A stretch of DNA of 64,000 bases from Chordicoccus furentiruminis (GTDB taxonomy: Bacteria; Bacillota; Clostridia; Lachnospirales; Lachnospiraceae), in contig NZ_CP048829.1 in the NCBI RefSeq assembly GCF_019355395.1, forward strand, positions 2,645,001 to 2,709,000, read 5' to 3'. Made by a program: the position numbers and the translations under genes. Shown piece by piece: positions 1-64,000 of this stretch (positions within the stretch are counted from its first letter, which is position 1; each line of letters opens with the position of its first letter). Below the pieces are notes generated by a model. That model searched no databases, had not been told where the DNA came from, and saw nothing but the letters and a program-made list of their open reading frames with translations.

Positions 1-363
1 GACTGCGAAAAGGCCGGCCAGAGAATATCCGGCGATACCGTACCAGGCAGGGGCAAGCCCTGCCTTTTCTGCAGCCTCCGGAATGATCTGACCTGTCAGC
101 TGATCCAGGTAAGCGTCAGCGCCTCCTGTGAATGCATCCCCTTTCTTAAAGACAGGAGGGCAGTCCCACGGGGACAGGTCATGATTCCAGTCCGGAATCA
201 TGGCGAAAAGCAGAGAAAAGTCCGGACAATCCAACTGCCTCAGTTCGTTAAGGATGCCATCCGGCTCCATCTCTTCATTCAGGACGACCAGGGGGGATGA
301 GGGTGCCTCTGCAGGATACAGGAAAGACCTTCTGCCAGCTGTATCTATAATAATTCGTTTCAT
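1..363 (-). CDS. Partial alpha/beta-hydrolase (esterase-like), N-terminal part
   Basis: This reading frame starts at an ATG at 363 and runs off the left window edge after 121 codons. On the minus strand an AAAGGA ribosome site lies about 14 bases upstream of the start. The last visible residues read GYSLAGLFA, which matches the nucleophile elbow (G-x-S-x-G type) of alpha/beta-hydrolases, with Ser as the expected nucleophile. The preceding residues (IPDWNHDLSPW) fit small cytoplasmic esterases of the siderophore-esterase-like kind. The substrate cannot be told from this fragment, and the Asp and His of the triad would lie outside the window. The gene is divergent from the DUF554 gene to its right. 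Confidence 0.7.
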   Translation of the reverse strand, partial: MKRIIIDTAGRRSFLYPAEAPSSPLVVLNEEMEPDGILNELRQLDCPDFSLLFAMIPDWNHDLSPWDCPPVFKKGDAFTGGADAYLDQLTGQIIPEAAEKAGLAPAWYGIAGYSLAGLFAV

Positions 364-531
364 CGTATTGACCGGTAATCCTTTCTGAAGATATTCTCAT
401 ATCCCATGTATTTTGCACTGACGGAAAAACAAATCCGTCTCAATCTGCTTTGCCCGTATGGGCGGAATGTGTGATATCCTCTGGTTTAACAGAATTATAC
501 ACGATGTATCATTGTCTTGAGGAGTAAAAAC

Positions 532-1239
532 ATGCCAGGTCTGGGCACATTAGCCAACGTACTTGCGATCATCTTTGGCGGTATCATCGGAGTCCTCTTC
601 GGAAAGAAGATCCCCGGGAGAGTTCAGGAGACGATTCAGACAGGAAATGCGGTAGCGGTCCTGTTCATCGGGATCGGGGGAACTCTGCAGCACATGCTGG
701 TGCTGAAGGACGGTACATTCTCTGCCGCGGGAACGATGATGATGATCTTTTCGATGGCTATCGGAGGTGTCATCGGAGAGTGGATGAACATCGACCGGAG
801 AATGAAGCAGTTCGGCGTATGGCTTAAGGAGAAGACCGGCAATGCTAAAGACACGCAGTTTGTCGATGGCTTCGTCGTATCTTCCCTGACGGTCTGCATC
901 GGAGCCATGGCGATCGTCGGATCCATCCAGGATGGAATCCACGGCGACCATTCCGTCCTGTTTGCCAAGGCAATCCTCGATATGATCATCGTCATGGTGT
1001 TTGCGACCACAAAGGGGAAAGGGTGCATCTTTTCCGCAATTCCTGTCGGAATCCTGCAGGGAAGTGTGACTCTTCTCGCAAGACTCATCAGCCCTTACAT
1101 CACGGACACTGCGATGAGCAACCTGTCCTATGTCGGATCGATCCTGATCTTCTGTGTAGGACTGAACCTGCTCTTTGACCGGAAGATCAGAGTGGCGAAC
1201 ATGCTGCCGGCGCTGATCGTAGCGGCCGTGTGGAGATGA
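532..1239 (+). CDS. DUF554 (YqgA-type) integral membrane protein
   Basis: The 235-residue protein begins MPGLGTLANVLAIIFGGIIGVLFG and has several long hydrophobic segments rich in Gly and Ile, the pattern of the DUF554 family of small inner-membrane proteins of unknown transport role. I chose ATG 532 because a GGAG ribosome site lies at 521-524; an upstream TTG at 517 would sit across that site. It is monocistronic, converging on the MATE gene with a hairpin between them. No substrate is known for the family, so none is given here. Confidence 0.85.
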   Translation: MPGLGTLANVLAIIFGGIIGVLFGKKIPGRVQETIQTGNAVAVLFIGIGGTLQHMLVLKDGTFSAAGTMMMIFSMAIGGVIGEWMNIDRRMKQFGVWLKEKTGNAKDTQFVDGFVVSSLTVCIGAMAIVGSIQDGIHGDHSVLFAKAILDMIIVMVFATTKGKGCIFSAIPVGILQGSVTLLARLISPYITDTAMSNLSYVGSILIFCVGLNLLFDRKIRVANMLPALIVAAVWR

Positions 1240-1405
1240 GAAGGTCTGTGAATGTGAGGTGTCATAGGGCGCTGGACGTCCGGTTAGCGCCGACCGGAGC
1301 GAAGCGGAGACTTGCGGGAGTTGCGAAGCATTTCGTGCGCGGTGCGCGAGGCGCTTGCGCCCGCGGTGCGTGCGCGACTCAGCAACGAAGCAATCCGCAT
1401 CATTA

Positions 1406-1436
1406 GTTGGGGGCAAAAGGTACTTTTGACCCCAAC
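1406..1436. terminator. Bidirectional terminator-like hairpin
   Basis: An inverted repeat pairs GTTGGGG with CCCCAAC and CAAAAG with CTTTTG around a three-base loop, broken only by a G/A mismatch. It lies between the convergent DUF554 and MATE genes, where one hairpin can end both transcripts. Confidence 0.7.
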
Positions 1437-1443
1437 ATCATTC

Positions 1444-2817
1444 TTATTCTGCTGCCTGCTTCTTCAGGAAGCGTTCGTACACGATGATGGAGATGATCAT
1501 CATGATGAAGTCGCTGGCGAACTGGGTCCAGACAAGGCCGTACATGCCGAAGATGTGGTCCATCAGGACCAGCATGGGGATGTAGAGGATCAGCTGTCTG
1601 ACGACGGCCAGCATGGATGCGATGCCTGCTTTGCCCATGCCCTGGAATGCATATAGGATGTGGAAGCACATGAACATGAACGGCGTCGCGATGCATCTTG
1701 CTCTGAGGAATGCGGCGCCAAGCACCTGGGTCTCTGCGCTGCGGATGAAGAGGTGCAGGATCCCGCCTGCGCACAGCTCATAGAAGACGATGGCGGCTGC
1801 TGCGACGAAAAGGCCTGCCAGGCGGCTCTTGCTGACGGTCTCTCTCAGCCTTTTCAGGTTCCTGGCCGAATAGTTGTAGGCAACGATCGGCATCATGCCC
1901 TGACAGATCCCGATCCCGACATTCAGCGGGATGCGCTCAGCTTTGAGGACGATTCCAATCGCGGCAAGAGCGATGTCTCCGTGGCCGGACATCAGCCGGT
2001 TGATCATGATCTGCGAGAAGTCGAAGAGCAGGTTGGAAGTACCTGCAGGAACGCCTCCGAGGAAGACGGACCGTACATTCTCCAGAGCTGGGAGACCTGT
2101 CTTAGGCGAGAGGGTCAGGATCGCCTTTTTTCTCAGCCGGATCACGACGATCAGGAAGTAGATGAAGGAAACCGTGTTGGAGAGCATGGTCGCGATGCCG
2201 GCGCCGATTACTTCATGGCCATCCGGAAGGATGACGAACATGAAGAGCGGGTCCAGGGCGATATTCAGAAGGCCGCCCATGGAGATCCCGAAGCCGGCTT
2301 CCTTCGAGCAGCCGACCGCACGCAGCAGCTGTGCAAGGGTCAGCTGCAGGATGGTCGGAATGCCTCCCACGATCGTGACCATCGTTACATACTGCTTTGC
2401 GTATGCATATGTGTTTTCGCTCGCACCGAGCAGCAAAAGGAGCGGATCGGCAGCCAGAAAGATCAGCAGGGAGTAGACGGCGCTGACCAGCAGACCGAGG
2501 TAGAAGGAGAAACTGCTGACTTTCCGGGCTTCGTCTTCTTTTCTGGCGCCGAGCAGGCGGGAGATCAGGCTGCCGCCTCCGATCCCGACGAAGTTGCTCA
2601 TGGCGTTGGAGAGGTTGAAGATCGGCAGAATCAGCGAGGTGGCCGCTACCATGTAGGGATTTCCGGTCTGACCGATGAAGAAGGTGTCTGCGAGGTTGTA
2701 GATGAGGACCACCATCTGTCCGATGATCGTCGGGACACACATCTCCCGAAGGGCGCTGAAGACAGGCATCTTCTCGAAGATCTCCCGGTTGTCTTTGATC
2801 TTTGCTTTCGAATTCAT
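1444..2817 (-). CDS. MATE-family multidrug/sodium antiporter
   Basis: This 457-residue protein has the length and layout of MATE exporters: about twelve membrane spans in two homologous halves. The N-terminal signature is MCVPTIIGQMVVLIYNLADT, with the FIGQTG loop after it. Proteins of this family use a sodium or proton gradient to expel cationic drugs or metabolites across the cytoplasmic membrane. The gene is alone on its strand. Its upstream region holds a 19-bp perfect palindrome (2861-2879) over a TATAAT-like -10 box, so it is probably under a dedicated repressor or activator that is not encoded nearby. Substrate unknown. Confidence 0.93.
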   Translation of the reverse strand: MNSKAKIKDNREIFEKMPVFSALREMCVPTIIGQMVVLIYNLADTFFIGQTGNPYMVAATSLILPIFNLSNAMSNFVGIGGGSLISRLLGARKEDEARKVSSFSFYLGLLVSAVYSLLIFLAADPLLLLLGASENTYAYAKQYVTMVTIVGGIPTILQLTLAQLLRAVGCSKEAGFGISMGGLLNIALDPLFMFVILPDGHEVIGAGIATMLSNTVSFIYFLIVVIRLRKKAILTLSPKTGLPALENVRSVFLGGVPAGTSNLLFDFSQIMINRLMSGHGDIALAAIGIVLKAERIPLNVGIGICQGMMPIVAYNYSARNLKRLRETVSKSRLAGLFVAAAAIVFYELCAGGILHLFIRSAETQVLGAAFLRARCIATPFMFMCFHILYAFQGMGKAGIASMLAVVRQLILYIPMLVLMDHIFGMYGLVWTQFASDFIMMIISIIVYERFLKKQAAE

Positions 2818-2860
2818 AGTTCAGCTACACAGACTTTCTTACTGATTTGCTGCAAAAGCA

Positions 2861-2879
2861 GTGTTATAGATTATAACAC
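2861..2879. promoter_or_regulatory. Operator palindrome over the MATE promoter
   Basis: The sequence GTGTTATAGATTATAACAC is a perfect 8-3-8 palindrome. Read on the minus strand it contains TATAAT, a consensus -10 box, ending 53 bases before the MATE start codon. A repressor dimer bound here would block that promoter. The regulator is unknown. Confidence 0.6.
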
Positions 2880-3069
2880 GTTGCATGCGGCCCATACATT
2901 CGGAAAGTTATGTCTTAAAACAGGAACACTGCTTTTCGACTGCAGCGTGGTTGTGTAAAATCAGCATTTGCTATAAGATGACTATCAGACTCTTTTATGG
3001 GTCAATCATTTTTGGTGTGGGGTGAACACATGAGTGTTCTCCCCGGTTAACAGTTTCAACGGACGCCGT

Positions 3070-3193
3070 CCTTGACATGAACCTCAGGAAACGTTGTTCG
3101 GTCTATGCCGACGGCGAAGAACTCAGGGACAGGCTCCAGACTCCATCGCCGTCGGGCTCGGAAGTGTAACGTTTCCTGAGAACCCTGTCAAGG
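3070..3193 (+). other. Structured leader of ISL3 copy A (three nested stems)
   Basis: Three nested inverted repeats are exact or nearly so. P1 pairs 3070-3077 with 3186-3193 (CCTTGACA/TGTCAAGG). P2 pairs 3083-3095 with 3168-3180 (13 bp, CTCAGGAAACGTT). P3 pairs 3107-3117 with 3146-3157 (GCCGACGGCGA, one bulged G). Two further hairpins follow, at about 3192-3215 and 3218-3251. The same architecture with different but still pairing bases precedes the transposase of copy B. Whether it acts as RNA or as a transposase-binding DNA structure cannot be told. Confidence 0.6.
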
Positions 3194-3353
3194 ATCCCCT
3201 TCGGCGGCTGGGATCATGCCTCTGGTTCTGCTCCTCGGAACAGGCGAGGCGCTGCCGGGACCATAAAACAATTGCATAAAAAAGGATCTTCCTGTACTAT
3301 TCGAGTTGCATCTTGGCGGATGTAACAACCCAAACAGAAGGGAGATCCTCTGC

Positions 3354-4769
3354 ATGAATTGTACTCGGACTGACGCAAACGGGCAACTGTCTTTTTCCGC
3401 TTTTACCGGAAATTTCCTCATGGTTCCTTCCTCCATGACCAGCTTCTACAACACCAAAACGACGGTTGAGACTACCAGGTCCGGCCGTACTGCCTACCGT
3501 TATGAGGGAACCCTGGACATACAGGATTCTGATCGCATCTGCCCGAAGTGCGGCAAAAAGATGCATGTTCATGGCGGGCATCCTATTGCTGTGCAGCACC
3601 TGAATGTCGGAGGAAGTTTTGGCTACCTTTCATTCAGACGCAATCAGCTGGAATGTCCTCACTGCGGCGCAACCGTGATGCAGTCTGTTCCTTTCATGGC
3701 CGATCATCATCGGATCACAAAGGAACTTCTGCAATACACGAAGGACCTTCTCGCTACAGGGACTTATACGCTGAAGCAGGTGTCTGAGATCACCGGACTT
3801 GGCAAGAATACAGTAAAGGCGATCGATCTGAAACGGCTTCAGGATAAATACACCATTGATGGCCAAACACTGATAAAACCTGAGCAAACGACGCGTTTCC
3901 TCGGCATTGATGAGTTCAAGCTGCACGACGGACACCGCTATGCCACTCACATCATCGACATGCTTACCGGGCATATCCTCTGGATCTCGCACGGCAAGAA
4001 AAAGCAGGTCGTGTATGACTTCATCAAGCATATCGGTCTGGAATGGATGGACAATGTCGAGGCGGTTGCCTGTGACATGAACTCCGATTTCCAGGAAGCC
4101 TTCGAGGAAAAGTGCCCTCATATCCAGCCGGTCTTTGACTACTTCCACATCGTTAAGAACTTCAACGATAAGGTGGTCAGCGAGATCCGGAAGGACGAAC
4201 AGCGCAGGCTTTACGATGAGGGCAACTTCGAAGGCGCACGCCAGCTGAAACGGTCAAAGTATATCCTCACGTCCTCAAGAAAGACCCTTCGGAAGAAGGA
4301 CCAGGAGGCACGTGATGGCAAGGTTATCTCCAAGGGCAGCGAGATGTTCTGCAAGGAAGAGTACAGGCGCAAGGAGGGGTATGAAGCCCGCTACGATGAC
4401 CTGCTCAAAGAGAACAAGCTCCTGTTCACCTGTGATCTCATCAAAGAAACTCTGACTCTGGCTTACAGCCGTGTGGACGAAACTTTGATGATGAAGGACA
4501 TTGAAAAAGTCATGGACCTCTGCGAAGAGACTGGGAATGTCCATCTCATGTGGTTCCACAGACTACTGTCCAAACACTTCGAAGGCATTATTGCCCATGC
4601 AACTTACGACATGTCCTCTGGCAAAATCGAGGGCATCAACAACAAGATTAAGACGCTTCGGCGTCAGGGATATGGATACCCGGATGATGACTACTTCTTC
4701 CTCAAGCTCTTTGACTTAAGCCGGGCTGAGGTGGTCCGGAACCCCAAATCCCATAGGAAAAGTGATTGA
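3354..4769 (+). CDS. ISL3-family transposase (copy A)
   Basis: The 471-residue protein has an N-terminal zinc-binding region with paired CPKCG and CPHCG knuckles, a helix-turn-helix (TLKQVSEITGLGKNTVKAID), and the DDE catalytic core starting at FLGIDEFKLHDGHRYATHIID. It closes with the ISL3 C-terminal motif GKIEGINNKIKTLRRQGYGY. It moves the flanking element by cut-and-paste. I chose ATG 3354 because a GAAGGGAG ribosome site precedes it and because the paralogue at 57959 starts at the same point. A TTG at 3306 would add 16 residues with no counterpart. The two proteins are clearly homologous but diverged, so the copies arrived separately. Confidence 0.95.
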   Translation: MNCTRTDANGQLSFSAFTGNFLMVPSSMTSFYNTKTTVETTRSGRTAYRYEGTLDIQDSDRICPKCGKKMHVHGGHPIAVQHLNVGGSFGYLSFRRNQLECPHCGATVMQSVPFMADHHRITKELLQYTKDLLATGTYTLKQVSEITGLGKNTVKAIDLKRLQDKYTIDGQTLIKPEQTTRFLGIDEFKLHDGHRYATHIIDMLTGHILWISHGKKKQVVYDFIKHIGLEWMDNVEAVACDMNSDFQEAFEEKCPHIQPVFDYFHIVKNFNDKVVSEIRKDEQRRLYDEGNFEGARQLKRSKYILTSSRKTLRKKDQEARDGKVISKGSEMFCKEEYRRKEGYEARYDDLLKENKLLFTCDLIKETLTLAYSRVDETLMMKDIEKVMDLCEETGNVHLMWFHRLLSKHFEGIIAHATYDMSSGKIEGINNKIKTLRRQGYGYPDDDYFFLKLFDLSRAEVVRNPKSHRKSD

Positions 4770-4806
4770 GGCATAAATATCTTTCACAGGATACAATGAT
4801 AATATC

Positions 4807-4822
4807 TGTTACACGAGTAACA
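4807..4822. promoter_or_regulatory. Palindromic operator-like site before the dehydrogenase
   Basis: TGTTAC and GTAACA form a 6-4-6 perfect inverted repeat, 33 bases upstream of the dehydrogenase start and just inside the right flank of ISL3 copy A. It could bind a dimeric regulator; none is encoded beside it. Confidence 0.4.
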
Positions 4823-4854
4823 ATAATGCATGTTGCATAGCGGAGGATAAGAAG

Positions 4855-5955
4855 ATGCAAGGAAAGATGAAAGCGGGCATATACCATGGTATCAAGGATA
4901 TCAGCGTACAGGAGCGCGATATCCCGCAGATTTCAGATGATGATATCCTGGTGAAGATGCTGCGCGCAGGAATATGTGGTTCAGACTCCGGAGCCTGGCT
5001 CCATGGAGGAATTCGGTATGGTGTATGGAACGAGATGATCGAAGGACATGAAGGCGTCGGGCAGATCGTAGAAAAAGGGAAAAATGTAGGAGACGACCTG
5101 AATGTTGGTGACATTGTATTTGTAGACCCGATTCGTGCACATAAAGCAGGAAAGATTGAAGCTGATGTATTCGGGACATTTGGCGAGTATGTATTCGTGC
5201 AGAATGCGAAGAAAAATGAAAACGTCTATGTTCTCAATCCGGATGTGGACCTGGATCTCGCAGCGTTGATCGAACCGCTTTCCGTCGGCACCCAGGGAGC
5301 ACTTTGCACAGATCCTAAGCCTGAAGACCATGTGGTCGTACTCGGTGCAGGAACAATCGGACTCTGTGCGGCAGCGGGACTGATCAATCACGGGATCAAG
5401 AATGTCGTAGTTGTGGACCGTAATGAATGGAAACTTGAGATTGCCCGCAAGATTGGGGCGAAGACGGTCAACAGCAGAGAGGAGAATGTCTCGGAAAAAC
5501 TCTGTGAGATTTTCGGAGAATATGTAAACACGGAATCAGATATTCGAAGTGCCAATCCGCTGATCCTTCAGCAGCTTTCCCAGATTCCGGGAATAGCAGA
5601 TATGGTTGCGGGGAAAAAACCGGATGTTCAGCTGTATATTGACTGTGCCGGCGCTAAGGAATTGCTGATGCAGTCTTTCGGTATGTGCGCTGCCAATACG
5701 AAATATGTAATCGTCAGTGTTTACAATGAACCGATTCCTGTACCAGGCGGTATCTTTATGAGCCAGCCGGCTATTTATGGATCAGCTGGCTATACCAGAG
5801 AGACAATTCTGGAAGTCATTGATCACATAGAGAATCAGAGAACACCAATCGGATCGATCATTACGGACAAGTTTTCAATCGACCAGCTGCCGGAAGCAAT
5901 TGAGCATGCAGCTGTCAAATCCTATAAGAACATTAAGGTTCTGCTGTCATTTTGA
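4855..5955 (+). CDS. Medium-chain (zinc-type) dehydrogenase
   Basis: The 366-residue protein has the two domains of medium-chain dehydrogenases: an N-terminal GroES-like catalytic domain and a Rossmann NAD(P) domain with GAGTIG near residue 165. Catalytic zinc ligands are visible as Cys in GICGSD, His in GHEGVG and Glu in IEPLSV. The four-cysteine structural zinc loop, usual between VDP and the YV strand, is absent; the segment reads VDPIRAHKAGKIEADVFGTF. Family members oxidise sugar alcohols, threonine or other secondary alcohols. A GGAGG site precedes ATG 4855. The gene stands alone behind the insertion sequence, so its pathway is not indicated. Confidence 0.85.
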   Translation: MQGKMKAGIYHGIKDISVQERDIPQISDDDILVKMLRAGICGSDSGAWLHGGIRYGVWNEMIEGHEGVGQIVEKGKNVGDDLNVGDIVFVDPIRAHKAGKIEADVFGTFGEYVFVQNAKKNENVYVLNPDVDLDLAALIEPLSVGTQGALCTDPKPEDHVVVLGAGTIGLCAAAGLINHGIKNVVVVDRNEWKLEIARKIGAKTVNSREENVSEKLCEIFGEYVNTESDIRSANPLILQQLSQIPGIADMVAGKKPDVQLYIDCAGAKELLMQSFGMCAANTKYVIVSVYNEPIPVPGGIFMSQPAIYGSAGYTRETILEVIDHIENQRTPIGSIITDKFSIDQLPEAIEHAAVKSYKNIKVLLSF

Positions 5956-5994
5956 TTTTTTTGGCAGTTTATCTGGTCAAAACTGAACACTTTG

Positions 5995-6075
5995 ATGTGG
6001 TATTTTTATAATGCGCGAAAGCTGAAGGTACTGGATGTGAGGCCGGCAGAGCTGAATATGCGGGCTGCGCAGTAA
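5995..6075 (+). other. Short open frame in the gap before the element, possible gene remnant
   Basis: The gap from 5956 to 6213 holds no full gene. A 26-codon frame from 5995 to 6075 reads MWYFYNARKLKVLDVRPAEL and then stops. It resembles a C-terminal tail left from a larger gene, but no family can be named and it has no ribosome site. It is followed by the hairpin at 6123. Confidence 0.15.
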
Positions 6076-6122
6076 GAACAGAGCAAGGGCGGCCTTTACA
6101 TCCGGCACTATACTTTCATATG

Positions 6123-6153
6123 AGGACAGAGTCAATCATGACCCTGTCCTTTT
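6123..6153 (+). terminator. Rho-independent terminator
   Basis: AGGACAG and CTGTCCT, then GTCA and TGAC, pair around the loop ATCA with one A/C mismatch, followed by TTTTC. It separates the dehydrogenase region from the first gene of the conjugative element. Confidence 0.75.
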
Positions 6154-6213
6154 CTAATGCCCATTTTTACGGGCAGAGCAGGAAAATGCAATCAAAGAAA
6201 GGAGTGGCTGGAT

Positions 6214-8712
6214 TTGGGAGAGATGTGTTTTGAACTTTACGGATGCCGGTACGTCCAGAACCGGACCAATTGTCGGTATCCGATCCGGATGGTGATCCGG
6301 TCGCCGGCAGATCTGTGCCGGGCAGCGGGACATGATTTTGTCTGTGCCAGGTACAAGGACAACTACCGCATGAACGATAACTTTGAGTCTGCGGATGTAG
6401 CCTTCTGGGACGTGGACAACAGCGGAACCGACGATTCGGGGAAATGGATCACACCGGAGAAGATCGGTGAGCTCTTTTCGGATGTTGCGTTTGCAATCAC
6501 ACCGAGCCGACACAACATGGTCCCCAAGGGGAATGAGTCCGCAAGACCTCGTTTTCATGTGTTTGCACCAATACGGGCGGAGACTTCATTTCGCAAGTAT
6601 GGAGAACTGAAAGCCAGGGTTCAGAGGAAATTCCCTTTCTTTGATCCGAATGCGGTCGATGCAGCAAGGTTTGTGTACGGATGCAAAGTCAGGCTGGAAG
6701 AGGTAATCTGGCATGAAGGGAAGCTGACAATCGACCAGTTTATAGAGAACTGGGAGAGGACACATGTGGGTCTTTCGGTTACAACGGAGATATGCGATAT
6801 GTCTCCATCTGAGGATGCCGCGACCAGGAATACAGTACCCGGAAACAAAATGCCGAGAGCAGATTCATTTCCGGGACAGCAGCGAACATCATCCAGTGAG
6901 CCCTATGTGATTCCGGAAGGTTCTCGGAATGCGACACTCAGCCGTTATGCCGCCAGGGTCATCAAGAGATTCGGTGATGGAGAAAGGGCAAAGCAGCTCT
7001 ACAGGAAGGAAGCGGCCAGGTGCAGGCCTCCGCTCTCAGACCGGGAACTGGATTCCATCTGGAAATCAGCATGCCGGTTCGGAGCAAAGATTTCTTCGGA
7101 CGAGGATTATGTATCTCCGGAGCAGTATGGGGCGGATGACTTTGACGATATCGGAAAGGAGGAACCATCAAATGGGCTAACACAGGGAAAAGGTCCGCCG
7201 GGAAAGCCGCCTGCCGGATCTCTGAAGCCGGAGGACTACACGGACCTGGGGCAGGCAAGAGTACTCTCGAGAGAATACGGGGAGGAGCTTCGCTACAGTC
7301 CAGCCCTCGACTACATGCGCTATGACGGAACCCAGTGGCGGGAGTCCGGGGAACTGGCTGTCGGGGCTGAGGTCGAACTTACAGACCTCCAGATGGCAGA
7401 CGCAGACCTGCTGATGTCGAAGACGAAAAAAGCACTGCTGGATTCCGGTACGTCGATGGAAGAAGCCGCAGAAGCGGTCAAGAAGATGAAGAAGGGAATG
7501 AAGACAGGACTTTCAGAGAAACAGATGAAGCTCTATGAGGACTATCTGGACGCAAAGACCTATCAGTCATTTGTCCTGGACCGGAGAAACTGGAAATACC
7601 TGAAGGCGGCTCTTGATACCTGCAGGCCTCTGGTCCAGATCGATGTCCACGACTTTGATAAGAATGAATTCCTTCTGAACACTCCGTCGGCAACTTACGA
7701 CCTGAGAAAGGGACTTGAGGGAAGAAGGGAACACAGACCAAGGGATTTCATCACGAAGTCTACGTCAGTTGATCCGGGAGAGCAGGGAAAAGAGCTCTGG
7801 CTGGATGCCCTCGGCAAGATCTTTCTCGGGAATCAGGAACTGATCGATTACGTGCAGAGAGTCGTGGGCCTTGCCGCAATCGGCAAAGTCTACATCGAAG
7901 CGCTGATCATTTCCTATGGGGCGGGCAGGAACGGCAAGTCAACATTCTGGAACACGATCCTGCATGTGCTGGGCTCCTATTCAGGGAGACTATCCGCGGA
8001 TACACTGACGGTCGGCTGCAGGAGAAACATCAAGCCGGAACTGGCTGAAGTGTTTGGCAAGCGCCTGGTCATAGCGGCGGAACTGGAAGAAGGACAGAGG
8101 CTGAATACTTCTATCATCAAACAGCTGTGTTCAACAGATGACCTGTTTGTAGAGAAAAAGTACAAAGCCCCTTTTTCATTTACACCCACCCATACCGTGA
8201 TCCTGTACACGAACCACCTGCCAAGGGTGGGAGCGACGGACGACGGAATCTGGAGAAGACTGATCGTCATTCCATTTCGGGCAAAGTTCGAAGGAAAATC
8301 GGACACCAAGAATTACGGCGACCAGCTTCAGAAATGTGCAGGCCCCGCTGTGCTTTCCTGGATCATCGAAGGCGCCAGGAAAGTGATTGACAGTAATTTC
8401 CAGATCACAGAGCCGGAGATCGTGAGGGATTCAATCAGCGATTATCGGGAACAGAACGACTGGCTGACGCAGTTTCTCACAGCATGCTGTGAGCTGACGG
8501 ACAATCCCTATGCGGAGGCTCCGTCAGGGGAACTCTATCAGAAGTACAGGGACTATTCCCTGAAAATGGGTGAGTATACGAGAAGCACGGCGGATTTCTA
8601 TGCCGCGCTGGATAACAAAGGATTTGCGAAGCACAGGACGGGAAATGGGCGTTTCATCAGGGGGCTGCGGATCAGGCAGGATGACAGTTCGAACCCGTTT
8701 GAAAGCAGCTGA
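6214..8712 (+). CDS. D5/P4-type primase-helicase
   Basis: This roughly 830-residue protein joins a primase half to a superfamily 3 helicase half, the pattern of phage- and plasmid-type replication initiators. The N-terminal region has the AEP-primase-like motifs FWDVDN and RPRFHVF. A short helical domain (SRYAARVIKRFGDGERAKQL) precedes the helicase. The helicase has Walker A GAGRNGKST at about residue 569, Walker B LVIAAELEEG, and the sensor segment TNHLPRVGATDDGIWRRL. I place the start at TTG 6214, nine bases after the AGGAG at 6200-6204; the ATG at 6157 would lie beside the terminator hairpin, and ATG 6223 is the alternative. It probably replicates the excised element, using the palindromic site just downstream. 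Confidence 0.88.
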   Translation: MGEMCFELYGCRYVQNRTNCRYPIRMVIRSPADLCRAAGHDFVCARYKDNYRMNDNFESADVAFWDVDNSGTDDSGKWITPEKIGELFSDVAFAITPSRHNMVPKGNESARPRFHVFAPIRAETSFRKYGELKARVQRKFPFFDPNAVDAARFVYGCKVRLEEVIWHEGKLTIDQFIENWERTHVGLSVTTEICDMSPSEDAATRNTVPGNKMPRADSFPGQQRTSSSEPYVIPEGSRNATLSRYAARVIKRFGDGERAKQLYRKEAARCRPPLSDRELDSIWKSACRFGAKISSDEDYVSPEQYGADDFDDIGKEEPSNGLTQGKGPPGKPPAGSLKPEDYTDLGQARVLSREYGEELRYSPALDYMRYDGTQWRESGELAVGAEVELTDLQMADADLLMSKTKKALLDSGTSMEEAAEAVKKMKKGMKTGLSEKQMKLYEDYLDAKTYQSFVLDRRNWKYLKAALDTCRPLVQIDVHDFDKNEFLLNTPSATYDLRKGLEGRREHRPRDFITKSTSVDPGEQGKELWLDALGKIFLGNQELIDYVQRVVGLAAIGKVYIEALIISYGAGRNGKSTFWNTILHVLGSYSGRLSADTLTVGCRRNIKPELAEVFGKRLVIAAELEEGQRLNTSIIKQLCSTDDLFVEKKYKAPFSFTPTHTVILYTNHLPRVGATDDGIWRRLIVIPFRAKFEGKSDTKNYGDQLQKCAGPAVLSWIIEGARKVIDSNFQITEPEIVRDSISDYREQNDWLTQFLTACCELTDNPYAEAPSGELYQKYRDYSLKMGEYTRSTADFYAALDNKGFAKHRTGNGRFIRGLRIRQDDSSNPFESS

Positions 8713-8719
8713 ATGACGG

Positions 8720-8798
8720 TCATGACAGTCTGATACTAAAGTTCCCTATAGGAGAAAATTTTTTCTCTATAGGGAAAGTTATGAAAAGAGTGTCATGA
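8720..8798. other. Candidate replication origin: nested palindromes
   Basis: A long inverted repeat at 8742-8776 pairs TTCCCTATAG with CTATAGGGAA around an A/T-rich centre (AGAAAA with TTTTCT). It is flanked by a second inverted pair, TCATGACA at 8720-8727 and TGTCATGA at 8791-8798. A nested symmetric site with an easily melted centre, directly after a primase-helicase gene, is what an origin for that initiator would look like. It could also end the primase transcript. Confidence 0.45.
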
Positions 8799-8884
8799 GT
8801 GTCACAGGGCGCTCTTGAGATGGCGTTAGTCAGAAGGGTGTGTGACTGAGCACAATGAGCAGAATTACAAGGAGGAGATACGAC

Positions 8885-11800
8885 ATGCAGTTTGGACGAA
8901 AAATTACATCGGTTGTTTTGTCCGCGGCAATGCTTGCGGGAAACCTGATGAGTCCGCTTACAGTATATGCGGGCGAATATCAGACGGGCGGAGGAACAGA
9001 GATGCAGACAGATGCAGTCGAAAGTCCGGGAATTCCGGAGCAGGCATCCGTGGATACGGCATCCGGTCAGGCGGAAATGAATCCTGCCGCGGATGTCCCG
9101 GAGCAGCTGAGTACAGAAACTCCGGACTTCAAGATTACATTAGCGAATGAAGATGCGTTTGGTCTTATGTATGACCAGACGCATTTTTTGTCGGAAGATG
9201 TCGAGAAGAAGGAGACGGTCCTCACATACAAAGAGGGCGAAGAAGTCAATCTCGACGTGATCGTAGACCCTCATTATCAGCTCGACCAGTTGAAGTTGCA
9301 GGACGAGGACATTTCGATTCAGGACTATGAGAAGAAGAAAGGAATCGAGTATCCCTACACCTGGAAGGATGAGGACACGATTACATTTACCATGCCGGAC
9401 ACGGACCTGTGGATGAAGACGGAATGGCATCAGGTACAGGCTGAAACAGCGACAGTTGGTGATGGTACAGACCAGGCAGTGAATGCCACAGGAGCGGAAG
9501 ATCAAACCGTTTCAGTGGATGAAAATGTTACATCAGATGCGAATGAAACATCTAATCAGCCTGGACAGCCTGAGGAAGTGGCCGGCGATCAGGAGGATGC
9601 GGCAATCCAGGGAGAAACCGGTCAGGTGAATGCAGAAGATACTGATCAGGGAGAAGATACTCAGCCGGGTGCTGAAACCCCGGATAGTACTTCCAATCTC
9701 GATGCGGATGGATTCCCTTCCCAGGGTGCGGTCATCATGCTTCCGGAGATGCAGATCGGAATCGATGTCACGGAGATATCGGCGGAATCCAAGTTTGATG
9801 ACGTGACTTATCCGCAGGATACCTGCACCAGCAGTCTGATCGATAACGAGGTGAAGTACGGAACTCCTGGACTTTACCATGTTGTCTACAGGGTGGATGA
9901 AGCGAATACCGCAAAAAGCTGGTATACAGTCCGGCCTGTAAGGGTCACCGAAGTCAGGGAAGCAGAGACGCAGCCCGAATCTTCCAAAGCAGAAAACTCC
10001 GGTACTGAAACGCAGAGCGAGGATGATGGTTCCGAGGACGATTCAGATGCAGACTCTGCTCCATCGACACAGACAGAGATGGTTCTGGAGACAGAAACAG
10101 CTACCGAAGCGGATCTTCAGATGGGAACTGAGCTCTCCGCTGAGACAGAAGCCGAAATCGGCTTTTCTGATGAGACGGAGCAGGAACTTGCATCTCTCGA
10201 GGAGACCGAGGCCGAGACAGAATCGGATACCGAGGCTGAAGGCGGAACTTATCAGGTCATTGTGAAAGAGGGGGCCGAGTACAACGTAACCCTGGACCAC
10301 GAGGATGGCTATTACGAAGCTGGAGAGAAGGTTGTGATCAGGTCTGATATTGACGCGGCCTCTTCCAATATCGCGGCCTGGCGTACGGTTCATCATGATA
10401 ACAATGATACCGGCGACTACTGCGAGATCACTTATGATCTGCAGGATGATTCCAACAGCTTCATCATGCCGGCAGAGGACGTCGAGCTTTCTGTCTCCAA
10501 AGATGTGATCGAAGGCGCGTCTCCCCGCAGGATGATGGCTCCGAGGAAGGCGGCCGCCGCGGATGATGATAACGACGGTGGCTGGAATGACCAGACCGAT
10601 GTGGAAGCCGGAAAGTATTACTATCATACGGATGGCAACTATACCGGCCATGTCTTCAACAACGATCTTGGCTACGGCGGCGCGGATTCCTACAAATGGG
10701 TCCGCTATAAGGTGAATGGGGTGAAATACGATGTTATGGCCTATTGTATGCAGCATAATCTCCATTCCCCGGCCAGCGGAACGACTTACACGAAAATGAC
10801 GGAACTGGACGAGGGGGGAGATGACAGGTACCTCCGCAAGGCTATGTTCTACGGCTACGGCGGACCCGGTTGGAAAGGCACTTTCAACGGGTACAGCATC
10901 AAGGCAATCTTCGATAAATACGGAGTCGGCAGCAATGCGCGTGAGATGCAGCATTATTTGGTGGATTACCTTTATGATGGTTCTTCCGGTTACGGAGGAA
11001 TGCTTTCCACCAAGGGCAAGAACCTTCTGAAGGAATGCAAAGCCGCCCTGAAGAAGATGCCGGATCCTACCAATACCTCGATCGGTCCGTCCACAAGTGT
11101 GGTGGCGACGAGTAAGACATCTCCGTCCTTCACCTGGAACGCGAACGCCGCATTTGTGATCACCATCAATCTCGAAAATGGAGTCAGCCTGGTTAATGAG
11201 GTGACCGGGGCGGTGAGCACAGGAAGTGGACAGATTGCAGGCGGACAGAGCTTCCATTTCGTGGCAACAGTGGATAATACGGCAACCCTTACCGGCAAGT
11301 ATGCTGTAACCGGAAACTATCCGCTGGACTTCCATGCCATGGCGCTGAAAATCGCGAACAAGCAGGACATCGGTTTCGGCTACCGCACGAAGAATTCCGC
11401 GGTCACGCTGACTGTGAAATGGCCGACGACTACTCCGGTCGCCGTCCAGAAGTCATCTTCCAATACGACACTGGTCACGGGCAACCGCATGTATTCGCTT
11501 ACGGGAACGAGGTTTGTACTGTCCAATGCGAACCACCGCTATGATTTCACCATCCGTGCGGATGGCGGGACGGACGCTCAGGAGGTGTTCCCGGAGACAT
11601 ACACTCTCCACGAGGATTCTCAGCCGAAGGGTTACAAGACCGCTCCGGACCAGACAGTGACGATCGCAGCGGGATCACCCGGCCAGGTGCTTCCTGTTGT
11701 GGATGAGCCGCTTTTCGGTACGCTGAACGCACTGGTCAAAAAGGTCCCGGCTGCCGGATATGCGACGACCAGGCCGACCGCAGGAGCTCAGCTCACGGTG

Positions 11801-14800
11801 AACTACTATGACAACCCGGAGCCGGAGGCAAATCCGAAGCAGACCTGGGTCATCCAGACGCTTGCGGACGGAAATGGAAACTATACGGCCAAGCTTGATC
11901 AGGCTCATCTTGTATCGGGCAGCCTGACCTATGGGGAAAATGTCCTTCCGCTTGGCTGCATCACGATCCAGGAGACGAAGGCTCCGGAGGGCTATCTGAT
12001 CAACAATACGGTCTGGAAGATGCAGATCCTGCAGAGCGGCAACGGCGTTATCTACAGCTCGACTACCCAGCCGGAGATACAGAACGTTCCGGTGGATTCC
12101 GAAAATCTGGATGACATCCCGACCTTCGGAGACCTGAAGATTGGAAAGATTTCTGCTGAACAGGGGACAACTCCGGACGGCGATGCCACTTTCAAAGGTG
12201 CTGTATTCGAGGTCGTCAACGCCAATGACTTTGACGTGGTCCTGCAGACTGCTCCGGATGTACCGATCCACCCGGGTGAGGTCGCGACTACCATCACGAC
12301 CGGGGATGACGGGACCGGCCAGACGACCGGCAATCTTCTCCAGACCGGCAAGTACACCGTCCGTGAGCAGACAGCACCGGAAGGATACACACTTTCTGAT
12401 AAGTCGCTGCCTATAACTATTGTCGAGAAACAGCTGGCGGATTATTCGAAGACGGACCCGCATGCGAACATCCCGCAGCGGGCTGGTTTCAAGGTTCAGA
12501 AGAAGGACTTTGAGCTTGCCGAGCAGCTCTGCACCCTGACCGACAAGACCGGGGCGGAGTTCCGGGCGGATCAGGTTACCCCGAACGGAAATGTAATCCA
12601 GGGCGAAGCGAAGCTTGAAGGAGCGGAGTTTGATCTGATCAACCGTTCGATTCATCTGGTAGTGGTTGACGGAACTGCTTATGAACCAGGCAAGACTATT
12701 CACACCTTCGCTACAGATGAGAATGGAGTCATCACTTCACCGGCCAGTAAGGATGTGAACGGTAATCCATTGCCTCCGGAACAGTATCTTCCGCATGGAA
12801 CCTATGAGCTGGTCGAGACCAAGGCACCGGAGGGATTCAACCTAAGAGGAAAGAACCTTGACATCACTTTCACCATCCGCAAGGAAGATGAAAATACGCT
12901 CAAGAATCTGACCGGGATCTCAGCAGAGGACGATGTGATCCGCTTCGATGTGGACATCCATAAAGTCCAGGCGGAACTGAACGAGGAAGACCCGCACGAC
13001 AAACTCGAGCCTATGGAAGGAATCGTGTTCGACATTTACCTGGACGCGGACATGGATGGAGACAATCCGAAGGAAGGTGCGAAGCCTTACGTTTCAATCC
13101 AGACAAATTCGGAAGGATACGCGACAACGAAGAACGATGCTTACCCGCATGGACGTCTGCCTTATGGTCACTACACGATCATTGAGAATAAGGACACGGT
13201 CCCGACAGGATTCGGTACGATCCGCAATCTCCACGTAAATGGCACAAAGGAAGCGGGCATTATCGACGGGCAGCTGATCCAGACCGGGATCTATCAGGAC
13301 CAGCATGGCGAATGGATACAGCTGGCCAAGATCGACAAGGACTCCGGGAAACTGGTCCTCAGGGCTGGTGCAAAGATCCAGGTCCTGAAGGATGATCAGG
13401 AAACAGTCGTCGAGTTTAAGGACAGCACCAACCATAAGAAAGTCTCCACCTTTGTCACTAATGAGGAAGGCATGGCTTATCTGCCTCAGAGACTGGAAGT
13501 CGGAACTTATTACCTGAAGGAACTGGAGGCTCCTTACGGCTATGTCCTGAACACGGAGCTCACAAAGTTCGAGGTCGATCAGGCAAACACCTGGGACCAG
13601 CTGATCACCTGGCAGGAGAAAGATCAGGAGGTCAAAGGCATTCTTAAGATCACCAAGGCAGATGCCGAAACGAAGGAGAAGATCGCCGGAGCCAAGTTCG
13701 GAGTTTATGCAGATGAGAAGATCATTTCCGGAGACGGAACGGTTCAGGCGGAAATGGGAGACCAGGTTGACACTATTGTAATCGGCCAGGACGGTGTTGG
13801 GCAGTCCAAAGAGCTTTACCTCGGCAAGTACCACACAGCTGAGATCGAGGCACCGGAGGGCTACACCCTCGATCCGACGGAGCATCCGTTTGAACTCGTC
13901 TACAAAGACCAGTACACGCCGATTGTCTATGCGCATATCGACTCGACCAACAAACCGACCACTGTGAAGTTGACCAAGTATGAATGGGCAGCTGACAAGA
14001 ACGGTGAGTGGACAGACGACAACCCGACCAAGACACTGGGCGGAGTCACATTTGACATCACCCGGATCGGCGGAGCGGACGCAGACAGGACTCGCGCTGG
14101 CGATGTTTACGCTGGCGGCAGGGAAGTGACCAAGGACGATGGAACGGTCGTGATCAAGTACGTCGAGACCGGCATCTATTCCATTACCGAGACCGCAACC
14201 CTTCCGGGATATGTCCTGGACGACACACCTTCTTACTTCACGGTCGATGAGGATGGTTACGTCTTCATGTCCGATGAAAAGGGCAATCCGCTTGACGGAC
14301 AGACCAAGTCTGACCGTGTCGAGACGATGCGGAAGGACCAGTACACCAGATGGGATTTCTCCAAGGTCGATATGAACGGGGAAGAGCTGAAGGGCGCGAA
14401 GATGCAGATCCTTGATTCGGAAGGAAATGTAGCTACGTATCAGGACGACAAATGGAAGGAGCAGAAGGCGGAGTGGACTTCCGATGGAACGCCGCATCGC
14501 ATCAGCAGGCTTCCGCATGGCAACTACACGCTGCATGAGGAGCAGTCCATCGAGGGTTACACGCTCGCGACAGACATCCCATTCGAAGTGACCAACACAG
14601 GAGTGCTCTGCAAGGTCGTCATGACCAACAAGAAACTTATCGTGAAGAAACTGGATGTCCTGGGAAATGGAGTAAAGAAGGCAGGCCTTGAGATCTACGA
14701 GGTTCATTTCCATGAGGACGGAACAAAGTACCTGTCCGAGCAGCCGGTCGAGGCATGGAAGTCGGACGGAAAGCAGTACGACACTTCAAATCTGAAGGTT

Positions 14801-17416
14801 GGACACACTTACCGCCTGGTTGAATCCAAGGTGCCGAAGGGATATGTGGAAGCGGAGCCGATCGATTTTACCATCACCGATGATCTGACCGACCAGACCG
14901 TTGTCATGATGGACAAAAAGGTCCTGGTCAGTAAAGTCAACACCAAGATCACCATGATCGCCGGCGCAAAGCTGGAGGTCAGGGACAGTGAAGGTCAGGT
15001 CGTGGATGCCTGGACTTCCGATGGGACCGCTTATCCGGTATCCGGGCTGAAAGCCGGACAGACCTACACCCTGATGGAGACCGAGGCTCCGGAGGGTTAT
15101 GTTCTTGCAGACCCGATCGAGTTTACGGTCACGAAGAACTGGTTCGCGGACGATTCCTTTGAACTGACCAATACGCAGGTCTTTATGACAAAGACCGATG
15201 TGACCGGGGAGAAGGAAGTGGCTGGCGCTACCCTGACTGTCACCGACAAGGAGACAGGCAAGGAAGTAGACAAATGGGTGTCCGGCGAGGAGCCGCACGC
15301 CATTTCCGGGCTTCATGTCGGAGGCAGTTACACCCTGCATGAGGAGATCTCTGCCGAAGGCTATGTCCGTGCTTCCGATGTCGACTTTACGGTCGATGAC
15401 GGCTTCACTGTCAAGACTGTGAAGATGGTCGACAAGCAGGTAACCATGACCAAGACTGATGTGAGCGGAGAGAAGGAAGTGCCGGGAGCGCAGATGACTG
15501 TAACCGATAAGGAAACAGGAAAGGCTGTTGATACCTGGACTTCCGGAAATGAAGCTCATCCGATCTCCGGACTGGAAGTCGGAAAGACTTACACGCTGAC
15601 TGAAGTGACCGCTCCGGAAGGCTATGCGGTCGCGGAATCAATCGAATTCACTGTCCCGGATGACGGGCAGAACCAGACGCTTTCCATGAAGGATAAGCAG
15701 GTCACCATAGACAAGCTCGATGTACTGGGCAATCCGGTCGCAGGAGCCAAACTGGCAGTTTACGAACTGACAGAGGATACAAAGCAGACTGGTGAAGGCC
15801 AGAATCAGACGGAACAGACTGAGGGAACTCCTGCTCAGACGGAAGAAATTCCGACTGGAGAGAATCAGCCGGCTGCGGAAACCGAAGCTGCGGCAGATAT
15901 AGGGACCGAAGCAGAAGCAGTCGCTCCTGAAAACGGAACGGCCATGAAGACTGGCAGACTGATCGATTCCTGGGTATCCGATGGCAAGGCTCATGCGGTA
16001 AGTGGTCTGATTGTAGGCCATACCTATCGCTTGGTTGAGGAGAGTGCTCCGGACGGATTCGCAGTAGCTCAGCCGAGAGACTTCACCGTCACAAAGGAGG
16101 ATGCAGACCAGAAAATCGCTTTGATTGACCGTCAGATCCTGGTCAGCAAGGTGGATACCGAGATTACCATGATCGCGGGTGCCCATCTGCAGGTCGTGGA
16201 CCAGAACGGAAAGATCATCGACAACTGGGTATCCGATGGAACTGCCCATGCGGTGAATGGCCTTGTCGTTGGCCAGACTTACACGCTGGTTGAGACACAG
16301 GCACCGGAAGGTTACGTTCTTGCTTCCCCGATCGAGTTCACGGTATCCGATCAGCCCGACGCAAATGATGAGCTGAACCTGGTCAACAAACAGGTGAAGG
16401 TCACCAAGACAGACCTGACCGGAGAAAAGGAAGTTGAGGGAGCGCATCTTTCTGTTGTCGAGAAAGACACCGGAAAGACGGCTGATACCTGGACTTCTGA
16501 GAAGGAGCCGCATCCGGTATCCGGGCTGGAAGTCGGAAAAACCTATATCCTGACCGAGACCAGACCGGCTGACGGATATGTGACGGCTGAAAGTATCGAG
16601 TTCACGGTTGAGGATGATTTCAAGAGCGAACTTCATCAGATGAAGGATGCTCCGACAAAGCTGGAGATCTCCAAGGAGGATATCACTACCAGCGAGGAAC
16701 TGCCGGGAGCACAGCTTGTAATAAAGGATTCCGAGGGCAATGAGATCGAGAAATGGACTTCAAGTGACAAGCCTCACTACATCGAGATGCTGCCGATCGG
16801 AACCTACACACTGACCGAGATCGCGCCGCCGGCTCTCTACATGAAGGCTGAGGACGTGCAGTTCGAGGTCAAAGATACTGCTGAGATTCAGAAGGTCGTC
16901 ATGCTGGATAAGCCGACCACCATCGTCATTGATAAGAAAGACATCGTGGATGGTGAGAAGGGAGAAGAACTTCCGGGTGCAAAATTGGAAGTTCGTGACT
17001 CCACCGGAAAGGTGATCGATTCCTGGACATCCGGAACGACTCCGCATGAGATCGCATACCTGACTCCGGGAACCTATACACTTACCGAGGTAACGGCTCC
17101 ATCCGGATATGAAGTAGCTGAAAATGTATCTTTCTCAGTGGCTGACAACGGACAGGTCCAGCATGTGACCATGTACGATTCTCCGAAGGAAGAGAAGATC
17201 GACCTTACCGGAAAGAAGAAGACCACAACCCATACGACTCCTTCCGGAGGCGGTGGAGGTGGATCTTACCCGTCGGGTGGAACTTCCACACCTTCTGCTC
17301 CGGTAAAGACCGGTGACACGACACCGATTCTGCTCTATGTGATCCTCCTTGGAGGAGCTGCAGCTGTTGTGGCATTCCTCATCTGGAGAAAGAAGCAGGA
17401 CGAAGCAGACAAGTGA
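8885..17416 (+). CDS. Giant SpaA/Cna-B repeat surface adhesin with sortase signal
   Basis: The 2843-residue protein has a signal peptide (cleavage near VYA-GE, residue 29). Next comes an N-terminal domain, a Glu/Thr-rich linker (about 359-452) and a second related domain, both ending in an F-x-MP-x-x-D motif. A thioester-type domain with YCMQHN follows near residue 621. Then come about 18 SpaA/Cna-B repeats (about 940-2770), most closing with E-x-x-APEGY. After a Gly/Ser linker the end reads APVKTGDTTP, a hydrophobic span and RRKKQ-like charges: a KTGD variant of the LPXTG sorting signal. Cna-B repeats usually carry internal isopeptide bonds, and thioester domains bind host or cell surfaces covalently. 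In a conjugative element it probably holds mating cells together. The start is ATG 8885, behind AAGGAGGAG. Confidence 0.93.
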   Translation: MQFGRKITSVVLSAAMLAGNLMSPLTVYAGEYQTGGGTEMQTDAVESPGIPEQASVDTASGQAEMNPAADVPEQLSTETPDFKITLANEDAFGLMYDQTHFLSEDVEKKETVLTYKEGEEVNLDVIVDPHYQLDQLKLQDEDISIQDYEKKKGIEYPYTWKDEDTITFTMPDTDLWMKTEWHQVQAETATVGDGTDQAVNATGAEDQTVSVDENVTSDANETSNQPGQPEEVAGDQEDAAIQGETGQVNAEDTDQGEDTQPGAETPDSTSNLDADGFPSQGAVIMLPEMQIGIDVTEISAESKFDDVTYPQDTCTSSLIDNEVKYGTPGLYHVVYRVDEANTAKSWYTVRPVRVTEVREAETQPESSKAENSGTETQSEDDGSEDDSDADSAPSTQTEMVLETETATEADLQMGTELSAETEAEIGFSDETEQELASLEETEAETESDTEAEGGTYQVIVKEGAEYNVTLDHEDGYYEAGEKVVIRSDIDAASSNIAAWRTVHHDNNDTGDYCEITYDLQDDSNSFIMPAEDVELSVSKDVIEGASPRRMMAPRKAAAADDDNDGGWNDQTDVEAGKYYYHTDGNYTGHVFNNDLGYGGADSYKWVRYKVNGVKYDVMAYCMQHNLHSPASGTTYTKMTELDEGGDDRYLRKAMFYGYGGPGWKGTFNGYSIKAIFDKYGVGSNAREMQHYLVDYLYDGSSGYGGMLSTKGKNLLKECKAALKKMPDPTNTSIGPSTSVVATSKTSPSFTWNANAAFVITINLENGVSLVNEVTGAVSTGSGQIAGGQSFHFVATVDNTATLTGKYAVTGNYPLDFHAMALKIANKQDIGFGYRTKNSAVTLTVKWPTTTPVAVQKSSSNTTLVTGNRMYSLTGTRFVLSNANHRYDFTIRADGGTDAQEVFPETYTLHEDSQPKGYKTAPDQTVTIAAGSPGQVLPVVDEPLFGTLNALVKKVPAAGYATTRPTAGAQLTVNYYDNPEPEANPKQTWVIQTLADGNGNYTAKLDQAHLVSGSLTYGENVLPLGCITIQETKAPEGYLINNTVWKMQILQSGNGVIYSSTTQPEIQNVPVDSENLDDIPTFGDLKIGKISAEQGTTPDGDATFKGAVFEVVNANDFDVVLQTAPDVPIHPGEVATTITTGDDGTGQTTGNLLQTGKYTVREQTAPEGYTLSDKSLPITIVEKQLADYSKTDPHANIPQRAGFKVQKKDFELAEQLCTLTDKTGAEFRADQVTPNGNVIQGEAKLEGAEFDLINRSIHLVVVDGTAYEPGKTIHTFATDENGVITSPASKDVNGNPLPPEQYLPHGTYELVETKAPEGFNLRGKNLDITFTIRKEDENTLKNLTGISAEDDVIRFDVDIHKVQAELNEEDPHDKLEPMEGIVFDIYLDADMDGDNPKEGAKPYVSIQTNSEGYATTKNDAYPHGRLPYGHYTIIENKDTVPTGFGTIRNLHVNGTKEAGIIDGQLIQTGIYQDQHGEWIQLAKIDKDSGKLVLRAGAKIQVLKDDQETVVEFKDSTNHKKVSTFVTNEEGMAYLPQRLEVGTYYLKELEAPYGYVLNTELTKFEVDQANTWDQLITWQEKDQEVKGILKITKADAETKEKIAGAKFGVYADEKIISGDGTVQAEMGDQVDTIVIGQDGVGQSKELYLGKYHTAEIEAPEGYTLDPTEHPFELVYKDQYTPIVYAHIDSTNKPTTVKLTKYEWAADKNGEWTDDNPTKTLGGVTFDITRIGGADADRTRAGDVYAGGREVTKDDGTVVIKYVETGIYSITETATLPGYVLDDTPSYFTVDEDGYVFMSDEKGNPLDGQTKSDRVETMRKDQYTRWDFSKVDMNGEELKGAKMQILDSEGNVATYQDDKWKEQKAEWTSDGTPHRISRLPHGNYTLHEEQSIEGYTLATDIPFEVTNTGVLCKVVMTNKKLIVKKLDVLGNGVKKAGLEIYEVHFHEDGTKYLSEQPVEAWKSDGKQYDTSNLKVGHTYRLVESKVPKGYVEAEPIDFTITDDLTDQTVVMMDKKVLVSKVNTKITMIAGAKLEVRDSEGQVVDAWTSDGTAYPVSGLKAGQTYTLMETEAPEGYVLADPIEFTVTKNWFADDSFELTNTQVFMTKTDVTGEKEVAGATLTVTDKETGKEVDKWVSGEEPHAISGLHVGGSYTLHEEISAEGYVRASDVDFTVDDGFTVKTVKMVDKQVTMTKTDVSGEKEVPGAQMTVTDKETGKAVDTWTSGNEAHPISGLEVGKTYTLTEVTAPEGYAVAESIEFTVPDDGQNQTLSMKDKQVTIDKLDVLGNPVAGAKLAVYELTEDTKQTGEGQNQTEQTEGTPAQTEEIPTGENQPAAETEAAADIGTEAEAVAPENGTAMKTGRLIDSWVSDGKAHAVSGLIVGHTYRLVEESAPDGFAVAQPRDFTVTKEDADQKIALIDRQILVSKVDTEITMIAGAHLQVVDQNGKIIDNWVSDGTAHAVNGLVVGQTYTLVETQAPEGYVLASPIEFTVSDQPDANDELNLVNKQVKVTKTDLTGEKEVEGAHLSVVEKDTGKTADTWTSEKEPHPVSGLEVGKTYILTETRPADGYVTAESIEFTVEDDFKSELHQMKDAPTKLEISKEDITTSEELPGAQLVIKDSEGNEIEKWTSSDKPHYIEMLPIGTYTLTEIAPPALYMKAEDVQFEVKDTAEIQKVVMLDKPTTIVIDKKDIVDGEKGEELPGAKLEVRDSTGKVIDSWTSGTTPHEIAYLTPGTYTLTEVTAPSGYEVAENVSFSVADNGQVQHVTMYDSPKEEKIDLTGKKKTTTHTTPSGGGGGGSYPSGGTSTPSAPVKTGDTTPILLYVILLGGAAAVVAFLIWRKKQDEADK

Positions 17417-17450
17417 CGTTACGGCATGACCGAAACAAAACAATAATGTG

Positions 17451-17492
17451 AAGCAGGCGCTTCGGAGAGTCATTTTCCGGAGTGCTTTGCTT
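17451..17492 (+). terminator. Attenuator-like hairpin between adhesin and pilin genes
   Basis: AAGCA and TGCTT form an outer stem, and GCGCTTCGG pairs with CCGGAGTGC (two G-U pairs) inside it, closing an 11-base loop. It lies 30 bases before the next start codon and has only a weak T run, so it may slow rather than end transcription or may mark an RNA processing site. Confidence 0.5.
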
Positions 17493-17522
17493 TACCCAGA
17501 CAGAACAAAGGAGAATAGAAGA

Positions 17523-17843
17523 ATGAATAAGATTATGAGATCAGAAGGAAAGAAATGGGACAGAAGGGGTCTGATGACAGTACTGGCTACCATGAAGATC
17601 CTTGCCATGATTCCGATGAACGCATTTGCGGCAGCGCAGGTGCAGGGCAAGATTAACAACCTGTACTCCATCGTCACAACGATCATCACGGCAGCCGGTG
17701 CAATCGTCCTGGCATGGGGAGTGTTCGAATTCGCTTCCGCCTACCAGTCCAGGGACACGGCTCAGCAGACCGATTCGCTGAAAAAGGTCGTCGCCGGCAT
17801 CCTGATGTGCCTGGCACCGACAATCATTAACCTTCTGAAGTGA
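17523..17843 (+). CDS. Small membrane protein, VirB2/TrbC- or Maff2-like
   Basis: This 106-residue protein starts with a basic stretch, then a signal-like hydrophobic segment ending MNAFAAAQVQ. After it come two membrane spans (IVTTIITAAGAIVLAWGVFEF and VVAGILMCLAPTIINLL) joined by a polar loop. That is the size and layout of VirB2/TrbC pilins and of the Maff2 proteins found at this place in Clostridial conjugation operons. A likely role is a channel or pilus-like subunit of the type IV secretion apparatus. ATG 17523 has an AAAGGAG site. Normally TrbL would follow directly; here five cargo genes intervene. Confidence 0.75.
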   Translation: MNKIMRSEGKKWDRRGLMTVLATMKILAMIPMNAFAAAQVQGKINNLYSIVTTIITAAGAIVLAWGVFEFASAYQSRDTAQQTDSLKKVVAGILMCLAPTIINLLK

Positions 17844-17971
17844 TGGCAGATGGCGATGCAGTCGTGATGTTTGTCTGCTATACTTGAGAGGATATTTGAG
17901 AAAAAGATTAGACTGTTATGAAACCCTTGTTTTTCTCAGGACACAGAAATTGCATGGGAGGAAAGCATTAC

Positions 17972-18532
17972 ATGGAACTGACTGCAAGGCACGTCAGGCA
18001 GAACCTGCAGGAGTATCTTGAGATCAAGGATCTGATGGCACGCTCATTTCCGAAAAATGAAAGATTTTCCTTTCAGCTTCAGAAGTTCTGGGCACTCTTT
18101 CCTGGAAATGATTTTCTGGCTTTTTATGACGGAAACTTATTTGCCGGAATCATGCAAGCCTTTGCCACGGATGAGGCAGTGTTTATCCTCTATCTTGCAG
18201 TCAATGACCGGATTCGTTCGCATGGTTATGGAAGCCGGATCCTGAGCTGGGCAAAGGAACATTATCAGGACCGTTGCATTACTCTGAATGTGGAGCCGGA
18301 AGATGATCAGGCTCCGAACAGGGAGCAGCGCAGGCGGCGGATGGAATTCTACAGGAAAAATGGAATTACGGATACCGGATACATCTTCCATGAAGGCGGC
18401 GATACGTATTCCGTTTTATCTACAAATGCTCCTTCCGCTCCATTTACCCCGGAGAAATTCCGGAAAGCGACCGGAAAACTGACATTTGGATTATACACAC
18501 CGAAGATTATCAAAAAAACTGAAGTGAGATAA
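17972..18532 (+). CDS. GNAT-family N-acetyltransferase (cargo 1a)
   Basis: The 186-residue protein has the GNAT fold pattern: a strand-helix start, YLAVNDRIRSHGYGSRIL as the acetyl-CoA-binding motif (R/Q-x-x-G-x-G/A type), and the late motif EFYRKNGITDTGY. It transfers an acetyl group from acetyl-CoA to an amine; the substrate is unknown. ATG 17972 is chosen because GGGAGGAAAG lies just before it. It is the first gene of a five-gene insertion between the pilin-like gene and TrbL. The promoter must lie in 17844-17971, where only weak boxes are visible. Confidence 0.85.
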   Translation: MELTARHVRQNLQEYLEIKDLMARSFPKNERFSFQLQKFWALFPGNDFLAFYDGNLFAGIMQAFATDEAVFILYLAVNDRIRSHGYGSRILSWAKEHYQDRCITLNVEPEDDQAPNREQRRRRMEFYRKNGITDTGYIFHEGGDTYSVLSTNAPSAPFTPEKFRKATGKLTFGLYTPKIIKKTEVR

Positions 18533-18541
18533 GGAGCAACG

Positions 18542-19036
18542 ATGCACATCAGACATGCAATACCAGATGATCTTGATATTTTGAGCAGAATTGAAACTGA
18601 GTCCTATCCTGCGGCAGAGGGTGCATCCAGGGAAAGCATTCAGAGGCGGATTCAGTATTATCCGAACCATTTCTGGATTCTGGAAAATGATACCGGTGAA
18701 GTTTCTGCCTTTGTAAATGGATTCTGCACAAACCTGCCTGATCTGACGGATGAGATGTATGACCGCCCGGAGATGCATGATCCGGAAGGGGTCTGGCAGA
18801 TGATTTTCTCCGTTGTGACCGCACCGGAGTATCGGGGACGAGGATATGCCGGGTTGCTTCTGGAACAGGTAAAGAAAGATGCCGGGGCAGAGAACCGGAA
18901 GGGAATCGTGCTGACCTGTAAGGAGCGGCTGGTTCCATTTTACTCAAAGTACGGATTTGTTGACGAAGGGATTTCTGTATCGGTCCATGGAAATGTGGTA
19001 TGGCACCAGATGAGATGCTTGTTGGAGGAAAAATGA
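18542..19036 (+). CDS. GNAT-family N-acetyltransferase (cargo 1b)
   Basis: This 164-residue protein begins MHIRHAIPDDLDILSRIE, typical of GNATs, and has the acetyl-CoA motif VVTAPEYRGRGYAGLLLEQV and the C-terminal PFYSKYGFVDEG. The wide acceptor loop between them (NGFCTNLPDLTDEMY) is like that of arylalkylamine-type acetyltransferases. The substrate cannot be inferred. It follows the first GNAT by nine bases and overlaps the hydrolase gene by four (ATGA), so the three are co-transcribed. Confidence 0.88.
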   Translation: MHIRHAIPDDLDILSRIETESYPAAEGASRESIQRRIQYYPNHFWILENDTGEVSAFVNGFCTNLPDLTDEMYDRPEMHDPEGVWQMIFSVVTAPEYRGRGYAGLLLEQVKKDAGAENRKGIVLTCKERLVPFYSKYGFVDEGISVSVHGNVVWHQMRCLLEEK

Positions 19037-19671
19037 TAGAAAACATTGAAGTCTTTACACAAAGTAGTATCCGGATTACAGATGGAGACTGCCGGATCTA
19101 TATTGACCCGTTCCAGATGAGTGAGGCACCTAAGGATGCTGACTTTATCCTCATTACACATGACCATTATGACCATTTCTCACCTGAGGATATTGAAAAG
19201 GTCAGCAATGGAAGATCTGTTCTGCTTGTTCCGGCAAAGATGATCCCTCAGGCCGATAAGATATCATCGATTGTTGGAGAAATCCATTCGGTGATGCCTG
19301 GTGAACACTATGGAATCAACGGTCTCGAATTTGACACGGTTGCTGCTTACAACAATCTTAAGCCATTTCATCCGAAGAGTGCAGGCTGGGTCGGCTACAT
19401 CCTCCAGATTGACGGTCAAAGGATCTACATCGCCGGCGACACCGATATGAACAGAGACAATCAGGATGTGAAGTGTGATGTCGCACTCGTTCCAATCGGC
19501 GGGAAATTCACGATGGATGCGAAAAAGGCTGCGGAGTTCATCAATACCATCCAGCCATCGATCGCCATTCCGACTCATTACGGAAGTATCGTCGGGAAGA
19601 AAGAGGACGCGGATGTATTTGCTGCCGGAGTGAAGGCACCGATCAGAACAGAAATCAAGATGTTGTACTGA
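19033..19671 (+). CDS. Metallo-beta-lactamase-fold hydrolase (UPF0173/UlaG-like)
   Basis: This 212-residue protein has the metal-binding motif THDHYDHF (H-x-H-x-D-H), a third ligand region AGDTDMN and a terminal THYGS. Its short size and opening (IENIEVFTQSSIRI) place it in the compact UPF0173/UlaG-like branch of the fold, which hydrolyses lactones, phosphoesters or similar bonds with two metal ions. The start is ATG 19033, overlapping the GNAT stop codon, with GGAGG inside the preceding gene. Real substrate unknown. Confidence 0.88.
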   Translation: MIENIEVFTQSSIRITDGDCRIYIDPFQMSEAPKDADFILITHDHYDHFSPEDIEKVSNGRSVLLVPAKMIPQADKISSIVGEIHSVMPGEHYGINGLEFDTVAAYNNLKPFHPKSAGWVGYILQIDGQRIYIAGDTDMNRDNQDVKCDVALVPIGGKFTMDAKKAAEFINTIQPSIAIPTHYGSIVGKKEDADVFAAGVKAPIRTEIKMLY

Positions 19672-19722
19672 TATTCGTAAGTCGTATCCGCTTGATTCGG
19701 AATGCGTGTATGGAGTCTCACC

Positions 19723-20172
19723 ATGAAAAGGTTGCGGTTGATTTCCAATATCATCAGTATCTTGCTGATTGGCGGTTATGTTGTTTTTCTGACAGCTTGC
19801 TGGACCAATATTCCGGAAACTGTGCCGACACATTTTGATGTGCTGGGAAGAGCGGATGCCTACGGAAGCAAAGAGAGTCTGATAGCAGAAGTTGCTATTA
19901 TGGCTGCCCTGTTCCTTCTCCTGGCAGTAGTCGAACGTTTTCCTTCAGTATGGAATTTTCCGGTGAAAGTGACTGCTGAGAACAAAGCCAGGCTGTTTGC
20001 GAAAGGTTTTGCAATGATCGGAGCGATGAAGGTCCTTATGGTCTGCATGTTTATCAATATCGGCCTGAGCAGCATTGTCGCGAACTATCCGGTATGGCCA
20101 CTGTATCTGCTACTGGTACTTATCACTGTGGTTATCATTGCTGGGATCATAGCAAGTGTGCGTGCACGCTGA
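19723..20172 (+). CDS. DUF1648 membrane protein
   Basis: The 149-residue protein opens with a membrane span, then the DUF1648 signature TVPTHFDVLGRADAYGSKES (residues about 36-55), and has three more spans. DUF1648 is found in SdpI-like immunity proteins and in transporters' regulatory partners, but here only the minimal domain is present and no function can be assigned. ATG 19723 follows a TGGAG site at seven bases; the ATG at 19702 has none. Confidence 0.8.
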   Translation: MKRLRLISNIISILLIGGYVVFLTACWTNIPETVPTHFDVLGRADAYGSKESLIAEVAIMAALFLLLAVVERFPSVWNFPVKVTAENKARLFAKGFAMIGAMKVLMVCMFINIGLSSIVANYPVWPLYLLLVLITVVIIAGIIASVRAR

Positions 20173-20182
20173 GAGGAGAGAC

Positions 20183-20731
20183 ATGAGAATATCGCCAGGC
20201 AGTTATTTCATGAAGAATGGAGAACAGGTAGTGCTCGGCAGTCCGGAGCCTGAGGATGCTTCAAGAATGCTGAATTTTCTGAGAGCAACTGCTGTGGAAT
20301 CGAACTTCCTGGTGCGGTATCCGGAAGAGATTACGATGACAGAGGCAGATGAACGCAGCTTCATTGCCGGACTTGATTCGTCCCCGAATGAGTTTATGCT
20401 GAATGCAAGACTTGGTGACCAGATAATCGGCAATGCGGCTGTAAACATACTGGCAGAGCGTCAGAAGCTTCGACACAGGGCAAGCCTTGGTATTGCTGTC
20501 AGAAAAGACTATTGGAATCTGGGACTTGGACGGGAGCTTTTGCAAAGAGCGATTATTCATGCAGGTGAGAATGGTTTTCTTCAAATTGAACTCGGAGTGT
20601 ATGAGAACAACTTGGCAGCCAGGCATTTATACGAGAAGGAGGGATTTACTGAGATGGGGAGAATACCGAGAGCGTTTCGCCTTAAGAACGGGACATTTAT
20701 TGACGAGATACAGATGGTAAGGTTTCTGTAA
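20183..20731 (+). CDS. GNAT-family N-acetyltransferase (cargo 1c)
   Basis: This 182-residue protein is a third GNAT, closest in pattern to the RimJ/RimL-type branch. It has LGIAVRKDYWNLGLGRELL as the acetyl-CoA motif and NNLAARHLYEKEGFTEMG as the C-terminal motif. It lies ten bases behind DUF1648 and ends the first cargo block, just before a terminator hairpin. ATG 20183 follows GAGAGGAG. Three different acetyltransferases in one small insertion suggest a common theme, such as modification of toxic amines, but nothing in the sequence names the target. Confidence 0.88.
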   Translation: MRISPGSYFMKNGEQVVLGSPEPEDASRMLNFLRATAVESNFLVRYPEEITMTEADERSFIAGLDSSPNEFMLNARLGDQIIGNAAVNILAERQKLRHRASLGIAVRKDYWNLGLGRELLQRAIIHAGENGFLQIELGVYENNLAARHLYEKEGFTEMGRIPRAFRLKNGTFIDEIQMVRFL

Positions 20732-20751
20732 GAAACAATAACAATGATATG

Positions 20752-20784
20752 AAGCATCGGTCGTGCGGACCGGTGCTTTTCTTT
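20752..20784 (+). terminator. Terminator hairpin at the cargo 1 / TrbL junction
   Basis: AAGCATCGGTC pairs with GACCGGTGCTT (one T-G wobble) around GTGCG and is followed by TTTTCTTTT. It closes the first cargo block directly before the TrbL gene. Confidence 0.75.
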
Positions 20785-20815
20785 TACCTTGAGGAGAAGG
20801 GAGGTGAATGAAACG

Positions 20816-21844
20816 ATGTGGCAGCAATTTATGATCCAATCGATGCCTATGGCATTAAAACTTCCAGGATGGATGACCGGCATCGGGAGCCTTATTAAAG
20901 ACGGGATTGGCCAGGCGGCAAATGCCATGTATGAAACGGTCCTGTCGCCGATGCTGACATGGCTGGGAGGAATCATGTTCGCTCAAGGTCGTGCCCTTTT
21001 GAACTGCGGTTTTTCCATCTGGAAGAGCTGCACCCAGGTAGCCCTGAACTTTGTGCAGAAGAATCCGGAAGGGCAGTTCGGTGCATGGTCCATTGTGTCG
21101 GGATCCGGGGTCTATGGTGTGTTCCTGGCAATCGCCGGTTCACTTACGATCTTCTATTTCGTGGCCGGGTGGTTGAAAGAGAGCATTGACATCCGGAGCA
21201 CATTCAATCTGGAGTCCATGTTCAAAATGTTTATCCGATTCGCAATTACTATTTCGCTGGTGATGAATTCCATGTCGCTGGTGAGGGGTATCAACAATGC
21301 CTCATTAGCGCTGGCGCATACGATTCAGATCACGGAATCGGACGAGAAGAAGCAGACGGTGGATCAGGTCTTTGACAGCATGGAGGAGTCTTTGAAGAGC
21401 ACCGGAGAAAGTGAAGGAAGTTCCTGGTTCTCCGCCGGATTGATCGCACTGATAGGCGGTCTGGTGGGAATGTTTACCATTCTCGTTTCCGGAGTTGAGC
21501 TTGCAATCACCGTGATCAAGCGCCTTTTCAAGGTCTATATGTGCATCCCCTTTGCCCCGGTAGCGCTCGCGGGCTTTGCCGGCGGGCGTGAATTCGCACA
21601 GACCGGGATCGCATGGCTGAAGACCTTCACTGCATATTGTCTGGAGGCGTTTGTGATAGCTCTGGCAATCAAACTGAGCTTCGGCCTGTTTGCCTCGGCG
21701 GCACTGAACTTCACAATAGACAGTGCGGATATCACAGTGCAGATGATGCTGGCAATATTCAACCTATGTATGCCGATGGTCGCCACGGCAGCATGCGTGA
21801 AAGGAGCAGACGGAGTAGTAAGGTCCTGCCTTGGACTGGACTGA
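20816..21844 (+). CDS. TrbL/VirB6-like conjugal transfer membrane protein
   Basis: The 342-residue protein has about six to eight membrane spans and the long amphipathic N-terminal region (WMTGIGSLIKDGIGQAANAM) seen in TrbL/VirB6 proteins of Gram-positive elements. The conserved segment YMCIPFAPVALAGFAGGREF lies near residue 240. It forms the inner-membrane core of the type IV secretion channel. ATG 20816 follows GGGAGGTG at nine bases. It is followed at short distance by PrgI and VirB4, the standard order. Confidence 0.85.
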   Translation: MWQQFMIQSMPMALKLPGWMTGIGSLIKDGIGQAANAMYETVLSPMLTWLGGIMFAQGRALLNCGFSIWKSCTQVALNFVQKNPEGQFGAWSIVSGSGVYGVFLAIAGSLTIFYFVAGWLKESIDIRSTFNLESMFKMFIRFAITISLVMNSMSLVRGINNASLALAHTIQITESDEKKQTVDQVFDSMEESLKSTGESEGSSWFSAGLIALIGGLVGMFTILVSGVELAITVIKRLFKVYMCIPFAPVALAGFAGGREFAQTGIAWLKTFTAYCLEAFVIALAIKLSFGLFASAALNFTIDSADITVQMMLAIFNLCMPMVATAACVKGADGVVRSCLGLD

Positions 21845-21870
21845 CATAGAGAAAAGGATGGTGATCTACC

Positions 21871-22533
21871 ATGATGATTCCTGTGAATCAGGACATTGAC
21901 TCTTACAAGGACGATTTTTTCAAAGGTCTGACCATGCGTCAGACCTTATTTGCAGTCGCCGCGGTTATAGTCAGCGGAGGGCTTCTGGCTTTCTTCCTTC
22001 TTTACCTGAAGCTGAATGCCTCCGTGGCGATGTACCTCACGCTTCCGGTAGCCTTCCCGATCATCGCGGTCGGGTTCATTAAGGTCCACGGAATCCCGCT
22101 CGGCGAGTACCTGAAGCGGAAGAAGAAGGTACAGCAGCAATCGTCCTTCTTCTACCAGCCGGAAATGGTCTTCTGGCAGAATCAGGGTTTTAAGGATTCT
22201 ATGGATATGGATTCAGGCGAACGCGATGCAAAAGCAAAGAAGAATCTGGAATCAAGAAGTAAAACAACCAGGAAGAAAGATCTCCGGAAGATCTATCTGG
22301 AGACGGAGGAGACCATTCTGGGGGAGGAGAAATCGGTGAGGAAAGCAGGAAGGACCAAAACAGTATGCGGCGAAGCAAAAAGCGAGGTGAGATCGATTGA
22401 AGGCAATGAAGGAATACAAGGAGCTGACGCAGCCGCTCTACCGGCTGCCGAAGACAGTCCAGCAGCTGATTCCAATCAGCCGGATCTCGAAGGACGGGAT
22501 CTGTCAGCTGGAGGAAAAACCGAAGGGTGCTGA
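21871..22533 (+). CDS. PrgI-family conjugation membrane protein
   Basis: This 220-residue protein has the PrgI pattern: PVNQDIDSYKDDFFKGLTMRQ, two membrane spans near residues 25-70, then the cytoplasmic segment GEYLKRKKKV. PrgI proteins sit beside VirB4 in Gram-positive secretion channels. The tail after residue 110 is highly charged and then overlaps the VirB4 start by 137 bases in another frame. That is a long overlap, and the real gene may be read with this tail or may have been extended by loss of an earlier stop. Confidence 0.85.
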   Translation: MMIPVNQDIDSYKDDFFKGLTMRQTLFAVAAVIVSGGLLAFFLLYLKLNASVAMYLTLPVAFPIIAVGFIKVHGIPLGEYLKRKKKVQQQSSFFYQPEMVFWQNQGFKDSMDMDSGERDAKAKKNLESRSKTTRKKDLRKIYLETEETILGEEKSVRKAGRTKTVCGEAKSEVRSIEGNEGIQGADAAALPAAEDSPAADSNQPDLEGRDLSAGGKTEGC

Positions 22534-24401
22534 AGTTCTTTTTGACAAGGCATATCTCTTTCTGGACACGAACTTCGCGACCATGGATGATCTTGAGAAA
22601 GATGATTTCCTCAGGCGCTACTGCCTGATGCTGAATAGCCTGAATGTCAGTTTCAAGATCCTCATGATCAACAACAACCAGGACATGGATCAGGTCCGGA
22701 GGGACGTCTTTATCCGTGAGAAGGACGGCATGTTCTCCGAAATGGTCCACTCCTTCAACAAGTATATTTCCGACAGGGTACTGGAAGGACATTCCGGTCT
22801 GACCCAAGTGCGGATCTTTGTGCTGTCTGTGAGGAAGAAGGATGTCGGAGCAGCACGGGACTATTTCCGGTCGATTGAGGCCAACCTGACAGTGAATTTC
22901 AGCAAAATGGAAAGTGCCCTGATCCCCATGAATGGAACGGACCGGCTGCGCTACCTCTATGCTTTCTGGCACATGGGAGAAGGAAAGCAGCTGACCCTGA
23001 CATGGGAGCAGATGGTGAGGAAAGCGAGGGACTGGAAAGATTTCGTCGCTCCGCAGCATGTCGGATATTTTCAGGACGAGTACGGAGTTATGGACGGGGT
23101 CACACTTCAGTTTGCAAATCGTTACAGCCGGGTGCTATATCTGCCGCATCTGCCGAGCGGAGTCAATCCGGAGATCATGAACCGGTTCCTGTCCGGGGAT
23201 TACCAGTGCTCCGTTACCATTGATGCGGCGGCGATTCCGATGGACGCTGTCCACAAGAGGCTGAATGATCTTTACATGCAGGTCGGCCGGACGATCGAAA
23301 AACAGCAGGAAACACGGAACCGGGCCGGCGCCTGGTCGAGCGATGTCTCCTATGAAGTCAGAAGACAGAAGAGCGAGATCGAAGAACTTCTGGATGTCAT
23401 CAACGACAACAATGAGAGGATGTTCTACGTGGGAGTCTATGTGGTGATCAACGCTCCGACGCGGAAGGAACTGGAGAACAACGTGACCGCCTTCTGCTCG
23501 GCGGCAGAAGGAGAAGGATTTCATTTCGAACCCGTCTACTGGGAGCAGATAGAGGCTTTTCATACAGCATCACCCTGCGGGGCACGGTTCTGCAACACTA
23601 TGTATCCGCTGCTGACACAGCCACTGGCTGCATTTACACCTTTCATCGTGCATGAACTGTACCAGCCGGGCGGAATCGCTTACGGAGTGAACCAGATCAG
23701 CCGCAATATTCTGGTCGGCGACCGGAAGACACTGCTGAACGGAAATGGCTTTATCCTGGGGCTTTCCGGTTCGGGCAAGGGCATGGAGACGAAGAAGGAG
23801 ATCACGGAGATCTTTCTGACGACAGACGACGACATCATCGTCATCGACCCGATGAACGAGTACGAGGCGATCTGCGATTACTTCCATGGTCAGTTCATCG
23901 ACTTCTCCTCGACTTCGAAGCACTACATCAATCCGCTGGACACGGATACCCTGCAGTACATGGACTCCAGGTCGACATTCCTGAAGGACAAGACGAACCT
24001 GATGCTCTCCATCTTCTCGCAGATCAAGGAGAACAGCATGGAGCCGGAGGACAATTCCATTATCGGCCGGGTTGTCCAGCAGATTTACAGGGGAGTCGGT
24101 GAGAAGAACTTCAGGACACCGACATTGGTAGAGTTCTATGAGATTCTGAAGGAGCAGCCGGAAGTGAGAGCCCAGGCGCTTGCTTTGTCCATGGAATTGT
24201 TCGTTACCGGTGCTATGAACATGTTTTCCAAACCGACAAATGTGAATACGAAGAACCGTTTCACTGCTTATGGGATGGCGGATATCGACCGTTCGCAGTC
24301 CGGCATGGGGATTATCATCATGCTGGAGTCGGTTCGCTCTCGCATAGCTGAGAATGCTAAGAAAGGAAAATGTACATGGGTGTTCATAGATGAATTTCAC
24401 A
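22397..24401 (+). CDS. VirB4-like conjugation ATPase, 5' exon
   Basis: The first 668 codons of a VirB4/TraE ATPase that powers the type IV secretion channel from the cytoplasmic face of the membrane. The TTG start at 22397 follows GAGGTGA by six bases. The Walker A region reads GLSGSGKGMETKKE near residue 460, with Gly where Ser or Thr is usual. Walker B VFIDEFH ends at the last complete codon before the intron. The intron enters after CACA (24401). Joining to the exon at 27188 gives HNLSHNQYSAAYLEK, the sequence expected after DEFH, and a complete 813-residue product. Without splicing, the frame runs into intron sequence and stops at 24424. Confidence 0.9.
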
Positions 24402-27187
24402 GGGCGAGGCGTTTCGCCGCCTGAGAGTCTTTGACTTTAGGGTAGCGGGACTGGCAGTGCCCAAAACTGCCAGTACAACTGTTATGGTACTGTTCAAATG
24501 AGTGGGTAACGCCACGAAGGGACACACACAAACTGCCCACTGCGTTAGTAGCAATGCAATGCGAAAAGGTAGGGAGAGCTGGGCTGAAGAGCAAAAAGCC
24601 AGCCCCACAGAGTTACACTGGGGAAACGTTTGCAGAGGTGCAGGCCGCTGGTGATTATGTAGTGCAGCTGTATATGGTGAGAATCCTTAGGGGGACGAAC
24701 CAACGATTGAAAGGGTCTAGAATTCGAATACGTTGAATAAGCGTATGCCGGTTGCCCGGGGTCAGCTACCGAAAAGTATGGGTTGTGGATTTGAAATTCG
24801 GGATACCGTTACAGGCGGTATAAGCTGGCAGGCCCATAGAAGGCACCTAAGTACAGCATTGGTATCATATCGGAACGTCGGAAGCAGCAGACAGGGAGTG
24901 ATTGCATTCGTGATGATCTGTTGGCAGGGAAAGCAGTGCAGGATAACCGAAACTGTATAACCTGCCTTAACTGCTGTGAAAGCGGAGGCACGAGCGAAGA
25001 AGTTTCTGTAACGGAAATGGAGCAACAGCCTCTAGTGGGGCGCCGTGAGAGCGGTGCTTGATAGTTGCAAAATAAAACGGTCAACATACATAGGTTCGAG
25101 TAGGACTAAGAGAAACGAAGTCTTGCGAAAGCGAGGTGATGTTGACTATGCAGAGAACAGGAGTGCTTAAGAATAGCTCTATCCGACATGCGGAGTATTA
25201 CAACATGATAGATGTGCTGGATGCTCTATATAGGGATAGTGCGGAAAACAAAGTATTCACAGACTTGGTAAGTATCATAGCAACCAAGCCCAACATTGAA
25301 ATGGCCTATCGCAACCTTAAGGGAAACAAGGGTAGCAGTACTCCTGGAGTCGATGGACTTTCGTTCAAAGACCTCAGTGCTATCCCAAGCGAGCTATTCG
25401 TGAAAAAGGTGCGGGACAAAATCTGGAATTATCAACCAAAGGCGGTAAAGCGGGTCTATATACCCAAACCCAATGGAAAGATGAGACCTCTTGGAATCCC
25501 TACCGTAATAGACCGGGTAGTTCAACAAAGTGTATTGCAGGTCATGGAACCTATATGTGAAGCGAAGTTCTATGCGCATAGCTATGGGTTCAGGCCAAAC
25601 CGCAGTACAAAGGAGGCGGTAGCGTTTTGCTACAAGCTGGCACAGCATGACGGCTATCACTTTGTGGTAGACGTGGACATTAAAGGTTTCTTTGATAACG
25701 TGAACCATGGAAAGCTGCTGAAGCAGATATGGAGTCTCGGTATCAGAGATAAGAGACTGATTTGTCTGATCAGCAAGATGCTGAAAGCGCCGATTGAGGA
25801 AAACGACGTAAGGTGGATTCCCGATAAGGGTACACCGCAAGGCGGAGTCCTCAGTCCACTGCTGGCCAATATCGTTTTGAACGAGCTTGACTGGTGGATT
25901 GCGAGCCAGTGGGAGGAGATGCAGGTGCAGAAAAGCCTTCCGAGTGACATGTGCAGAAATAGTAACGGCTCATGGAACAAAGGTGCATTGTACAGGCGTC
26001 TTAGGAAAACGAGTCTGAAGGAAGTCAGAATCGTCAGATATGCAGATGACTTTAAAGTTTTCTGTAAAAGCTATGACGAAGCTGTCCGAATGAAGAGAGC
26101 TGTGGAAATGTGGCTATGGGAGCGATTGAAGCTGGAAACATCGCCGGAGAAGTCGAAGATTACTAATCTGACGACTGGATACAGCGATTTCCTCGGAATC
26201 CGATTCAGACTGATCCAAAAAGGGAAAAGGTGGGTAATCAAGTCGCATATGACTGATAAAGCCATTGCGATGGAGCAGGCAAAGTTGAAGAACTCTTTAG
26301 TTAAGGCCTGTAAAGCCCATGCCTCTGAAAAAGCACAGCATGACGATATCATCGCCTATAATCAGGCGGTTGTTGGTATCCACGGGTACTACAACATGGC
26401 AACAATGGTCAATGAAGACGTGCATAGGCTCTTTCCTGCTTTGGACAGAACGATGAAGATACGATGTGCCAGAAGCAATTCTCTTAGTAAGGATAAGCCT
26501 GAAAAACTCAAAGGCGCAATGGATGAATATTTCTTTCAGATGTATGGCAAGTCGAAGCAAGTGAGGTACATCAATGGGATGATTGTGGTCCCGGTCGCCT
26601 ACTGTCATACGACGAATCCGATGTGCCATAGCCCTTCGGTGAACAAATACACACCGGAGGGGCGTAAGAGGATTCATTCGCTCCTGCAGAGCAGAGCTTA
26701 TTCCAAGGTGCTGATTGAACTGGCTGAACAGTCCAGTCCGGAAGGCATCGAGTTTTGCGATAATCGACTCTCAAGGTTTGTTGCTGCAAAAGGTAAATGT
26801 GAAATCACCGGTAAACAGCTTTTGCTGGAAGATGTTGCTTGTATCAGAATTATTCCGAAAGCAAAAGGTGGCAGTGACAGCTATGACAATCTGAGAATTG
26901 TCTGCCGTGAGGTAGAGAAGATTATATTTGCTGATGATGTGGATGCTATCAGAGAGACGATTCGTCGCCTCAATGAGAATTTCAATGTTCGTATGCAGAA
27001 ACTGAACCGATGGCGGCACTTAGCCGGCTTAGGGACAGTGTGCATGAAATAAAGTGAGCACGAATACTCTGAGAGTGGCCGTTTTAATAATGATGGAACT
27101 ATTCCCATGGAACGCCGTGTGCAGTGAAAGCTGCTTGCACGGTGTGGGCCGGGGCGAAAGGTCCGAAAGGATCTGACCTATCGGCAT
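24402..27187 (+). mobile_element. Group II intron within virB4
   Basis: The 2786-base insertion holds a ribozyme scaffold (24402-25147) and a maturase gene. Domain V lies at about 27110-27146, with CGCCGTG paired to CACGGTG, GCAG to CTGC and a GAAA-type loop. Domain VI lies at about 27147-27187, with AGGTCC-GAAA-GGATCT, then a candidate branch A in GACCTATC. The 5' exon end TTTCACA (IBS1) is exactly complementary to TGTGAAA at 24975-24981 (EBS1), which fixes the left junction. The 3' end ...CGGCAT fits the AY rule. The 5' end reads GGGCG rather than the usual GTGYG. Splicing here restores the VirB4 frame exactly. Confidence 0.85.
25148..27052 (+). CDS. ltrA: Group II intron reverse transcriptase/maturase
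   Basis: The 634-residue protein has reverse transcriptase domains 0-7, including PKPNGKMRPLGIPTV, YGFRPNRSTKEA, QGGVLSPLLANI and the catalytic YADDFKVF. A maturase (X) domain follows, with ATMVNEDVHRLF and nearby segments. The C-terminal region resembles an HNH endonuclease domain (CEITG ... PKAKGGSDSYDNLRIV), but the paired His residues normally before IxPxxxGG are replaced by CIR, and the second zinc-binding pair is missing. Nicking activity is therefore doubtful. It helps the intron fold and splice and can copy it into DNA. ATG 25148 follows GAGGTG at nine bases; GTG 25136 would overlap that site. Confidence 0.95.
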   Translation: MQRTGVLKNSSIRHAEYYNMIDVLDALYRDSAENKVFTDLVSIIATKPNIEMAYRNLKGNKGSSTPGVDGLSFKDLSAIPSELFVKKVRDKIWNYQPKAVKRVYIPKPNGKMRPLGIPTVIDRVVQQSVLQVMEPICEAKFYAHSYGFRPNRSTKEAVAFCYKLAQHDGYHFVVDVDIKGFFDNVNHGKLLKQIWSLGIRDKRLICLISKMLKAPIEENDVRWIPDKGTPQGGVLSPLLANIVLNELDWWIASQWEEMQVQKSLPSDMCRNSNGSWNKGALYRRLRKTSLKEVRIVRYADDFKVFCKSYDEAVRMKRAVEMWLWERLKLETSPEKSKITNLTTGYSDFLGIRFRLIQKGKRWVIKSHMTDKAIAMEQAKLKNSLVKACKAHASEKAQHDDIIAYNQAVVGIHGYYNMATMVNEDVHRLFPALDRTMKIRCARSNSLSKDKPEKLKGAMDEYFFQMYGKSKQVRYINGMIVVPVAYCHTTNPMCHSPSVNKYTPEGRKRIHSLLQSRAYSKVLIELAEQSSPEGIEFCDNRLSRFVAAKGKCEITGKQLLLEDVACIRIIPKAKGGSDSYDNLRIVCREVEKIIFADDVDAIRETIRRLNENFNVRMQKLNRWRHLAGLGTVCMK

Positions 27188-27624
27188 ACCTCTCCCACAA
27201 TCAATACTCCGCTGCTTACCTGGAGAAGATCTGGAGAGAGGTACGAAAGATGGGCGGCCTTTGCACGGCGATTACGCAGAACGTGGCGGATCTGCTGACA
27301 ACGACTGCGGTTGAGTCGATGCTCTGTAATAGCGAGTTCCTGATGCTACTCAATCTGAAAGAGAATGAGCGGCACTTGCTGGAGACGGAACTTGGTATTT
27401 CACCGAACCTCATGCAGTACATCAGCAATCCCGACTGCGGCTGTGGACTTCTCAAGTTTGGAAACCGGGTCATCCCCTGTGACGGAAGACTTCCCAAAGA
27501 CTCTGCCATGTATCAGCTCTTCAATACTAACTTCCATGAACTGGCGAAGATCAGGAAGAACCGAGTGAAGGGAGAAGTGAAAAAGCCGGAGTTCCTTTAC
27601 GGGCAGCTGGATAGCTCCATTTGA
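27188..27624 (+). CDS. VirB4-like conjugation ATPase, 3' exon
   Basis: The last 145 codons, plus two bases that complete the split Asn codon, finish VirB4. It reads SHNQYSAAYLEKIWREVRKMGGLCTAITQNVADLL, the usual sequence between Walker B and the glutamine/arginine-finger motifs of VirB4, and ends with a short charged tail. The frame is open upstream into the intron as far as 27124, but that part is domain V/VI RNA sequence, not protein. It is the final gene before the second cargo insertion. Confidence 0.88.
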
Positions 27625-27677
27625 TCATCGTAATCACCAGTCAGGAATAATCTTGCATCCATGCAAAAACTATTTTA

Positions 27678-27738
27678 TGACATATGTCAAAAACTGATTG
27701 ACACATTTTATGGGATAAGCATATAATGACATATGTCA
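27678..27738 (+). promoter_or_regulatory. Promoter between two identical palindromic operators
   Basis: TTGACA at 27698-27703 and TATAAT at 27722-27727 form a full-consensus promoter with 18-base spacing. Two identical perfect palindromes, TGACATATGTCA, lie at 27678-27689 and 27727-27738, just upstream of -35 and overlapping the end of -10. Their centres are 49 bases apart. The downstream gene carries a DUF134 DNA-binding domain, so autoregulation by looping or paired binding is likely. Confidence 0.8.
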
Positions 27739-27755
27739 GAAATGGAGGCGATGCT

Positions 27756-28502
27756 GTGGCTGGAAGACAAGAGAAAACCCGTATGATTGGGACAATGCCG
27801 GAGTACATTTCTTTCAATCCGGAAGGAATACCAAATGGAGAAAAGGTTACACTTACTTATGATGAATTTGAAGTAATACGTCTGATTGATCTAAAGCACC
27901 AGAATCAGACAGACACGGCAGCTCAGATGAATGTCGCAAGAACAACAGTAACAGCTATTTACGAAAGAGCACGGACAAAGCTTGCTGATGCTTTGATCAA
28001 TGGCAAACAGCTTCAGATAGAAGGCGGCAAGGTGGAATTCAAGCCTGTGAGAGTACAGGCGGATCATGAGATAATGTCGAAAGGAGACAATGTAATGAGA
28101 ATAGCGGCAACTTATGAGAATGGTCAGATTTTCCAGCACTTTGGAAGGACACAGCAGTTTAAGTTCTATGATGCTGAGGACGGTAAAATCCTTGATTCCC
28201 AGATCGTGGGTACAAATGGCGCCGGGCATGGGGCTCTTGCTGGATTCCTGAAAGATAACAAGGTGGATGTACTTATCTGCGGAGGTATTGGCGGCGGTGC
28301 ACAGCAGGCCATGAAAGAAGTGGGGATATCCATATACGGCGGTGTCTCAGGAAGTGCCGATGAAGCTGCCCGGAAACTGCTTGACGGCAGTCTGGAATAT
28401 GACCCGAATGTTGTTTGCTCTCATCATGAAGGAAATCATGGAGATGAGGGATGCGGACATCATGGAAATGGTGGCTGCGGGAACCATGGTTGCCACGAGT
28501 AA
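27756..28502 (+). CDS. DUF134-NifX fusion regulator (cargo 2)
   Basis: The 248-residue protein joins a DUF134 domain (residues about 5-95) to a dinitrogenase iron-molybdenum cofactor (NifX/NifB-type) domain (about 108-215). The DUF134 part has TLTYDEFEVIRLIDLKHQNQ and a sigma-region-4-like helix-turn-helix, DTAAQMNVARTTVTAIYERA. The C-terminal tail is His/Cys/Gly-rich (GCGHHGNGGCGNHGCHE) and should bind metal. The fusion suggests a metal- or cluster-sensing transcription factor. GTG 27756 follows GGAGGCG; the earlier ATG at 27726 lies inside the operator. It is an insertion between VirB4 and the cell-wall hydrolase gene. Confidence 0.88.
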   Translation: MAGRQEKTRMIGTMPEYISFNPEGIPNGEKVTLTYDEFEVIRLIDLKHQNQTDTAAQMNVARTTVTAIYERARTKLADALINGKQLQIEGGKVEFKPVRVQADHEIMSKGDNVMRIAATYENGQIFQHFGRTQQFKFYDAEDGKILDSQIVGTNGAGHGALAGFLKDNKVDVLICGGIGGGAQQAMKEVGISIYGGVSGSADEAARKLLDGSLEYDPNVVCSHHEGNHGDEGCGHHGNGGCGNHGCHE

Positions 28503-28534
28503 CCAATCGAAGAACAGTAAGCAGAAAAGCATGA

Positions 28535-28570
28535 AGCATCTGGCCAGCAGGTCAGGTGCTCATTTTATTT
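28535..28570 (+). terminator. Terminator hairpin at the cargo 2 / NlpC junction
   Basis: AGCATCTGGCC pairs with GGTCAGGTGCT (two wobble pairs) around AGCA, followed by CATTTTATTT. It has the same outer sequence, AAGCATC...GGTGCT, as the hairpin at 20752. Confidence 0.65.
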
Positions 28571-28586
28571 CCAGGAGGTGGTGCCT

Positions 28587-30854
28587 TTGCGCCAGATGAA
28601 AACAGCGATGGATGTCCGGATCCGTCAGCAGAAAGGACCATCTTTTCAGAATCCTGACCAACAGCTCCGACAGTTTGCTTCCATGAAGATCAGAGGGTCT
28701 TTTGCCCTGCGGGAAGAGGTGATTGCACAGCTTCCTGAGAAGTACAGGAAGGCGTTGCTCTCCATGCCGCGAAGACAGCGTGAGCAAATTCTGTCTGAGA
28801 TAGAGAAGAAGATCGATCGGAAGATCCAGAGCGGAACTATGGCAAAGACCGCGGCGAGGTTGGATGTAAAGGAACAAAAAGAGATTCAAAGGATGACGTT
28901 ACCCGGACAAGGGACAACATCCAGGCAATGGATATCGTCCGGGCAGAGGATGGAAAACAAGCAGGCTACAGTTCGGAGATATCGTCTCCAGGGGAAAACG
29001 AGGAGAACGACCCTAAGAGGAGAAATCCCGGGTTGCCAGGAACCACTATCAAAGTTGTTTCCTGAAGATGGAGATCATGAAGCCTCGATCGAATCTGCTT
29101 TTGGGAACAGTAACGGCAAAGGAAGACCAATCGGATCCATTCGGAAAGAAGTTGCAAAGAGGGAGGCAGTAAAGAGAGAGTCGGCACGACCAAGGGCAGG
29201 CCCCAAAGAAGAACCGAAGGTGGGAATCGATATTGGTCCGGGAGCTGTCTCAAAAAATGGACAGAGAATAAGTACTGGGGCCCAAAATAATGCATCGATA
29301 AATATCGAATCAATAGAAAATAAAATATCGATAAACAACGATGTATTAAGAACTGACAGTTTCAAGACATCTCCGGAAGCTATTTCTTACCAGCAGCGTC
29401 TTCTTGCCGGTGCGAGAACGAGGAAAGAGAAGGCTGAGATCCAAAAGGCGATTCAGACAGTGTCTGCCGGCAGAGTGGACCGAGCAAACAGCAGGGTCCT
29501 TCAGAGTGCAGCACTACGGACCGCTTATCTGGAAAGAGAATCTTCCGAAGCATACGGTCAGATTCTGAAAAGTGCGGGATTCTCTTCAGACGGTCAGAAG
29601 GCGGCCGCACAGCTTGCCTATGAAAAGCAGGTTCGCAAAGCACTCAAAGGGGAATACAGGAAACAGCTGACAGAGAAGATTTCCAAGCTGAATGTAAGTT
29701 CCCTGGCGAAGAAGGCACAGATGCAGAAGTTCCGGCAGGAGCAGATGCAGGAGGACGAGCAGAGCCGGGCAATGACGCAACAGGCCGAGCAGTCATTTGG
29801 ATTGATGGCCAAAGGAACTAAAGCCCTGAGGAAAGTGGCTGATGACGCGCGCAAGGCAATCCGGGCACTTGTCAGAAAGAAGCTTGTTATCCTGATCATC
29901 CCGCTCATTCTGGTCCTGATACTGCCGTTTCTGATGATGTTTATTCCGATTCTTGGGACGGCAACTGCTACCTCTTATGAGGATAATGAAGTGTACGCCT
30001 ATGCAGATGCAACGGAGCTGATCGAGTATGCCAAACAGTGGATTGGAAAGATTCCATATGTGTGGGGAGGTGGACATGGAGGCAGTCCGACTGCATGGCA
30101 GAGCGGGTGCGACTGCTCTGGATTCGTACACGGGGTATTCAATCATTTCGGCTATGAGATCGGTGGAGATACCGGAGCCATGGAGACGCAGGCGGGAACG
30201 CACATCGCTTACGATTCGCTGGTTCAGGCAAAACCGGGAGATGTCCTGATCTATTACCGTACAGGCACCCATATAAAGGGTCAACCGAACGGAAATGGAT
30301 CCACGCATGTTTCCATTTACATCGGGAACAACCAGATCATCCACCAGTCGGGAGGCGTTCACATCTCGAATGAGTACCATCAGTACTTTGAGGTGAGAAG
30401 AGTACTGACACCCGACGTAGGCGGAAGGGGGAACATTTCCGGAGGGCTCGGAGGAATGGGGACCTATGGACACAAAACCGATGCTACCAACTATTCGCAG
30501 TCGGACCTGGAACTGATCTGGGCAATTGTGGCGCAGGAGGACAACGGGTCCTACAAGGGAGCTTTGGCGGTCATCTCTTCTGCCATGAACAGGGTGGAGT
30601 CACCTACCTGGAGCTGTGAAGGGAGTAACGCTCTGGCGCAGCTGACAGCACCTGGTCAGTACTGTTACAGCAACGATACCTACTGGCAGGCAAGGCTGGG
30701 CGGGAACGTTCCGGACTATGTGAAGCAGGCGGCCAATGACTGTCTGAAGAAAGGAAAACGGAACCACAGTTATACCAGCTTCCGGAGCACAAAGGGCAAG
30801 ACGACAGGAGCGGATGCAGTACAGATCGGCGGCAACTGGTTCTTCGGCCATTAA
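28587..30854 (+). CDS. NlpC/P60 plus SleB-type cell-wall hydrolase of the conjugation apparatus
   Basis: The roughly 755-residue protein has a long basic, cytoplasmic N-terminal region (1-425), one membrane span (about 430-455, KKLVILIIPLILVLILPFL) and two outside enzymes. The first is NlpC/P60 (about 475-605), with the catalytic Cys in GCDCSGFVHG and His in STHVSIYIG. The second is a SleB/hydrolase-2-type domain (about 635-755) starting WAIVAQEDNGSYKGALAVIS. Such proteins open the peptidoglycan for the transfer channel. The start is uncertain: TTG 28587 is eight bases from AGGAGG, while ATG 28596 is farther. The next gene repeats the last two domains. Confidence 0.88.
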   Translation: MRQMKTAMDVRIRQQKGPSFQNPDQQLRQFASMKIRGSFALREEVIAQLPEKYRKALLSMPRRQREQILSEIEKKIDRKIQSGTMAKTAARLDVKEQKEIQRMTLPGQGTTSRQWISSGQRMENKQATVRRYRLQGKTRRTTLRGEIPGCQEPLSKLFPEDGDHEASIESAFGNSNGKGRPIGSIRKEVAKREAVKRESARPRAGPKEEPKVGIDIGPGAVSKNGQRISTGAQNNASINIESIENKISINNDVLRTDSFKTSPEAISYQQRLLAGARTRKEKAEIQKAIQTVSAGRVDRANSRVLQSAALRTAYLERESSEAYGQILKSAGFSSDGQKAAAQLAYEKQVRKALKGEYRKQLTEKISKLNVSSLAKKAQMQKFRQEQMQEDEQSRAMTQQAEQSFGLMAKGTKALRKVADDARKAIRALVRKKLVILIIPLILVLILPFLMMFIPILGTATATSYEDNEVYAYADATELIEYAKQWIGKIPYVWGGGHGGSPTAWQSGCDCSGFVHGVFNHFGYEIGGDTGAMETQAGTHIAYDSLVQAKPGDVLIYYRTGTHIKGQPNGNGSTHVSIYIGNNQIIHQSGGVHISNEYHQYFEVRRVLTPDVGGRGNISGGLGGMGTYGHKTDATNYSQSDLELIWAIVAQEDNGSYKGALAVISSAMNRVESPTWSCEGSNALAQLTAPGQYCYSNDTYWQARLGGNVPDYVKQAANDCLKKGKRNHSYTSFRSTKGKTTGADAVQIGGNWFFGH

Positions 30855-30883
30855 TACGGAAAGGAGTGTGCAGAGAAAACATC

Positions 30884-33070
30884 ATGAGATTCAGAAAAAT
30901 AACAGCGTTGCTTTCAGGGGCAGCCGTTCTCATGACTACGGTCACGGGCGGCTGCTTTTCTGTACCCGCGGCAGAGACAGAAGCGGACAGGCAGATGATT
31001 GCTGTAGAGGAGAGCATCTCTTCGACAGAAACACTGCCGGTACCACTCACGGAAAGTTTTCCGGAGATGCAGTCAGCCGGGCAGACTGAGGACAACGCAG
31101 AAAAGGAAGCGGGAAGAAATGAGACAGCAGTTACGGAGACAAATCCGCCTGTCCAGGAGGAGACAGGTTCGTCTGAACAGACGCAAGCGGAGACGAAGCA
31201 GAAAGCAGAGACAGAAACAAGAGCGGAGGGTCATACCGAGAAGGAGAGCGGAACCGAGAGTACTGCGGCGACCGAACAGCAGCCAGAAAGTGAAAAGGAA
31301 ACAGAATCTGGAACCAGTCAGACGGAAAAAGATCCGCTGAATGAAAGCGAAAATAAATCTGACTCAGAGAAGGAATCTGAAACTGAAAACGGGTCAGAGA
31401 CTGCCCGTGAAACGGAATCAGAGCCGGAAAGTGAGTTTCAGACAGAGCCAGACACGGAACTCTCACTTGAAGAGGAGACTGAGACAGAATCAGAGACTGA
31501 AGTCTATCTCGATGAACTGCCGGAAGAGGAGTCAGAATCCGAGACAGAGGAGGATTATTCCGGCGGCAGCTATTACTACAACGGCAGCTACTGGGACCCG
31601 AGCTGGTACTTCAAACGGGACTTTCGTTTCTCTCAGGTGAAGAAGCAGTATGCGATCGCCCACGGAGACAGGAGCAACCGGATCTACGAACAGCCGGACC
31701 AGAAGTCGGCAATCGTCGGCGAAGTACCATTTTTCGGATTGGTCTGTGTGCTGAAATCCATTGGCGACTGGTCCTATGTGGAATCGGGCGATGTCAGAGG
31801 CTTCATTCCATCCTCTGAGCTTGAGTCGGGGAGCGATACGACGGACATGGTTGACCTGATCGGTGAAAAGGGATTTGAGACTGCGACACCCGATATTGAG
31901 ATCGCGGACAACATGGCTTTCACTTACACGCAGACGACCACGAAGGATGTCCTGGCAGATAAAGATTCTGCCCTCGTTCTGACAAAGGCAGAGGTGCTGG
32001 AGTATCCGAAGGAAAACTCCAGGGCAGTTGGTGAGGTCAAGTCAGGCAGCCTGGTCTACATCCTTGCCGAACCACAGGACGAGAGGGACTGGTACTTTGT
32101 CGAGTCCGGTGATGTCCGCGGATTCATCCGGAAATCGGATCTTATCAGCGGAGGTAGCGTGGCAAGTATCCTCCAGGATTCGGGAAATGAGAATCTCGCG
32201 ACGGAACTGATCAGTCCGGAGGACAATCGTTCCCTCTACTTTTCTTTGAGCTCGGTCAAGCCGGCGGCATCCTCGATGGGAGAAGAGATTGCAGAGTACG
32301 CGACAACCTTTGTCGGGAAGATTCCATATATCTGGGGTGGTACAAGCCTCAGCTATGGAGCTGACTGCTCCGGCTTTGTTCAGAGTATCTTCAGCTCCTT
32401 CGGAATTAACCTTCCGAGGATTGCGCAGGACCAGGGAGCAAACGGAGAGATCGTTCCGGATGTGTCGGACGCCCAGCCGGGAGACATCGTGTACTGGGGC
32501 AGCAACCCTCATGTAGGAATCTATCTTGGGAACGGCAAGGTGGTCCATTGCTCCGGACATGACTATAACACTGCGGAGAACCCCGGAACGGGTCCCATGA
32601 TCAGCAACGTAGACTTCATGCCTATCACTTCAATCCGGCGATACATCATCCTTCAGGACAACAGCGAGGGGATCGCGGAGACCGGCTTCCGGACGGACAG
32701 GACAGAGTATTCACAGAAACAGATGGAACTGATCTGGGCAATCGTCGCACAGGAAGACAACGGATCCTATCAGGGAGCACTGGCTGTCATTTCCTCTGCC
32801 ATGAATAGGACCGAGTCCGGCAAGTGGGGATACGAAGGAGGCAATGCACTGAGCCAGCTGACCGCTCCGGGGCAGTACTGCTATTCGATGGACAGTTACT
32901 GGAAAGCGAGACTGTACGGCAACGTCCCAGATTACGTGAAGCAGGCAGTCGATGACTGTCTGAGGCGTGGAATCCGCAACCACAACTTCACCAGTTTCCG
33001 GAGCAGAAAAGGCAAGACGACCGGGGCAGGCGCAGTCCAGATCGGCGGCAACTGGTTCTTCGATACATGA
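30884..33070 (+). CDS. Secreted SH3b-NlpC/P60-SleB cell-wall hydrolase
   Basis: The 728-residue protein has an N-terminal signal peptide (MRFRKITALLSGAAVLMTTV...SVPAAETEA) and a Glu/Thr/Ser-rich linker to about 222. Two SH3b wall-binding domains follow (about 253-319 and 363-422), both ending SGDVRGFI. Then comes NlpC/P60 (about 466-585, Cys in GADCSGFVQS, His in NPHVGIYLG) and a SleB-type domain (about 610-728) nearly identical in motif order to the preceding protein. It should act outside the cell on peptidoglycan during mating. The ribosome site before ATG 30884 is poorly placed (GGAG 17 bases away); GTG 30866 is the alternative. Confidence 0.88.
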   Translation: MRFRKITALLSGAAVLMTTVTGGCFSVPAAETEADRQMIAVEESISSTETLPVPLTESFPEMQSAGQTEDNAEKEAGRNETAVTETNPPVQEETGSSEQTQAETKQKAETETRAEGHTEKESGTESTAATEQQPESEKETESGTSQTEKDPLNESENKSDSEKESETENGSETARETESEPESEFQTEPDTELSLEEETETESETEVYLDELPEEESESETEEDYSGGSYYYNGSYWDPSWYFKRDFRFSQVKKQYAIAHGDRSNRIYEQPDQKSAIVGEVPFFGLVCVLKSIGDWSYVESGDVRGFIPSSELESGSDTTDMVDLIGEKGFETATPDIEIADNMAFTYTQTTTKDVLADKDSALVLTKAEVLEYPKENSRAVGEVKSGSLVYILAEPQDERDWYFVESGDVRGFIRKSDLISGGSVASILQDSGNENLATELISPEDNRSLYFSLSSVKPAASSMGEEIAEYATTFVGKIPYIWGGTSLSYGADCSGFVQSIFSSFGINLPRIAQDQGANGEIVPDVSDAQPGDIVYWGSNPHVGIYLGNGKVVHCSGHDYNTAENPGTGPMISNVDFMPITSIRRYIILQDNSEGIAETGFRTDRTEYSQKQMELIWAIVAQEDNGSYQGALAVISSAMNRTESGKWGYEGGNALSQLTAPGQYCYSMDSYWKARLYGNVPDYVKQAVDDCLRRGIRNHNFTSFRSRKGKTTGAGAVQIGGNWFFDT

Positions 33071-33083
33071 AAGGAGAGAGCGC

Positions 33084-33740
33084 ATGGATAAGAAAAAACT
33101 GCGGAGTTATATCCTGATCTTCTGCATTGCTGTTCTGATCTCGGTCTACCTGCCGTACCTGATCGATCTTGGATCGAGCAAACTGGTTGACGGTCTTGAT
33201 ACAGAGACGGAACAGACGGAAGCCACGACAGAAAGTGGTTCGGGTTATGCGGGAGCATTGGGCGGCAGCAGTGTATCTGAAACAGAGAACGATGAGAGCG
33301 GGGGCGGGTCGAAAGAGAAGGATGATACCGGGGGACAGACAAAACAGAAGCCTTCCGAATCATCTGATTCCGGCAAAGCACCGGTCACGGACGAGGAAGT
33401 CCAGAAACAGAAGGAGGAGCAGGACGAGGGCCTTAAGAAGTTCCGCCAGTCCTTTCATCCGGAGATCACCGAGGCCTATTCGGGTGTGCGGGAAGCTTTC
33501 ATCGGCGACCGTGCGGTGGAGTTTGACCATGCCATCGCAGACCATTTCTACCAGGCCTACGGAGATCTCTATACGGTGACGAAGGTGGAACTGAAGGAAA
33601 TGCTCGATGAGACGGATGATGAGATCCGCTGCATGGTCAGGGTTTACACGAATTCCGGAAAGAAGACCTACTCGCAGGACTACATCGTCGTATACAGCAA
33701 GGCATATGACTTTTACAGCGTCTATGCCTACAACAGATGA
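33084..33740 (+). CDS. Single-pass exported conjugation protein
   Basis: The 218-residue protein has a basic start, one membrane span (residues about 8-30), a low-complexity Ser/Glu/Gly/Lys linker (about 40-115) and a compact C-terminal domain. That domain begins FRQSFHPEITEAYSGV and ends DYIVVYSKAYDFYSVYAYN. The layout, an anchor with an external alpha/beta domain, recalls VirB8/TcpC-type scaffold proteins, but I cannot name a family. ATG 33084 follows AAAGGAGAG. It is packed between the wall hydrolase and the next exported protein, 13 bases apart on each side. Confidence 0.65.
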   Translation: MDKKKLRSYILIFCIAVLISVYLPYLIDLGSSKLVDGLDTETEQTEATTESGSGYAGALGGSSVSETENDESGGGSKEKDDTGGQTKQKPSESSDSGKAPVTDEEVQKQKEEQDEGLKKFRQSFHPEITEAYSGVREAFIGDRAVEFDHAIADHFYQAYGDLYTVTKVELKEMLDETDDEIRCMVRVYTNSGKKTYSQDYIVVYSKAYDFYSVYAYNR

Positions 33741-33753
33741 GGAGGGGACGGAC

Positions 33754-34947
33754 ATGTATCCGAATAGACGAAACAATAAACCGCTTCTGATCACTGGTGT
33801 CGTGATGGCGGCGGCCATCGCCGGGCTTGTCACACTGAACTTTGTGGTTCGGAAGCCGAAGGCACCGGTCGAGACAGAAGCGGCAAAGCACAGCGTTCTG
33901 ATCTACAAGAGCGCGGACGGCAGCATCGAATATGACAAGAAACTCTTTTCAAAGGAGGATGACGAGAAGCTGATGCTTTCGGTCACTCCGCAGGAAATGG
34001 TCGCCCTGGTGGTTCATCCGGTCGAGGGTAAGTACTTCGACGACGTATCGATCAACGCCACCAATGACATTTCCACCAGTTATTCCTATCTGGTGAATGA
34101 TGCGGACGACGACAACAAGAGAATCAACTTCGTCATGCCGGACGAGGATGTTCTGGTGAACCTGAAGTTTTCAGACGAGGAAAAGAAACCTGAAGAGCAG
34201 AAAGCCCCGGAGGCATCCACGGAGCCGGAGACGATGATGGAGACGCCGGAGACCAATCCCTACAACCTGACGATCCATGGGCTGACGGCTTCGATCCTTC
34301 AGTCCTACAGCGGACAGTTCGACGACCAGAAGTTCCTTCAGCAGCTTGGCGACCAGCTCCATATCAGCTCTGCCATGTCTGAGTATCAGGGAGTGACCGA
34401 TGTGACATTTTCCGAAGAAGAGTACAAGGGCGAGAAAGATGCGGATCAGGTTTACCACTATATCTATTTCAACAACGACCCGAGGTGGGAGGCTCTTGCT
34501 GTGTATTACCCGAAGGAAAAGAAGTATCTCTTTACCGAAGTGGAGCGTGAGAGTGAGACAGCCCAGAGCGAGACCGCAGCGCCGACTTCAGACAATTCGC
34601 AGATGGGAACCGGAACTTCTTCCGGCGGTTCATCCGGGAGCTATAGTGGAGGCGGCTACTCAGGCGGTTCATCCGGAACTTCGCAGGAGGTGACCACTTC
34701 CTTCGATATCCTTCAGGTTTCAATGAATCTGATCAAGTTTGTCGGAGGAAAAGATCACTTCTATGATTCGGCATTCGATTATGTGCTGAAGAGCGGCAAG
34801 ACCGGGGAACTGGTCGGAACTCTGAGCAGTTACGAGCTTCAGCCGGAGCAGAACCGGGCGCTGTTTACGATCGAACTGAATACCGGAGAGACAATCGAAG
34901 GAACCTACGACAAGGCTGCTGACTCATTCAAGTTCAGCGGCCTTTGA
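33754..34947 (+). CDS. Exported conjugation protein with repeated domains (paralogue 1)
   Basis: The 397-residue protein has one N-terminal membrane span (about 9-29) and a first external domain ending NFVMPDEDVLVNLKF (the same F-x-MP-x-x-D motif as in the adhesin). A second domain starts NPYNLTIHGLT (about 170), followed by a Gly/Ser-rich linker. The C-terminal domain (about 313-397) starts TSFDILQVSMNLIKFVGG. The last two domains recur in the next gene. Function unknown; the position suggests part of the cell-surface side of the secretion channel. ATG 33754 has GAGGAGGGG before it. Confidence 0.65.
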   Translation: MYPNRRNNKPLLITGVVMAAAIAGLVTLNFVVRKPKAPVETEAAKHSVLIYKSADGSIEYDKKLFSKEDDEKLMLSVTPQEMVALVVHPVEGKYFDDVSINATNDISTSYSYLVNDADDDNKRINFVMPDEDVLVNLKFSDEEKKPEEQKAPEASTEPETMMETPETNPYNLTIHGLTASILQSYSGQFDDQKFLQQLGDQLHISSAMSEYQGVTDVTFSEEEYKGEKDADQVYHYIYFNNDPRWEALAVYYPKEKKYLFTEVERESETAQSETAAPTSDNSQMGTGTSSGGSSGSYSGGGYSGGSSGTSQEVTTSFDILQVSMNLIKFVGGKDHFYDSAFDYVLKSGKTGELVGTLSSYELQPEQNRALFTIELNTGETIEGTYDKAADSFKFSGL

Positions 34948-34969
34948 CATTTCGAGGAGGGTCGTTCAT

Positions 34970-36133
34970 ATGGACAAGGATATGAGAAATGAAGCTCCGA
35001 AGGATTTTCCTCCGAAGCGGGAATATGAAACACCAGAAGGACCGCCTGATACATGCCATCCGAAGCATTCATGGATCAGAAGATGCCTGAAAGATAAAAA
35101 ATTGGATGAATCTGAAAATAACAGCAACCTGGATGATCGGCGCAAGGTCATCCGGGCCAGAAAGATGGCGACACTTGGCGCTTCCATCATCTTTATTCTG
35201 GGACTTGCTGTCGTCGGAGAACTGGCAAAGCTGCCGGATTCAGACAGCAGTAATCAGCAGGCGACTCAGGTGATGAGTGAGTTGAATGCTGCTGAGAGCG
35301 GCGGAGGCTATGGACTTGCGGAGGCAATCGAGACCGAAGCGGCTATTCCGCAGACTGGGATTTCTGAGGAGGAGAAGGCAAAGCTGATCAACAAAGGCGC
35401 GGATTCCATGAAGGAGCAGATCTTTGGAAAGGAAGAGGACCAGGGAATCAGCCCTTATCTCACGATTACCGGGATGACGGACAAGGAGAAGCGGGATTCC
35501 GGATTTGTGGAGACAGACTTTCTCAGGGCGGCAGGTCTTTTCCTGAAGGACAGAGGAATCAGCACAAAGAGGATCATCGTGGAGAAAGAGGTCGAATGCT
35601 CACTTCCTAAGGGAATGGCTTTTCAGGGAAGATTGGAAAAAGTGGATGGCAAGAGCTTCCGCTTCATTCTTTTCCCGGAACTTCCGGGTCAGTACATCTT
35701 CATGATTGAGGAGGATGAGAAGGAGGTCCAGCCGGAGACTCTGACGACGGAGGAGGCTTCAGAAACAGATAACCAGTCCCAGTCGGCAGGCTCTCAGACC
35801 CAGGTAGCTTCACAGGCACAGAACCCATCGCAGGTTCAGCCCCAGCCACAGAGTCAGACTCAGGAACAGGCGGACGACTATGACGCGAGGAACATTTCCA
35901 TCAGCTCTGTTCCGGAGGAACTGCTCAACTACATAGACAACCGTTATGTGTTCCAGTACAGCCTCTACGACTATCTTTTCAGACATGGAAAGAAGGATGT
36001 TGAGAGCGCTGAAGTGACGGACTACTCGATCGATGCCGGGACAAGGCAGGCGACCATTCACCTGAAACTTTCTGATGGTTCGAGTCTGACCGCTGTCTAC
36101 AGCAAGAGCGGCGGCAGGTACACATTTTCATAA
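34970..36133 (+). CDS. Exported conjugation protein with repeated domains (paralogue 2)
   Basis: The 387-residue protein has a charged cytoplasmic start, one membrane span (about 66-86) and an external domain starting SPYLTITGMT (about 161). A Gln/Ser/Thr-rich linker follows, and the C-terminal domain (about 310-387) ends SDGSSLTAVYSKSGGRYTFS. Both external domains match the order and motifs of the preceding protein (PYNLTIHGLT; NTGETIEGTYDKAADSFKFSG), so the two arose by duplication. Function unknown. ATG 34970 follows GAGGAGGG. Confidence 0.65.
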   Translation: MDKDMRNEAPKDFPPKREYETPEGPPDTCHPKHSWIRRCLKDKKLDESENNSNLDDRRKVIRARKMATLGASIIFILGLAVVGELAKLPDSDSSNQQATQVMSELNAAESGGGYGLAEAIETEAAIPQTGISEEEKAKLINKGADSMKEQIFGKEEDQGISPYLTITGMTDKEKRDSGFVETDFLRAAGLFLKDRGISTKRIIVEKEVECSLPKGMAFQGRLEKVDGKSFRFILFPELPGQYIFMIEEDEKEVQPETLTTEEASETDNQSQSAGSQTQVASQAQNPSQVQPQPQSQTQEQADDYDARNISISSVPEELLNYIDNRYVFQYSLYDYLFRHGKKDVESAEVTDYSIDAGTRQATIHLKLSDGSSLTAVYSKSGGRYTFS

Positions 36134-36199
36134 TTTGATGGAGCGGATCGAAATTCAGTCTGGACAACTCTTTGGCGGAAATGAAAAATGGGAGGTCTC

Positions 36200-36556
36200 A
36201 TGAAAGCAGTGGTGATTCTGGCCTGTGACGGACTTAGCGAGATTCTCACTTCAAATCCCGTTTCCGAACTGAGGAGGCTGAAGATTCTGAGAGCCGTTTT
36301 CAAAAGTCCGGAGGAAATGGGAGGTGAACGGGTCTATGCGCTGAAGATGAAAAATGGAGATGCAAGGGACCGGAAGTCCCTGAAGCTGAAAAGGCGGGCA
36401 ATGAAAAACTGCAAGGTCCTCGGTTTTGGCACCGGATGGATCTTTTTTATTGCCCCGGCCAAAAGCCTGATGCAGCTTCTCGCAATCCGGAACCTGCCTC
36501 TCCATGAAATGACAGAAACGGAGCTTTGCAATCTTCTCAGGGAGAAGAGGGGGTGA
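36200..36556 (+). CDS. Hypothetical 118-residue protein
   Basis: The protein begins MKAVVILACDGLSEILTSNP and has a basic middle (DARDRKSLKLKRRAMKN) and a hydrophobic patch GFGTGWIFFIAPAKSLM. No family is recognised. It is read in the same direction as the conjugation genes, with GGGAGG six bases before ATG 36200, and ends just before the IS66 insertion. It may be a small cytoplasmic or membrane-associated accessory. Confidence 0.5.
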   Translation: MKAVVILACDGLSEILTSNPVSELRRLKILRAVFKSPEEMGGERVYALKMKNGDARDRKSLKLKRRAMKNCKVLGFGTGWIFFIAPAKSLMQLLAIRNLPLHEMTETELCNLLREKRG

Positions 36557-36593
36557 TTTTTCATGAATTTTTGTAACTGTTCAGAACCCCTGC

Positions 36594-38045
36594 TTACTGC
36601 AGGACGATCTCAGCGTTCCCAGTAAAAGCAGCTGTCAAAGCTTCATAAGCGCTGATACCGTGCTTCCTGCCTGTGCTAATGTATGACATGATGTCCAGAT
36701 AATCCTGCGCCCCACTTTCTGTACGGAAACATCCGGACACCTTGGTTTTTGTTTTGACATTGCGGACATCGCGCTCCGCCTGGTTGTTATCAAAGGGAAC
36801 ATCGAAGTCCCTGATAAAAAGGCAGACTGATGCCTTGAGTGCCATAAGGCGTTCGATGAGCGACCGCTCTTTCCCTTTTTTCTTCCGCCCTTTCTTTTTC
36901 TTTAGCGGATCTGGGGAAAGAGGACATTCCTCATTTGCCATCATCATAAGCCTGTCATACTCTGTGTCAAACTTATGAAGGTGATAGTAGCTGAGTTCCG
37001 TTTTGCCTTTGACCACCGCTTTATCACGGGCCTTTTTCATGGAACGGAGGAGGGTCTTGAACCCCGGCGCCCACATGTGTCCCGGACTATACTGTTCAAC
37101 ACCGGTCAGTTCGCGCAGCAGATGTCCATTGCAAACTGCGTGTGTGATATCGTCATACTTCCAGTATGGAGACCAGCAGTCATGTACAGCAATACCGCCA
37201 AACTTGGTGAGCACACCATTCCCCTCCATGCCGATCTGGCCACGTTTGGTGCTGATCGTCTGATAGGTCAGATCCGAAGTGGATGAATTATGCACCCAGA
37301 TGGTTTTTCCATTCACGTCGGTGCCGGTCTCATCAAAGTTGGCGACCTTCGACCCGATCAGCATGGACTTTATAGTCTCAAGTGTACCGCCCACTTTTTG
37401 GGCGCACTTCGACACCATGGAGGTGATCGTCCCGGTGGACAGGCTGATCCCGAGAAGGCTTCCCAGCAGGACATGGATCCGCATTGTGCTGACTGCTCCA
37501 TAGGTGCTCAGCAATCCGGCAAGTACGGAAACGGAATCGCCATACTGTACATATGCCCGGATTCCCTCAGGGAATTCCCCGGCCAGGGCTTCCCCCGTAC
37601 ATGGACATGATGCCACCTGGATGGACTGGTGCTCTGTCACCCTGGTTGTGATGACTGCATTGACTTCATAACGCTTCTCACCGCAGGTAAATACTTTGCC
37701 GCTCATGACGCACTCGTTCAGCCGCGGGCAGGAAAGGCACTTTTTCGGCAAATGTTTGCTGTATTCATCCGGTTCATGCGGGATCGACATATGGGAGCCC
37801 GGATGCCCCTTCTGTCCGCCCTGCTTCTTGCCGGATTTCTGCCGCTGACTTTGAGGCTTTGGTTTATTGAAACCATCACTGGAAGGTGGCTTGGAACTGT
37901 TCTGGGAGTTCTGATTCAGCTGGCGCTGGAGCTCTCGGATAGTTTCCTCTAATTCCTTGATGGTTTCCGTCAGTGATTGCACAAGTGCGGTGAGATCCGC
38001 ATTCTGTTTTGCCATTGTTTCGATAATAAGATCTTTGTCATCCAT
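36594..38045 (-). CDS. IS66-family transposase
   Basis: The 483-residue protein starts with a coiled-coil leucine-rich region (residues about 1-45), then a Ser-rich linker SSKPPSSDGF typical of IS66 TnpC and a zinc-finger segment with CLSCPRLNEC and CPCTGE. A DDE core follows, with VANFDETG as the first Asp and the terminal FDNNQAERDVRNVK motif. It carries out transposition of the surrounding element. Its start overlaps the small upstream ORF by eight bases, so the two are translationally coupled. Confidence 0.95.
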   Translation of the reverse strand: MDDKDLIIETMAKQNADLTALVQSLTETIKELEETIRELQRQLNQNSQNSSKPPSSDGFNKPKPQSQRQKSGKKQGGQKGHPGSHMSIPHEPDEYSKHLPKKCLSCPRLNECVMSGKVFTCGEKRYEVNAVITTRVTEHQSIQVASCPCTGEALAGEFPEGIRAYVQYGDSVSVLAGLLSTYGAVSTMRIHVLLGSLLGISLSTGTITSMVSKCAQKVGGTLETIKSMLIGSKVANFDETGTDVNGKTIWVHNSSTSDLTYQTISTKRGQIGMEGNGVLTKFGGIAVHDCWSPYWKYDDITHAVCNGHLLRELTGVEQYSPGHMWAPGFKTLLRSMKKARDKAVVKGKTELSYYHLHKFDTEYDRLMMMANEECPLSPDPLKKKKGRKKKGKERSLIERLMALKASVCLFIRDFDVPFDNNQAERDVRNVKTKTKVSGCFRTESGAQDYLDIMSYISTGRKHGISAYEALTAAFTGNAEIVLQ

Positions 38046-38418
38046 TGACCCGCTCCTTTCCGGAAGCGGTATCCATCAGGATATCACAAGCCTTTTTCAT
38101 CGAACAGCGGCAGAAACGGGTTTCGCCTTCTGCGGCGGTAAGCTGACTACGAAGCTCTGCAATAAGGGCATCCTTCTGCGCTATTGTTGCCAGAGCCTGC
38201 TCATACAATGCCCTATAGTCTGTATCACTATGGGTCAGGGAAGCAGCATCTGCCTTTGTCCGCTTTCCCGTCGGGACAATATCGCCTGTGGCAGGATCGA
38301 TGCGGCCAATCAGCTTGCGGTGGGAACGGGGCTGCTTCAGCTCCTTATCCCAATAGGAAACAGACTCATAGACATATGTTATATTGCGAGCTTTATTATG
38401 AACCTTTACGATTGCCAT
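38038..38418 (-). CDS. IS66-associated accessory protein
   Basis: The 126-residue protein begins MAIVKVHNKARNITYVYESVSYWDK and has a C-terminal helical segment (YEQALATIAQKDALIAELRSQL). This type of small ORF is a regular neighbour of TnpB-less IS66 transposases in Clostridia and may play the role of TnpA. It shares the element's inverted repeats and is read in the same direction as the transposase. Function is inferred only from this constant pairing. Confidence 0.75.
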   Translation of the reverse strand: MAIVKVHNKARNITYVYESVSYWDKELKQPRSHRKLIGRIDPATGDIVPTGKRTKADAASLTHSDTDYRALYEQALATIAQKDALIAELRSQLTAAEGETRFCRCSMKKACDILMDTASGKERVNG

Positions 38419-38564
38419 GAATCTGTCTCCTTAATAGTGTTACTTTTATTATATTGTATCACTATTAAGGAAAAATATCAAATGTTACGTGTCACTATTA
38501 TGTAAAACTATGTCAGTGCAGGGGGTTCTGAACAGTTACGAATTTTTTTATTTTTTTGAGGGGC

Positions 38565-38614
38565 CAGGGGAAATTCCCCTGATTCTTCGGATGTCTGCCA
38601 AAGGCGTATCTTGC
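38565..38614 (+). other. oriT: Candidate oriT (palindrome plus nic-like site)
   Basis: A 17-bp palindrome CAGGGGAAATTCCCCTG lies at 38565-38581. TATCTTGC at 38607-38614 follows, matching the YATCYTG/Y nic consensus known for MOBP relaxases, with the cut expected between 38613 and 38614. The site is directly before mobC and the relaxase gene, where oriT lies in many mobile elements. Confidence 0.5.
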
Positions 38615-38679
38615 TCACCCACTCATTATTTTTCTGGAATTTTCTGCTAAAAAATCGAAAAAATACGGAGGAAAAAATC

Positions 38680-39081
38680 ATGACGATATTCGGAATTTAT
38701 TATCCGGAGCCTGAGGGCTGCCGGACCAACAGGATCACTTTAAGGCTCACGGACAAAGAACAGGAGATGCTGAAAGACGCCGCCTGGAAGGCGAAGATGA
38801 GCCAGGCGGCATTTATCCGAAGCAAGGTCTTCGGGTCGAAAGTACCTGAGCTTCCGGCTGAGGTCAAAGACAGCCTTCACCGGCTCGACTACAGCATCAC
38901 GAAGATCGGCACAAACATCAATCAGATCGCTCGCGTGGCGAACGCATCTGGATATGTCAGCAGCTATGAGATGCGAAATCTCCGGGAGAGGCAGGAGGAG
39001 CTGGAAGAGACCTGCAGCAGGATCTTCCGGGAAATCATGAGGGCTTGCGAGTATGGCGGTCACGAAGCTTCTTCGGATTAA
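38680..39081 (+). CDS. mobC: MobC-family relaxosome protein
   Basis: The 133-residue protein has the ribbon-helix-helix start of MobC proteins (NRITLRLTDKEQEMLKDAAWKAKMSQAAFIRSKV) and the conserved C-terminal segment LDYSITKIGTNINQIARVAN. It binds near oriT and helps the relaxase to open the strands. GGAGG precedes ATG 38680. Its end overlaps the relaxase start by 29 bases, the common arrangement for the pair. Confidence 0.9.
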   Translation: MTIFGIYYPEPEGCRTNRITLRLTDKEQEMLKDAAWKAKMSQAAFIRSKVFGSKVPELPAEVKDSLHRLDYSITKIGTNINQIARVANASGYVSSYEMRNLRERQEELEETCSRIFREIMRACEYGGHEASSD

Positions 39082-40624
39082 GGAGAGAAAGTCGGGAGAC
39101 CCATCCGGAGGCCTGAAGGCAGCACTCCGCTATATCTGTAATCCGGACAAGGCGGCCCTGATTGGGGGAAATGCAGGAAGCAGTCCGGACCATGCCTATG
39201 CGGTCATGAAACGCAACAAGGACTACTGGAACAAACCCGGAGGGAGTGCCGGTTTTCACTACGTGATTTCATTTCCACCTGACTGCAAGGTTGATGCGAA
39301 AACGGCCGCTCTGGTTGCGGAGGACTTTACTCAGGATCTTATGGGCGGCAGGTATTATTTCACTTATGCGGTCCACACGGACAAGAACCATATGCACGTG
39401 CACATCGTCTTTGACTCGGTCGCGGTCGACGACGGGGTCAAGTACCATTCACCAAAGGGAGACTGGGAGAAACGGATCCAGCCGATCTCCGACCGGGTCT
39501 GCCAGAAGTACGGACTGCCGCCGCTTGAATATGGTGAGGAAAGGACATCAGTCGACCATGGCGAATGGACCCGGAGAAGAGAAAGACGGAAGGAGAAACA
39601 GGATGGTCCAGATACCAGGGACAACTGGGAAACGGGGAAACAGCAGGCAGAACATCCTTACATCCACAACTGGTTCGACCTCATGAGGGATGATATCGAC
39701 GAGGCAATCATGCGAAGCCCCTCGTATGGATCATTTCTGAAATATCTGCAGTCGCTGGGCTACATTGTCCGGGACGGAAAGTATCTGTCTTTGAAACCGG
39801 AAGGAAGGGAGCGTGCGGTACGAACCCTCAGACTCGGCAGAGGATATTCGAAAGAGGAGATCCAGGAGCGAATCGAATTCGTGCGAAGTCATCCGGTCGA
39901 TCCTGAAGACTATCGAAGGTATGGAGATATGGAGACGGTTCGCCGCCTTCTATTTCTGAAGAAGAACAGCTCTGGAAAATGGAAGATGACTCCCTTCCAG
40001 CGGAGTTTTTACCGAAGCTGGAGAAACACCTGCCTGATCCGAAGACCCGGTCCCAGGGCAAGAAGAGGGAGTCGGTCCGCTGTGCTGCAGCTGGAGGAAC
40101 TGTCCGATAATCTGCAGTTTCTGATCCGGGAAGATATCCGTTCGGAGGAGGAGCTACGGCAGAAATGGGAAGCGTCTGGAATTGAGCGGAAAGCCGTCCA
40201 GTCGGAACTCTCATCTGTAAGGACCAGAATTTACAGAAGTGGTATCAGCAGGAATGTCCGAAGGTGGAAGGAACTGAAGGAAAAGGCAAGGCGTACCCCG
40301 GAAGAGGAGTCCGAGCTTCTGCAGCTGGAGAAGGAAATCGAGAGGACAATGCCGATCGAGCGGGCAATGGCTTATGAGGCAGATCTTGAAGCGCAGAAGT
40401 CAAGATGCCTAGAGCAGATTCGGACGTTAAAGAGCAGGGAACGTCTCCTTGCCGGAATTGACCGCCAGCTGATGGAAATGGCGAAGGAGAACATTTCTAA
40501 TCACGATACAGACAGAACCATTAATAGCAGAAAACCAGAGAACAGGGTGAAGGTTCCGGAGAGGGAGGCTCCGGCAAGGTCAGAGGAAAAAGTCAAGAAT
40601 GAGAAAGAGGAGGTCATCAGATGA
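39053..40624 (+). CDS. MOBP-type relaxase
   Basis: The 523-residue protein has the relaxase domain in its first 200 residues, with the HUH-type metal motif HMHVHIVFDS (His 113, 115, 117) and GFHYVISFPPDCKVD before it. A basic middle and a long coiled-coil tail follow (about 340-480, ELKEKARRTPEEESELLQLEKE). It nicks oriT, stays covalently bound to the 5' end and leads the strand through VirD4 into the recipient. The nicking Tyr should be near the N-terminus; Tyr 27 (RYICNP) is a candidate. It overlaps mobC and the next gene. Confidence 0.92.
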   Translation: MAVTKLLRIKERKSGDPSGGLKAALRYICNPDKAALIGGNAGSSPDHAYAVMKRNKDYWNKPGGSAGFHYVISFPPDCKVDAKTAALVAEDFTQDLMGGRYYFTYAVHTDKNHMHVHIVFDSVAVDDGVKYHSPKGDWEKRIQPISDRVCQKYGLPPLEYGEERTSVDHGEWTRRRERRKEKQDGPDTRDNWETGKQQAEHPYIHNWFDLMRDDIDEAIMRSPSYGSFLKYLQSLGYIVRDGKYLSLKPEGRERAVRTLRLGRGYSKEEIQERIEFVRSHPVDPEDYRRYGDMETVRRLLFLKKNSSGKWKMTPFQRSFYRSWRNTCLIRRPGPRARRGSRSAVLQLEELSDNLQFLIREDIRSEEELRQKWEASGIERKAVQSELSSVRTRIYRSGISRNVRRWKELKEKARRTPEEESELLQLEKEIERTMPIERAMAYEADLEAQKSRCLEQIRTLKSRERLLAGIDRQLMEMAKENISNHDTDRTINSRKPENRVKVPEREAPARSEEKVKNEKEEVIR

Positions 40625-41775
40625 ACGAGAAGGAAATTGGAGAGATCAGCATTGAAGCAGAAGAAGGTGGACAGGCTACGGTTTCCGCAAAATCGGAGGT
40701 AGCTGTTTCTGATGAGGACAGGAAACTGGAGGAGCAGGTTGCCGGTCCGGTCAAAAGAGGAAGAGGCCGTCCGCCGAAGAATCAGAAGCCGGATCAGGCG
40801 GAAGCAGCGAATCCAGCAAACATGGCCGAGGATGTTTGGGCAATGCCGGGGATGCAGGTATCGGATCCGGCGGAAACGGAACGGGAGGATTCTTCTGATT
40901 CGGAAAAAACCGACACCGCATATCCGGAGAGACCACCGGCGCAGGACTTCGTCATGGTCAGCCGGGGCATGCAGCTTCTGACGGAACTTGTGAAAACGCA
41001 GAACCAGACTCAGGAGAAACTCATCCGTTCGCAGACGGAGTTTTCCAGCTCTGTGATGGATCGGATGGATCAGTACCGGATGCAGATCTCGAAGCTGGAG
41101 AACGAAGCTGCGGAGAAAGAGAAAAACAGGCTGCGGGACAGCTATCTGGAAGCTCAGCAGAAAGCTGACGAACGTATGGAAGAGATTCATCAGCTCCGAA
41201 CTCAGCTTGATCTCTCAGGCAGGAAAGTGCTTAAGCTCAATGTCCGGGTCGAAAAGCTGACTGAAGAAAATGAATCTCTCAGACAGCAGCTCCAGGCGAT
41301 GAAGGAGAAAACAGCTGAAGGAAGCAGAGATGCTGGAGAGGACAGGGCAATGGGTAGTGCTACCAGAGAGACAGTAGAAGTAGGAATATCCGAGGCGGAA
41401 GACCTTGGTAATGTAGCAGCTGCAACCTCCGGAGCAGGAGCATCGAATCAGAATCTGTCCAACGCATTCGGAGCAGGAGCAACGGATCAGATTCCGTCCA
41501 GTGTATCCGAGTCAGGAACATCGGATAAGAGTCCAGCTCGCACATCCGGAACAGGGAAGAGAGAAGCAGCTTCAGGATTCTGTGGCTGGGGTCAGAGGCG
41601 CAGAAAGAAATTTCTTGAGAAGGTCTATTGTGACCGCCGCTACAGTGATCAGCAGATTGCCTTGATCCAGGAAGCTGACAGGGCAGGCATCCCCCTTTCC
41701 GGTCTGAAAGAACTCTGTGATCCGAAGATTTCTCTCGGAAACATGCAGGTGATGCTTTCTTATATGAAGAGGTGA
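40621..41775 (+). CDS. AT-hook and coiled-coil accessory protein
   Basis: The 384-residue protein starts four bases before the relaxase stop (ATGA overlap). It has an AT-hook motif VKRGRGRPPKNQ (about 40-51), a long coiled coil (about 115-230) and a Gly/Ala/Ser-rich linker. Its C-terminal helical domain reads YSDQQIALIQEADRAGIPLS and ends NMQVMLSYMKR. The AT-hook suggests DNA binding near oriT or on the transferred strand. The terminal domain resembles the end of the 178-residue protein at 48905. No named family. Confidence 0.6.
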   Translation: MNEKEIGEISIEAEEGGQATVSAKSEVAVSDEDRKLEEQVAGPVKRGRGRPPKNQKPDQAEAANPANMAEDVWAMPGMQVSDPAETEREDSSDSEKTDTAYPERPPAQDFVMVSRGMQLLTELVKTQNQTQEKLIRSQTEFSSSVMDRMDQYRMQISKLENEAAEKEKNRLRDSYLEAQQKADERMEEIHQLRTQLDLSGRKVLKLNVRVEKLTEENESLRQQLQAMKEKTAEGSRDAGEDRAMGSATRETVEVGISEAEDLGNVAAATSGAGASNQNLSNAFGAGATDQIPSSVSESGTSDKSPARTSGTGKREAASGFCGWGQRRRKKFLEKVYCDRRYSDQQIALIQEADRAGIPLSGLKELCDPKISLGNMQVMLSYMKR

Positions 41776-41778
41776 GCG

Positions 41779-41964
41779 ATGGACGAGGAGAAGAAAAACG
41801 GAAAGATGCAGACCGCCGCCAGACATTTCTGTTCAGAGGAAAGTCCCGATGCAGTCCCTATCCCTTGTGTGGATTCATTTTTTATCACAGAGCTCGTAAG
41901 GGCTATGCCGGACGGTGTGATGATGGAGGTGTATTTCGATGGACGAGACAAACAGAGGGCTTGA
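41779..41964 (+). CDS. Small 61-residue protein
   Basis: The frame starts at ATG 41779 with GAGGTGA overlapping the end of the preceding gene, and ends 26 bases inside radC. It reads MDEEKKNGKMQTAARHFCSE and then a compact region ending MMEVYFDGRDKQRA. The tight spacing and ribosome site support translation, and the radC ribosome site lies within it. The family is not recognised. Confidence 0.5.
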   Translation: MDEEKKNGKMQTAARHFCSEESPDAVPIPCVDSFFITELVRAMPDGVMMEVYFDGRDKQRA

Positions 41965-42457
41965 CCTGGTTCGTATCCGTATGATCCCGGACCGGACACT
42001 GGTCTCTCCGACACCCGTCTCTACGCCAGAGGCAGCAGTGAATCTGATCACAAGAGAATTCGGCGACCTGGACCGGGAGGTTTTCATGATCCTGAACATG
42101 ACCTGTCATCTGCAGGTCATCAACCTGGATATCTGCAGTGTCGGGACGCTGAACTATACCGTTGTCCATCCGCGAGAAGTTTTCAAGTCCTCGATCCTGT
42201 CGAATGCTTCGTCAGTCCTGTTGATCCATAATCATCCAAGCGGAGAACTGGAACCATCCAGGGAGGACATTGACCTGACAGAGCGGATGGTCAGCGCCGG
42301 AAAGATCCTGGGAATCGAAGTGCTGGACCACCTGATCATCGGGACAAGGGAGAGAGCATACACCAGTCTCAGGGACCGGGGCGTCATGGAATTCCCTGAC
42401 AGAGACTGGAGGGAACTGGAGCGGGCTGCGGACCGGCAGCCGGAACATACCTTATGA
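41939..42457 (+). CDS. radC: RadC-family JAB-domain protein
   Basis: The 172-residue protein is the JAB/JAMM half of RadC, without the N-terminal helix-hairpin-helix part. The metal motif is complete: HNHPSGELEPSREDID near residues 97-112, with the LLI strand before it and HLIIGT after. RadC-like JAB proteins are common on mobile elements; a DNA-processing or peptidase role is assumed but not proven. ATG 41939 follows GGAGGTG. Confidence 0.9.
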   Translation: MDETNRGLDLVRIRMIPDRTLVSPTPVSTPEAAVNLITREFGDLDREVFMILNMTCHLQVINLDICSVGTLNYTVVHPREVFKSSILSNASSVLLIHNHPSGELEPSREDIDLTERMVSAGKILGIEVLDHLIIGTRERAYTSLRDRGVMEFPDRDWRELERAADRQPEHTL

Positions 42458-42459
42458 AG

Positions 42460-42536
42460 AAGCCGCGGCAGGAGCGCCGGGGCTTTTATTTTGCCCTGAC
42501 GTGCGAAGCAGACTGCAGGGAGCAGCATTTCGCACG
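42460..42536 (+). terminator. Two consecutive hairpins before DUF5688
   Basis: The first (42460-42485) pairs AAGCC with GGCTT and CGGC with GCCG and is followed by TTTTATTTTG, a terminator. The second (42500-42536) pairs CGTGCGAA with TTCGCACG with a small inner stem (CTGC/GCAG). Both lie in the 108-base gap between radC and the DUF5688 gene. Confidence 0.6.
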
Positions 42537-42565
42537 CGGGGAACATTTACAAGGAGGATTATCTG

Positions 42566-43780
42566 ATGATGAATTTCGAAGACTTTTGCAATGCAGTTGA
42601 GAGGAATGTCGTCCACTATCTGCCGCCTCAGTTTCAGGAAGCGAAGCTGCGCCTTCAGACCAACCGGAAGGTGAACCTTGGGGATATGGTCGGACTGACC
42701 CTCACCATGCCGGGCTCCAATATCGGACCGGTTGTTTACCTGAATGATTTCTACCGGTCCGTGTCGGGCGGCAGCATGACGATGGGAGGTGCGCTGGAGA
42801 ACATTGCCCGTCAGGGTGCCGACGCTCTTGAGAATCTCCGGCTCAATCCGATTGGTACATCTGACTTTCAGGACCTTGGTGACTGGAAGGCTGTGAAGGA
42901 TAAGGTCCACCTCAGCGCGATTGGTCTTACAAGAAATGAAAAGCTTCTGGAGACTGTTCCGCACAGGGAGATGGGCGATATCGCCTGTACTTACCGGATC
43001 TACCTTGCCGGCCCGGGCGGGGCGGATGGCAGCATCCTGGTAACGAACAGCATGATGAAACTGTTCGGTGTAAGTGAGAAACAGCTTTTTGATACAGCTG
43101 TGGAGAACACACTCAAAAATGACAAGCCGACTCTCAATAAGATGTCTGATGTGTTTGGGAGCTTTACGACGACTGGGAGACCGAGACCGGAACAGAAGGA
43201 AAAGCTTGAGCGCACGAACCTGCTCAACGAGCCTGTCTCATCTGCACGGGAACCTTCCGATGACAGGAATGTAGCAGACCGCAAGGATGAGGAGCGCAAC
43301 TGGTGGGAGGAAGATTCCAAGCCGGATCGTCAGGAAGACTATGACGAAGACCGCGACGATTACGATGAGGACTATGACGAGGATTATGACGAGGAGTACG
43401 AAGAAGGCAGAGAACTCTCAAATGAGATCCCGCTTCTGGTCCTGACAACGCAGTCCATGGTCCATGGCGCGGCAGCAGTCTTCATTCCCAATGTCATGGA
43501 ACAGATCTCAAAGAAGATGCCGGAAGGATTCTTCATTCTGCCGTCTTCCATCCATGAGGTGATGGCTCTTCCAAAGACCTTGGGAGCATCGATCGAAGCA
43601 CTGGATGATATGGTCAGCTCGATCAATGAGATGCAGGTCGACCCGGAAGATCAGCTCTCCGACTTCGCTCATGTCTATGATCCGGACCGGAAGATTCTTC
43701 TCTGCCCAGGAGCACCGGAACTGAATAAGGAGAAAACACCTGAGAAGGAACAGGAACTCGACCCGAATATCATCCGCTGA
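42566..43780 (+). CDS. DUF5688-family protein
   Basis: The 404-residue protein starts MMNFEDFCNAVERNVVHYLP, the DUF5688 signature. It has a second segment near 300-400 (IPLLVLTTQSMVHGAAAVFIPNVM ... KMPEGFFILPSSIHEVMALP), and an acidic, Tyr-rich repeat of DYDED type at about 255-285 between the two. The family is common in Clostridial conjugative elements, but its function is unknown. AAGGAGGA precedes ATG 42566. Cytoplasmic by sequence; no signal or span. Confidence 0.82.
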   Translation: MMNFEDFCNAVERNVVHYLPPQFQEAKLRLQTNRKVNLGDMVGLTLTMPGSNIGPVVYLNDFYRSVSGGSMTMGGALENIARQGADALENLRLNPIGTSDFQDLGDWKAVKDKVHLSAIGLTRNEKLLETVPHREMGDIACTYRIYLAGPGGADGSILVTNSMMKLFGVSEKQLFDTAVENTLKNDKPTLNKMSDVFGSFTTTGRPRPEQKEKLERTNLLNEPVSSAREPSDDRNVADRKDEERNWWEEDSKPDRQEDYDEDRDDYDEDYDEDYDEEYEEGRELSNEIPLLVLTTQSMVHGAAAVFIPNVMEQISKKMPEGFFILPSSIHEVMALPKTLGASIEALDDMVSSINEMQVDPEDQLSDFAHVYDPDRKILLCPGAPELNKEKTPEKEQELDPNIIR

Positions 43781-43887
43781 GGAAACAGAGATCAGGTTGC
43801 CGGACATTACATTGGCTGATGTTATTGCCATCAGGTCTATGAAGTGGCCTAGTGGCATTTTTGCAGGCGACAAGCAACAACGCGTCG

Positions 43888-43903
43888 CCCATGCTTGCAT
43901 GGG
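43888..43903 (+). terminator. Short perfect hairpin after DUF5688
   Basis: CCCATGC and GCATGGG form a 7-bp stem with a TT loop, extended imperfectly by GCGTCG on the left and AAGGCGC on the right. There is no T run, so it may be a processing or attenuation element. The rest of the 43781-43937 gap shows nothing else. Confidence 0.4.
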
Positions 43904-43937
43904 AAGGCGCTCATGAAGACAGGAAAGGAGAAGGAGG

Positions 43938-44042
43938 ATGAACGGACTTACAGAGAAGCAGGCAAGAAGCTGCAGAAGACTGATGATCTATTCCAGAGAG
44001 GTATTTATCACCAGCATGATGAACCTTATCTGGGGCTGGTAA
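43938..44042 (+). CDS. Small 34-residue protein
   Basis: A short frame with an excellent AGAAGGAGG ribosome site four bases before ATG 43938. It reads MNGLTEKQARSCRRLMIYSR and ends MMNLIWGW, with its stop overlapping the ribosome site of the next gene. The basic first half and hydrophobic end suggest a small membrane-associated peptide. Supported by spacing and ribosome site only. Confidence 0.45.
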   Translation: MNGLTEKQARSCRRLMIYSREVFITSMMNLIWGW

Positions 44043-44054
44043 GGAGGTGCCTGC

Positions 44055-44414
44055 ATGGATGAAGAACTGAAGCGGATCGAGGAAGAAATCCGCAAGGCCA
44101 AGGAAAAGCGGCAGGCACTGGAGGACAGAAAAAACCGCAGGATGAAGCAGATCCGGGCAAAGCAGGAACGGGACCGGGCAGTCTGGCTGAAGAAGCTGAC
44201 CACGGTCATCGACCGTACTCTGTCCGGGATGAAGGGACGGACTTATTTCTATGAGGTGACTCCGGAGCAGGTCGCGGAGGCAGTAAAGAAGGAAGGAATC
44301 CCGGAAATGGAGCCGTCAATAGAAACGGATCCGGCAGCAGGCAGTGCGGAAGTTCGCACAGAGAAGAATGATTCCGCTAAAGGAGCAGCGGAGAAGAAGG
44401 AGGCAGGCAGATGA
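44055..44414 (+). CDS. Coiled-coil protein of 119 residues
   Basis: The protein opens with a strong charged coiled coil (EELKRIEEEIRKAKEKRQALEDRKNRRMKQ). A short conserved-looking middle, WLKKLTTVIDRTLSGMKGRTYFYEVT, follows, and the end is disordered and charged. Small helical proteins of this kind are frequent beside mobilisation genes, as in MobB-like accessory factors, but no family can be named. AAGGAGGTG precedes the start, and the end overlaps the SpoVG-like gene by four bases. Confidence 0.6.
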   Translation: MDEELKRIEEEIRKAKEKRQALEDRKNRRMKQIRAKQERDRAVWLKKLTTVIDRTLSGMKGRTYFYEVTPEQVAEAVKKEGIPEMEPSIETDPAAGSAEVRTEKNDSAKGAAEKKEAGR

Positions 44415-45028
44415 ATATCAGGGCAGATATGAAACCGATTTTTTCAGATAAGATCCTTGCATCCGGGGACGTATATCTGGATGAGAAGATCGTGATCCAC
44501 AACGTGAAGGTTATCCAGGCAGACAAGGACGGCAAGACTTATTCCTTTGTTTCATTTCCGGAAAAGCTGAAGGGAGACAAATGGGAGCCGGTCGTCATGA
44601 TCAAGGACAAGGATCTTCGCAAAGCAATCACAGATACGGTCAATAAGAGTGTGGTTGCGCAGATGAAGGTTGAGAAGGAACCGCTCGACCTGACCGTCGA
44701 TGTAAGACTTTATGAAAAGGATGAGACCAGAGCCTACGCTACGGTGAGTTATGCCGGTCTCGTGAAAATCGACGGGGTCCGTATCTTTGAGAGGGATGGG
44801 GAACTGAAAGTATCTTACCCTTATGAGAAAAACGGGGACCGCTATCAGAACGTTGCGGGCCCCGTCTCACCGGGTATCCGGAAACGTATGACAGAGATAA
44901 TTGTAAAGGCTTACGAGGATAAGAAGCTGGAGAAAAGAGAGGACAGGAGTCAGTCTGGACCGGCAGGGCCTGAACCAGGCCCTCTGCCGGAGGATCTGAC
45001 GCCGGCAGAGTGTGGACCGCGGCTGTGA
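44411..45028 (+). CDS. Double SpoVG-domain protein
   Basis: The 205-residue protein has two SpoVG-like units in tandem, about residues 1-80 and 96-175. Each opens with a strand (KPIFSDKILASGDVYL; LDLTVDVRLYEKDETRAYATV). Each has a VKI-type middle and a late SF/SYP strand, closing with a helix (RKAITDTVNKSV; RKRMTEIIVKAYEDKKL). SpoVG is a small nucleic-acid-binding regulator, normally a single domain of about 90 residues, so the duplication is unusual. A Pro-rich tail follows. It may bind the element's RNA or DNA. It converges on DUF2798. Confidence 0.75.
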   Translation: MNIRADMKPIFSDKILASGDVYLDEKIVIHNVKVIQADKDGKTYSFVSFPEKLKGDKWEPVVMIKDKDLRKAITDTVNKSVVAQMKVEKEPLDLTVDVRLYEKDETRAYATVSYAGLVKIDGVRIFERDGELKVSYPYEKNGDRYQNVAGPVSPGIRKRMTEIIVKAYEDKKLEKREDRSQSGPAGPEPGPLPEDLTPAECGPRL

Positions 45029-45502
45029 TCACTTTCCAGACTTGCCTGAAGATTTCTCCCTGAAGATCAGACGGAAGATCAGGCGGACAAGCGGACCGCA
45101 GTAGAACATCTGGTACAGAAGGGCCATCGGGAAGTTCATTCCCCAGGTCTGGATCCAGGTCCCGAAGGTTTTTGAATCTTTGAACAGAATGGTCGCGATG
45201 AGGCTCATGACCGGGCACATAATGCAGCAGATGCAGATGGAGGTCGCGTAGGTGATGAACTGTGGACGGTCTGTGGGTCTCATGACCCGGAATGCCAGTA
45301 TTCTGGCAATCTTGCCGACCACGAAGAACTCAAGGATAAATGCAATCGGCCCCATGATCGGGAGCTCATGAAGAGCCATTCCGAAGGTTGCATTGGTAAC
45401 ACCTCCGGTGTTGAGAGCGACATTGTAGACAATCATTCCATAGACCATGATGGTGGCCATGATCGCAGTGAAGGCAGCATCCTGAGCTTTTGTTTTGGGC
45501 AT
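45029..45502 (-). CDS. DUF2798 membrane protein (cargo 3)
   Basis: The 157-residue protein has four membrane spans and the DUF2798 pattern, two repeated units of two spans (FTAIMATIMVYGMIVYNVAL and ICCIMCPVMSLIATILF). Its function is unknown. It is the only non-transposon gene on the minus strand inside the conjugation operon, so it is an insertion between the SpoVG-like and DUF3801 genes with its own promoter in 45503-45692. ATG 45502 is chosen because AAGGAG lies ten bases upstream on that strand. Confidence 0.82.
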   Translation of the reverse strand: MPKTKAQDAAFTAIMATIMVYGMIVYNVALNTGGVTNATFGMALHELPIMGPIAFILEFFVVGKIARILAFRVMRPTDRPQFITYATSICICCIMCPVMSLIATILFKDSKTFGTWIQTWGMNFPMALLYQMFYCGPLVRLIFRLIFREKSSGKSGK

Positions 45503-45692
45503 AAAAATACACACTCCTTTTCAGATAAACAGTTGACGGTAAGAACAATCACCATGTGTTGTTCGTTATCATCCTGAAAAGAATGTGCGTTTCCAATAAG
45601 ACCATATTTTTTTGTTCGGTGGTTACTGTAACACAGACAGGGAGAAAGTGCAATGAAAAACATTTACAGAACGTAAGAAAGGAGGAAGGCAG

Positions 45693-46775
45693 ATGAGTGA
45701 AGTCGCGGACGCTACCCAGATTGTGGTCGTGGCAGGCAAGGCAATTTACCTTCTCGGGAAGATCAGTCTGAAAGCGGCGATCCAGTTTGCGAAGCTGATC
45801 AATACGATCCGTCTTTCGAAATGGAAGGGGAAGGCCCGTCTTGGCAGGCTGCGGGCGATCAAGGGCGATGACATGATGTACGTGAACGTCGGGAGCGAGG
45901 ACAAGAAGGAACTGAAGAAGATCCAGAAGGAAATGAAGCAGCATGGAATCCTGTTTGCGAAGATGCCGGACCTGTGCGGAGGGGATGGCCGTACCCAATA
46001 CGCCATTGCTGTTTCGGATGCTCCCAAGGTGAGAGCTCTTCTGATCGACCATGCGATGGGGCCTTATAAGGACACTTATCTGGGGATGCTCAGTGAGAAG
46101 GATTACCTCTCGACAGCTTTTAACAGAAACGGGGAACTGACACCTGAAGCGCAGGACCTGTCAAAGTCAGTGCCGGACCCATTTACCGAAAAGAAGGAGA
46201 GGACTTCGGAGAAAACGGTGCAGTATTCCAGAAACATGGAGGCTCCCGAGCAGCAGGTGGCGGACTTGAAAGAGGCATTTGGGGATGTCCGGGTCCGTAT
46301 GCGTGATCTGGACTGCCAGGGACTTCAGCAGCAGTACCAGTGGATCAGCGGGCCGCCGGTGGAGGTGAGGAAGAACTTTGCCGAGTACCGGATCGACCAG
46401 AACCGGACCGTATTCATTCCAGTTAAGGATGCAGTGCTGCCGGGCAAGGGATTCAGCGAAAAGAATCTTGGTGCGGCGCTTTTCCGTGACCGGGCTTATA
46501 CGGTGACAGACTTTCGGACAGCTACTTTCCAGACACTGGCAGGACCGGTTGTGATCGGGCTGGTGAAGGAGGCGGCTTTGAACAGAAATTCCGGTCAGAC
46601 GACGGTCGGGTCCAGAGAGATGACCCATGAGCAGAGTCGTGATCAGAATCGAGATCAGACTACCGGACCAAGCCACGGAGGCCTTGAAGGACCGACCAGT
46701 GCCCTGGAGAATCTGAGCAGCCTTCTGAACAGCGGCGCAAAGCAGGAACCGTCGCCTTTTGAGAAGAAGCTGTGA
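45693..46775 (+). CDS. PcfB/DUF3801-family conjugation protein
   Basis: The 360-residue protein starts with a helical, partly hydrophobic region (QIVVVAGKAIYLLGKISLKAAIQFAK) and the PcfB/DUF3801 segment GDDMMYVNVGSEDKKELKKIQKEMKQHGILFAKMPDL. A second domain (about 190-300) and a disordered tail follow. PcfB proteins sit beside the VirD4 coupling protein and help bring the relaxosome to it. AAAGGAGGAAGG precedes ATG 45693, and VirD4 follows by 19 bases. Confidence 0.8.
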   Translation: MSEVADATQIVVVAGKAIYLLGKISLKAAIQFAKLINTIRLSKWKGKARLGRLRAIKGDDMMYVNVGSEDKKELKKIQKEMKQHGILFAKMPDLCGGDGRTQYAIAVSDAPKVRALLIDHAMGPYKDTYLGMLSEKDYLSTAFNRNGELTPEAQDLSKSVPDPFTEKKERTSEKTVQYSRNMEAPEQQVADLKEAFGDVRVRMRDLDCQGLQQQYQWISGPPVEVRKNFAEYRIDQNRTVFIPVKDAVLPGKGFSEKNLGAALFRDRAYTVTDFRTATFQTLAGPVVIGLVKEAALNRNSGQTTVGSREMTHEQSRDQNRDQTTGPSHGGLEGPTSALENLSSLLNSGAKQEPSPFEKKL

Positions 46776-46794
46776 GGAAGGAGGATGAGAGAAC

Positions 46795-48879
46795 ATGCAG
46801 AATCCCAAACGGAAACTGAACGTGATCTTCTTTCTCTGCTTCCTTCCTGTGGCGGTTTACCTTGGCTACTGCATCGGGCTCATGTACGGAAATGAGGTTA
46901 GGCTGGATAATCTGAAACCGCTTTTGTTTCACTACCTGCTTCACTCATTTCCACTGCGGGTCACTCCGTGGACATGGAAAGCCATCCTGATCTGCGGAAT
47001 CATCTGGTTTGTCATTTTCCTGAGAGTGACATCAATGGACCGGGATGTGAAGCCGGGAACAGAGTACGGGACAGCCAGCTTCGGCACCTGCAAAGAGGTA
47101 AACAGAAAGCTGGCGGACCCGGACCCTGCAAATAACAAGATTTTGTCCCAGAACCTGCGGATCAGCCTGGATACCCACAGGACAGGGCTGAATAACAACG
47201 TCATCATCATCGGCGGGTCCGGCGCAGGCAAGAGCTTCCGGCTGATTATGCCCAACATCCTGGCCGGGGCTCGAAGCTCCCTGGTGATCACAGATCCGAA
47301 ATCCGAACTCCGGAGAGCACTTGCCAACAGTCTTGAGATGGAAGGCTACCGTATCGTTTCCTTCAACCTTGTCGATATGGACGATTCGGATGGGTATAAT
47401 CCCTTCGCTTATATCCGCTCGGACAATGACATCATCAAGCTGGTCACCAACATGATGAACAATACAAGACCCAAGGACGCAAAGGGCGGGGATCCCTTCT
47501 GGGATTCCGCTCTTTCCCTGTACCTGCAGGCAATCATGTCCTACGTCTGGTATGAATGCCCGAAGCATGGGAAGCCGGCGACCATTCGCGAGATGATGGA
47601 TCTGCTGAACAAAGCGAGGGTAGCGGAGAAAGCAGGAGACCTGTCGGAGTTGGACCAGATGATGGAAGTGCTTCCCGATGACCATCCGGCCAGGGTGGCA
47701 TACCTGAAAGTGCGGAGCGGTGCCAAGGACACGATCCGGTCAATCATCATTTCCGCTCATGCGAGACTTGCCTATCTTCAGAACCCGAAGATTCTGAAGA
47801 TCCTGGACCATGATGATATCGACATCCGGGCAATCGGCGAAGGAATCTATGAGAACCCGGACCGGAAAACGGCCCTGTTCTGCATCATCCCGGACAACGA
47901 CAAGTCCTACAGCTTCCTGATAGGTCTCCTCTATACTCAGATCTTTCAGGAACTGTACTATATCGCAGATTTCAAGTATGGCGGGGCACTGCCGATCCAT
48001 GTGGCATTCTGGATGGACGAATTCGCAAATACACCGCTTCCGGATGGCTTCACAGAGATCATTTCCACCATGCGAAGCAGGAACATGTCCGCCAATATCA
48101 TTCTCCAGAATCGAGCGCAGCTGCAGGCCCTGTTCAAGGACACCTGGCAGGCCATCATCGGCAACTGCGATACCATGATCTACCTTGGAGGAAATGAACC
48201 TGAGACGCATAAGTACATGACGGAGATGCTGGGTAAGTATACGTTGGGCAAGCGTTCTTCAAGTGAATCTTTGGGAAGCAAAGGATCAGCAAGCAGCAAC
48301 TTTGATGTGGTCGGCCGTGAGCTGATGACGCCGGATGAGGTCCGCAGGATGGATAACGAGAAGGAATTGGTCTTCATCCGCGGCTGCAACCCAATTATGG
48401 ATGACAAGTTCCATACACTCGAGCTGCCGGAATTCATCGCATCGTCGGCATTGGGACCGTATGTGAGCGAGCGGAAACGGAAGTCCCAGGAAGAGAAGGA
48501 TGAGATCCATTTCTATATCGATGCGGAGGGCGAAGATGCAGACTGCGAGTCGTATTTCTACCAGATCGAGCAGTACATGGGAGTCTTCAGGCAGTCCAGG
48601 ATATTCGATAAGCTTGATAATCTTGAAGGAAGATACCTGGCAGGGACTCAGATGCTGGGCTCTTTCCTTCACAAGTATTCAAATGGTCAGGTGGAAGCAT
48701 ATCCTGTTTTCTCGCTTGAGAATCCAGACCGGGTGTTTGCAGGTGGCCAGCAATTGATCCGCTATCCGATCTGCGGCTATCTGGAAGACGGGAAGATTAC
48801 CCTTGGGAAAGAAGAGGAATGGGATGATCTGTTCCAGAAGAGAAATGAAGTGATGAATGTAGAAGAGGCGGATCTTTAA
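46795..48879 (+). CDS. VirD4/TraG-type coupling protein
   Basis: The 694-residue protein has two N-terminal membrane spans (about 8-30 and 60-80), Walker A GGSGAGKSFRLI near residue 142, and Walker B FWMDEFANT near residue 402. The VirD4 motif ELRRALANSL and the late QNRAQLQALF segment are also present. It docks the relaxase-DNA complex at the membrane channel and pumps the strand by ATP hydrolysis. The C-terminal 150 residues (about 545-694) lack known motifs and may select substrates. GGAAGGAGG precedes ATG 46795. Confidence 0.95.
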   Translation: MQNPKRKLNVIFFLCFLPVAVYLGYCIGLMYGNEVRLDNLKPLLFHYLLHSFPLRVTPWTWKAILICGIIWFVIFLRVTSMDRDVKPGTEYGTASFGTCKEVNRKLADPDPANNKILSQNLRISLDTHRTGLNNNVIIIGGSGAGKSFRLIMPNILAGARSSLVITDPKSELRRALANSLEMEGYRIVSFNLVDMDDSDGYNPFAYIRSDNDIIKLVTNMMNNTRPKDAKGGDPFWDSALSLYLQAIMSYVWYECPKHGKPATIREMMDLLNKARVAEKAGDLSELDQMMEVLPDDHPARVAYLKVRSGAKDTIRSIIISAHARLAYLQNPKILKILDHDDIDIRAIGEGIYENPDRKTALFCIIPDNDKSYSFLIGLLYTQIFQELYYIADFKYGGALPIHVAFWMDEFANTPLPDGFTEIISTMRSRNMSANIILQNRAQLQALFKDTWQAIIGNCDTMIYLGGNEPETHKYMTEMLGKYTLGKRSSSESLGSKGSASSNFDVVGRELMTPDEVRRMDNEKELVFIRGCNPIMDDKFHTLELPEFIASSALGPYVSERKRKSQEEKDEIHFYIDAEGEDADCESYFYQIEQYMGVFRQSRIFDKLDNLEGRYLAGTQMLGSFLHKYSNGQVEAYPVFSLENPDRVFAGGQQLIRYPICGYLEDGKITLGKEEEWDDLFQKRNEVMNVEEADL

Positions 48880-48904
48880 CAGATTTACAGGAGGAGGGTC
48901 AGGC

Positions 48905-49441
48905 GTGAATAATCTTCAGTATCTGACAGAGAAGGATCTTGAATATTTCAGAAACAAGCAGAAAGAGGGAGAACCGGTGCGGATTATCTATCTTGATTCT
49001 GAAACGCTGGACAAGATCAGTTTTGATGATATCGACAGGATGGAGAAAGAAGCAAGGGCAAAGACCGGGGAACAGCTGACGACGGAGGAGATGGAGCGAT
49101 GGCTGAAAGATTGCGGAGCTGTCATGGAAGCAGAAAAAGCGGAGGAGAAGATGAAGGCAGAAAAACAGGCAGCAGAGAAAGCTGAGCATGAGAAAACTGC
49201 TGGACGGAAGACTGCCGATCAGAAGGGAGCCGGGCCCTCCGCAGATGTATCAAAACGCATCCTGGACATCATTAAAGAGGGGAAGCTAAGCGCGGGCCAG
49301 ATCAACATCATCGTCCAGGCAATCCAGAACGGCTTTAACGAAGATGAGCTGGAGTATCTCTACTCCCTGACGATGGACAGTGAGCAGATGACCCGCGAAT
49401 ATGAACGAATCAGGAAGGAGAAAGCTGATGGCAAAGAATAA
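48905..49441 (+). CDS. Helical conjugation accessory protein
   Basis: The 178-residue protein starts at GTG 48905 behind GGAGGAGG. It has a short alpha/beta start (YLTEKDLEYFRNKQ), a charged Ala/Lys/Glu helix (about 75-115) and a C-terminal helical domain SAGQINIIVQAIQNGFNEDELEYLYSLTMDSEQM. The last domain resembles the end of the AT-hook protein at 40621, which suggests a shared binding partner. It overlaps the small gene behind it. No family name can be given. Confidence 0.6.
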   Translation: MNNLQYLTEKDLEYFRNKQKEGEPVRIIYLDSETLDKISFDDIDRMEKEARAKTGEQLTTEEMERWLKDCGAVMEAEKAEEKMKAEKQAAEKAEHEKTAGRKTADQKGAGPSADVSKRILDIIKEGKLSAGQINIIVQAIQNGFNEDELEYLYSLTMDSEQMTREYERIRKEKADGKE

Positions 49442-49568
49442 GGACATCCGGGAAGAGCTTTCGGAAAAGTACGGCATCACAGACGAAGGGGACATCGTAT
49501 CCCTTACGGATTTGGAGATGCGGGAGGAGATCCTTCCGGAAGGTCATTCGGAAGAAGGGAAACGATGA
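49428..49568 (+). CDS. Small 46-residue acidic protein
   Basis: A short frame starting at ATG 49428 inside the end of the preceding gene, with GGAG seven bases upstream. It reads MAKNKDIREELSEKYGITDE and ends GHSEEGKR. The four-codon overlap and the ribosome site support coupled translation. It is the last gene of this conjugation block before the fourth cargo insertion. No family recognised. Confidence 0.5.
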   Translation: MAKNKDIREELSEKYGITDEGDIVSLTDLEMREEILPEGHSEEGKR

Positions 49569-49652
49569 GGCAATGCTTTGTAGTATACTGGTGGTGATTC
49601 GAAAAGAATAATGTTTATGGAAACCTGTTAAAACAGAAAAACGGAAAGATCA

Positions 49653-50216
49653 ATGAAGAAGCTTAAGATTACATTTAATGCTCCGGTGACACTTGGCTTT
49701 GCACTTGCCAGCCTGGTTGTATTGGGGCTGAATATCCTTACCAGGGGACGCAACAATTCGCTACTGTTCTCGACTTATCATTCATCGCTGTTGTCTCCGT
49801 TGACCTACCTAAGATTCTTCACTCATGTGCTGGGACATAGCGGATGGCAGCATTATGCGGGAAATATGATGTACATCCTGCTCCTAGGACCTATGCTGGA
49901 AGAGAAGTATGGCTCGAAGAAAATCGGTTCTGCCATATTGATCACCGCAGCCGTGACAGGAGTTGTCAATTACATTTTCTTCCCCAATACTGTCCTTTGC
50001 GGCGCCAGCGGTGTCGTGTTTGCGTTCATTCTGCTGACTTCCTTCACAGGATTCCATGACGGGGAAATCCCGCTCAGCTTTATTCTGATTGCAATTATCT
50101 TCATCGGACAGCAGGTCGTTGATGGAATCTTTGTGAGGGATAACGTGTCCAACCTGTCACATATCATCGGCGGCATCGTTGGATCTGTAATCGGATACAA
50201 CGTGAACAAGAGGTAA
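49653..50216 (+). CDS. Rhomboid-family intramembrane serine protease (cargo 4a)
   Basis: The 187-residue protein has six membrane spans and the rhomboid catalytic elements. These are HxxxN-type HYAGNMMYILLLGPMLEEKYGS, the nucleophile Ser in CGASGVVFA (near residue 118), and the base His in NLSHIIGGIVGS (near residue 170). Rhomboids cut single-span proteins inside the membrane. It starts a four-gene cargo block with its own short upstream gap (49569-49652). Its target might be any of the exported proteins of the element, but that is only inference. Confidence 0.88.
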   Translation: MKKLKITFNAPVTLGFALASLVVLGLNILTRGRNNSLLFSTYHSSLLSPLTYLRFFTHVLGHSGWQHYAGNMMYILLLGPMLEEKYGSKKIGSAILITAAVTGVVNYIFFPNTVLCGASGVVFAFILLTSFTGFHDGEIPLSFILIAIIFIGQQVVDGIFVRDNVSNLSHIIGGIVGSVIGYNVNKR

Positions 50217-50221
50217 GGGTC

Positions 50222-51001
50222 ATGATCGCGAACTATCATATGCATACCTGGCGATGCAATCATGCTACAGGCAACGAGCGCGAATATATCGAAGCGGCAA
50301 TCGGACACTATCAGATCATAGGGTTCTCGGACCACACCCCGTACCCTTTTCCAGATGGGCTGGTTGATCCGGATAAGATGAGGATGAATCAGCTTGAGGA
50401 TTATGTGGATACCATCCTGAAGCTCAGGGAGGAATATAAGGATGATATTGAGATCCACCTTGGGCTTGAGGTAGAATATTATCCGGCATATTTCGATGAA
50501 CTTGTCAGGTATGCTTCCCGGTTTCCGATTGAGTACTTTCTGCTGGGGCAGCACTGGCTGGGTAACCGGTTCGGAGAACCATCATCTTTTGCAGAAACAA
50601 AGGATGAAAAGCTTTTGGAGCGGTATGTTACACAGGTGATTTGTGCGATGGAGACGGGATGTTTTACTTATCTGGCCCACCCCGATGTTCTTCACTTCAC
50701 GGGAGATCCGGAGGCCTATGATTTCTGGATGAGAAAGCTCTGCAAAATGGCTAAACGTATGCAGATGCCCATGGAGATCAACCTGCTCGGAATAACAACA
50801 CAACGTAATTATCCGAATCCCGCTTTCTGGAAGATCGCAGGAGAGGAAGGCTGCACCGCGATATTTGGAGCAGATGCCCATAGAGCAGATTTTGTGTGGA
50901 ATCCTGAAGGGGTAAAAATAGCTGAGCAGATTGCGGCGGAGAATCATCTTCGGGTACTTCAAGCAGTGGAACTGAACAATCCGTTCAAGAAAATACCATG
51001 A
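50222..51001 (+). CDS. PHP-domain phosphatase, HisK/histidinol-phosphatase-like (cargo 4b)
   Basis: The 259-residue protein has the PHP metal motifs: YHMHTWRCNH at the start, GFSDHTP near 37, GLEVEYYPAY near 83, TYLAHPDVLHF near 145, and the late GADAHRADF near 220. This is the layout of histidinol-phosphatase-type PHP enzymes, which use a trinuclear metal site to remove phosphate. There are no histidine-synthesis genes nearby, so the true substrate may be another phosphoester. It follows the rhomboid gene by five bases. Confidence 0.88.
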   Translation: MIANYHMHTWRCNHATGNEREYIEAAIGHYQIIGFSDHTPYPFPDGLVDPDKMRMNQLEDYVDTILKLREEYKDDIEIHLGLEVEYYPAYFDELVRYASRFPIEYFLLGQHWLGNRFGEPSSFAETKDEKLLERYVTQVICAMETGCFTYLAHPDVLHFTGDPEAYDFWMRKLCKMAKRMQMPMEINLLGITTQRNYPNPAFWKIAGEEGCTAIFGADAHRADFVWNPEGVKIAEQIAAENHLRVLQAVELNNPFKKIP

Positions 51002-51015
51002 GGTAGTGAATAAAG

Positions 51016-51576
51016 ATGGGGAATCAGGCTGACTGCATCACAACACATTCCGGAATCCATATGAACCCGCTGGATCCGAAACCGGAAGATTTCCGGATCG
51101 AGGACATTGCGCATGCTCTGCCTCTGATCTGCCGTGGAAATGGTCATGTGAAGACTTTTTTCTCCGTGGGGCAGCATTGTATCAACTGTGCGCGGGAAGC
51201 GGAAGCTTTGTCTCTTCCGGACCGGATGATCCTGGCCTGCCTGCTTCACGACGCTTCCGAATGTTATATGTCGGATGTTCCGAGACCTTTCAAGAGAAAC
51301 CTTCCGGGATACCGAGAAGCGGAAGATCATCTGCTTACCGTCCTGTATACGAAATTCCTTGGATCAAATCTGACAGAGGAAGAATACCTGCAGATGAAGA
51401 GGATTGATAATGCCATGCTCTGGTACGATATGCATGAACTCTTGAATGAGGACATCGGACCGAAGCCGGAGATACATATCGAAATTTCCTATGGATGGAG
51501 ACCATTTCAGGAAGTGGAGAAGGAATATCTGGGAATCTATCACGCTATATCCGGTGCAACATTTCCGCCTTCCTGA
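51016..51576 (+). CDS. HD-domain phosphohydrolase (cargo 4c)
   Basis: The 186-residue protein has the HD-domain ligands in order: His in VGQHCINCAREA, the HD pair in CLLHDASECYMSDVP (near residues 76-90), and a late Asp in MKRIDNAMLWYD. It resembles YfbR-type nucleotide phosphohydrolases, which remove phosphate from deoxynucleoside monophosphates. It follows the PHP gene at 15 bases. The pair could act on related phosphorylated compounds, but no pathway is evident. Confidence 0.85.
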   Translation: MGNQADCITTHSGIHMNPLDPKPEDFRIEDIAHALPLICRGNGHVKTFFSVGQHCINCAREAEALSLPDRMILACLLHDASECYMSDVPRPFKRNLPGYREAEDHLLTVLYTKFLGSNLTEEEYLQMKRIDNAMLWYDMHELLNEDIGPKPEIHIEISYGWRPFQEVEKEYLGIYHAISGATFPPS

Positions 51577-51658
51577 CTGTATACATAGTGAAGACAAGAG
51601 AAAGGGAGCTGCAGACGGGCCTGGCAAAAATCATAGAACAATCAGTGGAGGAAATATC

Positions 51659-52423
51659 ATGAAGGATTTCGTAAGGAAGATGATGGTTATGGCATGCGCG
51701 GCATCTCTGGTAATGGCTCCGGCATCATTTGCAGAGACGGAAGCTGCATCGGAAGATGTTCAGATCATTGGAGGCGCGGATGCTCCTACGTCTATCCTGC
51801 TTGTTGGCGGATGGGAGATCAACAGCGGAGCACTTTCCTTCGATGATGAAGAAAACAAAGATGCAAAGGAAGCCTTTGAAAAGGCAACAGACGGGCTGGA
51901 AGGATACGAGTATGAACCGATCGCAGTTCTCGGAAGCCAGGTTGTTGCTGGAACAAACTACAGCATCCTATGCAGAGGAACAGTTATCGTTCCGGACGCC
52001 GAACCGGTCTTCGAGATCATTACGGTATATGAAGATCTCGATGGCAACGCGGAGATCACCGGCGACAAGGAAATCTTCAGCGGGGACAGTGATGCCCAGG
52101 GTGGATATATCGTTAATGAAGGCGATGTGAGCTTTGAAAAAAATGAGGATGTGAAGACTGCCTTCGATAAGGCGATTACCTTCGATAAGGCACTCGAGTC
52201 TCTGGAGGGGGCAGATTATGAGCCGGTCGCCTATCTTGGCAGTCAGACTGTAACTGGCATCAATTACATGGCACTGATGCGTGTAACGGCAGTAGTGCCG
52301 GAATATGATCTGGTGACGGTTTATCAGGATCTCGATGGTAACGCAGAGATCACGGATATGCAGACCGTAACGATCGATGCTGAGGATGCAGTATGTGAGA
52401 CCGAAACAGAAACGGAAGACTGA
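51659..52423 (+). CDS. Secreted protein with two cystatin-like repeats (cargo 4d)
   Basis: The 254-residue protein has a clean signal peptide (cleavage after MAPASFA-ET). The start of the mature chain, IIGGADAPTSILL, resembles the conserved IIGGADGPT segment of sodium-pumping decarboxylase beta subunits. Two repeats of about 95 residues follow. Each has a helix (KEAFEKATDGLEG; KTAFDKAITFDKALES), then YEPIAVLGSQVVAGTNY or YEPVAYLGSQTVTGINY, then an ITVYEDLDGNAEIT-type hairpin. QVVAG is the protease-binding loop of cystatins. It may block cysteine proteases outside the cell. ATG 51659 follows GGAGG. Confidence 0.8.
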   Translation: MKDFVRKMMVMACAASLVMAPASFAETEAASEDVQIIGGADAPTSILLVGGWEINSGALSFDDEENKDAKEAFEKATDGLEGYEYEPIAVLGSQVVAGTNYSILCRGTVIVPDAEPVFEIITVYEDLDGNAEITGDKEIFSGDSDAQGGYIVNEGDVSFEKNEDVKTAFDKAITFDKALESLEGADYEPVAYLGSQTVTGINYMALMRVTAVVPEYDLVTVYQDLDGNAEITDMQTVTIDAEDAVCETETETED

Positions 52424-52473
52424 CGACTGAACAGATATGGAAGAATGAAGATACGAAAGCAGATTGGCAGCAT

Positions 52474-52503
52474 GCCTCCGGAGGAAATGTCCGGAGGCTT
52501 TTT
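52474..52503 (+). terminator. Strong terminator at the cargo 4 / ArdC junction
   Basis: GCCTCCGGA and TCCGGAGGC form a perfect 9-bp stem with a 7-base loop, followed by TTTTT. It closes the fourth cargo block, 24 bases before the ArdC-like gene. Confidence 0.85.
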
Positions 52504-52526
52504 CATGCCCAGAAAGGGGGAAGACA

Positions 52527-53501
52527 ATGCCGGGAGCATTTGAAATCGTAATGGATGAGCGGAAGGCTCTGGTTGACAAAATCATCGGAATGATGAAACA
52601 GGGATATTTCTTCAACAAAGAGGAGTGGGACCGGGCGTCGCTCCGGCCGCAGAATCCTTTGTCAAAGGTACAGTACAAAGGAGGCAACCGTTTGCGGCTG
52701 ATGGCCATGGTCGTCGAACATGGTTATACGGACCCGCGATGGGCAACCGCAAGGCAGTATTCGGAGAAGGGTTATTTCATCAAGAAGGGAGAACATGGCG
52801 TTCTTTGTGAGAAATGGATCTTCGAGAAACAGAAGAAAGTGAAGGATCAGAACGGAAATGTATCATTCGAGACCGTGCAGCTGGAGAGGCCGCAGGTCTC
52901 TTTTTTTCGGGTATTCAACGCCGAGCAGGTGCAGGATTTCCCAAGTTTCAGCCGAAATGAGTGTCCGGAGCCGGAGATTGATACGATTATCAACCGGATC
53001 ATCGATACAAGCGAGTGCCCGATCCATGAGATTGCACAGGACAGATCCTTCTACAGCCCAGCTTCAGATGAGATTTATCTGCCGCTCCGTAGCCAGTTCA
53101 AGGACCAGACCAGTTTCGCAAAGACACTTCTGCACGAACTATCGCATATGACCGGGGCACCGTCGAGACTGAACCGTAAATTTGGAGGACCATTTGGCTC
53201 CGAAGGCTATGCGAAGGAAGAACTCAGGGCGGAGATAGGGGCACTTTTCACGGAGACAGATCTTGGGATTCCGCTGTCGGGAGAACACTACGAAGATCAT
53301 TCAGACTATCTACGTTCCTGGATCGGTGTTATCCAGAACGATTACAACGAATTTTTCCGTGCCTGTGCTGATGCGGAAAAGATTTCCGAGTGGCTGATCG
53401 CAAACTACACCAGAAAATACGAAATTTCTGCACCAAGCGTTGAGGAGATTTCCAAAAAAACTCTAATCTGTGAAATTAAAGAATCGGAACGGAGGAGATA
53501 A
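52527..53501 (+). CDS. ArdC-like antirestriction/zincin protein
   Basis: The 324-residue protein has an N-terminal ArdC-N type single-strand DNA-binding domain (about 15-130, with ARQYSEKGYFIKKGEHGVLC and VSFFRVFNAEQ). A zincin-like metallopeptidase domain follows, with HELSH near residue 203 and the third-ligand region YAKEELRAEIGALF. ArdC protects incoming single-stranded plasmid DNA from restriction. It is common near the end of conjugative elements. ATG 52527 follows AGGGGGAAG. It is followed by four bases and the HTH gene. Confidence 0.88.
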   Translation: MPGAFEIVMDERKALVDKIIGMMKQGYFFNKEEWDRASLRPQNPLSKVQYKGGNRLRLMAMVVEHGYTDPRWATARQYSEKGYFIKKGEHGVLCEKWIFEKQKKVKDQNGNVSFETVQLERPQVSFFRVFNAEQVQDFPSFSRNECPEPEIDTIINRIIDTSECPIHEIAQDRSFYSPASDEIYLPLRSQFKDQTSFAKTLLHELSHMTGAPSRLNRKFGGPFGSEGYAKEELRAEIGALFTETDLGIPLSGEHYEDHSDYLRSWIGVIQNDYNEFFRACADAEKISEWLIANYTRKYEISAPSVEEISKKTLICEIKESERRR

Positions 53502-53504
53502 ATC

Positions 53505-53834
53505 ATGCCAAAGAAAACAAATAATATGAACCTTAAGGAATTCAGATCCATTGAAGATATGCAGCAGACAGCTTTTCTACTGCCCCGGGAAGTAGGCCAT
53601 CTTTTAAGAATTGGGGAAAACAGTCTCTATAAACTCCTTTCCTCCGATGATTGTCCATTTCCGGTCATGCGGCTTACTTCACAGACAATACGTATACCTA
53701 CAAAACAGTTCTTTAACTGGTATTATGGAGCATTCAATCTGGAAAAACAGCAGTATATCATGGCGAATGCGAAAATGCCGGCTCATCAAGTTGAGCAGCC
53801 AGCTGAGAAAACGATGGCCTGTCCCGTACGTTGA
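53505..53834 (+). CDS. Excisionase-like winged-helix DNA-binding protein
   Basis: The 109-residue protein has a compact MerR/excisionase-type helix-turn-helix (FLLPREVGHLLRIGENSLYKLLSSDDCPFPVMRLTSQTIRIPTKQF, given only for position 27-72). Such small proteins act as excisionases that bend DNA at the attachment site. An integrase gene would be expected next, but none is present in the window. GGAGGAG precedes ATG 53505. It is the last gene of the conjugation block. Confidence 0.75.
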   Translation: MPKKTNNMNLKEFRSIEDMQQTAFLLPREVGHLLRIGENSLYKLLSSDDCPFPVMRLTSQTIRIPTKQFFNWYYGAFNLEKQQYIMANAKMPAHQVEQPAEKTMACPVR

Positions 53835-53847
53835 CATCTGAACACTC

Positions 53848-53924
53848 GATTCTTGATAGAATCAATTCCACCAAGGCGGAATTTTGCCAGGACGCGCAGC
53901 CGAAGCTCCTTCATCTGCGCGTCC
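53848..53924. terminator. Three adjacent hairpins after the excisionase-like gene
   Basis: GATTCT/AGAATC (53848-53863) is followed without a gap by AATTCC...GGAATT (53864-53883, then TTTTG, a terminator). Then GGACGCGCAG/CTGCGCGTCC comes at 53890-53924, a perfect 10-bp stem with a 15-base loop. They end the + strand operon. The last may also serve the convergent PNPOx gene or be an attachment or binding site. Confidence 0.6.
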
Positions 53925-53991
53925 ATGGAATTCTCGCAGAGCATGAGAAGAATCCAGATGCAGCTTCACGATGTTGCTCTTCCAGAATGAT

Positions 53992-54492
53992 TCAGAACAG
54001 GATATGCTGTCTTGAATCATATCCTTCTTTCTTGAGATCGGAATTCAGATAGTCTGCTTCCGATGGGACGATCCGAATCAGGTGGATTGGCTCCGGAAGC
54101 TTTTGAATTGCTACTTCCGGAATGTGTTTATATTCAAAGAGCTTTCTGTAATCGTCGGAAAAAGGCTCGATGATCTCGGCTGTCCCGCTGATCTGTGCGC
54201 TGTGGAGGTGTCCGAATCCGGAGCCATTGACTTCATCATAAATTGCCAGGCAGACATTCTTATTTCCTTTGAGCGCGCGAAACTTCAGTCCGCCTTCGGA
54301 GAAAAGCCAGAAAACATGGTCCACCCAATTGTACTCGATGGGAGTACAGCGAACAAAATCACCTGATCCGGTCGCGAGTACACAGATATGGTGGCTTGCA
54401 ATAAAATTCAGGAGATGTTCTTTTGCCTTCGGGTGATGTTTTGAATCAAGTTCTTTGCGGGTCCAGTATTCTGATGCTTCATCGTAATTCAT
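53992..54492 (-). CDS. Pyridoxamine 5'-phosphate oxidase-family protein
   Basis: The 166-residue protein has the split-barrel flavin-binding pattern of the PNPOx-like family. HHICVLATGSGDFVRCTPIEY is the first strand pair, then FWLFSEGGLKFRALKGNKNVCLAIYDE, then AQISGTAEII. Members are FMN-dependent oxidoreductases, some of which reduce nitroaromatics or bind haem. AAAGGA precedes the start on the minus strand. It is convergent with the conjugation operon and divergent from the Wadjet operon. Confidence 0.82.
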   Translation of the reverse strand: MNYDEASEYWTRKELDSKHHPKAKEHLLNFIASHHICVLATGSGDFVRCTPIEYNWVDHVFWLFSEGGLKFRALKGNKNVCLAIYDEVNGSGFGHLHSAQISGTAEIIEPFSDDYRKLFEYKHIPEVAIQKLPEPIHLIRIVPSEADYLNSDLKKEGYDSRQHILF

Positions 54493-54858
54493 ATTTTATG
54501 TCCTTTCTGCTCACAGTAAACATTTCTATACATGAATTTGGACGGCAGTCAGGTAACTAGCATAGTACCGACAAACGTCACAAAGTTCTGACAGTCTATA
54601 GCCCTTTTCTTTTTTTGTCCCACACATTATATCAGATGTAAAACACTGAAGTGAGAGAACATAAATTGGGGACAATATTATCAGAAGATTGTGCATTATT
54701 ATGTAAACGAGCAAGTGTCACCAAAATAATTTTGAATATATGGATAAATATCGTAATATATAAGAAACACATCGTATGTACGAATAAACGGACAGTGTAT
54801 TTGCGATAATTCAACTATCGGAATTGAATTACAAATATACCGGAAGGGTAGATATATC
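54493..54858. promoter_or_regulatory. AT-rich intergenic region upstream of the Wadjet operon
   Basis: This 366-base gap is much richer in A and T than the conjugation region. It holds no convincing ORF. A possible promoter for jetA reads TTGAAT-N16-TAATAT, about 100 bases before the start. Confidence in the exact boxes is low. The base composition suggests the defence genes came from a different source than the conjugation genes. Confidence 0.35.
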
Positions 54859-56448
54859 ATGAGTATGGATCAATCAGCGAACGAATATGCTTTTACCGTT
54901 TCTCAGTCTGTTTTCGATGCTCTTTCATTGTTCGGGCGGAGCAAAAACTCCCGAATCTATATGTCCTGCTTTCTGTATATTGCGGGACAAGTCGAATCAG
55001 AGCCGTCGAGGACGGTTCCATTTGATGCATTGAGGAATGGGGTCTCGGATCTGCTTCGCCAGTTCAATATATCAGAGATCCTGAGAGATCTTTCAGAGGA
55101 CAACGGACCTGTTCTGGCAGATGAGGATATTTCCTCTCCGGAGAAAAAGCGTTTCGCTACATCCTATCGGATCCTGAATCTTCTCGAGAATCGCGGTCTT
55201 ATAAAAACTGTTATGGATTATGATGATACCGGAAGAAATCTGGTGTCCTATGTTCACATCCGTAGTATAGGCCGGGAACTGCTTACATTCCTAAAAAATA
55301 CAGCTGAACTGGACAAGCCATCGTTTAATGCCAGAAATTTTCTGAGTATGAGCGGAACAATGAAGGGTGTATATGGGAGACCGGAGGACGCACAGAATTA
55401 CGATAAGATCGACAGTGTATATGTCAGATTCAAGGAAGAACTAAACCATCTTGACAATTTCGCGGATGAGTTTGCCGACTTTGTTCAGGAGTATCAGAAT
55501 CGTGCAAAAGGGGGAGAACATATTGGCAATGCGGATTGGGTCAATCGGGTATTTAACTCGGAATACTTTAAGCAGTATATCATGATCTCGCAAAGCTCTG
55601 ATACACGTTTCGGCTACCTGGTCAATCTGCGGAAGGTTCAATCTGTCTCAAGGAAACTTCTGAAAGAAGAGAACAGACAGATTCTGGATGAGATTGTCAG
55701 GAAAAAAATAGATCAAGACAGAGCGATGTCTGTCTTTAATCCGGAAGTTGTTGAGGAGAGTGATCACGACCTGTATATCCGGCTGAACGTTGGGATACGC
55801 GAAAAACTCAGTTTTCTGGGATACCAGGCGGTTAAACAGTATAACCGGCGTTCTGAACGAATACGCAATGAAGTAGGTGTTCTGATCGGGAATGTCAGGG
55901 AGTGTGTGAATAATCTTTCCATGCATGGCATGCGCCTTTCCATATCAGGATACTTGAACAGAATGTTTCAGTATCTCAATGCAGGAAATGAGGTAGACGG
56001 AATTGTAAATCTAATTGGATATCCCGGCTTTCATGATGAATGCTCTCTAAAGGTACTGGAAACATTTTCCGGTGGCCAGTCGGATAAGATAGAAATACGA
56101 ACATATAACGATGAGGAAGTCCCTTACGATGACGAAAGCGATATTACTGCAGTCAATATGATTATGAGGAAGGTGTTTCAATCAACAAGTCAATGTCATA
56201 TCAGGGATATTCTATCATTAGATCCGGACAGGGGCGATTACAAGTGGGGAGTCGTTGAGACACTGAACAGAATTCTTTATTATGGTCATTTTGGCAGACA
56301 GGATCTGCAGGCAGAGAATCCTGATGCTGGTGTCTGCTACTATCTGGTGCAGAATGGTGTAGGTACGGTTGTAAGGGAGACGGAAGATGGGAGTTATCTG
56401 TATCCGGATGTGATGATTGCAGCTGTGGAGGATCGTGAAGATGGATGA
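54859..56448 (+). CDS. jetA: Wadjet subunit JetA (kleisin/MukF-like)
   Basis: The 529-residue protein is the first gene of the set. It has an N-terminal winged-helix region (ATSYRILNLLENRGLIKTVMDYDDTGRN) and a long helical middle, with NHLDNFADEFADFVQEYQNRAK and a helix-rich segment to about 360. A C-terminal winged-helix-like part ends DGVMIAAVEDR-type. This is the size and order of JetA, the kleisin-like partner that bridges the JetC heads in type I Wadjet, which senses and cuts plasmid DNA. Its end overlaps jetB by eight bases. The assignment rests mainly on gene order with JetB, JetC and JetD. Confidence 0.85.
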   Translation: MSMDQSANEYAFTVSQSVFDALSLFGRSKNSRIYMSCFLYIAGQVESEPSRTVPFDALRNGVSDLLRQFNISEILRDLSEDNGPVLADEDISSPEKKRFATSYRILNLLENRGLIKTVMDYDDTGRNLVSYVHIRSIGRELLTFLKNTAELDKPSFNARNFLSMSGTMKGVYGRPEDAQNYDKIDSVYVRFKEELNHLDNFADEFADFVQEYQNRAKGGEHIGNADWVNRVFNSEYFKQYIMISQSSDTRFGYLVNLRKVQSVSRKLLKEENRQILDEIVRKKIDQDRAMSVFNPEVVEESDHDLYIRLNVGIREKLSFLGYQAVKQYNRRSERIRNEVGVLIGNVRECVNNLSMHGMRLSISGYLNRMFQYLNAGNEVDGIVNLIGYPGFHDECSLKVLETFSGGQSDKIEIRTYNDEEVPYDDESDITAVNMIMRKVFQSTSQCHIRDILSLDPDRGDYKWGVVETLNRILYYGHFGRQDLQAENPDAGVCYYLVQNGVGTVVRETEDGSYLYPDVMIAAVEDREDG

Positions 56449-57148
56449 AAAAAACGAAAGCTGGAGAGAGTCGAACAGAGAAGCGTTCGAGGCGCTTCAG
56501 AGGCTGAAAAAAAGGACTTTTCTATATGATTCAAAAAACAAGACCGAGCACGAGGCTTTTAATGCGATTCTGCAGAACAGAGAACTGATTGAATCAGCTC
56601 TGTTGTGTGATGACTGCGGACTTATGATAAACCAGACATATGGTGTCGCCGGAATTGTCGGCTTGTCCTCTGAGCCAAACATGCTTCGGAAAAAGTTTGA
56701 TGCGGAAGAGATGAGAACTTATATTGCTCTTCTTCAGCTCTATCTTGATAAAGATGTCGCAGCCGGATCAACGCATGTTGTAGATTGTTCCTACAATGAC
56801 TTTCAGCTGAAGATAAGGGACATCTCAGACGATCCGAGCCTAATCGGACGAAATGGTCTGTACGGATCAATCAAGGCAATTGAAAAGAGACTCATTCCAT
56901 TTGCGGGATACTCGATGATTCGTCTGAACCAGAAGGATCGGAGAATCGAGATTTATCCTGGAATCATGTTCTGCATGGACCGGGAGACACTTGAAGAACG
57001 GTGCAGGGATATCATTGATCCCTGGCTTGAGAAGAGAAGTGAAGAAGAGAACCGTCAGGAGAAAAAACCTCCAAAATCAGACGAAGATGGGGCTTCAGCA
57101 ATGCAGCTTTCATTGTTTGATGATAATCCTCCGGGGAAGGGAGAATGA
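56441..57148 (+). CDS. jetB: Wadjet subunit JetB (DUF4194, MukE-like)
   Basis: The 235-residue protein has the DUF4194 pattern: a start with FEALQRLKKRTFLYDSKNKTEHEAF, then GVAGIVGLSSEPNMLRKKFDAEEMRTYIALLQLYL, and a winged-helix part with IKAIEKRLIPFAGYSMIRL. It ends in a charged tail. JetB is the MukE/MksE-like winged-helix partner of JetA. ATG 56441 lies inside the jetA end and its stop overlaps the jetC start, so translation of the four genes is coupled. Confidence 0.88.
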   Translation: MDEKNESWRESNREAFEALQRLKKRTFLYDSKNKTEHEAFNAILQNRELIESALLCDDCGLMINQTYGVAGIVGLSSEPNMLRKKFDAEEMRTYIALLQLYLDKDVAAGSTHVVDCSYNDFQLKIRDISDDPSLIGRNGLYGSIKAIEKRLIPFAGYSMIRLNQKDRRIEIYPGIMFCMDRETLEERCRDIIDPWLEKRSEEENRQEKKPPKSDEDGASAMQLSLFDDNPPGKGE

Positions 57149-57611
57149 AGATGAAACTGAATCGCATGTTTGTAAAAAACTATATGTCCATTCGGTCCAT
57201 GATTATCCCCGATTTTCAGAGCATTACGCTTTTCTGTGGAGAAAACGGCTCCGGCAAATCAACGATCGCTGACCTGCTCGGCATCATCCTTTTTAATCAG
57301 GATGTACTGGGTCTGACAAGCGACAATAAGAGAGAGATTCGGACCGGAGTGAGATGGGAAGTGGAAGGAGTTCCGCAGAGGACCGGCCGAATTATCAGTT
57401 ACATCATTATCGAGCTTCTCGACGATGACGGTCTGTACATTCTTCAGGGTGTCCGGATCATTTCCTCAGGAAATGATACACCGGCAAGGACATTCTTTTC
57501 GGTCATAGGAAAACCGCTTGAGATGATCGGGGCACGTGGCAATAATCAGATGGCCCAGGATGAAGACATCTGCTATTCGGATCCGGATATCACGAAATAT
57601 ACTACGCATAC
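57145..57611 (+). pseudogene. jetC: Wadjet subunit JetC, 5' part, cut by ISL3
   Basis: The first 155 codons plus two bases of JetC, the SMC-like ATPase of Wadjet. It has the start MKMKLNRMFVKNYMSIRSM and Walker A GENGSGKST (about residues 32-40). The next codon is split by the insertion at 57612, and the frame stops inside the element at 57639, so the translated product is only about 165 residues. Joining base 57611 to 59383, with one copy of ACGCATAC removed, continues the frame as THT-AAFRDFFAQRKYN and gives an unbroken 1075-residue JetC. The gene is therefore broken only by the insertion. Confidence 0.9.
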
Positions 57612-57661
57612 GGGTCAATCACTTTTTCTGTGTGCTTGATGGTTACTGGTTACGTACGCCA

Positions 57662-57785
57662 CCCTTGACTGAACCTGTCAGAAACGCTGCGGCTTAAGTG
57701 CCGACGGTGAAGAACTCAAGAACAGCCTGCCTTCTTCACCATATCGGCTGCTCAGTATAGCGTTTCTGCCAGAACCCGCCAAGGG
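57662..57785 (+). other. Structured leader of ISL3 copy B (three nested stems)
   Basis: P1 pairs CCCTTG (57662-57667) with CAAGGG (57780-57785). P2 pairs CAGAAACGCT (57779 is not used; 5' arm 57679-57688) with AGCGTTTCTG (57759-57768). P3 pairs GCCGA with TCGGC (57744-57748) and GGTGAAGAA (57706-57714) with TTCTTCACC (57732-57740). Two smaller hairpins follow, CCCTGC/GCAGGG and AGGCTC/GAGCCT. Compared with copy A, several paired positions changed on both sides so that pairing is kept. Confidence 0.6.
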
Positions 57786-57958
57786 CAGGCCCTGCTTCGC
57801 AGGGTGGCTGTTTCTATGCCTCAGGCTCAGGAGCCTAAGAACAGCCTGCTTATAACACTTTGCACCTTTACACTTGAATAAAAGAAGGATCATCCTGTAA
57901 GGTTGTACGTATCATCCTGGCAAGATGAGATACCACAATCCAAAGGAGACCCTTCATC

Positions 57959-59371
57959 ATGCAGTATATCCGACCTGAGGCTGACGGACAACTCACATTT
58001 GCAGAATCAACAGATTTTTTGATGATTCCGTGCTGCCTGTATGGCTTCCATAATACGGAGACTACCGTTCATGAAGCGGTATCCGGCAGAAAAGTCTTCT
58101 GCTACCACGGTACGCTGGATGTCCCTCCGGAAGAAACGGTCTGTCCGGAGTGCGGCGCGAGGATGCATGTGAACCAGCATCCGGAGATCACTCTGCGGCA
58201 TCTTTGCATCGGCGGGAATCTCTCCAGTGTTGTGTTTCCGCATAACCAGTTTCGGTGTCCGGAATGCGGCGGGACACATTCCCAGTTCATCTCTTTTAAA
58301 GCGGATGGGCACCGGATCACGGAAGAACTGTACCAGTACACCCGGGATCTTTTGGCTCATGGAACATATACACTCAAGCAGGTTTCCGAGATCACCGGCC
58401 TTGGGAAAAACGTTGTCAAGGCAATCGATAAAAAGCGCCTGCAGGATGCGTATACGATTGACGGCAAAAAGCTGCGTAAGCCGGAACATAAGGCAAAGTT
58501 TCTTGGTATCGATGAGTTCAAGCTGCATAACGGGCACCGCTACGCTACGCACATCATCGACATGGAGCGCGGCCACGTCCTCTGGATCGGCCACGGCAAG
58601 AAGAAGCAGGTCGTCTACGACTTCATTGACCATGTCGGGATGGAGTGGATGGAAAGCGTAGAAGCTGTCGCCTGCGACATGAATTCCGATTTCCAGGAGG
58701 CCTTCGAGGAGCGCTGCGAATGGATCCAGCCGGTATTCGACTACTTCCACATCGTCAAAAACTTCAATGATAAGGTGGTCAGCGAAGTCCGGCGCGATGA
58801 GCAGAGACGGCTCACTGAAGAAGGAAACCTCGAAGCAGCCAGGGCACTCAAGCGCACCCGCTATATCCTTACGTCCAGCCGCTCGACCCTTCAGCGGAAG
58901 GATCAGGAAGCATCTGAGGGCAAAGTGTTGTCAAAGGGCGGCGGTCTCTTCAATAAGGAAGAGGTCATCCGGAAGTCCGGATATGAGGCAAAGTATGACG
59001 CGCTCCTTGCGGAAAACGAGCTCCTGTTCACGCTGGATCTCATCAAGGAGAAACTCAGCGAGGCGTACCGGCAGACCAGTGAAGTAGTCATGGCGGAGAT
59101 GATGACTGAGACCATAGATATCTGCTTCGCCACAGGGAACAGACATCTGCGGTGGTTCGGCCGCCTGATTGAAAACCACTTTGAAGGTATCATTGCCCAT
59201 GCGACTTACCGGATCTCAGCCGGAAAGATCGAAGGACTGAACAACAAGATCAAAACACTCAGGCGGCAGGGCTATGGCTATCCAGATGACGAATACTTCT
59301 TCCTGAAGATCTTCGACATCAGCCGTCGGGACTATGACCGGAACCCTGCATCACACAGAAAATGTGACTGA
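57959..59371 (+). CDS. ISL3-family transposase (copy B)
   Basis: The 470-residue protein has the same layout as copy A: zinc knuckles CPECG (twice), helix-turn-helix TLKQVSEITGLGKNVVKAID, DDE core from FLGIDEFKLHNGHRYATHIID, and the closing GKIEGLNNKIKTLRRQGYGY. It is full length and shows no frameshift, so it is probably active. AAAGGAG lies before ATG 57959. It differs from copy A at many positions throughout, so this is a separate member of the same group and not a recent duplicate. Confidence 0.96.
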   Translation: MQYIRPEADGQLTFAESTDFLMIPCCLYGFHNTETTVHEAVSGRKVFCYHGTLDVPPEETVCPECGARMHVNQHPEITLRHLCIGGNLSSVVFPHNQFRCPECGGTHSQFISFKADGHRITEELYQYTRDLLAHGTYTLKQVSEITGLGKNVVKAIDKKRLQDAYTIDGKKLRKPEHKAKFLGIDEFKLHNGHRYATHIIDMERGHVLWIGHGKKKQVVYDFIDHVGMEWMESVEAVACDMNSDFQEAFEERCEWIQPVFDYFHIVKNFNDKVVSEVRRDEQRRLTEEGNLEAARALKRTRYILTSSRSTLQRKDQEASEGKVLSKGGGLFNKEEVIRKSGYEAKYDALLAENELLFTLDLIKEKLSEAYRQTSEVVMAEMMTETIDICFATGNRHLRWFGRLIENHFEGIIAHATYRISAGKIEGLNNKIKTLRRQGYGYPDDEYFFLKIFDISRRDYDRNPASHRKCD

Positions 59372-59382
59372 GCCACGCATAC

Positions 59383-62143
59383 TGCAGCGTTCCGGGATTT
59401 TTTTGCACAGAGAAAATATAATGTCGAGTTCATCAATGATGAATATGCGATGAAGATGTACAAACAGTACATGATCAACTTGCTGACCAATCAAAGCCTG
59501 CAGGGAGCCAGGGGAAATAAATTCCAGAGCTTTATTAAAACTTCTATTTTGCCGAAGCCTACTGCTGTAACGATCGCAGGCGAGCGTAGGGAGCTTATTG
59601 ATCAGTACAAGGAAGCGAAGCGTGATTTTGATGACTATGAAGAGGAACGTTCTTTTTACGAAAGATACTGTAAATATTACACCGACTATGCGAAGAAAAA
59701 AGAAAAGGCAGATATTCTGGAACGCCTGACTCCCTATATCATCGATGAAGGAGCAGATACCCTCATTTCAACAAGCCAGACCAACATAGCTGCCGCTGAA
59801 AAGAAACTTGAATTGATTGGTAATGAGATTATCAGAATTCAGGCGGAGATAAGAGAGCTCAGGGCGAAGCGCGACAAGTTGATTGCATCGAACCAGGAGG
59901 AGCAGCAGCTGAAAGAGAAACTGGACAGCATCGAAAAAGAAAAGCTGCGTCTGGAAAAGTGCCAGGAAGAATATGAAAGATATGCAAGTATGGCCGATTC
60001 TCTGCTTGAGCTTATAGGCGAACAGAGAATTGATCCAGATGGAGCGATCGATACAGTCAGTAATCTATACAGGGTTTTTCAGAACCGGAAAGCAGAAGAA
60101 ACTTCAGAAGCGCGGCAGAGGAAGCAGGAGCTGGAAGAGGATCTGAATGAAAAAACGGACCGTCTTCATGAACTTCAGGGTGGAAGACCAGCCAGGGGAG
60201 ATGTGGCCTCCGCAATCAGAATACGTGATCTGATTAATGAAAAGTTTCAAAAAGAGGGAGTTGGTGAGGAAGTACATATTCTGTACGAGTGCATAGCCGG
60301 AGTGAAGGATGAAAAGTGGCAGCCGGCGATAGAAGTCCTTTTGGGACGTAATCTGTTTGGAATTGTCGTGTCGCCGGAAAACTACAGGCTTGCATGCGCG
60401 ATTCAACATGACTTCCGTACCGAAAGACGTGATTCCAGTACACTAATCCTGAAGACACGGCGGAGGAGCGTCAAACCTGTACAGAGAAGCGTCTATAGTG
60501 CACTCGAGATCACAGACAGTCATGCAGATGATTATCTCTACAGCACTTGCGGTGACTGTCTGATGGCAGAGACGAATGAGGAATATGTCTCCACGAAGAA
60601 CGCTCTTCGGATCAATGGACAGCACCAGAATGGCAATGGATCGTATTATCGTGAACAGGACCTTTCTCAGATGCGGCTGTTCATCGGGGAGGAGGTGCGG
60701 GAACGCGAACGAGAAAAGCTCAGAGTAGAGATTGCGGAGACTGAGGCCGCCATTCAAACAGTCAAAGACAAGATGGCTTCTGCGGAAAGGCTCTGCAAAC
60801 ACGCGGACAGCATATACATGCAGATGACCGGATGCCGCATTCGGGAGACAGATGCCTTTGCGGATCTCGCTCTGGTAGAAGAAGACTATCAGAGAACACT
60901 GCAGGAGTACGAACAGATCCTGAAAGGAGAAGCCCACCGCATATTTGAGGAGCGGAAGAAGGAAATAGAGCAGAGGAGCGAAGAACTATCGGAAAAACTC
61001 CGGAAACAGCAGAATGACAGAACTGAAACGGAGACGCGCAAGCAGGGGGATATCAATAATCTGAATTTTGCGAAGAGCAGGAAAGCAGAAAATAAAAAGA
61101 CGATGGAGGGACTTCCTGAATTGAATATTCTTCCGGAGAGTGATATCTCCGAGGTCCTGTTATGGGCGGGACGGTTCAATCCTAATATAGACAGCCTGCT
61201 TGAAAGTGAAATGGAATCGCTGAAGAAAATTGCTGGTGAGAGCTGTGAAGTCGTCCGGGACGTATGGGAGACAATGCCGGTTCACGTAAAGGAGAGGACC
61301 TCCCTGTTTCTGGTAATGGACAATCCGGAGAGCCAGGATAATTACCGGTATATCGATGAACAGCTGAAGAAGATGGATGTCAGGATGGACCAGCAGAAGC
61401 GTGAGAAGATGCAGGCGCTGATTGAAAGCCTTGAAAAACAGTTTACAGGGCTGCTGGACACAATGGGAGAGGACGAAGCGAATGCCAGACGCATGCGGAA
61501 TCAATATAATCGGTTTATTCAGAAATATCCAATTGGCGGGATCACGTACTGGATCGGCGACATGAACGATATTATGAGTGAAGACGCCGATATTATCCGC
61601 GCTGCAAGAGATATTTTCAACGGGGAGATGAGTGATCTGGTTCAGGCTGTGATCGAGAAGCTGAAGAAGAAAGCTGAAACAGTACAGGGAGCGGATTTTG
61701 ACCGTATTTTTGATTATACATCCTATATTACCTGCCCGCTGATGTACAGGGGGAATGATCCTGCCGCACGTGCAAGAAATCTGGACAACAACAGTTCGAT
61801 GGGATCAAACGGACAGCAACTGACGCTGAGGTATTTCCTGTATATTGGGACAATGGCATGCCAGGTTTATTCTGACGATTCGCTTCGTATTATCCTCTGC
61901 GATGAAGCAACAAAAGGAATGGATGATGAAAATGCCCGAAGCTTTGTCGGCATGCTGCGCGATGCAGACGTGCAGACCATTATGTTCAATTACAGTCAGG
62001 CTTTGAACCCATATGTGGACAGGCTGTATGTTGTTTCCACACCGAAATCCGGTCCATATAGACATCAGATGAAGATAGTGCCGGGGGTTCGAAAGTCGGG
62101 AAAAGAGGGTGTGGAGGATGACAGACTACAGAAAGCGAATTGA
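59383..62143 (+). pseudogene. jetC: Wadjet subunit JetC, 3' part, cut by ISL3
   Basis: This 920-codon remainder holds the long coiled-coil arms (about 59590-60150 and 60640-61450, broken by a hinge-like domain between them) and the C-terminal head. The head has a signature-type GSNGQQLTLRYF and Walker B IILCDEATKGMDDENARS. It has no Walker A of its own, so translation from the internal ATG at 59450 would give an inactive ATPase half. Its stop overlaps jetD. The frame is otherwise intact, so precise loss of the element would restore the gene. Confidence 0.9.
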
Positions 62144-63365
62144 AGCGGCAGCGGTTCGCAAAGTATATCAAGGCCGCGGGGAAAATGTGTATCTGTCCGC
62201 TGCCAATATTGCTGATGCGGTGGGAGAACCTGATTATTCTGGAAAACGAAGCAATCTCCTCTCTATGGAAAGGAGAACCGCAATAAATGATGCCCTGAAA
62301 GAACTGGAATCAGCGGGGCTGCTGAAGCTGAAGCGGGTAAGAAATCCGCATGCAGTCGTCTATCGTGCGGATATCAGCAGAGAACAGGGCTGCCGACTCT
62401 ACGGCAGATACGGCTATACGGATCGGGAAGAGTCGGAACTTCTTCTCCAGTCTGAAATCAGGAAACTCCTGGAAAGCAGCAGTCTTATGCCCCAGACTAA
62501 AGCATATCTGCACAACATACTTCTGCGGCCATTTGGGAAAGACTCTGTGTGGATGAAAACAAAAAGCTTTGGATCTTCTGATATCGAGAATGGATTGCAG
62601 ATCATTAAGGGAGCAGATGCGGTGATCAGCAATGGCGAGCTGCAGCAAAATATCCTCGTCCGCAATCTGTCCGCATCTGTTTATGGGGGCTCCAAAACAT
62701 TTGAGCATTATGAAAGCAGGATCTGCACCGCGATCCGCAGAATTCTGATGAGTGATGAAGAGAAAGACTGGGACCTGTTATTAGATGAGGCCGAGCAGTC
62801 CGGGAAAAAAGTATATGAGCTATTCGGGGTATCAAAAAATCCGTTTTCAGAGACGATGAAAGGAAATGCCGAAATTACGACTCCGAATGGCACAATCCAT
62901 ACATGCGGCTGTTCCTATGCTTTCTTTTCCGATGAAGAGGCTAGCTATCTTCATATCAGGATCCGGGACAGCAAACTGATCACGATTGAAAACCTTACAA
63001 CATATAATGATTTTTCAGAACCGTCCACTCTAAAAGTCTATACCGGGGGAATGCCTTCTCCTTTTCTTCAGAGACTGCTTAAGCGAATTGCGGAAGATAA
63101 CCCGGACCTGACGATTTCTCACTGGTCTGATATCGATGTGGGAGGATTCAGAATTTTCCGATTAATCAGTGAGAGCACAGAGGGACGTGCCATTCCATAC
63201 CATATGGATATTGAGACAATTCAGAATGCAATTGCAAAACAGCCTCTTTCGGATTGGGACAGAGAGCATCTGGAGAGTTTCCGCCATAAGGGCTGTTTTT
63301 CGAAAACAGCGGAATATATGCTGAAGGAGGACGTTAAGGTAGAGCAGGAAAGTGAACGAATATGA
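62118..63365 (+). CDS. jetD: Wadjet nuclease subunit JetD (DUF3322/DUF2220, TOPRIM-like)
   Basis: The 415-residue protein has an N-terminal DNA-binding region (winged-helix-like, RRTAINDALKELESAGLLKLKRV) and a topoisomerase VI-A-like TOPRIM domain. TOPRIM acidic residues are visible in TIENLTTYND (Glu near 290) and HWSDIDVGGFRIF (DxD near 337). JetD is the nuclease that cuts circular DNA extruded by JetABC. It starts at ATG 62118 inside the end of jetC, behind GAGGGTGTGG. All catalytic residues are kept, so only JetC is lost in this operon. Confidence 0.9.
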   Translation: MTDYRKRIEAAAVRKVYQGRGENVYLSAANIADAVGEPDYSGKRSNLLSMERRTAINDALKELESAGLLKLKRVRNPHAVVYRADISREQGCRLYGRYGYTDREESELLLQSEIRKLLESSSLMPQTKAYLHNILLRPFGKDSVWMKTKSFGSSDIENGLQIIKGADAVISNGELQQNILVRNLSASVYGGSKTFEHYESRICTAIRRILMSDEEKDWDLLLDEAEQSGKKVYELFGVSKNPFSETMKGNAEITTPNGTIHTCGCSYAFFSDEEASYLHIRIRDSKLITIENLTTYNDFSEPSTLKVYTGGMPSPFLQRLLKRIAEDNPDLTISHWSDIDVGGFRIFRLISESTEGRAIPYHMDIETIQNAIAKQPLSDWDREHLESFRHKGCFSKTAEYMLKEDVKVEQESERI

Positions 63366-63766
63366 TTGAAAAAAATATCCTTGCAGTAAATCCCCTGCAC
63401 AGTGTAGTATACAATTACAAGGACAGAAGGATGGATGCATTGTCGATTTCGCCTGAGAAAGACTTTCTCAATTTCACTCTCGGCTTTCTCATTGTGTGAA
63501 GCAACTTTCTCAAAACTTTCTCACCGAAAAGTGAGAGTCTCAGAAGGAGAAAGAAGGCGGCTTGAAACGGAGTAATTCGGAATGGGAAAGGACAACGAAC
63601 CGACCATTTTACGGAGAAAACAGCAGCTTAATTCAGTTTAATGTGGGAAGAGAATGAACAAATTATTTGTCCTAGGCTACTACTTCCAGGCGTGATTCCA
63701 TCAGAGGGCGCCGCGGGAGGCTGCATGTCCCGCGCGCAGTCCGTCAGGCTGAAGACGCGGAGGTGA
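63366..63766. other. Intergenic region between jetD and the histidine kinase frame
   Basis: No gene is supported here. It contains the CTTTCTCA repeats (63454-63523) and a GC-rich hairpin near 63711-63736 (GCGGGA/TCCCGC). The sequence becomes more GC-rich after about 63690, which may mark the change from element to host DNA. No attachment-site direct repeat to the 6-kb region was found by eye. Confidence 0.4.
63454..63523. repeat. Phased direct repeats CTTTCTCA with one inverted copy
   Basis: CTTTCTCA occurs at 63463, 63484, 63505 and 63516, spaced 21, 21 and 11 bases, close to whole turns of the helix. An inverted copy at 63454-63461 makes the 17-bp palindrome TGAGAAAGACTTTCTCA with the first. 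This looks like a binding array for one protein, such as a regulator, an excisionase or integrase arm site, or an initiator. Confidence 0.65.
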
Positions 63767-64000
63767 CCGGCTACGCCAGCTGAACAGAAGAAGAAAAAAC
63801 AGAATTATTTCCGGAGTCTCCGGTTCCGGATCATGCTGGTCCTGATCGTGATCGGTCTGGCTCCGGTGATCATCGCTTCGTCCATTATCGTCCGGAGCTA
63901 TGAAGACAGAGCGGTCTCTGTACGGATCAGCAACGTCAAGAACCAGTGCGACATGCTGTGCAACCTTGTCGTATCGGAAGGCTTTCTCGAGCGGCCGTCG
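63767..64000 (+). CDS. Sensor histidine kinase, N-terminal part, start missing
   Basis: The frame runs to the right window edge and reads EQKKKKQNYFRSLRFRIMLV, one membrane span, then IVRSYEDRAVSVRISNVKNQ and CDMLCNLVVSEGFLERPS. This is the typical start of a Lachnospiraceae membrane histidine kinase with an external sensor region. After the in-frame TGA at 63764 there is no ATG, GTG or TTG until ATG 63833 inside the span. So either the normal start was lost at a junction or an unusual start is used. The catalytic domains lie beyond the window. Confidence 0.7.

Follow-up and report, generated by a model that had tools for sequence, protein, structure and literature searches.

Wadjet type I systems cut circular DNA and lower the uptake of plasmids. 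In Chordicoccus furentiruminis an operon of this kind, lying in a window of 64,000 nucleotides (contig NZ_CP048829.1, positions 2,645,001 to 2,709,000), has an insertion sequence inside its jetC gene, which raises the question of whether the cell has thereby lost its Wadjet defence and whether the insertion was favoured or merely tolerated. A preliminary description of the locus had taken the system to be off in this genome through a recent transposition.

The list of open reading frames and the model matches place four overlapping genes, in the order jetA-jetB-jetC-jetD, at positions 54859-63365 of the window (Table 1). The overlaps are of 8 bp between jetA and jetB, 4 bp between jetB and jetC, and 26 or 35 bp between jetC and jetD, depending on the choice of start codon. 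In searches run on positions 56444-57148, jetB matched PADLOC JetB1 (1.6e-9), the Pfam family DUF4194 (1.6e-10) and a profile at a probability of 97.2. Both pieces of jetC matched PADLOC JetC1, the 5' piece at 6.1e-11 (on the ORF 57145-57639) and the 3' piece at 1.1e-26 (on the ORF from 59450). A profile built from 26 JetC relatives, leaving out the window's own pieces, had its best scores with the solved JetC chains 9qxt, 8as8 and 8dk2. In profile matches of the two pieces themselves, residues 3-124 of the 5' piece align to template positions 11-139, and residues 16-886 of the 3' piece to positions 171-1072, at a probability of 99.9. The SMC motifs of JetC, Walker A, signature and Walker B, are all present, divided over the two pieces (the signature was read by eye). 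For jetD the matches were PADLOC JetD1 (1.1e-50) and Pfam JetD_C (1.8e-11), and the Toprim domain was found to be C-terminal with its acidic motifs in place (PADLOC, Pfam and alignment A1). When searched against the PDB, a profile of A1, which holds 10 JetD sequences, matched the topoisomerase VI A subunit 1d3y at 8.1e-6 and no JetD chain, and the single JetD sequence matched no chain.

Table 1. Features of the interrupted operon and its surroundings (positions in the window)
Feature	Positions	Strand	Description and basis
Stretch with conjugative-module genes	6157..53834	+	primase-helicase, TrbL, TraG-like ATPase, MobA/VirD2 relaxase, coupling protein, ArdC-like; neighbouring context
jetA	54859..56448	+	529 aa, kleisin-like subunit, very diverged; profile match, weak fold model
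jetB	56441..57148	+	KITE/MukE-like subunit, DUF4194; PADLOC, Pfam, profile
jetC 5' piece	57145..57611	+	155 complete codons including Walker A; cut inside codon 156; PADLOC JetC1, profile
Target-site duplication ACGCATAC, left copy	57604..57611	+	perfect 8-bp direct repeat
ISL3-family insertion sequence	57612..59374	+	1763 bp; one of five identical genome copies
ISL3 transposase	57959..59371	+	470 aa; DDE_Tnp_ISL3, Pfam PF01610, E 1.5e-48
Target-site duplication ACGCATAC, right copy	59375..59382	+	perfect 8-bp direct repeat
jetC 3' piece	59383..62143	+	end of N lobe, coiled coil, hinge, head lobe with signature and Walker B; PADLOC JetC1, profile
jetD	62109..63365	+	418 aa Toprim nuclease, TIEN and DIDxGG motifs; PADLOC, Pfam, alignment A1

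The first gene is the most diverged. JetA had no match in PADLOC, Pfam or PHROGs, and its sequence gave a single, unrelated match in the PDB (E 0.48). It did match a JetA profile built from 69 loci (probability 89.8, E 1.8e-6), a score that 8 shuffles did not approach (at most 0.4). A fold model, built on the JetA alignment and thus possibly biased by it, was weak (pTM 0.34); its top nine PDB matches were all MukBEF or MukEF entries, with TM-scores of 0.14-0.20 by query length and E values of 0.001 or better in three of the nine. Going by the entry titles, the matched chains would be MukF. JetA is therefore likely to be a MukF-like kleisin, as its profile match indicates, with the fold pointing weakly to MukBEF-type subunits. 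When the JetA alignment A2 was searched against the PDB, the matches were confined to regulators of the MarR type, with E values from 0.0015 upwards, and fell on the N-terminal winged-helix part.

Judged from sequence, the operon is of Wadjet type I (JetABCD, or MksBEFG) by its gene identities and order. It shares with that type the four-gene order, the overlaps, the JetB1, JetC1 and JetD1 matches and the Toprim and SMC head motifs, but differs from it in a JetA that falls below all library models used and in a jetC that is split by an element. The naming of the four products in the preliminary description, and their order, are thus upheld, for JetB, JetC and JetD by library models and for JetA by the 69-locus profile with weak support from the fold. 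With no continuous jetC frame, it counts as a Wadjet locus and not, in its present state, as a working system.

The interruption itself is just as had been described: jetC is cut at codon 156 by an ISL3 element flanked by a perfect duplication. The transposase, inverted ends (20 matches among the first 23 positions) and an 8-bp duplication, the usual length in the ISL3 family, were all found. The 1763-bp unit occurs five times in the genome, identical each time; four copies are flanked by direct duplications of 8 bp and the fifth by one of 9 bp. Because all five units are identical and each has its direct duplication, chance can be excluded, and the identity of the copies indicates that the jump was recent, in agreement with the earlier dating and with the other jet frames, all of which are open. 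The element was not found in a search of plasmids, and relatives at 70-72% were present in 2 other genomes of the genus (E 1e-50). Removal of the element and one duplication joins 467 and 2761 nt into 3228 nt, or 1076 codons, in frame, so that the predicted 1075 residues would be restored. As the gene stands, 155 codons are complete in the N piece and none of them is a stop, and this piece terminates eight element-coded codons past the junction, while the C piece of 919 residues has its sole stop at its end. The element sits in the N-terminal ATPase head lobe, before the coiled coil, so that Walker A lies on one side of it and the signature and Walker B motifs lie on the other. The cut falls in a part of the N lobe flanked by its sheet and by the final strand and helices, a region that was unaligned in both profile matches.

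The preliminary description's conclusion that this genome has its Wadjet switched off is unsupported, because a second type I operon with a complete JetA1-JetD1 set lies about 105 kb upstream, at genome positions 2587536-2594368 (4536-11368 of the stretch L034). Its PADLOC matches are JetA1 4e-31, JetB1 5.7e-38, JetC1 5.9e-139 and JetD1 8.7e-103. Its four frames are open, its JetC carries the Walker A motif and its JetD those of Toprim, and JetD_C occurs twice in the genome. The two operons share the same four genes in the same order, the second one being complete. In BLAST, JetC was 26-28% and JetD 28% identical between them over part of the length, and no match was obtained between the two JetA or the two JetB proteins; they are only distantly similar, and their targets may differ. 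The JetC of the second operon has an 80%-identical counterpart in one other member of the genus (L048). Given this complete operon, the cell is probably still defended.

Where the split operon came from is suggested by its composition and its relatives. Its JetC is about 25% identical to the best BLAST relatives, counting aligned parts only. Relatives were found in 3 of 299 genomes of a family sample at E 1e-10, the own genome included and the other two at 24% identity, and only in the own genome among 398 genomes of the phylum (1e-20) and 42 of the genus (1e-5), frame-level BLAST giving weak matches to several JetC proteins of the genus. None was confirmed in a single-sequence scan of a genome-contig collection, viral contigs gave no pattern match, and plasmids gave one weak match. 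The G+C content is 45.8% in the jet genes, 59.3% in the downstream genes and 51.0% in the stretch with conjugation genes. This difference in G+C fits acquisition from elsewhere, and so does the finding that the samples of genus, family and phylum contained no close relative of JetC. The downstream kinase and GerM-like genes were present and adjacent in all nine genus loci examined (in two of these the genes on the upstream side were covered as well), and the GerM-like gene was found in 39 of the 42 genus genomes. On the other side, where part of the frames was scanned, the ArdC-like gene was matched in one other genome among the 42.

The reading we favor, with a probability of roughly 0.78, is that of a recent ISL3 hit on an acquired Wadjet. 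A divergent type I operon would have been acquired horizontally, and an ISL3-family element that recently multiplied in the genome would have landed one copy in jetC. No full-length JetC SMC subunit would be produced, jetD would probably be hit too by polarity, and the split operon would no longer restrict circular DNA. The second operon would keep plasmid restriction going in the cell, and the insertion would be tolerated largely through the redundancy of the two.

It was also proposed that the insertion was selected, this Wadjet having harmed a circular intermediate of the neighboring conjugative genes or an incoming plasmid. Conjugation genes do adjoin the operon, and of the five copies only the one in jetC is flanked on either side by long reading frames, an exception by which the hit may be favored and not merely tolerated. 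In Clostridium cellulovorans, targeted deletion of jetABCD raised conjugation by about five orders of magnitude (PMC12287153). There, as here, a native Wadjet was lost in a Bacillota host, but by a deletion that altered plasmid uptake, whereas here an insertion left a second operon in place. The survival of that second Wadjet, whose specificity could differ, weakens the argument from the protection of circular elements. Furthermore, the sample is one of five insertions, and at two of the other four copies one edge is touched by a frame, of 134 codons in one case and 136 in the other; no Pfam family was found for either frame. Neither a circular form nor element ends nor an integrase were found nearby; PF00589 and PF07508 had no match inside the window, and a comparison of positions 53835-54858 and 63366-64000 with the 29 kb upstream found no direct repeats of at least 15 bases and two inverted matches, 15 and 17 bases long. 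We therefore regard selection as unlikely. Equally unlikely is that the operon was a decaying relic, already useless before the insertion; the strong divergence of JetA and the want of close relatives would suit such a relic, but the open frames of the other jet genes and the presence of the active-site motifs would not. Slightly less probable again is that a divergent Wadjet lineage, outside the reach of current JetA models, was acquired beside conjugation genes by a cell with another Wadjet already in place, and that its jetC was preferentially knocked out, as two Wadjets, or a new Wadjet and a conjugative element, may coexist poorly. A reversible switch, in which precise excision in part of the population restores the operon, would suit the perfect duplication and the in-frame arithmetic, but any fresh in-gene insertion with a duplication would look alike, and none of the papers listed on the ISL3 family and precise excision concerns plasmid or phage defence, to judge by title; we regard such a switch as quite improbable. 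The least probable proposal is that a working head assembles from the N piece together with a C piece whose translation begins at an internal ATG (at 59450 or elsewhere), for although the motifs survive and the cut falls in the unaligned stretch, no ribosome-binding site is apparent by eye ahead of ATG 59450, a C piece begun there is short of 22 further residues, and none of the 70 fetched relatives with an assessable JetC is split by an element.

Inactivation of defence genes by insertion sequences has been published before, as in a report on CRISPR-Cas that also places IS1 and IS10 in 12 other defence gene clusters (PMC10359306). Those cases likewise have an insertion sequence within a defence gene, and the word 'wadjet' is absent from the main text. 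In Brevibacterium aurantiacum, insertion sequences were described in a gene putatively for abortive phage resistance, intact copies of which are present in sister strains; the gene hit was not a jet gene, and where that paper notes JetABCD orthologues it mentions no disruption of them (PMC6579920). The disruption of jetC is thus genuine but of an ordinary kind, although the Wadjet operon that it struck is unusually divergent. It provides a clean example of a plasmid-defence operon split by an insertion sequence, and the diverged JetA means that the Wadjet models used here overlook one likely member. A broken defence operon is not the same as an undefended genome, and the whole genome should therefore be checked before a function is called lost.

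Wadjet consists of the JetABC SMC complex together with the JetD nuclease, and its restriction targets are small and medium-sized circular plasmids of less than about 50-100 kb (PMC10586767). In Clostridium cellulovorans, jetABCD was lost among three spontaneous deletions in a mutant with improved plasmid uptake, and targeted deletion of jetABCD raised conjugation by about five orders of magnitude (PMC12287153). It was proposed in the preliminary description that a Wadjet operon of Chordicoccus furentiruminis had been silenced by an ISL3-family element. The insertion and its duplication inside jetC were verified to the base, as was the uninterrupted frame obtained by removing the element and one duplication (3228 nt, 1076 codons, no internal stops). 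The JetC parts before and after the element (the N piece and C piece) were also free of internal stops when translated separately. The element, whose ends match in inverted orientation at 20 of 23 positions, encodes a transposase of 470 aa matching Pfam DDE_Tnp_ISL3 at 1.5e-48. At present the N piece extends through eight element codons to a stop (ORF 57145-57639, 164 aa), and the split operon itself is very probably dead.

Positions of the two Wadjet operons, the element and other features (window positions unless marked)
Feature	Position	Strand	Remark
Surface protein	8855-17416		2853 aa; 15 SpaA stretches and a thioester domain
Reverse transcriptase frame	25136-27052		
IS66 transposase	36594-38045	minus	
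Split operon	54859-63365	plus	four overlapping genes
Element	57612-59374		1763 bp; inside the third gene, jetC
Direct duplication	57604-57611 and 59375-59382		ACGCATAC; flanks the element
Second operon, complete	genome 2587536-2594368 (locus L034 4536-11368)		about 105 kb from the split operon

PADLOC assigned JetB to JetB1, both JetC pieces to JetC1 and JetD to JetD1, and in Pfam JetB matched DUF4194 and JetD matched JetD_C. With a profile of 26 JetC relatives, from which the window's pieces were left out, the best-scoring solved chains were JetC (9qxt, 8as8, 8dk2). JetA was without a match in PADLOC, Pfam and PHROGs, and a sequence search of the PDB returned a single, unrelated hit (E 0.48). 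A JetD alignment scanned against genome_contigs found at least 536 stretches encoding a relative, of which the best 80 were kept, and a JetA profile was built from the JetA-position frames of 69 loci, taken from these 80 and from genus and family loci, the organism's own second operon included. The split-operon JetA matched this profile over residues 16-153 with a probability of 89.8 and E 1.8e-6, while the controls reached at most 0.4 (eight shuffled versions) and 0.3 (against a JetB profile). A fold model of JetA from a 36-row alignment was weak overall (mean pLDDT 60.5, pTM 0.34) with a confident N-terminal domain; the nine top-ranked Foldseek matches in the PDB all came from MukBEF or MukEF structures, with E-values of 0.001 or lower for three and low TM-scores throughout. 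As the alignment could bias the model, the profile test was given more weight.

In profile comparison, residues 3-124 of the N piece align to template residues 11-139, and residues 16-886 of the C piece to 171-1072. The predicted structure of a JetC relative (L085; mean pLDDT 84.3, pTM 0.48) has a long coiled coil from near residue 214. On this relative the N piece gets as far as residue 134, with the match to the C piece beginning at 192, placing the cut inside the N-terminal head lobe; in the model it would fall past the Walker A sheet, ahead of or among the last strand and helices. The insertion separates two motif-bearing halves of the JetC ATPase.

The proposed step from a cut jetC to a silent Wadjet system fails at the level of the whole genome. 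A JetD_C search gave two matches, the other one belonging to an operon whose four open frames overlap or almost touch and match the models for JetA1 (4e-31), JetB1 (5.7e-38), JetC1 (5.9e-139) and JetD1 (8.7e-103). With this complete, putatively active operon present, the insertion would be less consequential. The two operons share 26-28% identity in JetC and 28% in JetD, over parts only, and no BLAST match was found between their JetA or JetB proteins. One other genus member (L048) carries a JetC 80% identical to that of the second operon, with JetA, JetB and JetD at 69-78%. Within the genus, JetD_C was detected at E 0.001 in 11 of 42 genomes, own included, and above the family cut-off in 10.

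The genome (3,267,205 bases, one contig) holds five copies of the element that do not differ at any of their 1763 bp, four with exact 8-bp duplications and the fifth with a 9-bp duplication, AGAAAAAAT. Long same-strand frames touch both edges of the jetC copy, with 155 codons from the ATG before it and at least 666 after; this was seen at one of the five sites only. The longest stop-free runs at the edges of the other four were 36-54 codons on the left and 31-136 on the right. Two of these copies have edge runs of 136 and 134 codons, without a same-strand run of more than 19 codons across the element; these runs matched no Pfam family and could be gene ends. That jetC is the sole site with long frames on both sides is suggestive, five sites being too few for a test. 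No relatives close enough to serve as a clock for the insertion were found. The genome is rich in ISL3, with 25 transposase matches, 24 of them above the family cut-off, and several equal-score sets.

Among the best 80 of the at least 536 loci, JetC was a single frame covering more than 88% of the profile in 68, broken into contiguous frames without an element in two (L116, L161), cut at a contig end in five and without a JetC frame in five, of which four have JetD near a contig end. The fifth of these, L119, has a JetD-like match and 8 kb of upstream DNA, room enough for jetC, yet the profile finds no JetC frame there. An element inside JetC was seen in none of the 70 judgeable loci, a count that is too low because most of the profile came from the surveyed loci themselves and because insertion sequences are frequent break points in draft assemblies. 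In L050 (3815-7205) jetC is likewise broken into frames that overlap or adjoin, with no element present, and in all three such loci the break is possibly a draft-assembly error. Two genus members (L052 in G720, L054 in G701) have in common 9.36 kb of DNA, a Wadjet operon included, that is 98.7% identical between them, possibly a recent transfer.

Insertion sequences have been described in CRISPR-Cas, with IS1 and IS10 in 12 further defence gene clusters (PMC10359306), and a putative abortive phage resistance gene is known to carry ISBli2 and ISBli4 (PMC6579920). A jet gene interrupted by an element was not encountered in the portions consulted of PMC6579920, PMC12342005, PMC12287153 and PMC10359306, nor in the titles and abstract openings of the papers listed on Wadjet together with insertion sequences, transposases or excision, which does not imply absence from print.

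The G+C content is 45.8% in the split operon, 51.0% in 6157-53834 and 59.3% in the genes downstream of the split operon (histidine kinase, GerM-like, ComEC-like). At the thresholds used, a match to the split JetC was found in three of 299 family genomes, own included and the two others at 24% identity, and in the own genome alone among 398 phylum and 42 genus genomes. The G+C difference and this scarcity point to acquisition of the operon from a distant source. The stretch 6157-53834, of which a subset of frames (17 plus two) was scanned, holds genes characteristic of a conjugative module, together with the surface protein, reverse transcriptase frame and IS66 transposase of the table. As neither an integrase of the two main families in the window nor a direct repeat flanking the conjugation-gene stretch was found, the split operon is not claimed as conjugative cargo. 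The downstream histidine kinase frame begins at an ATG at 63833; in nine relatives from the genus the open frame reaches back another 17-70 residues. By eye, a stop lies shortly ahead of the relative-like part. The region concerned, 63780-63840, may mark an island boundary.

An ordinary insertion has thus struck a type I Wadjet operon that is divergent; the preliminary description was sound as an observation and overreached in what it drew from it. Wadjet models may undercount operons with a JetA as diverged as that at 54859-56448.
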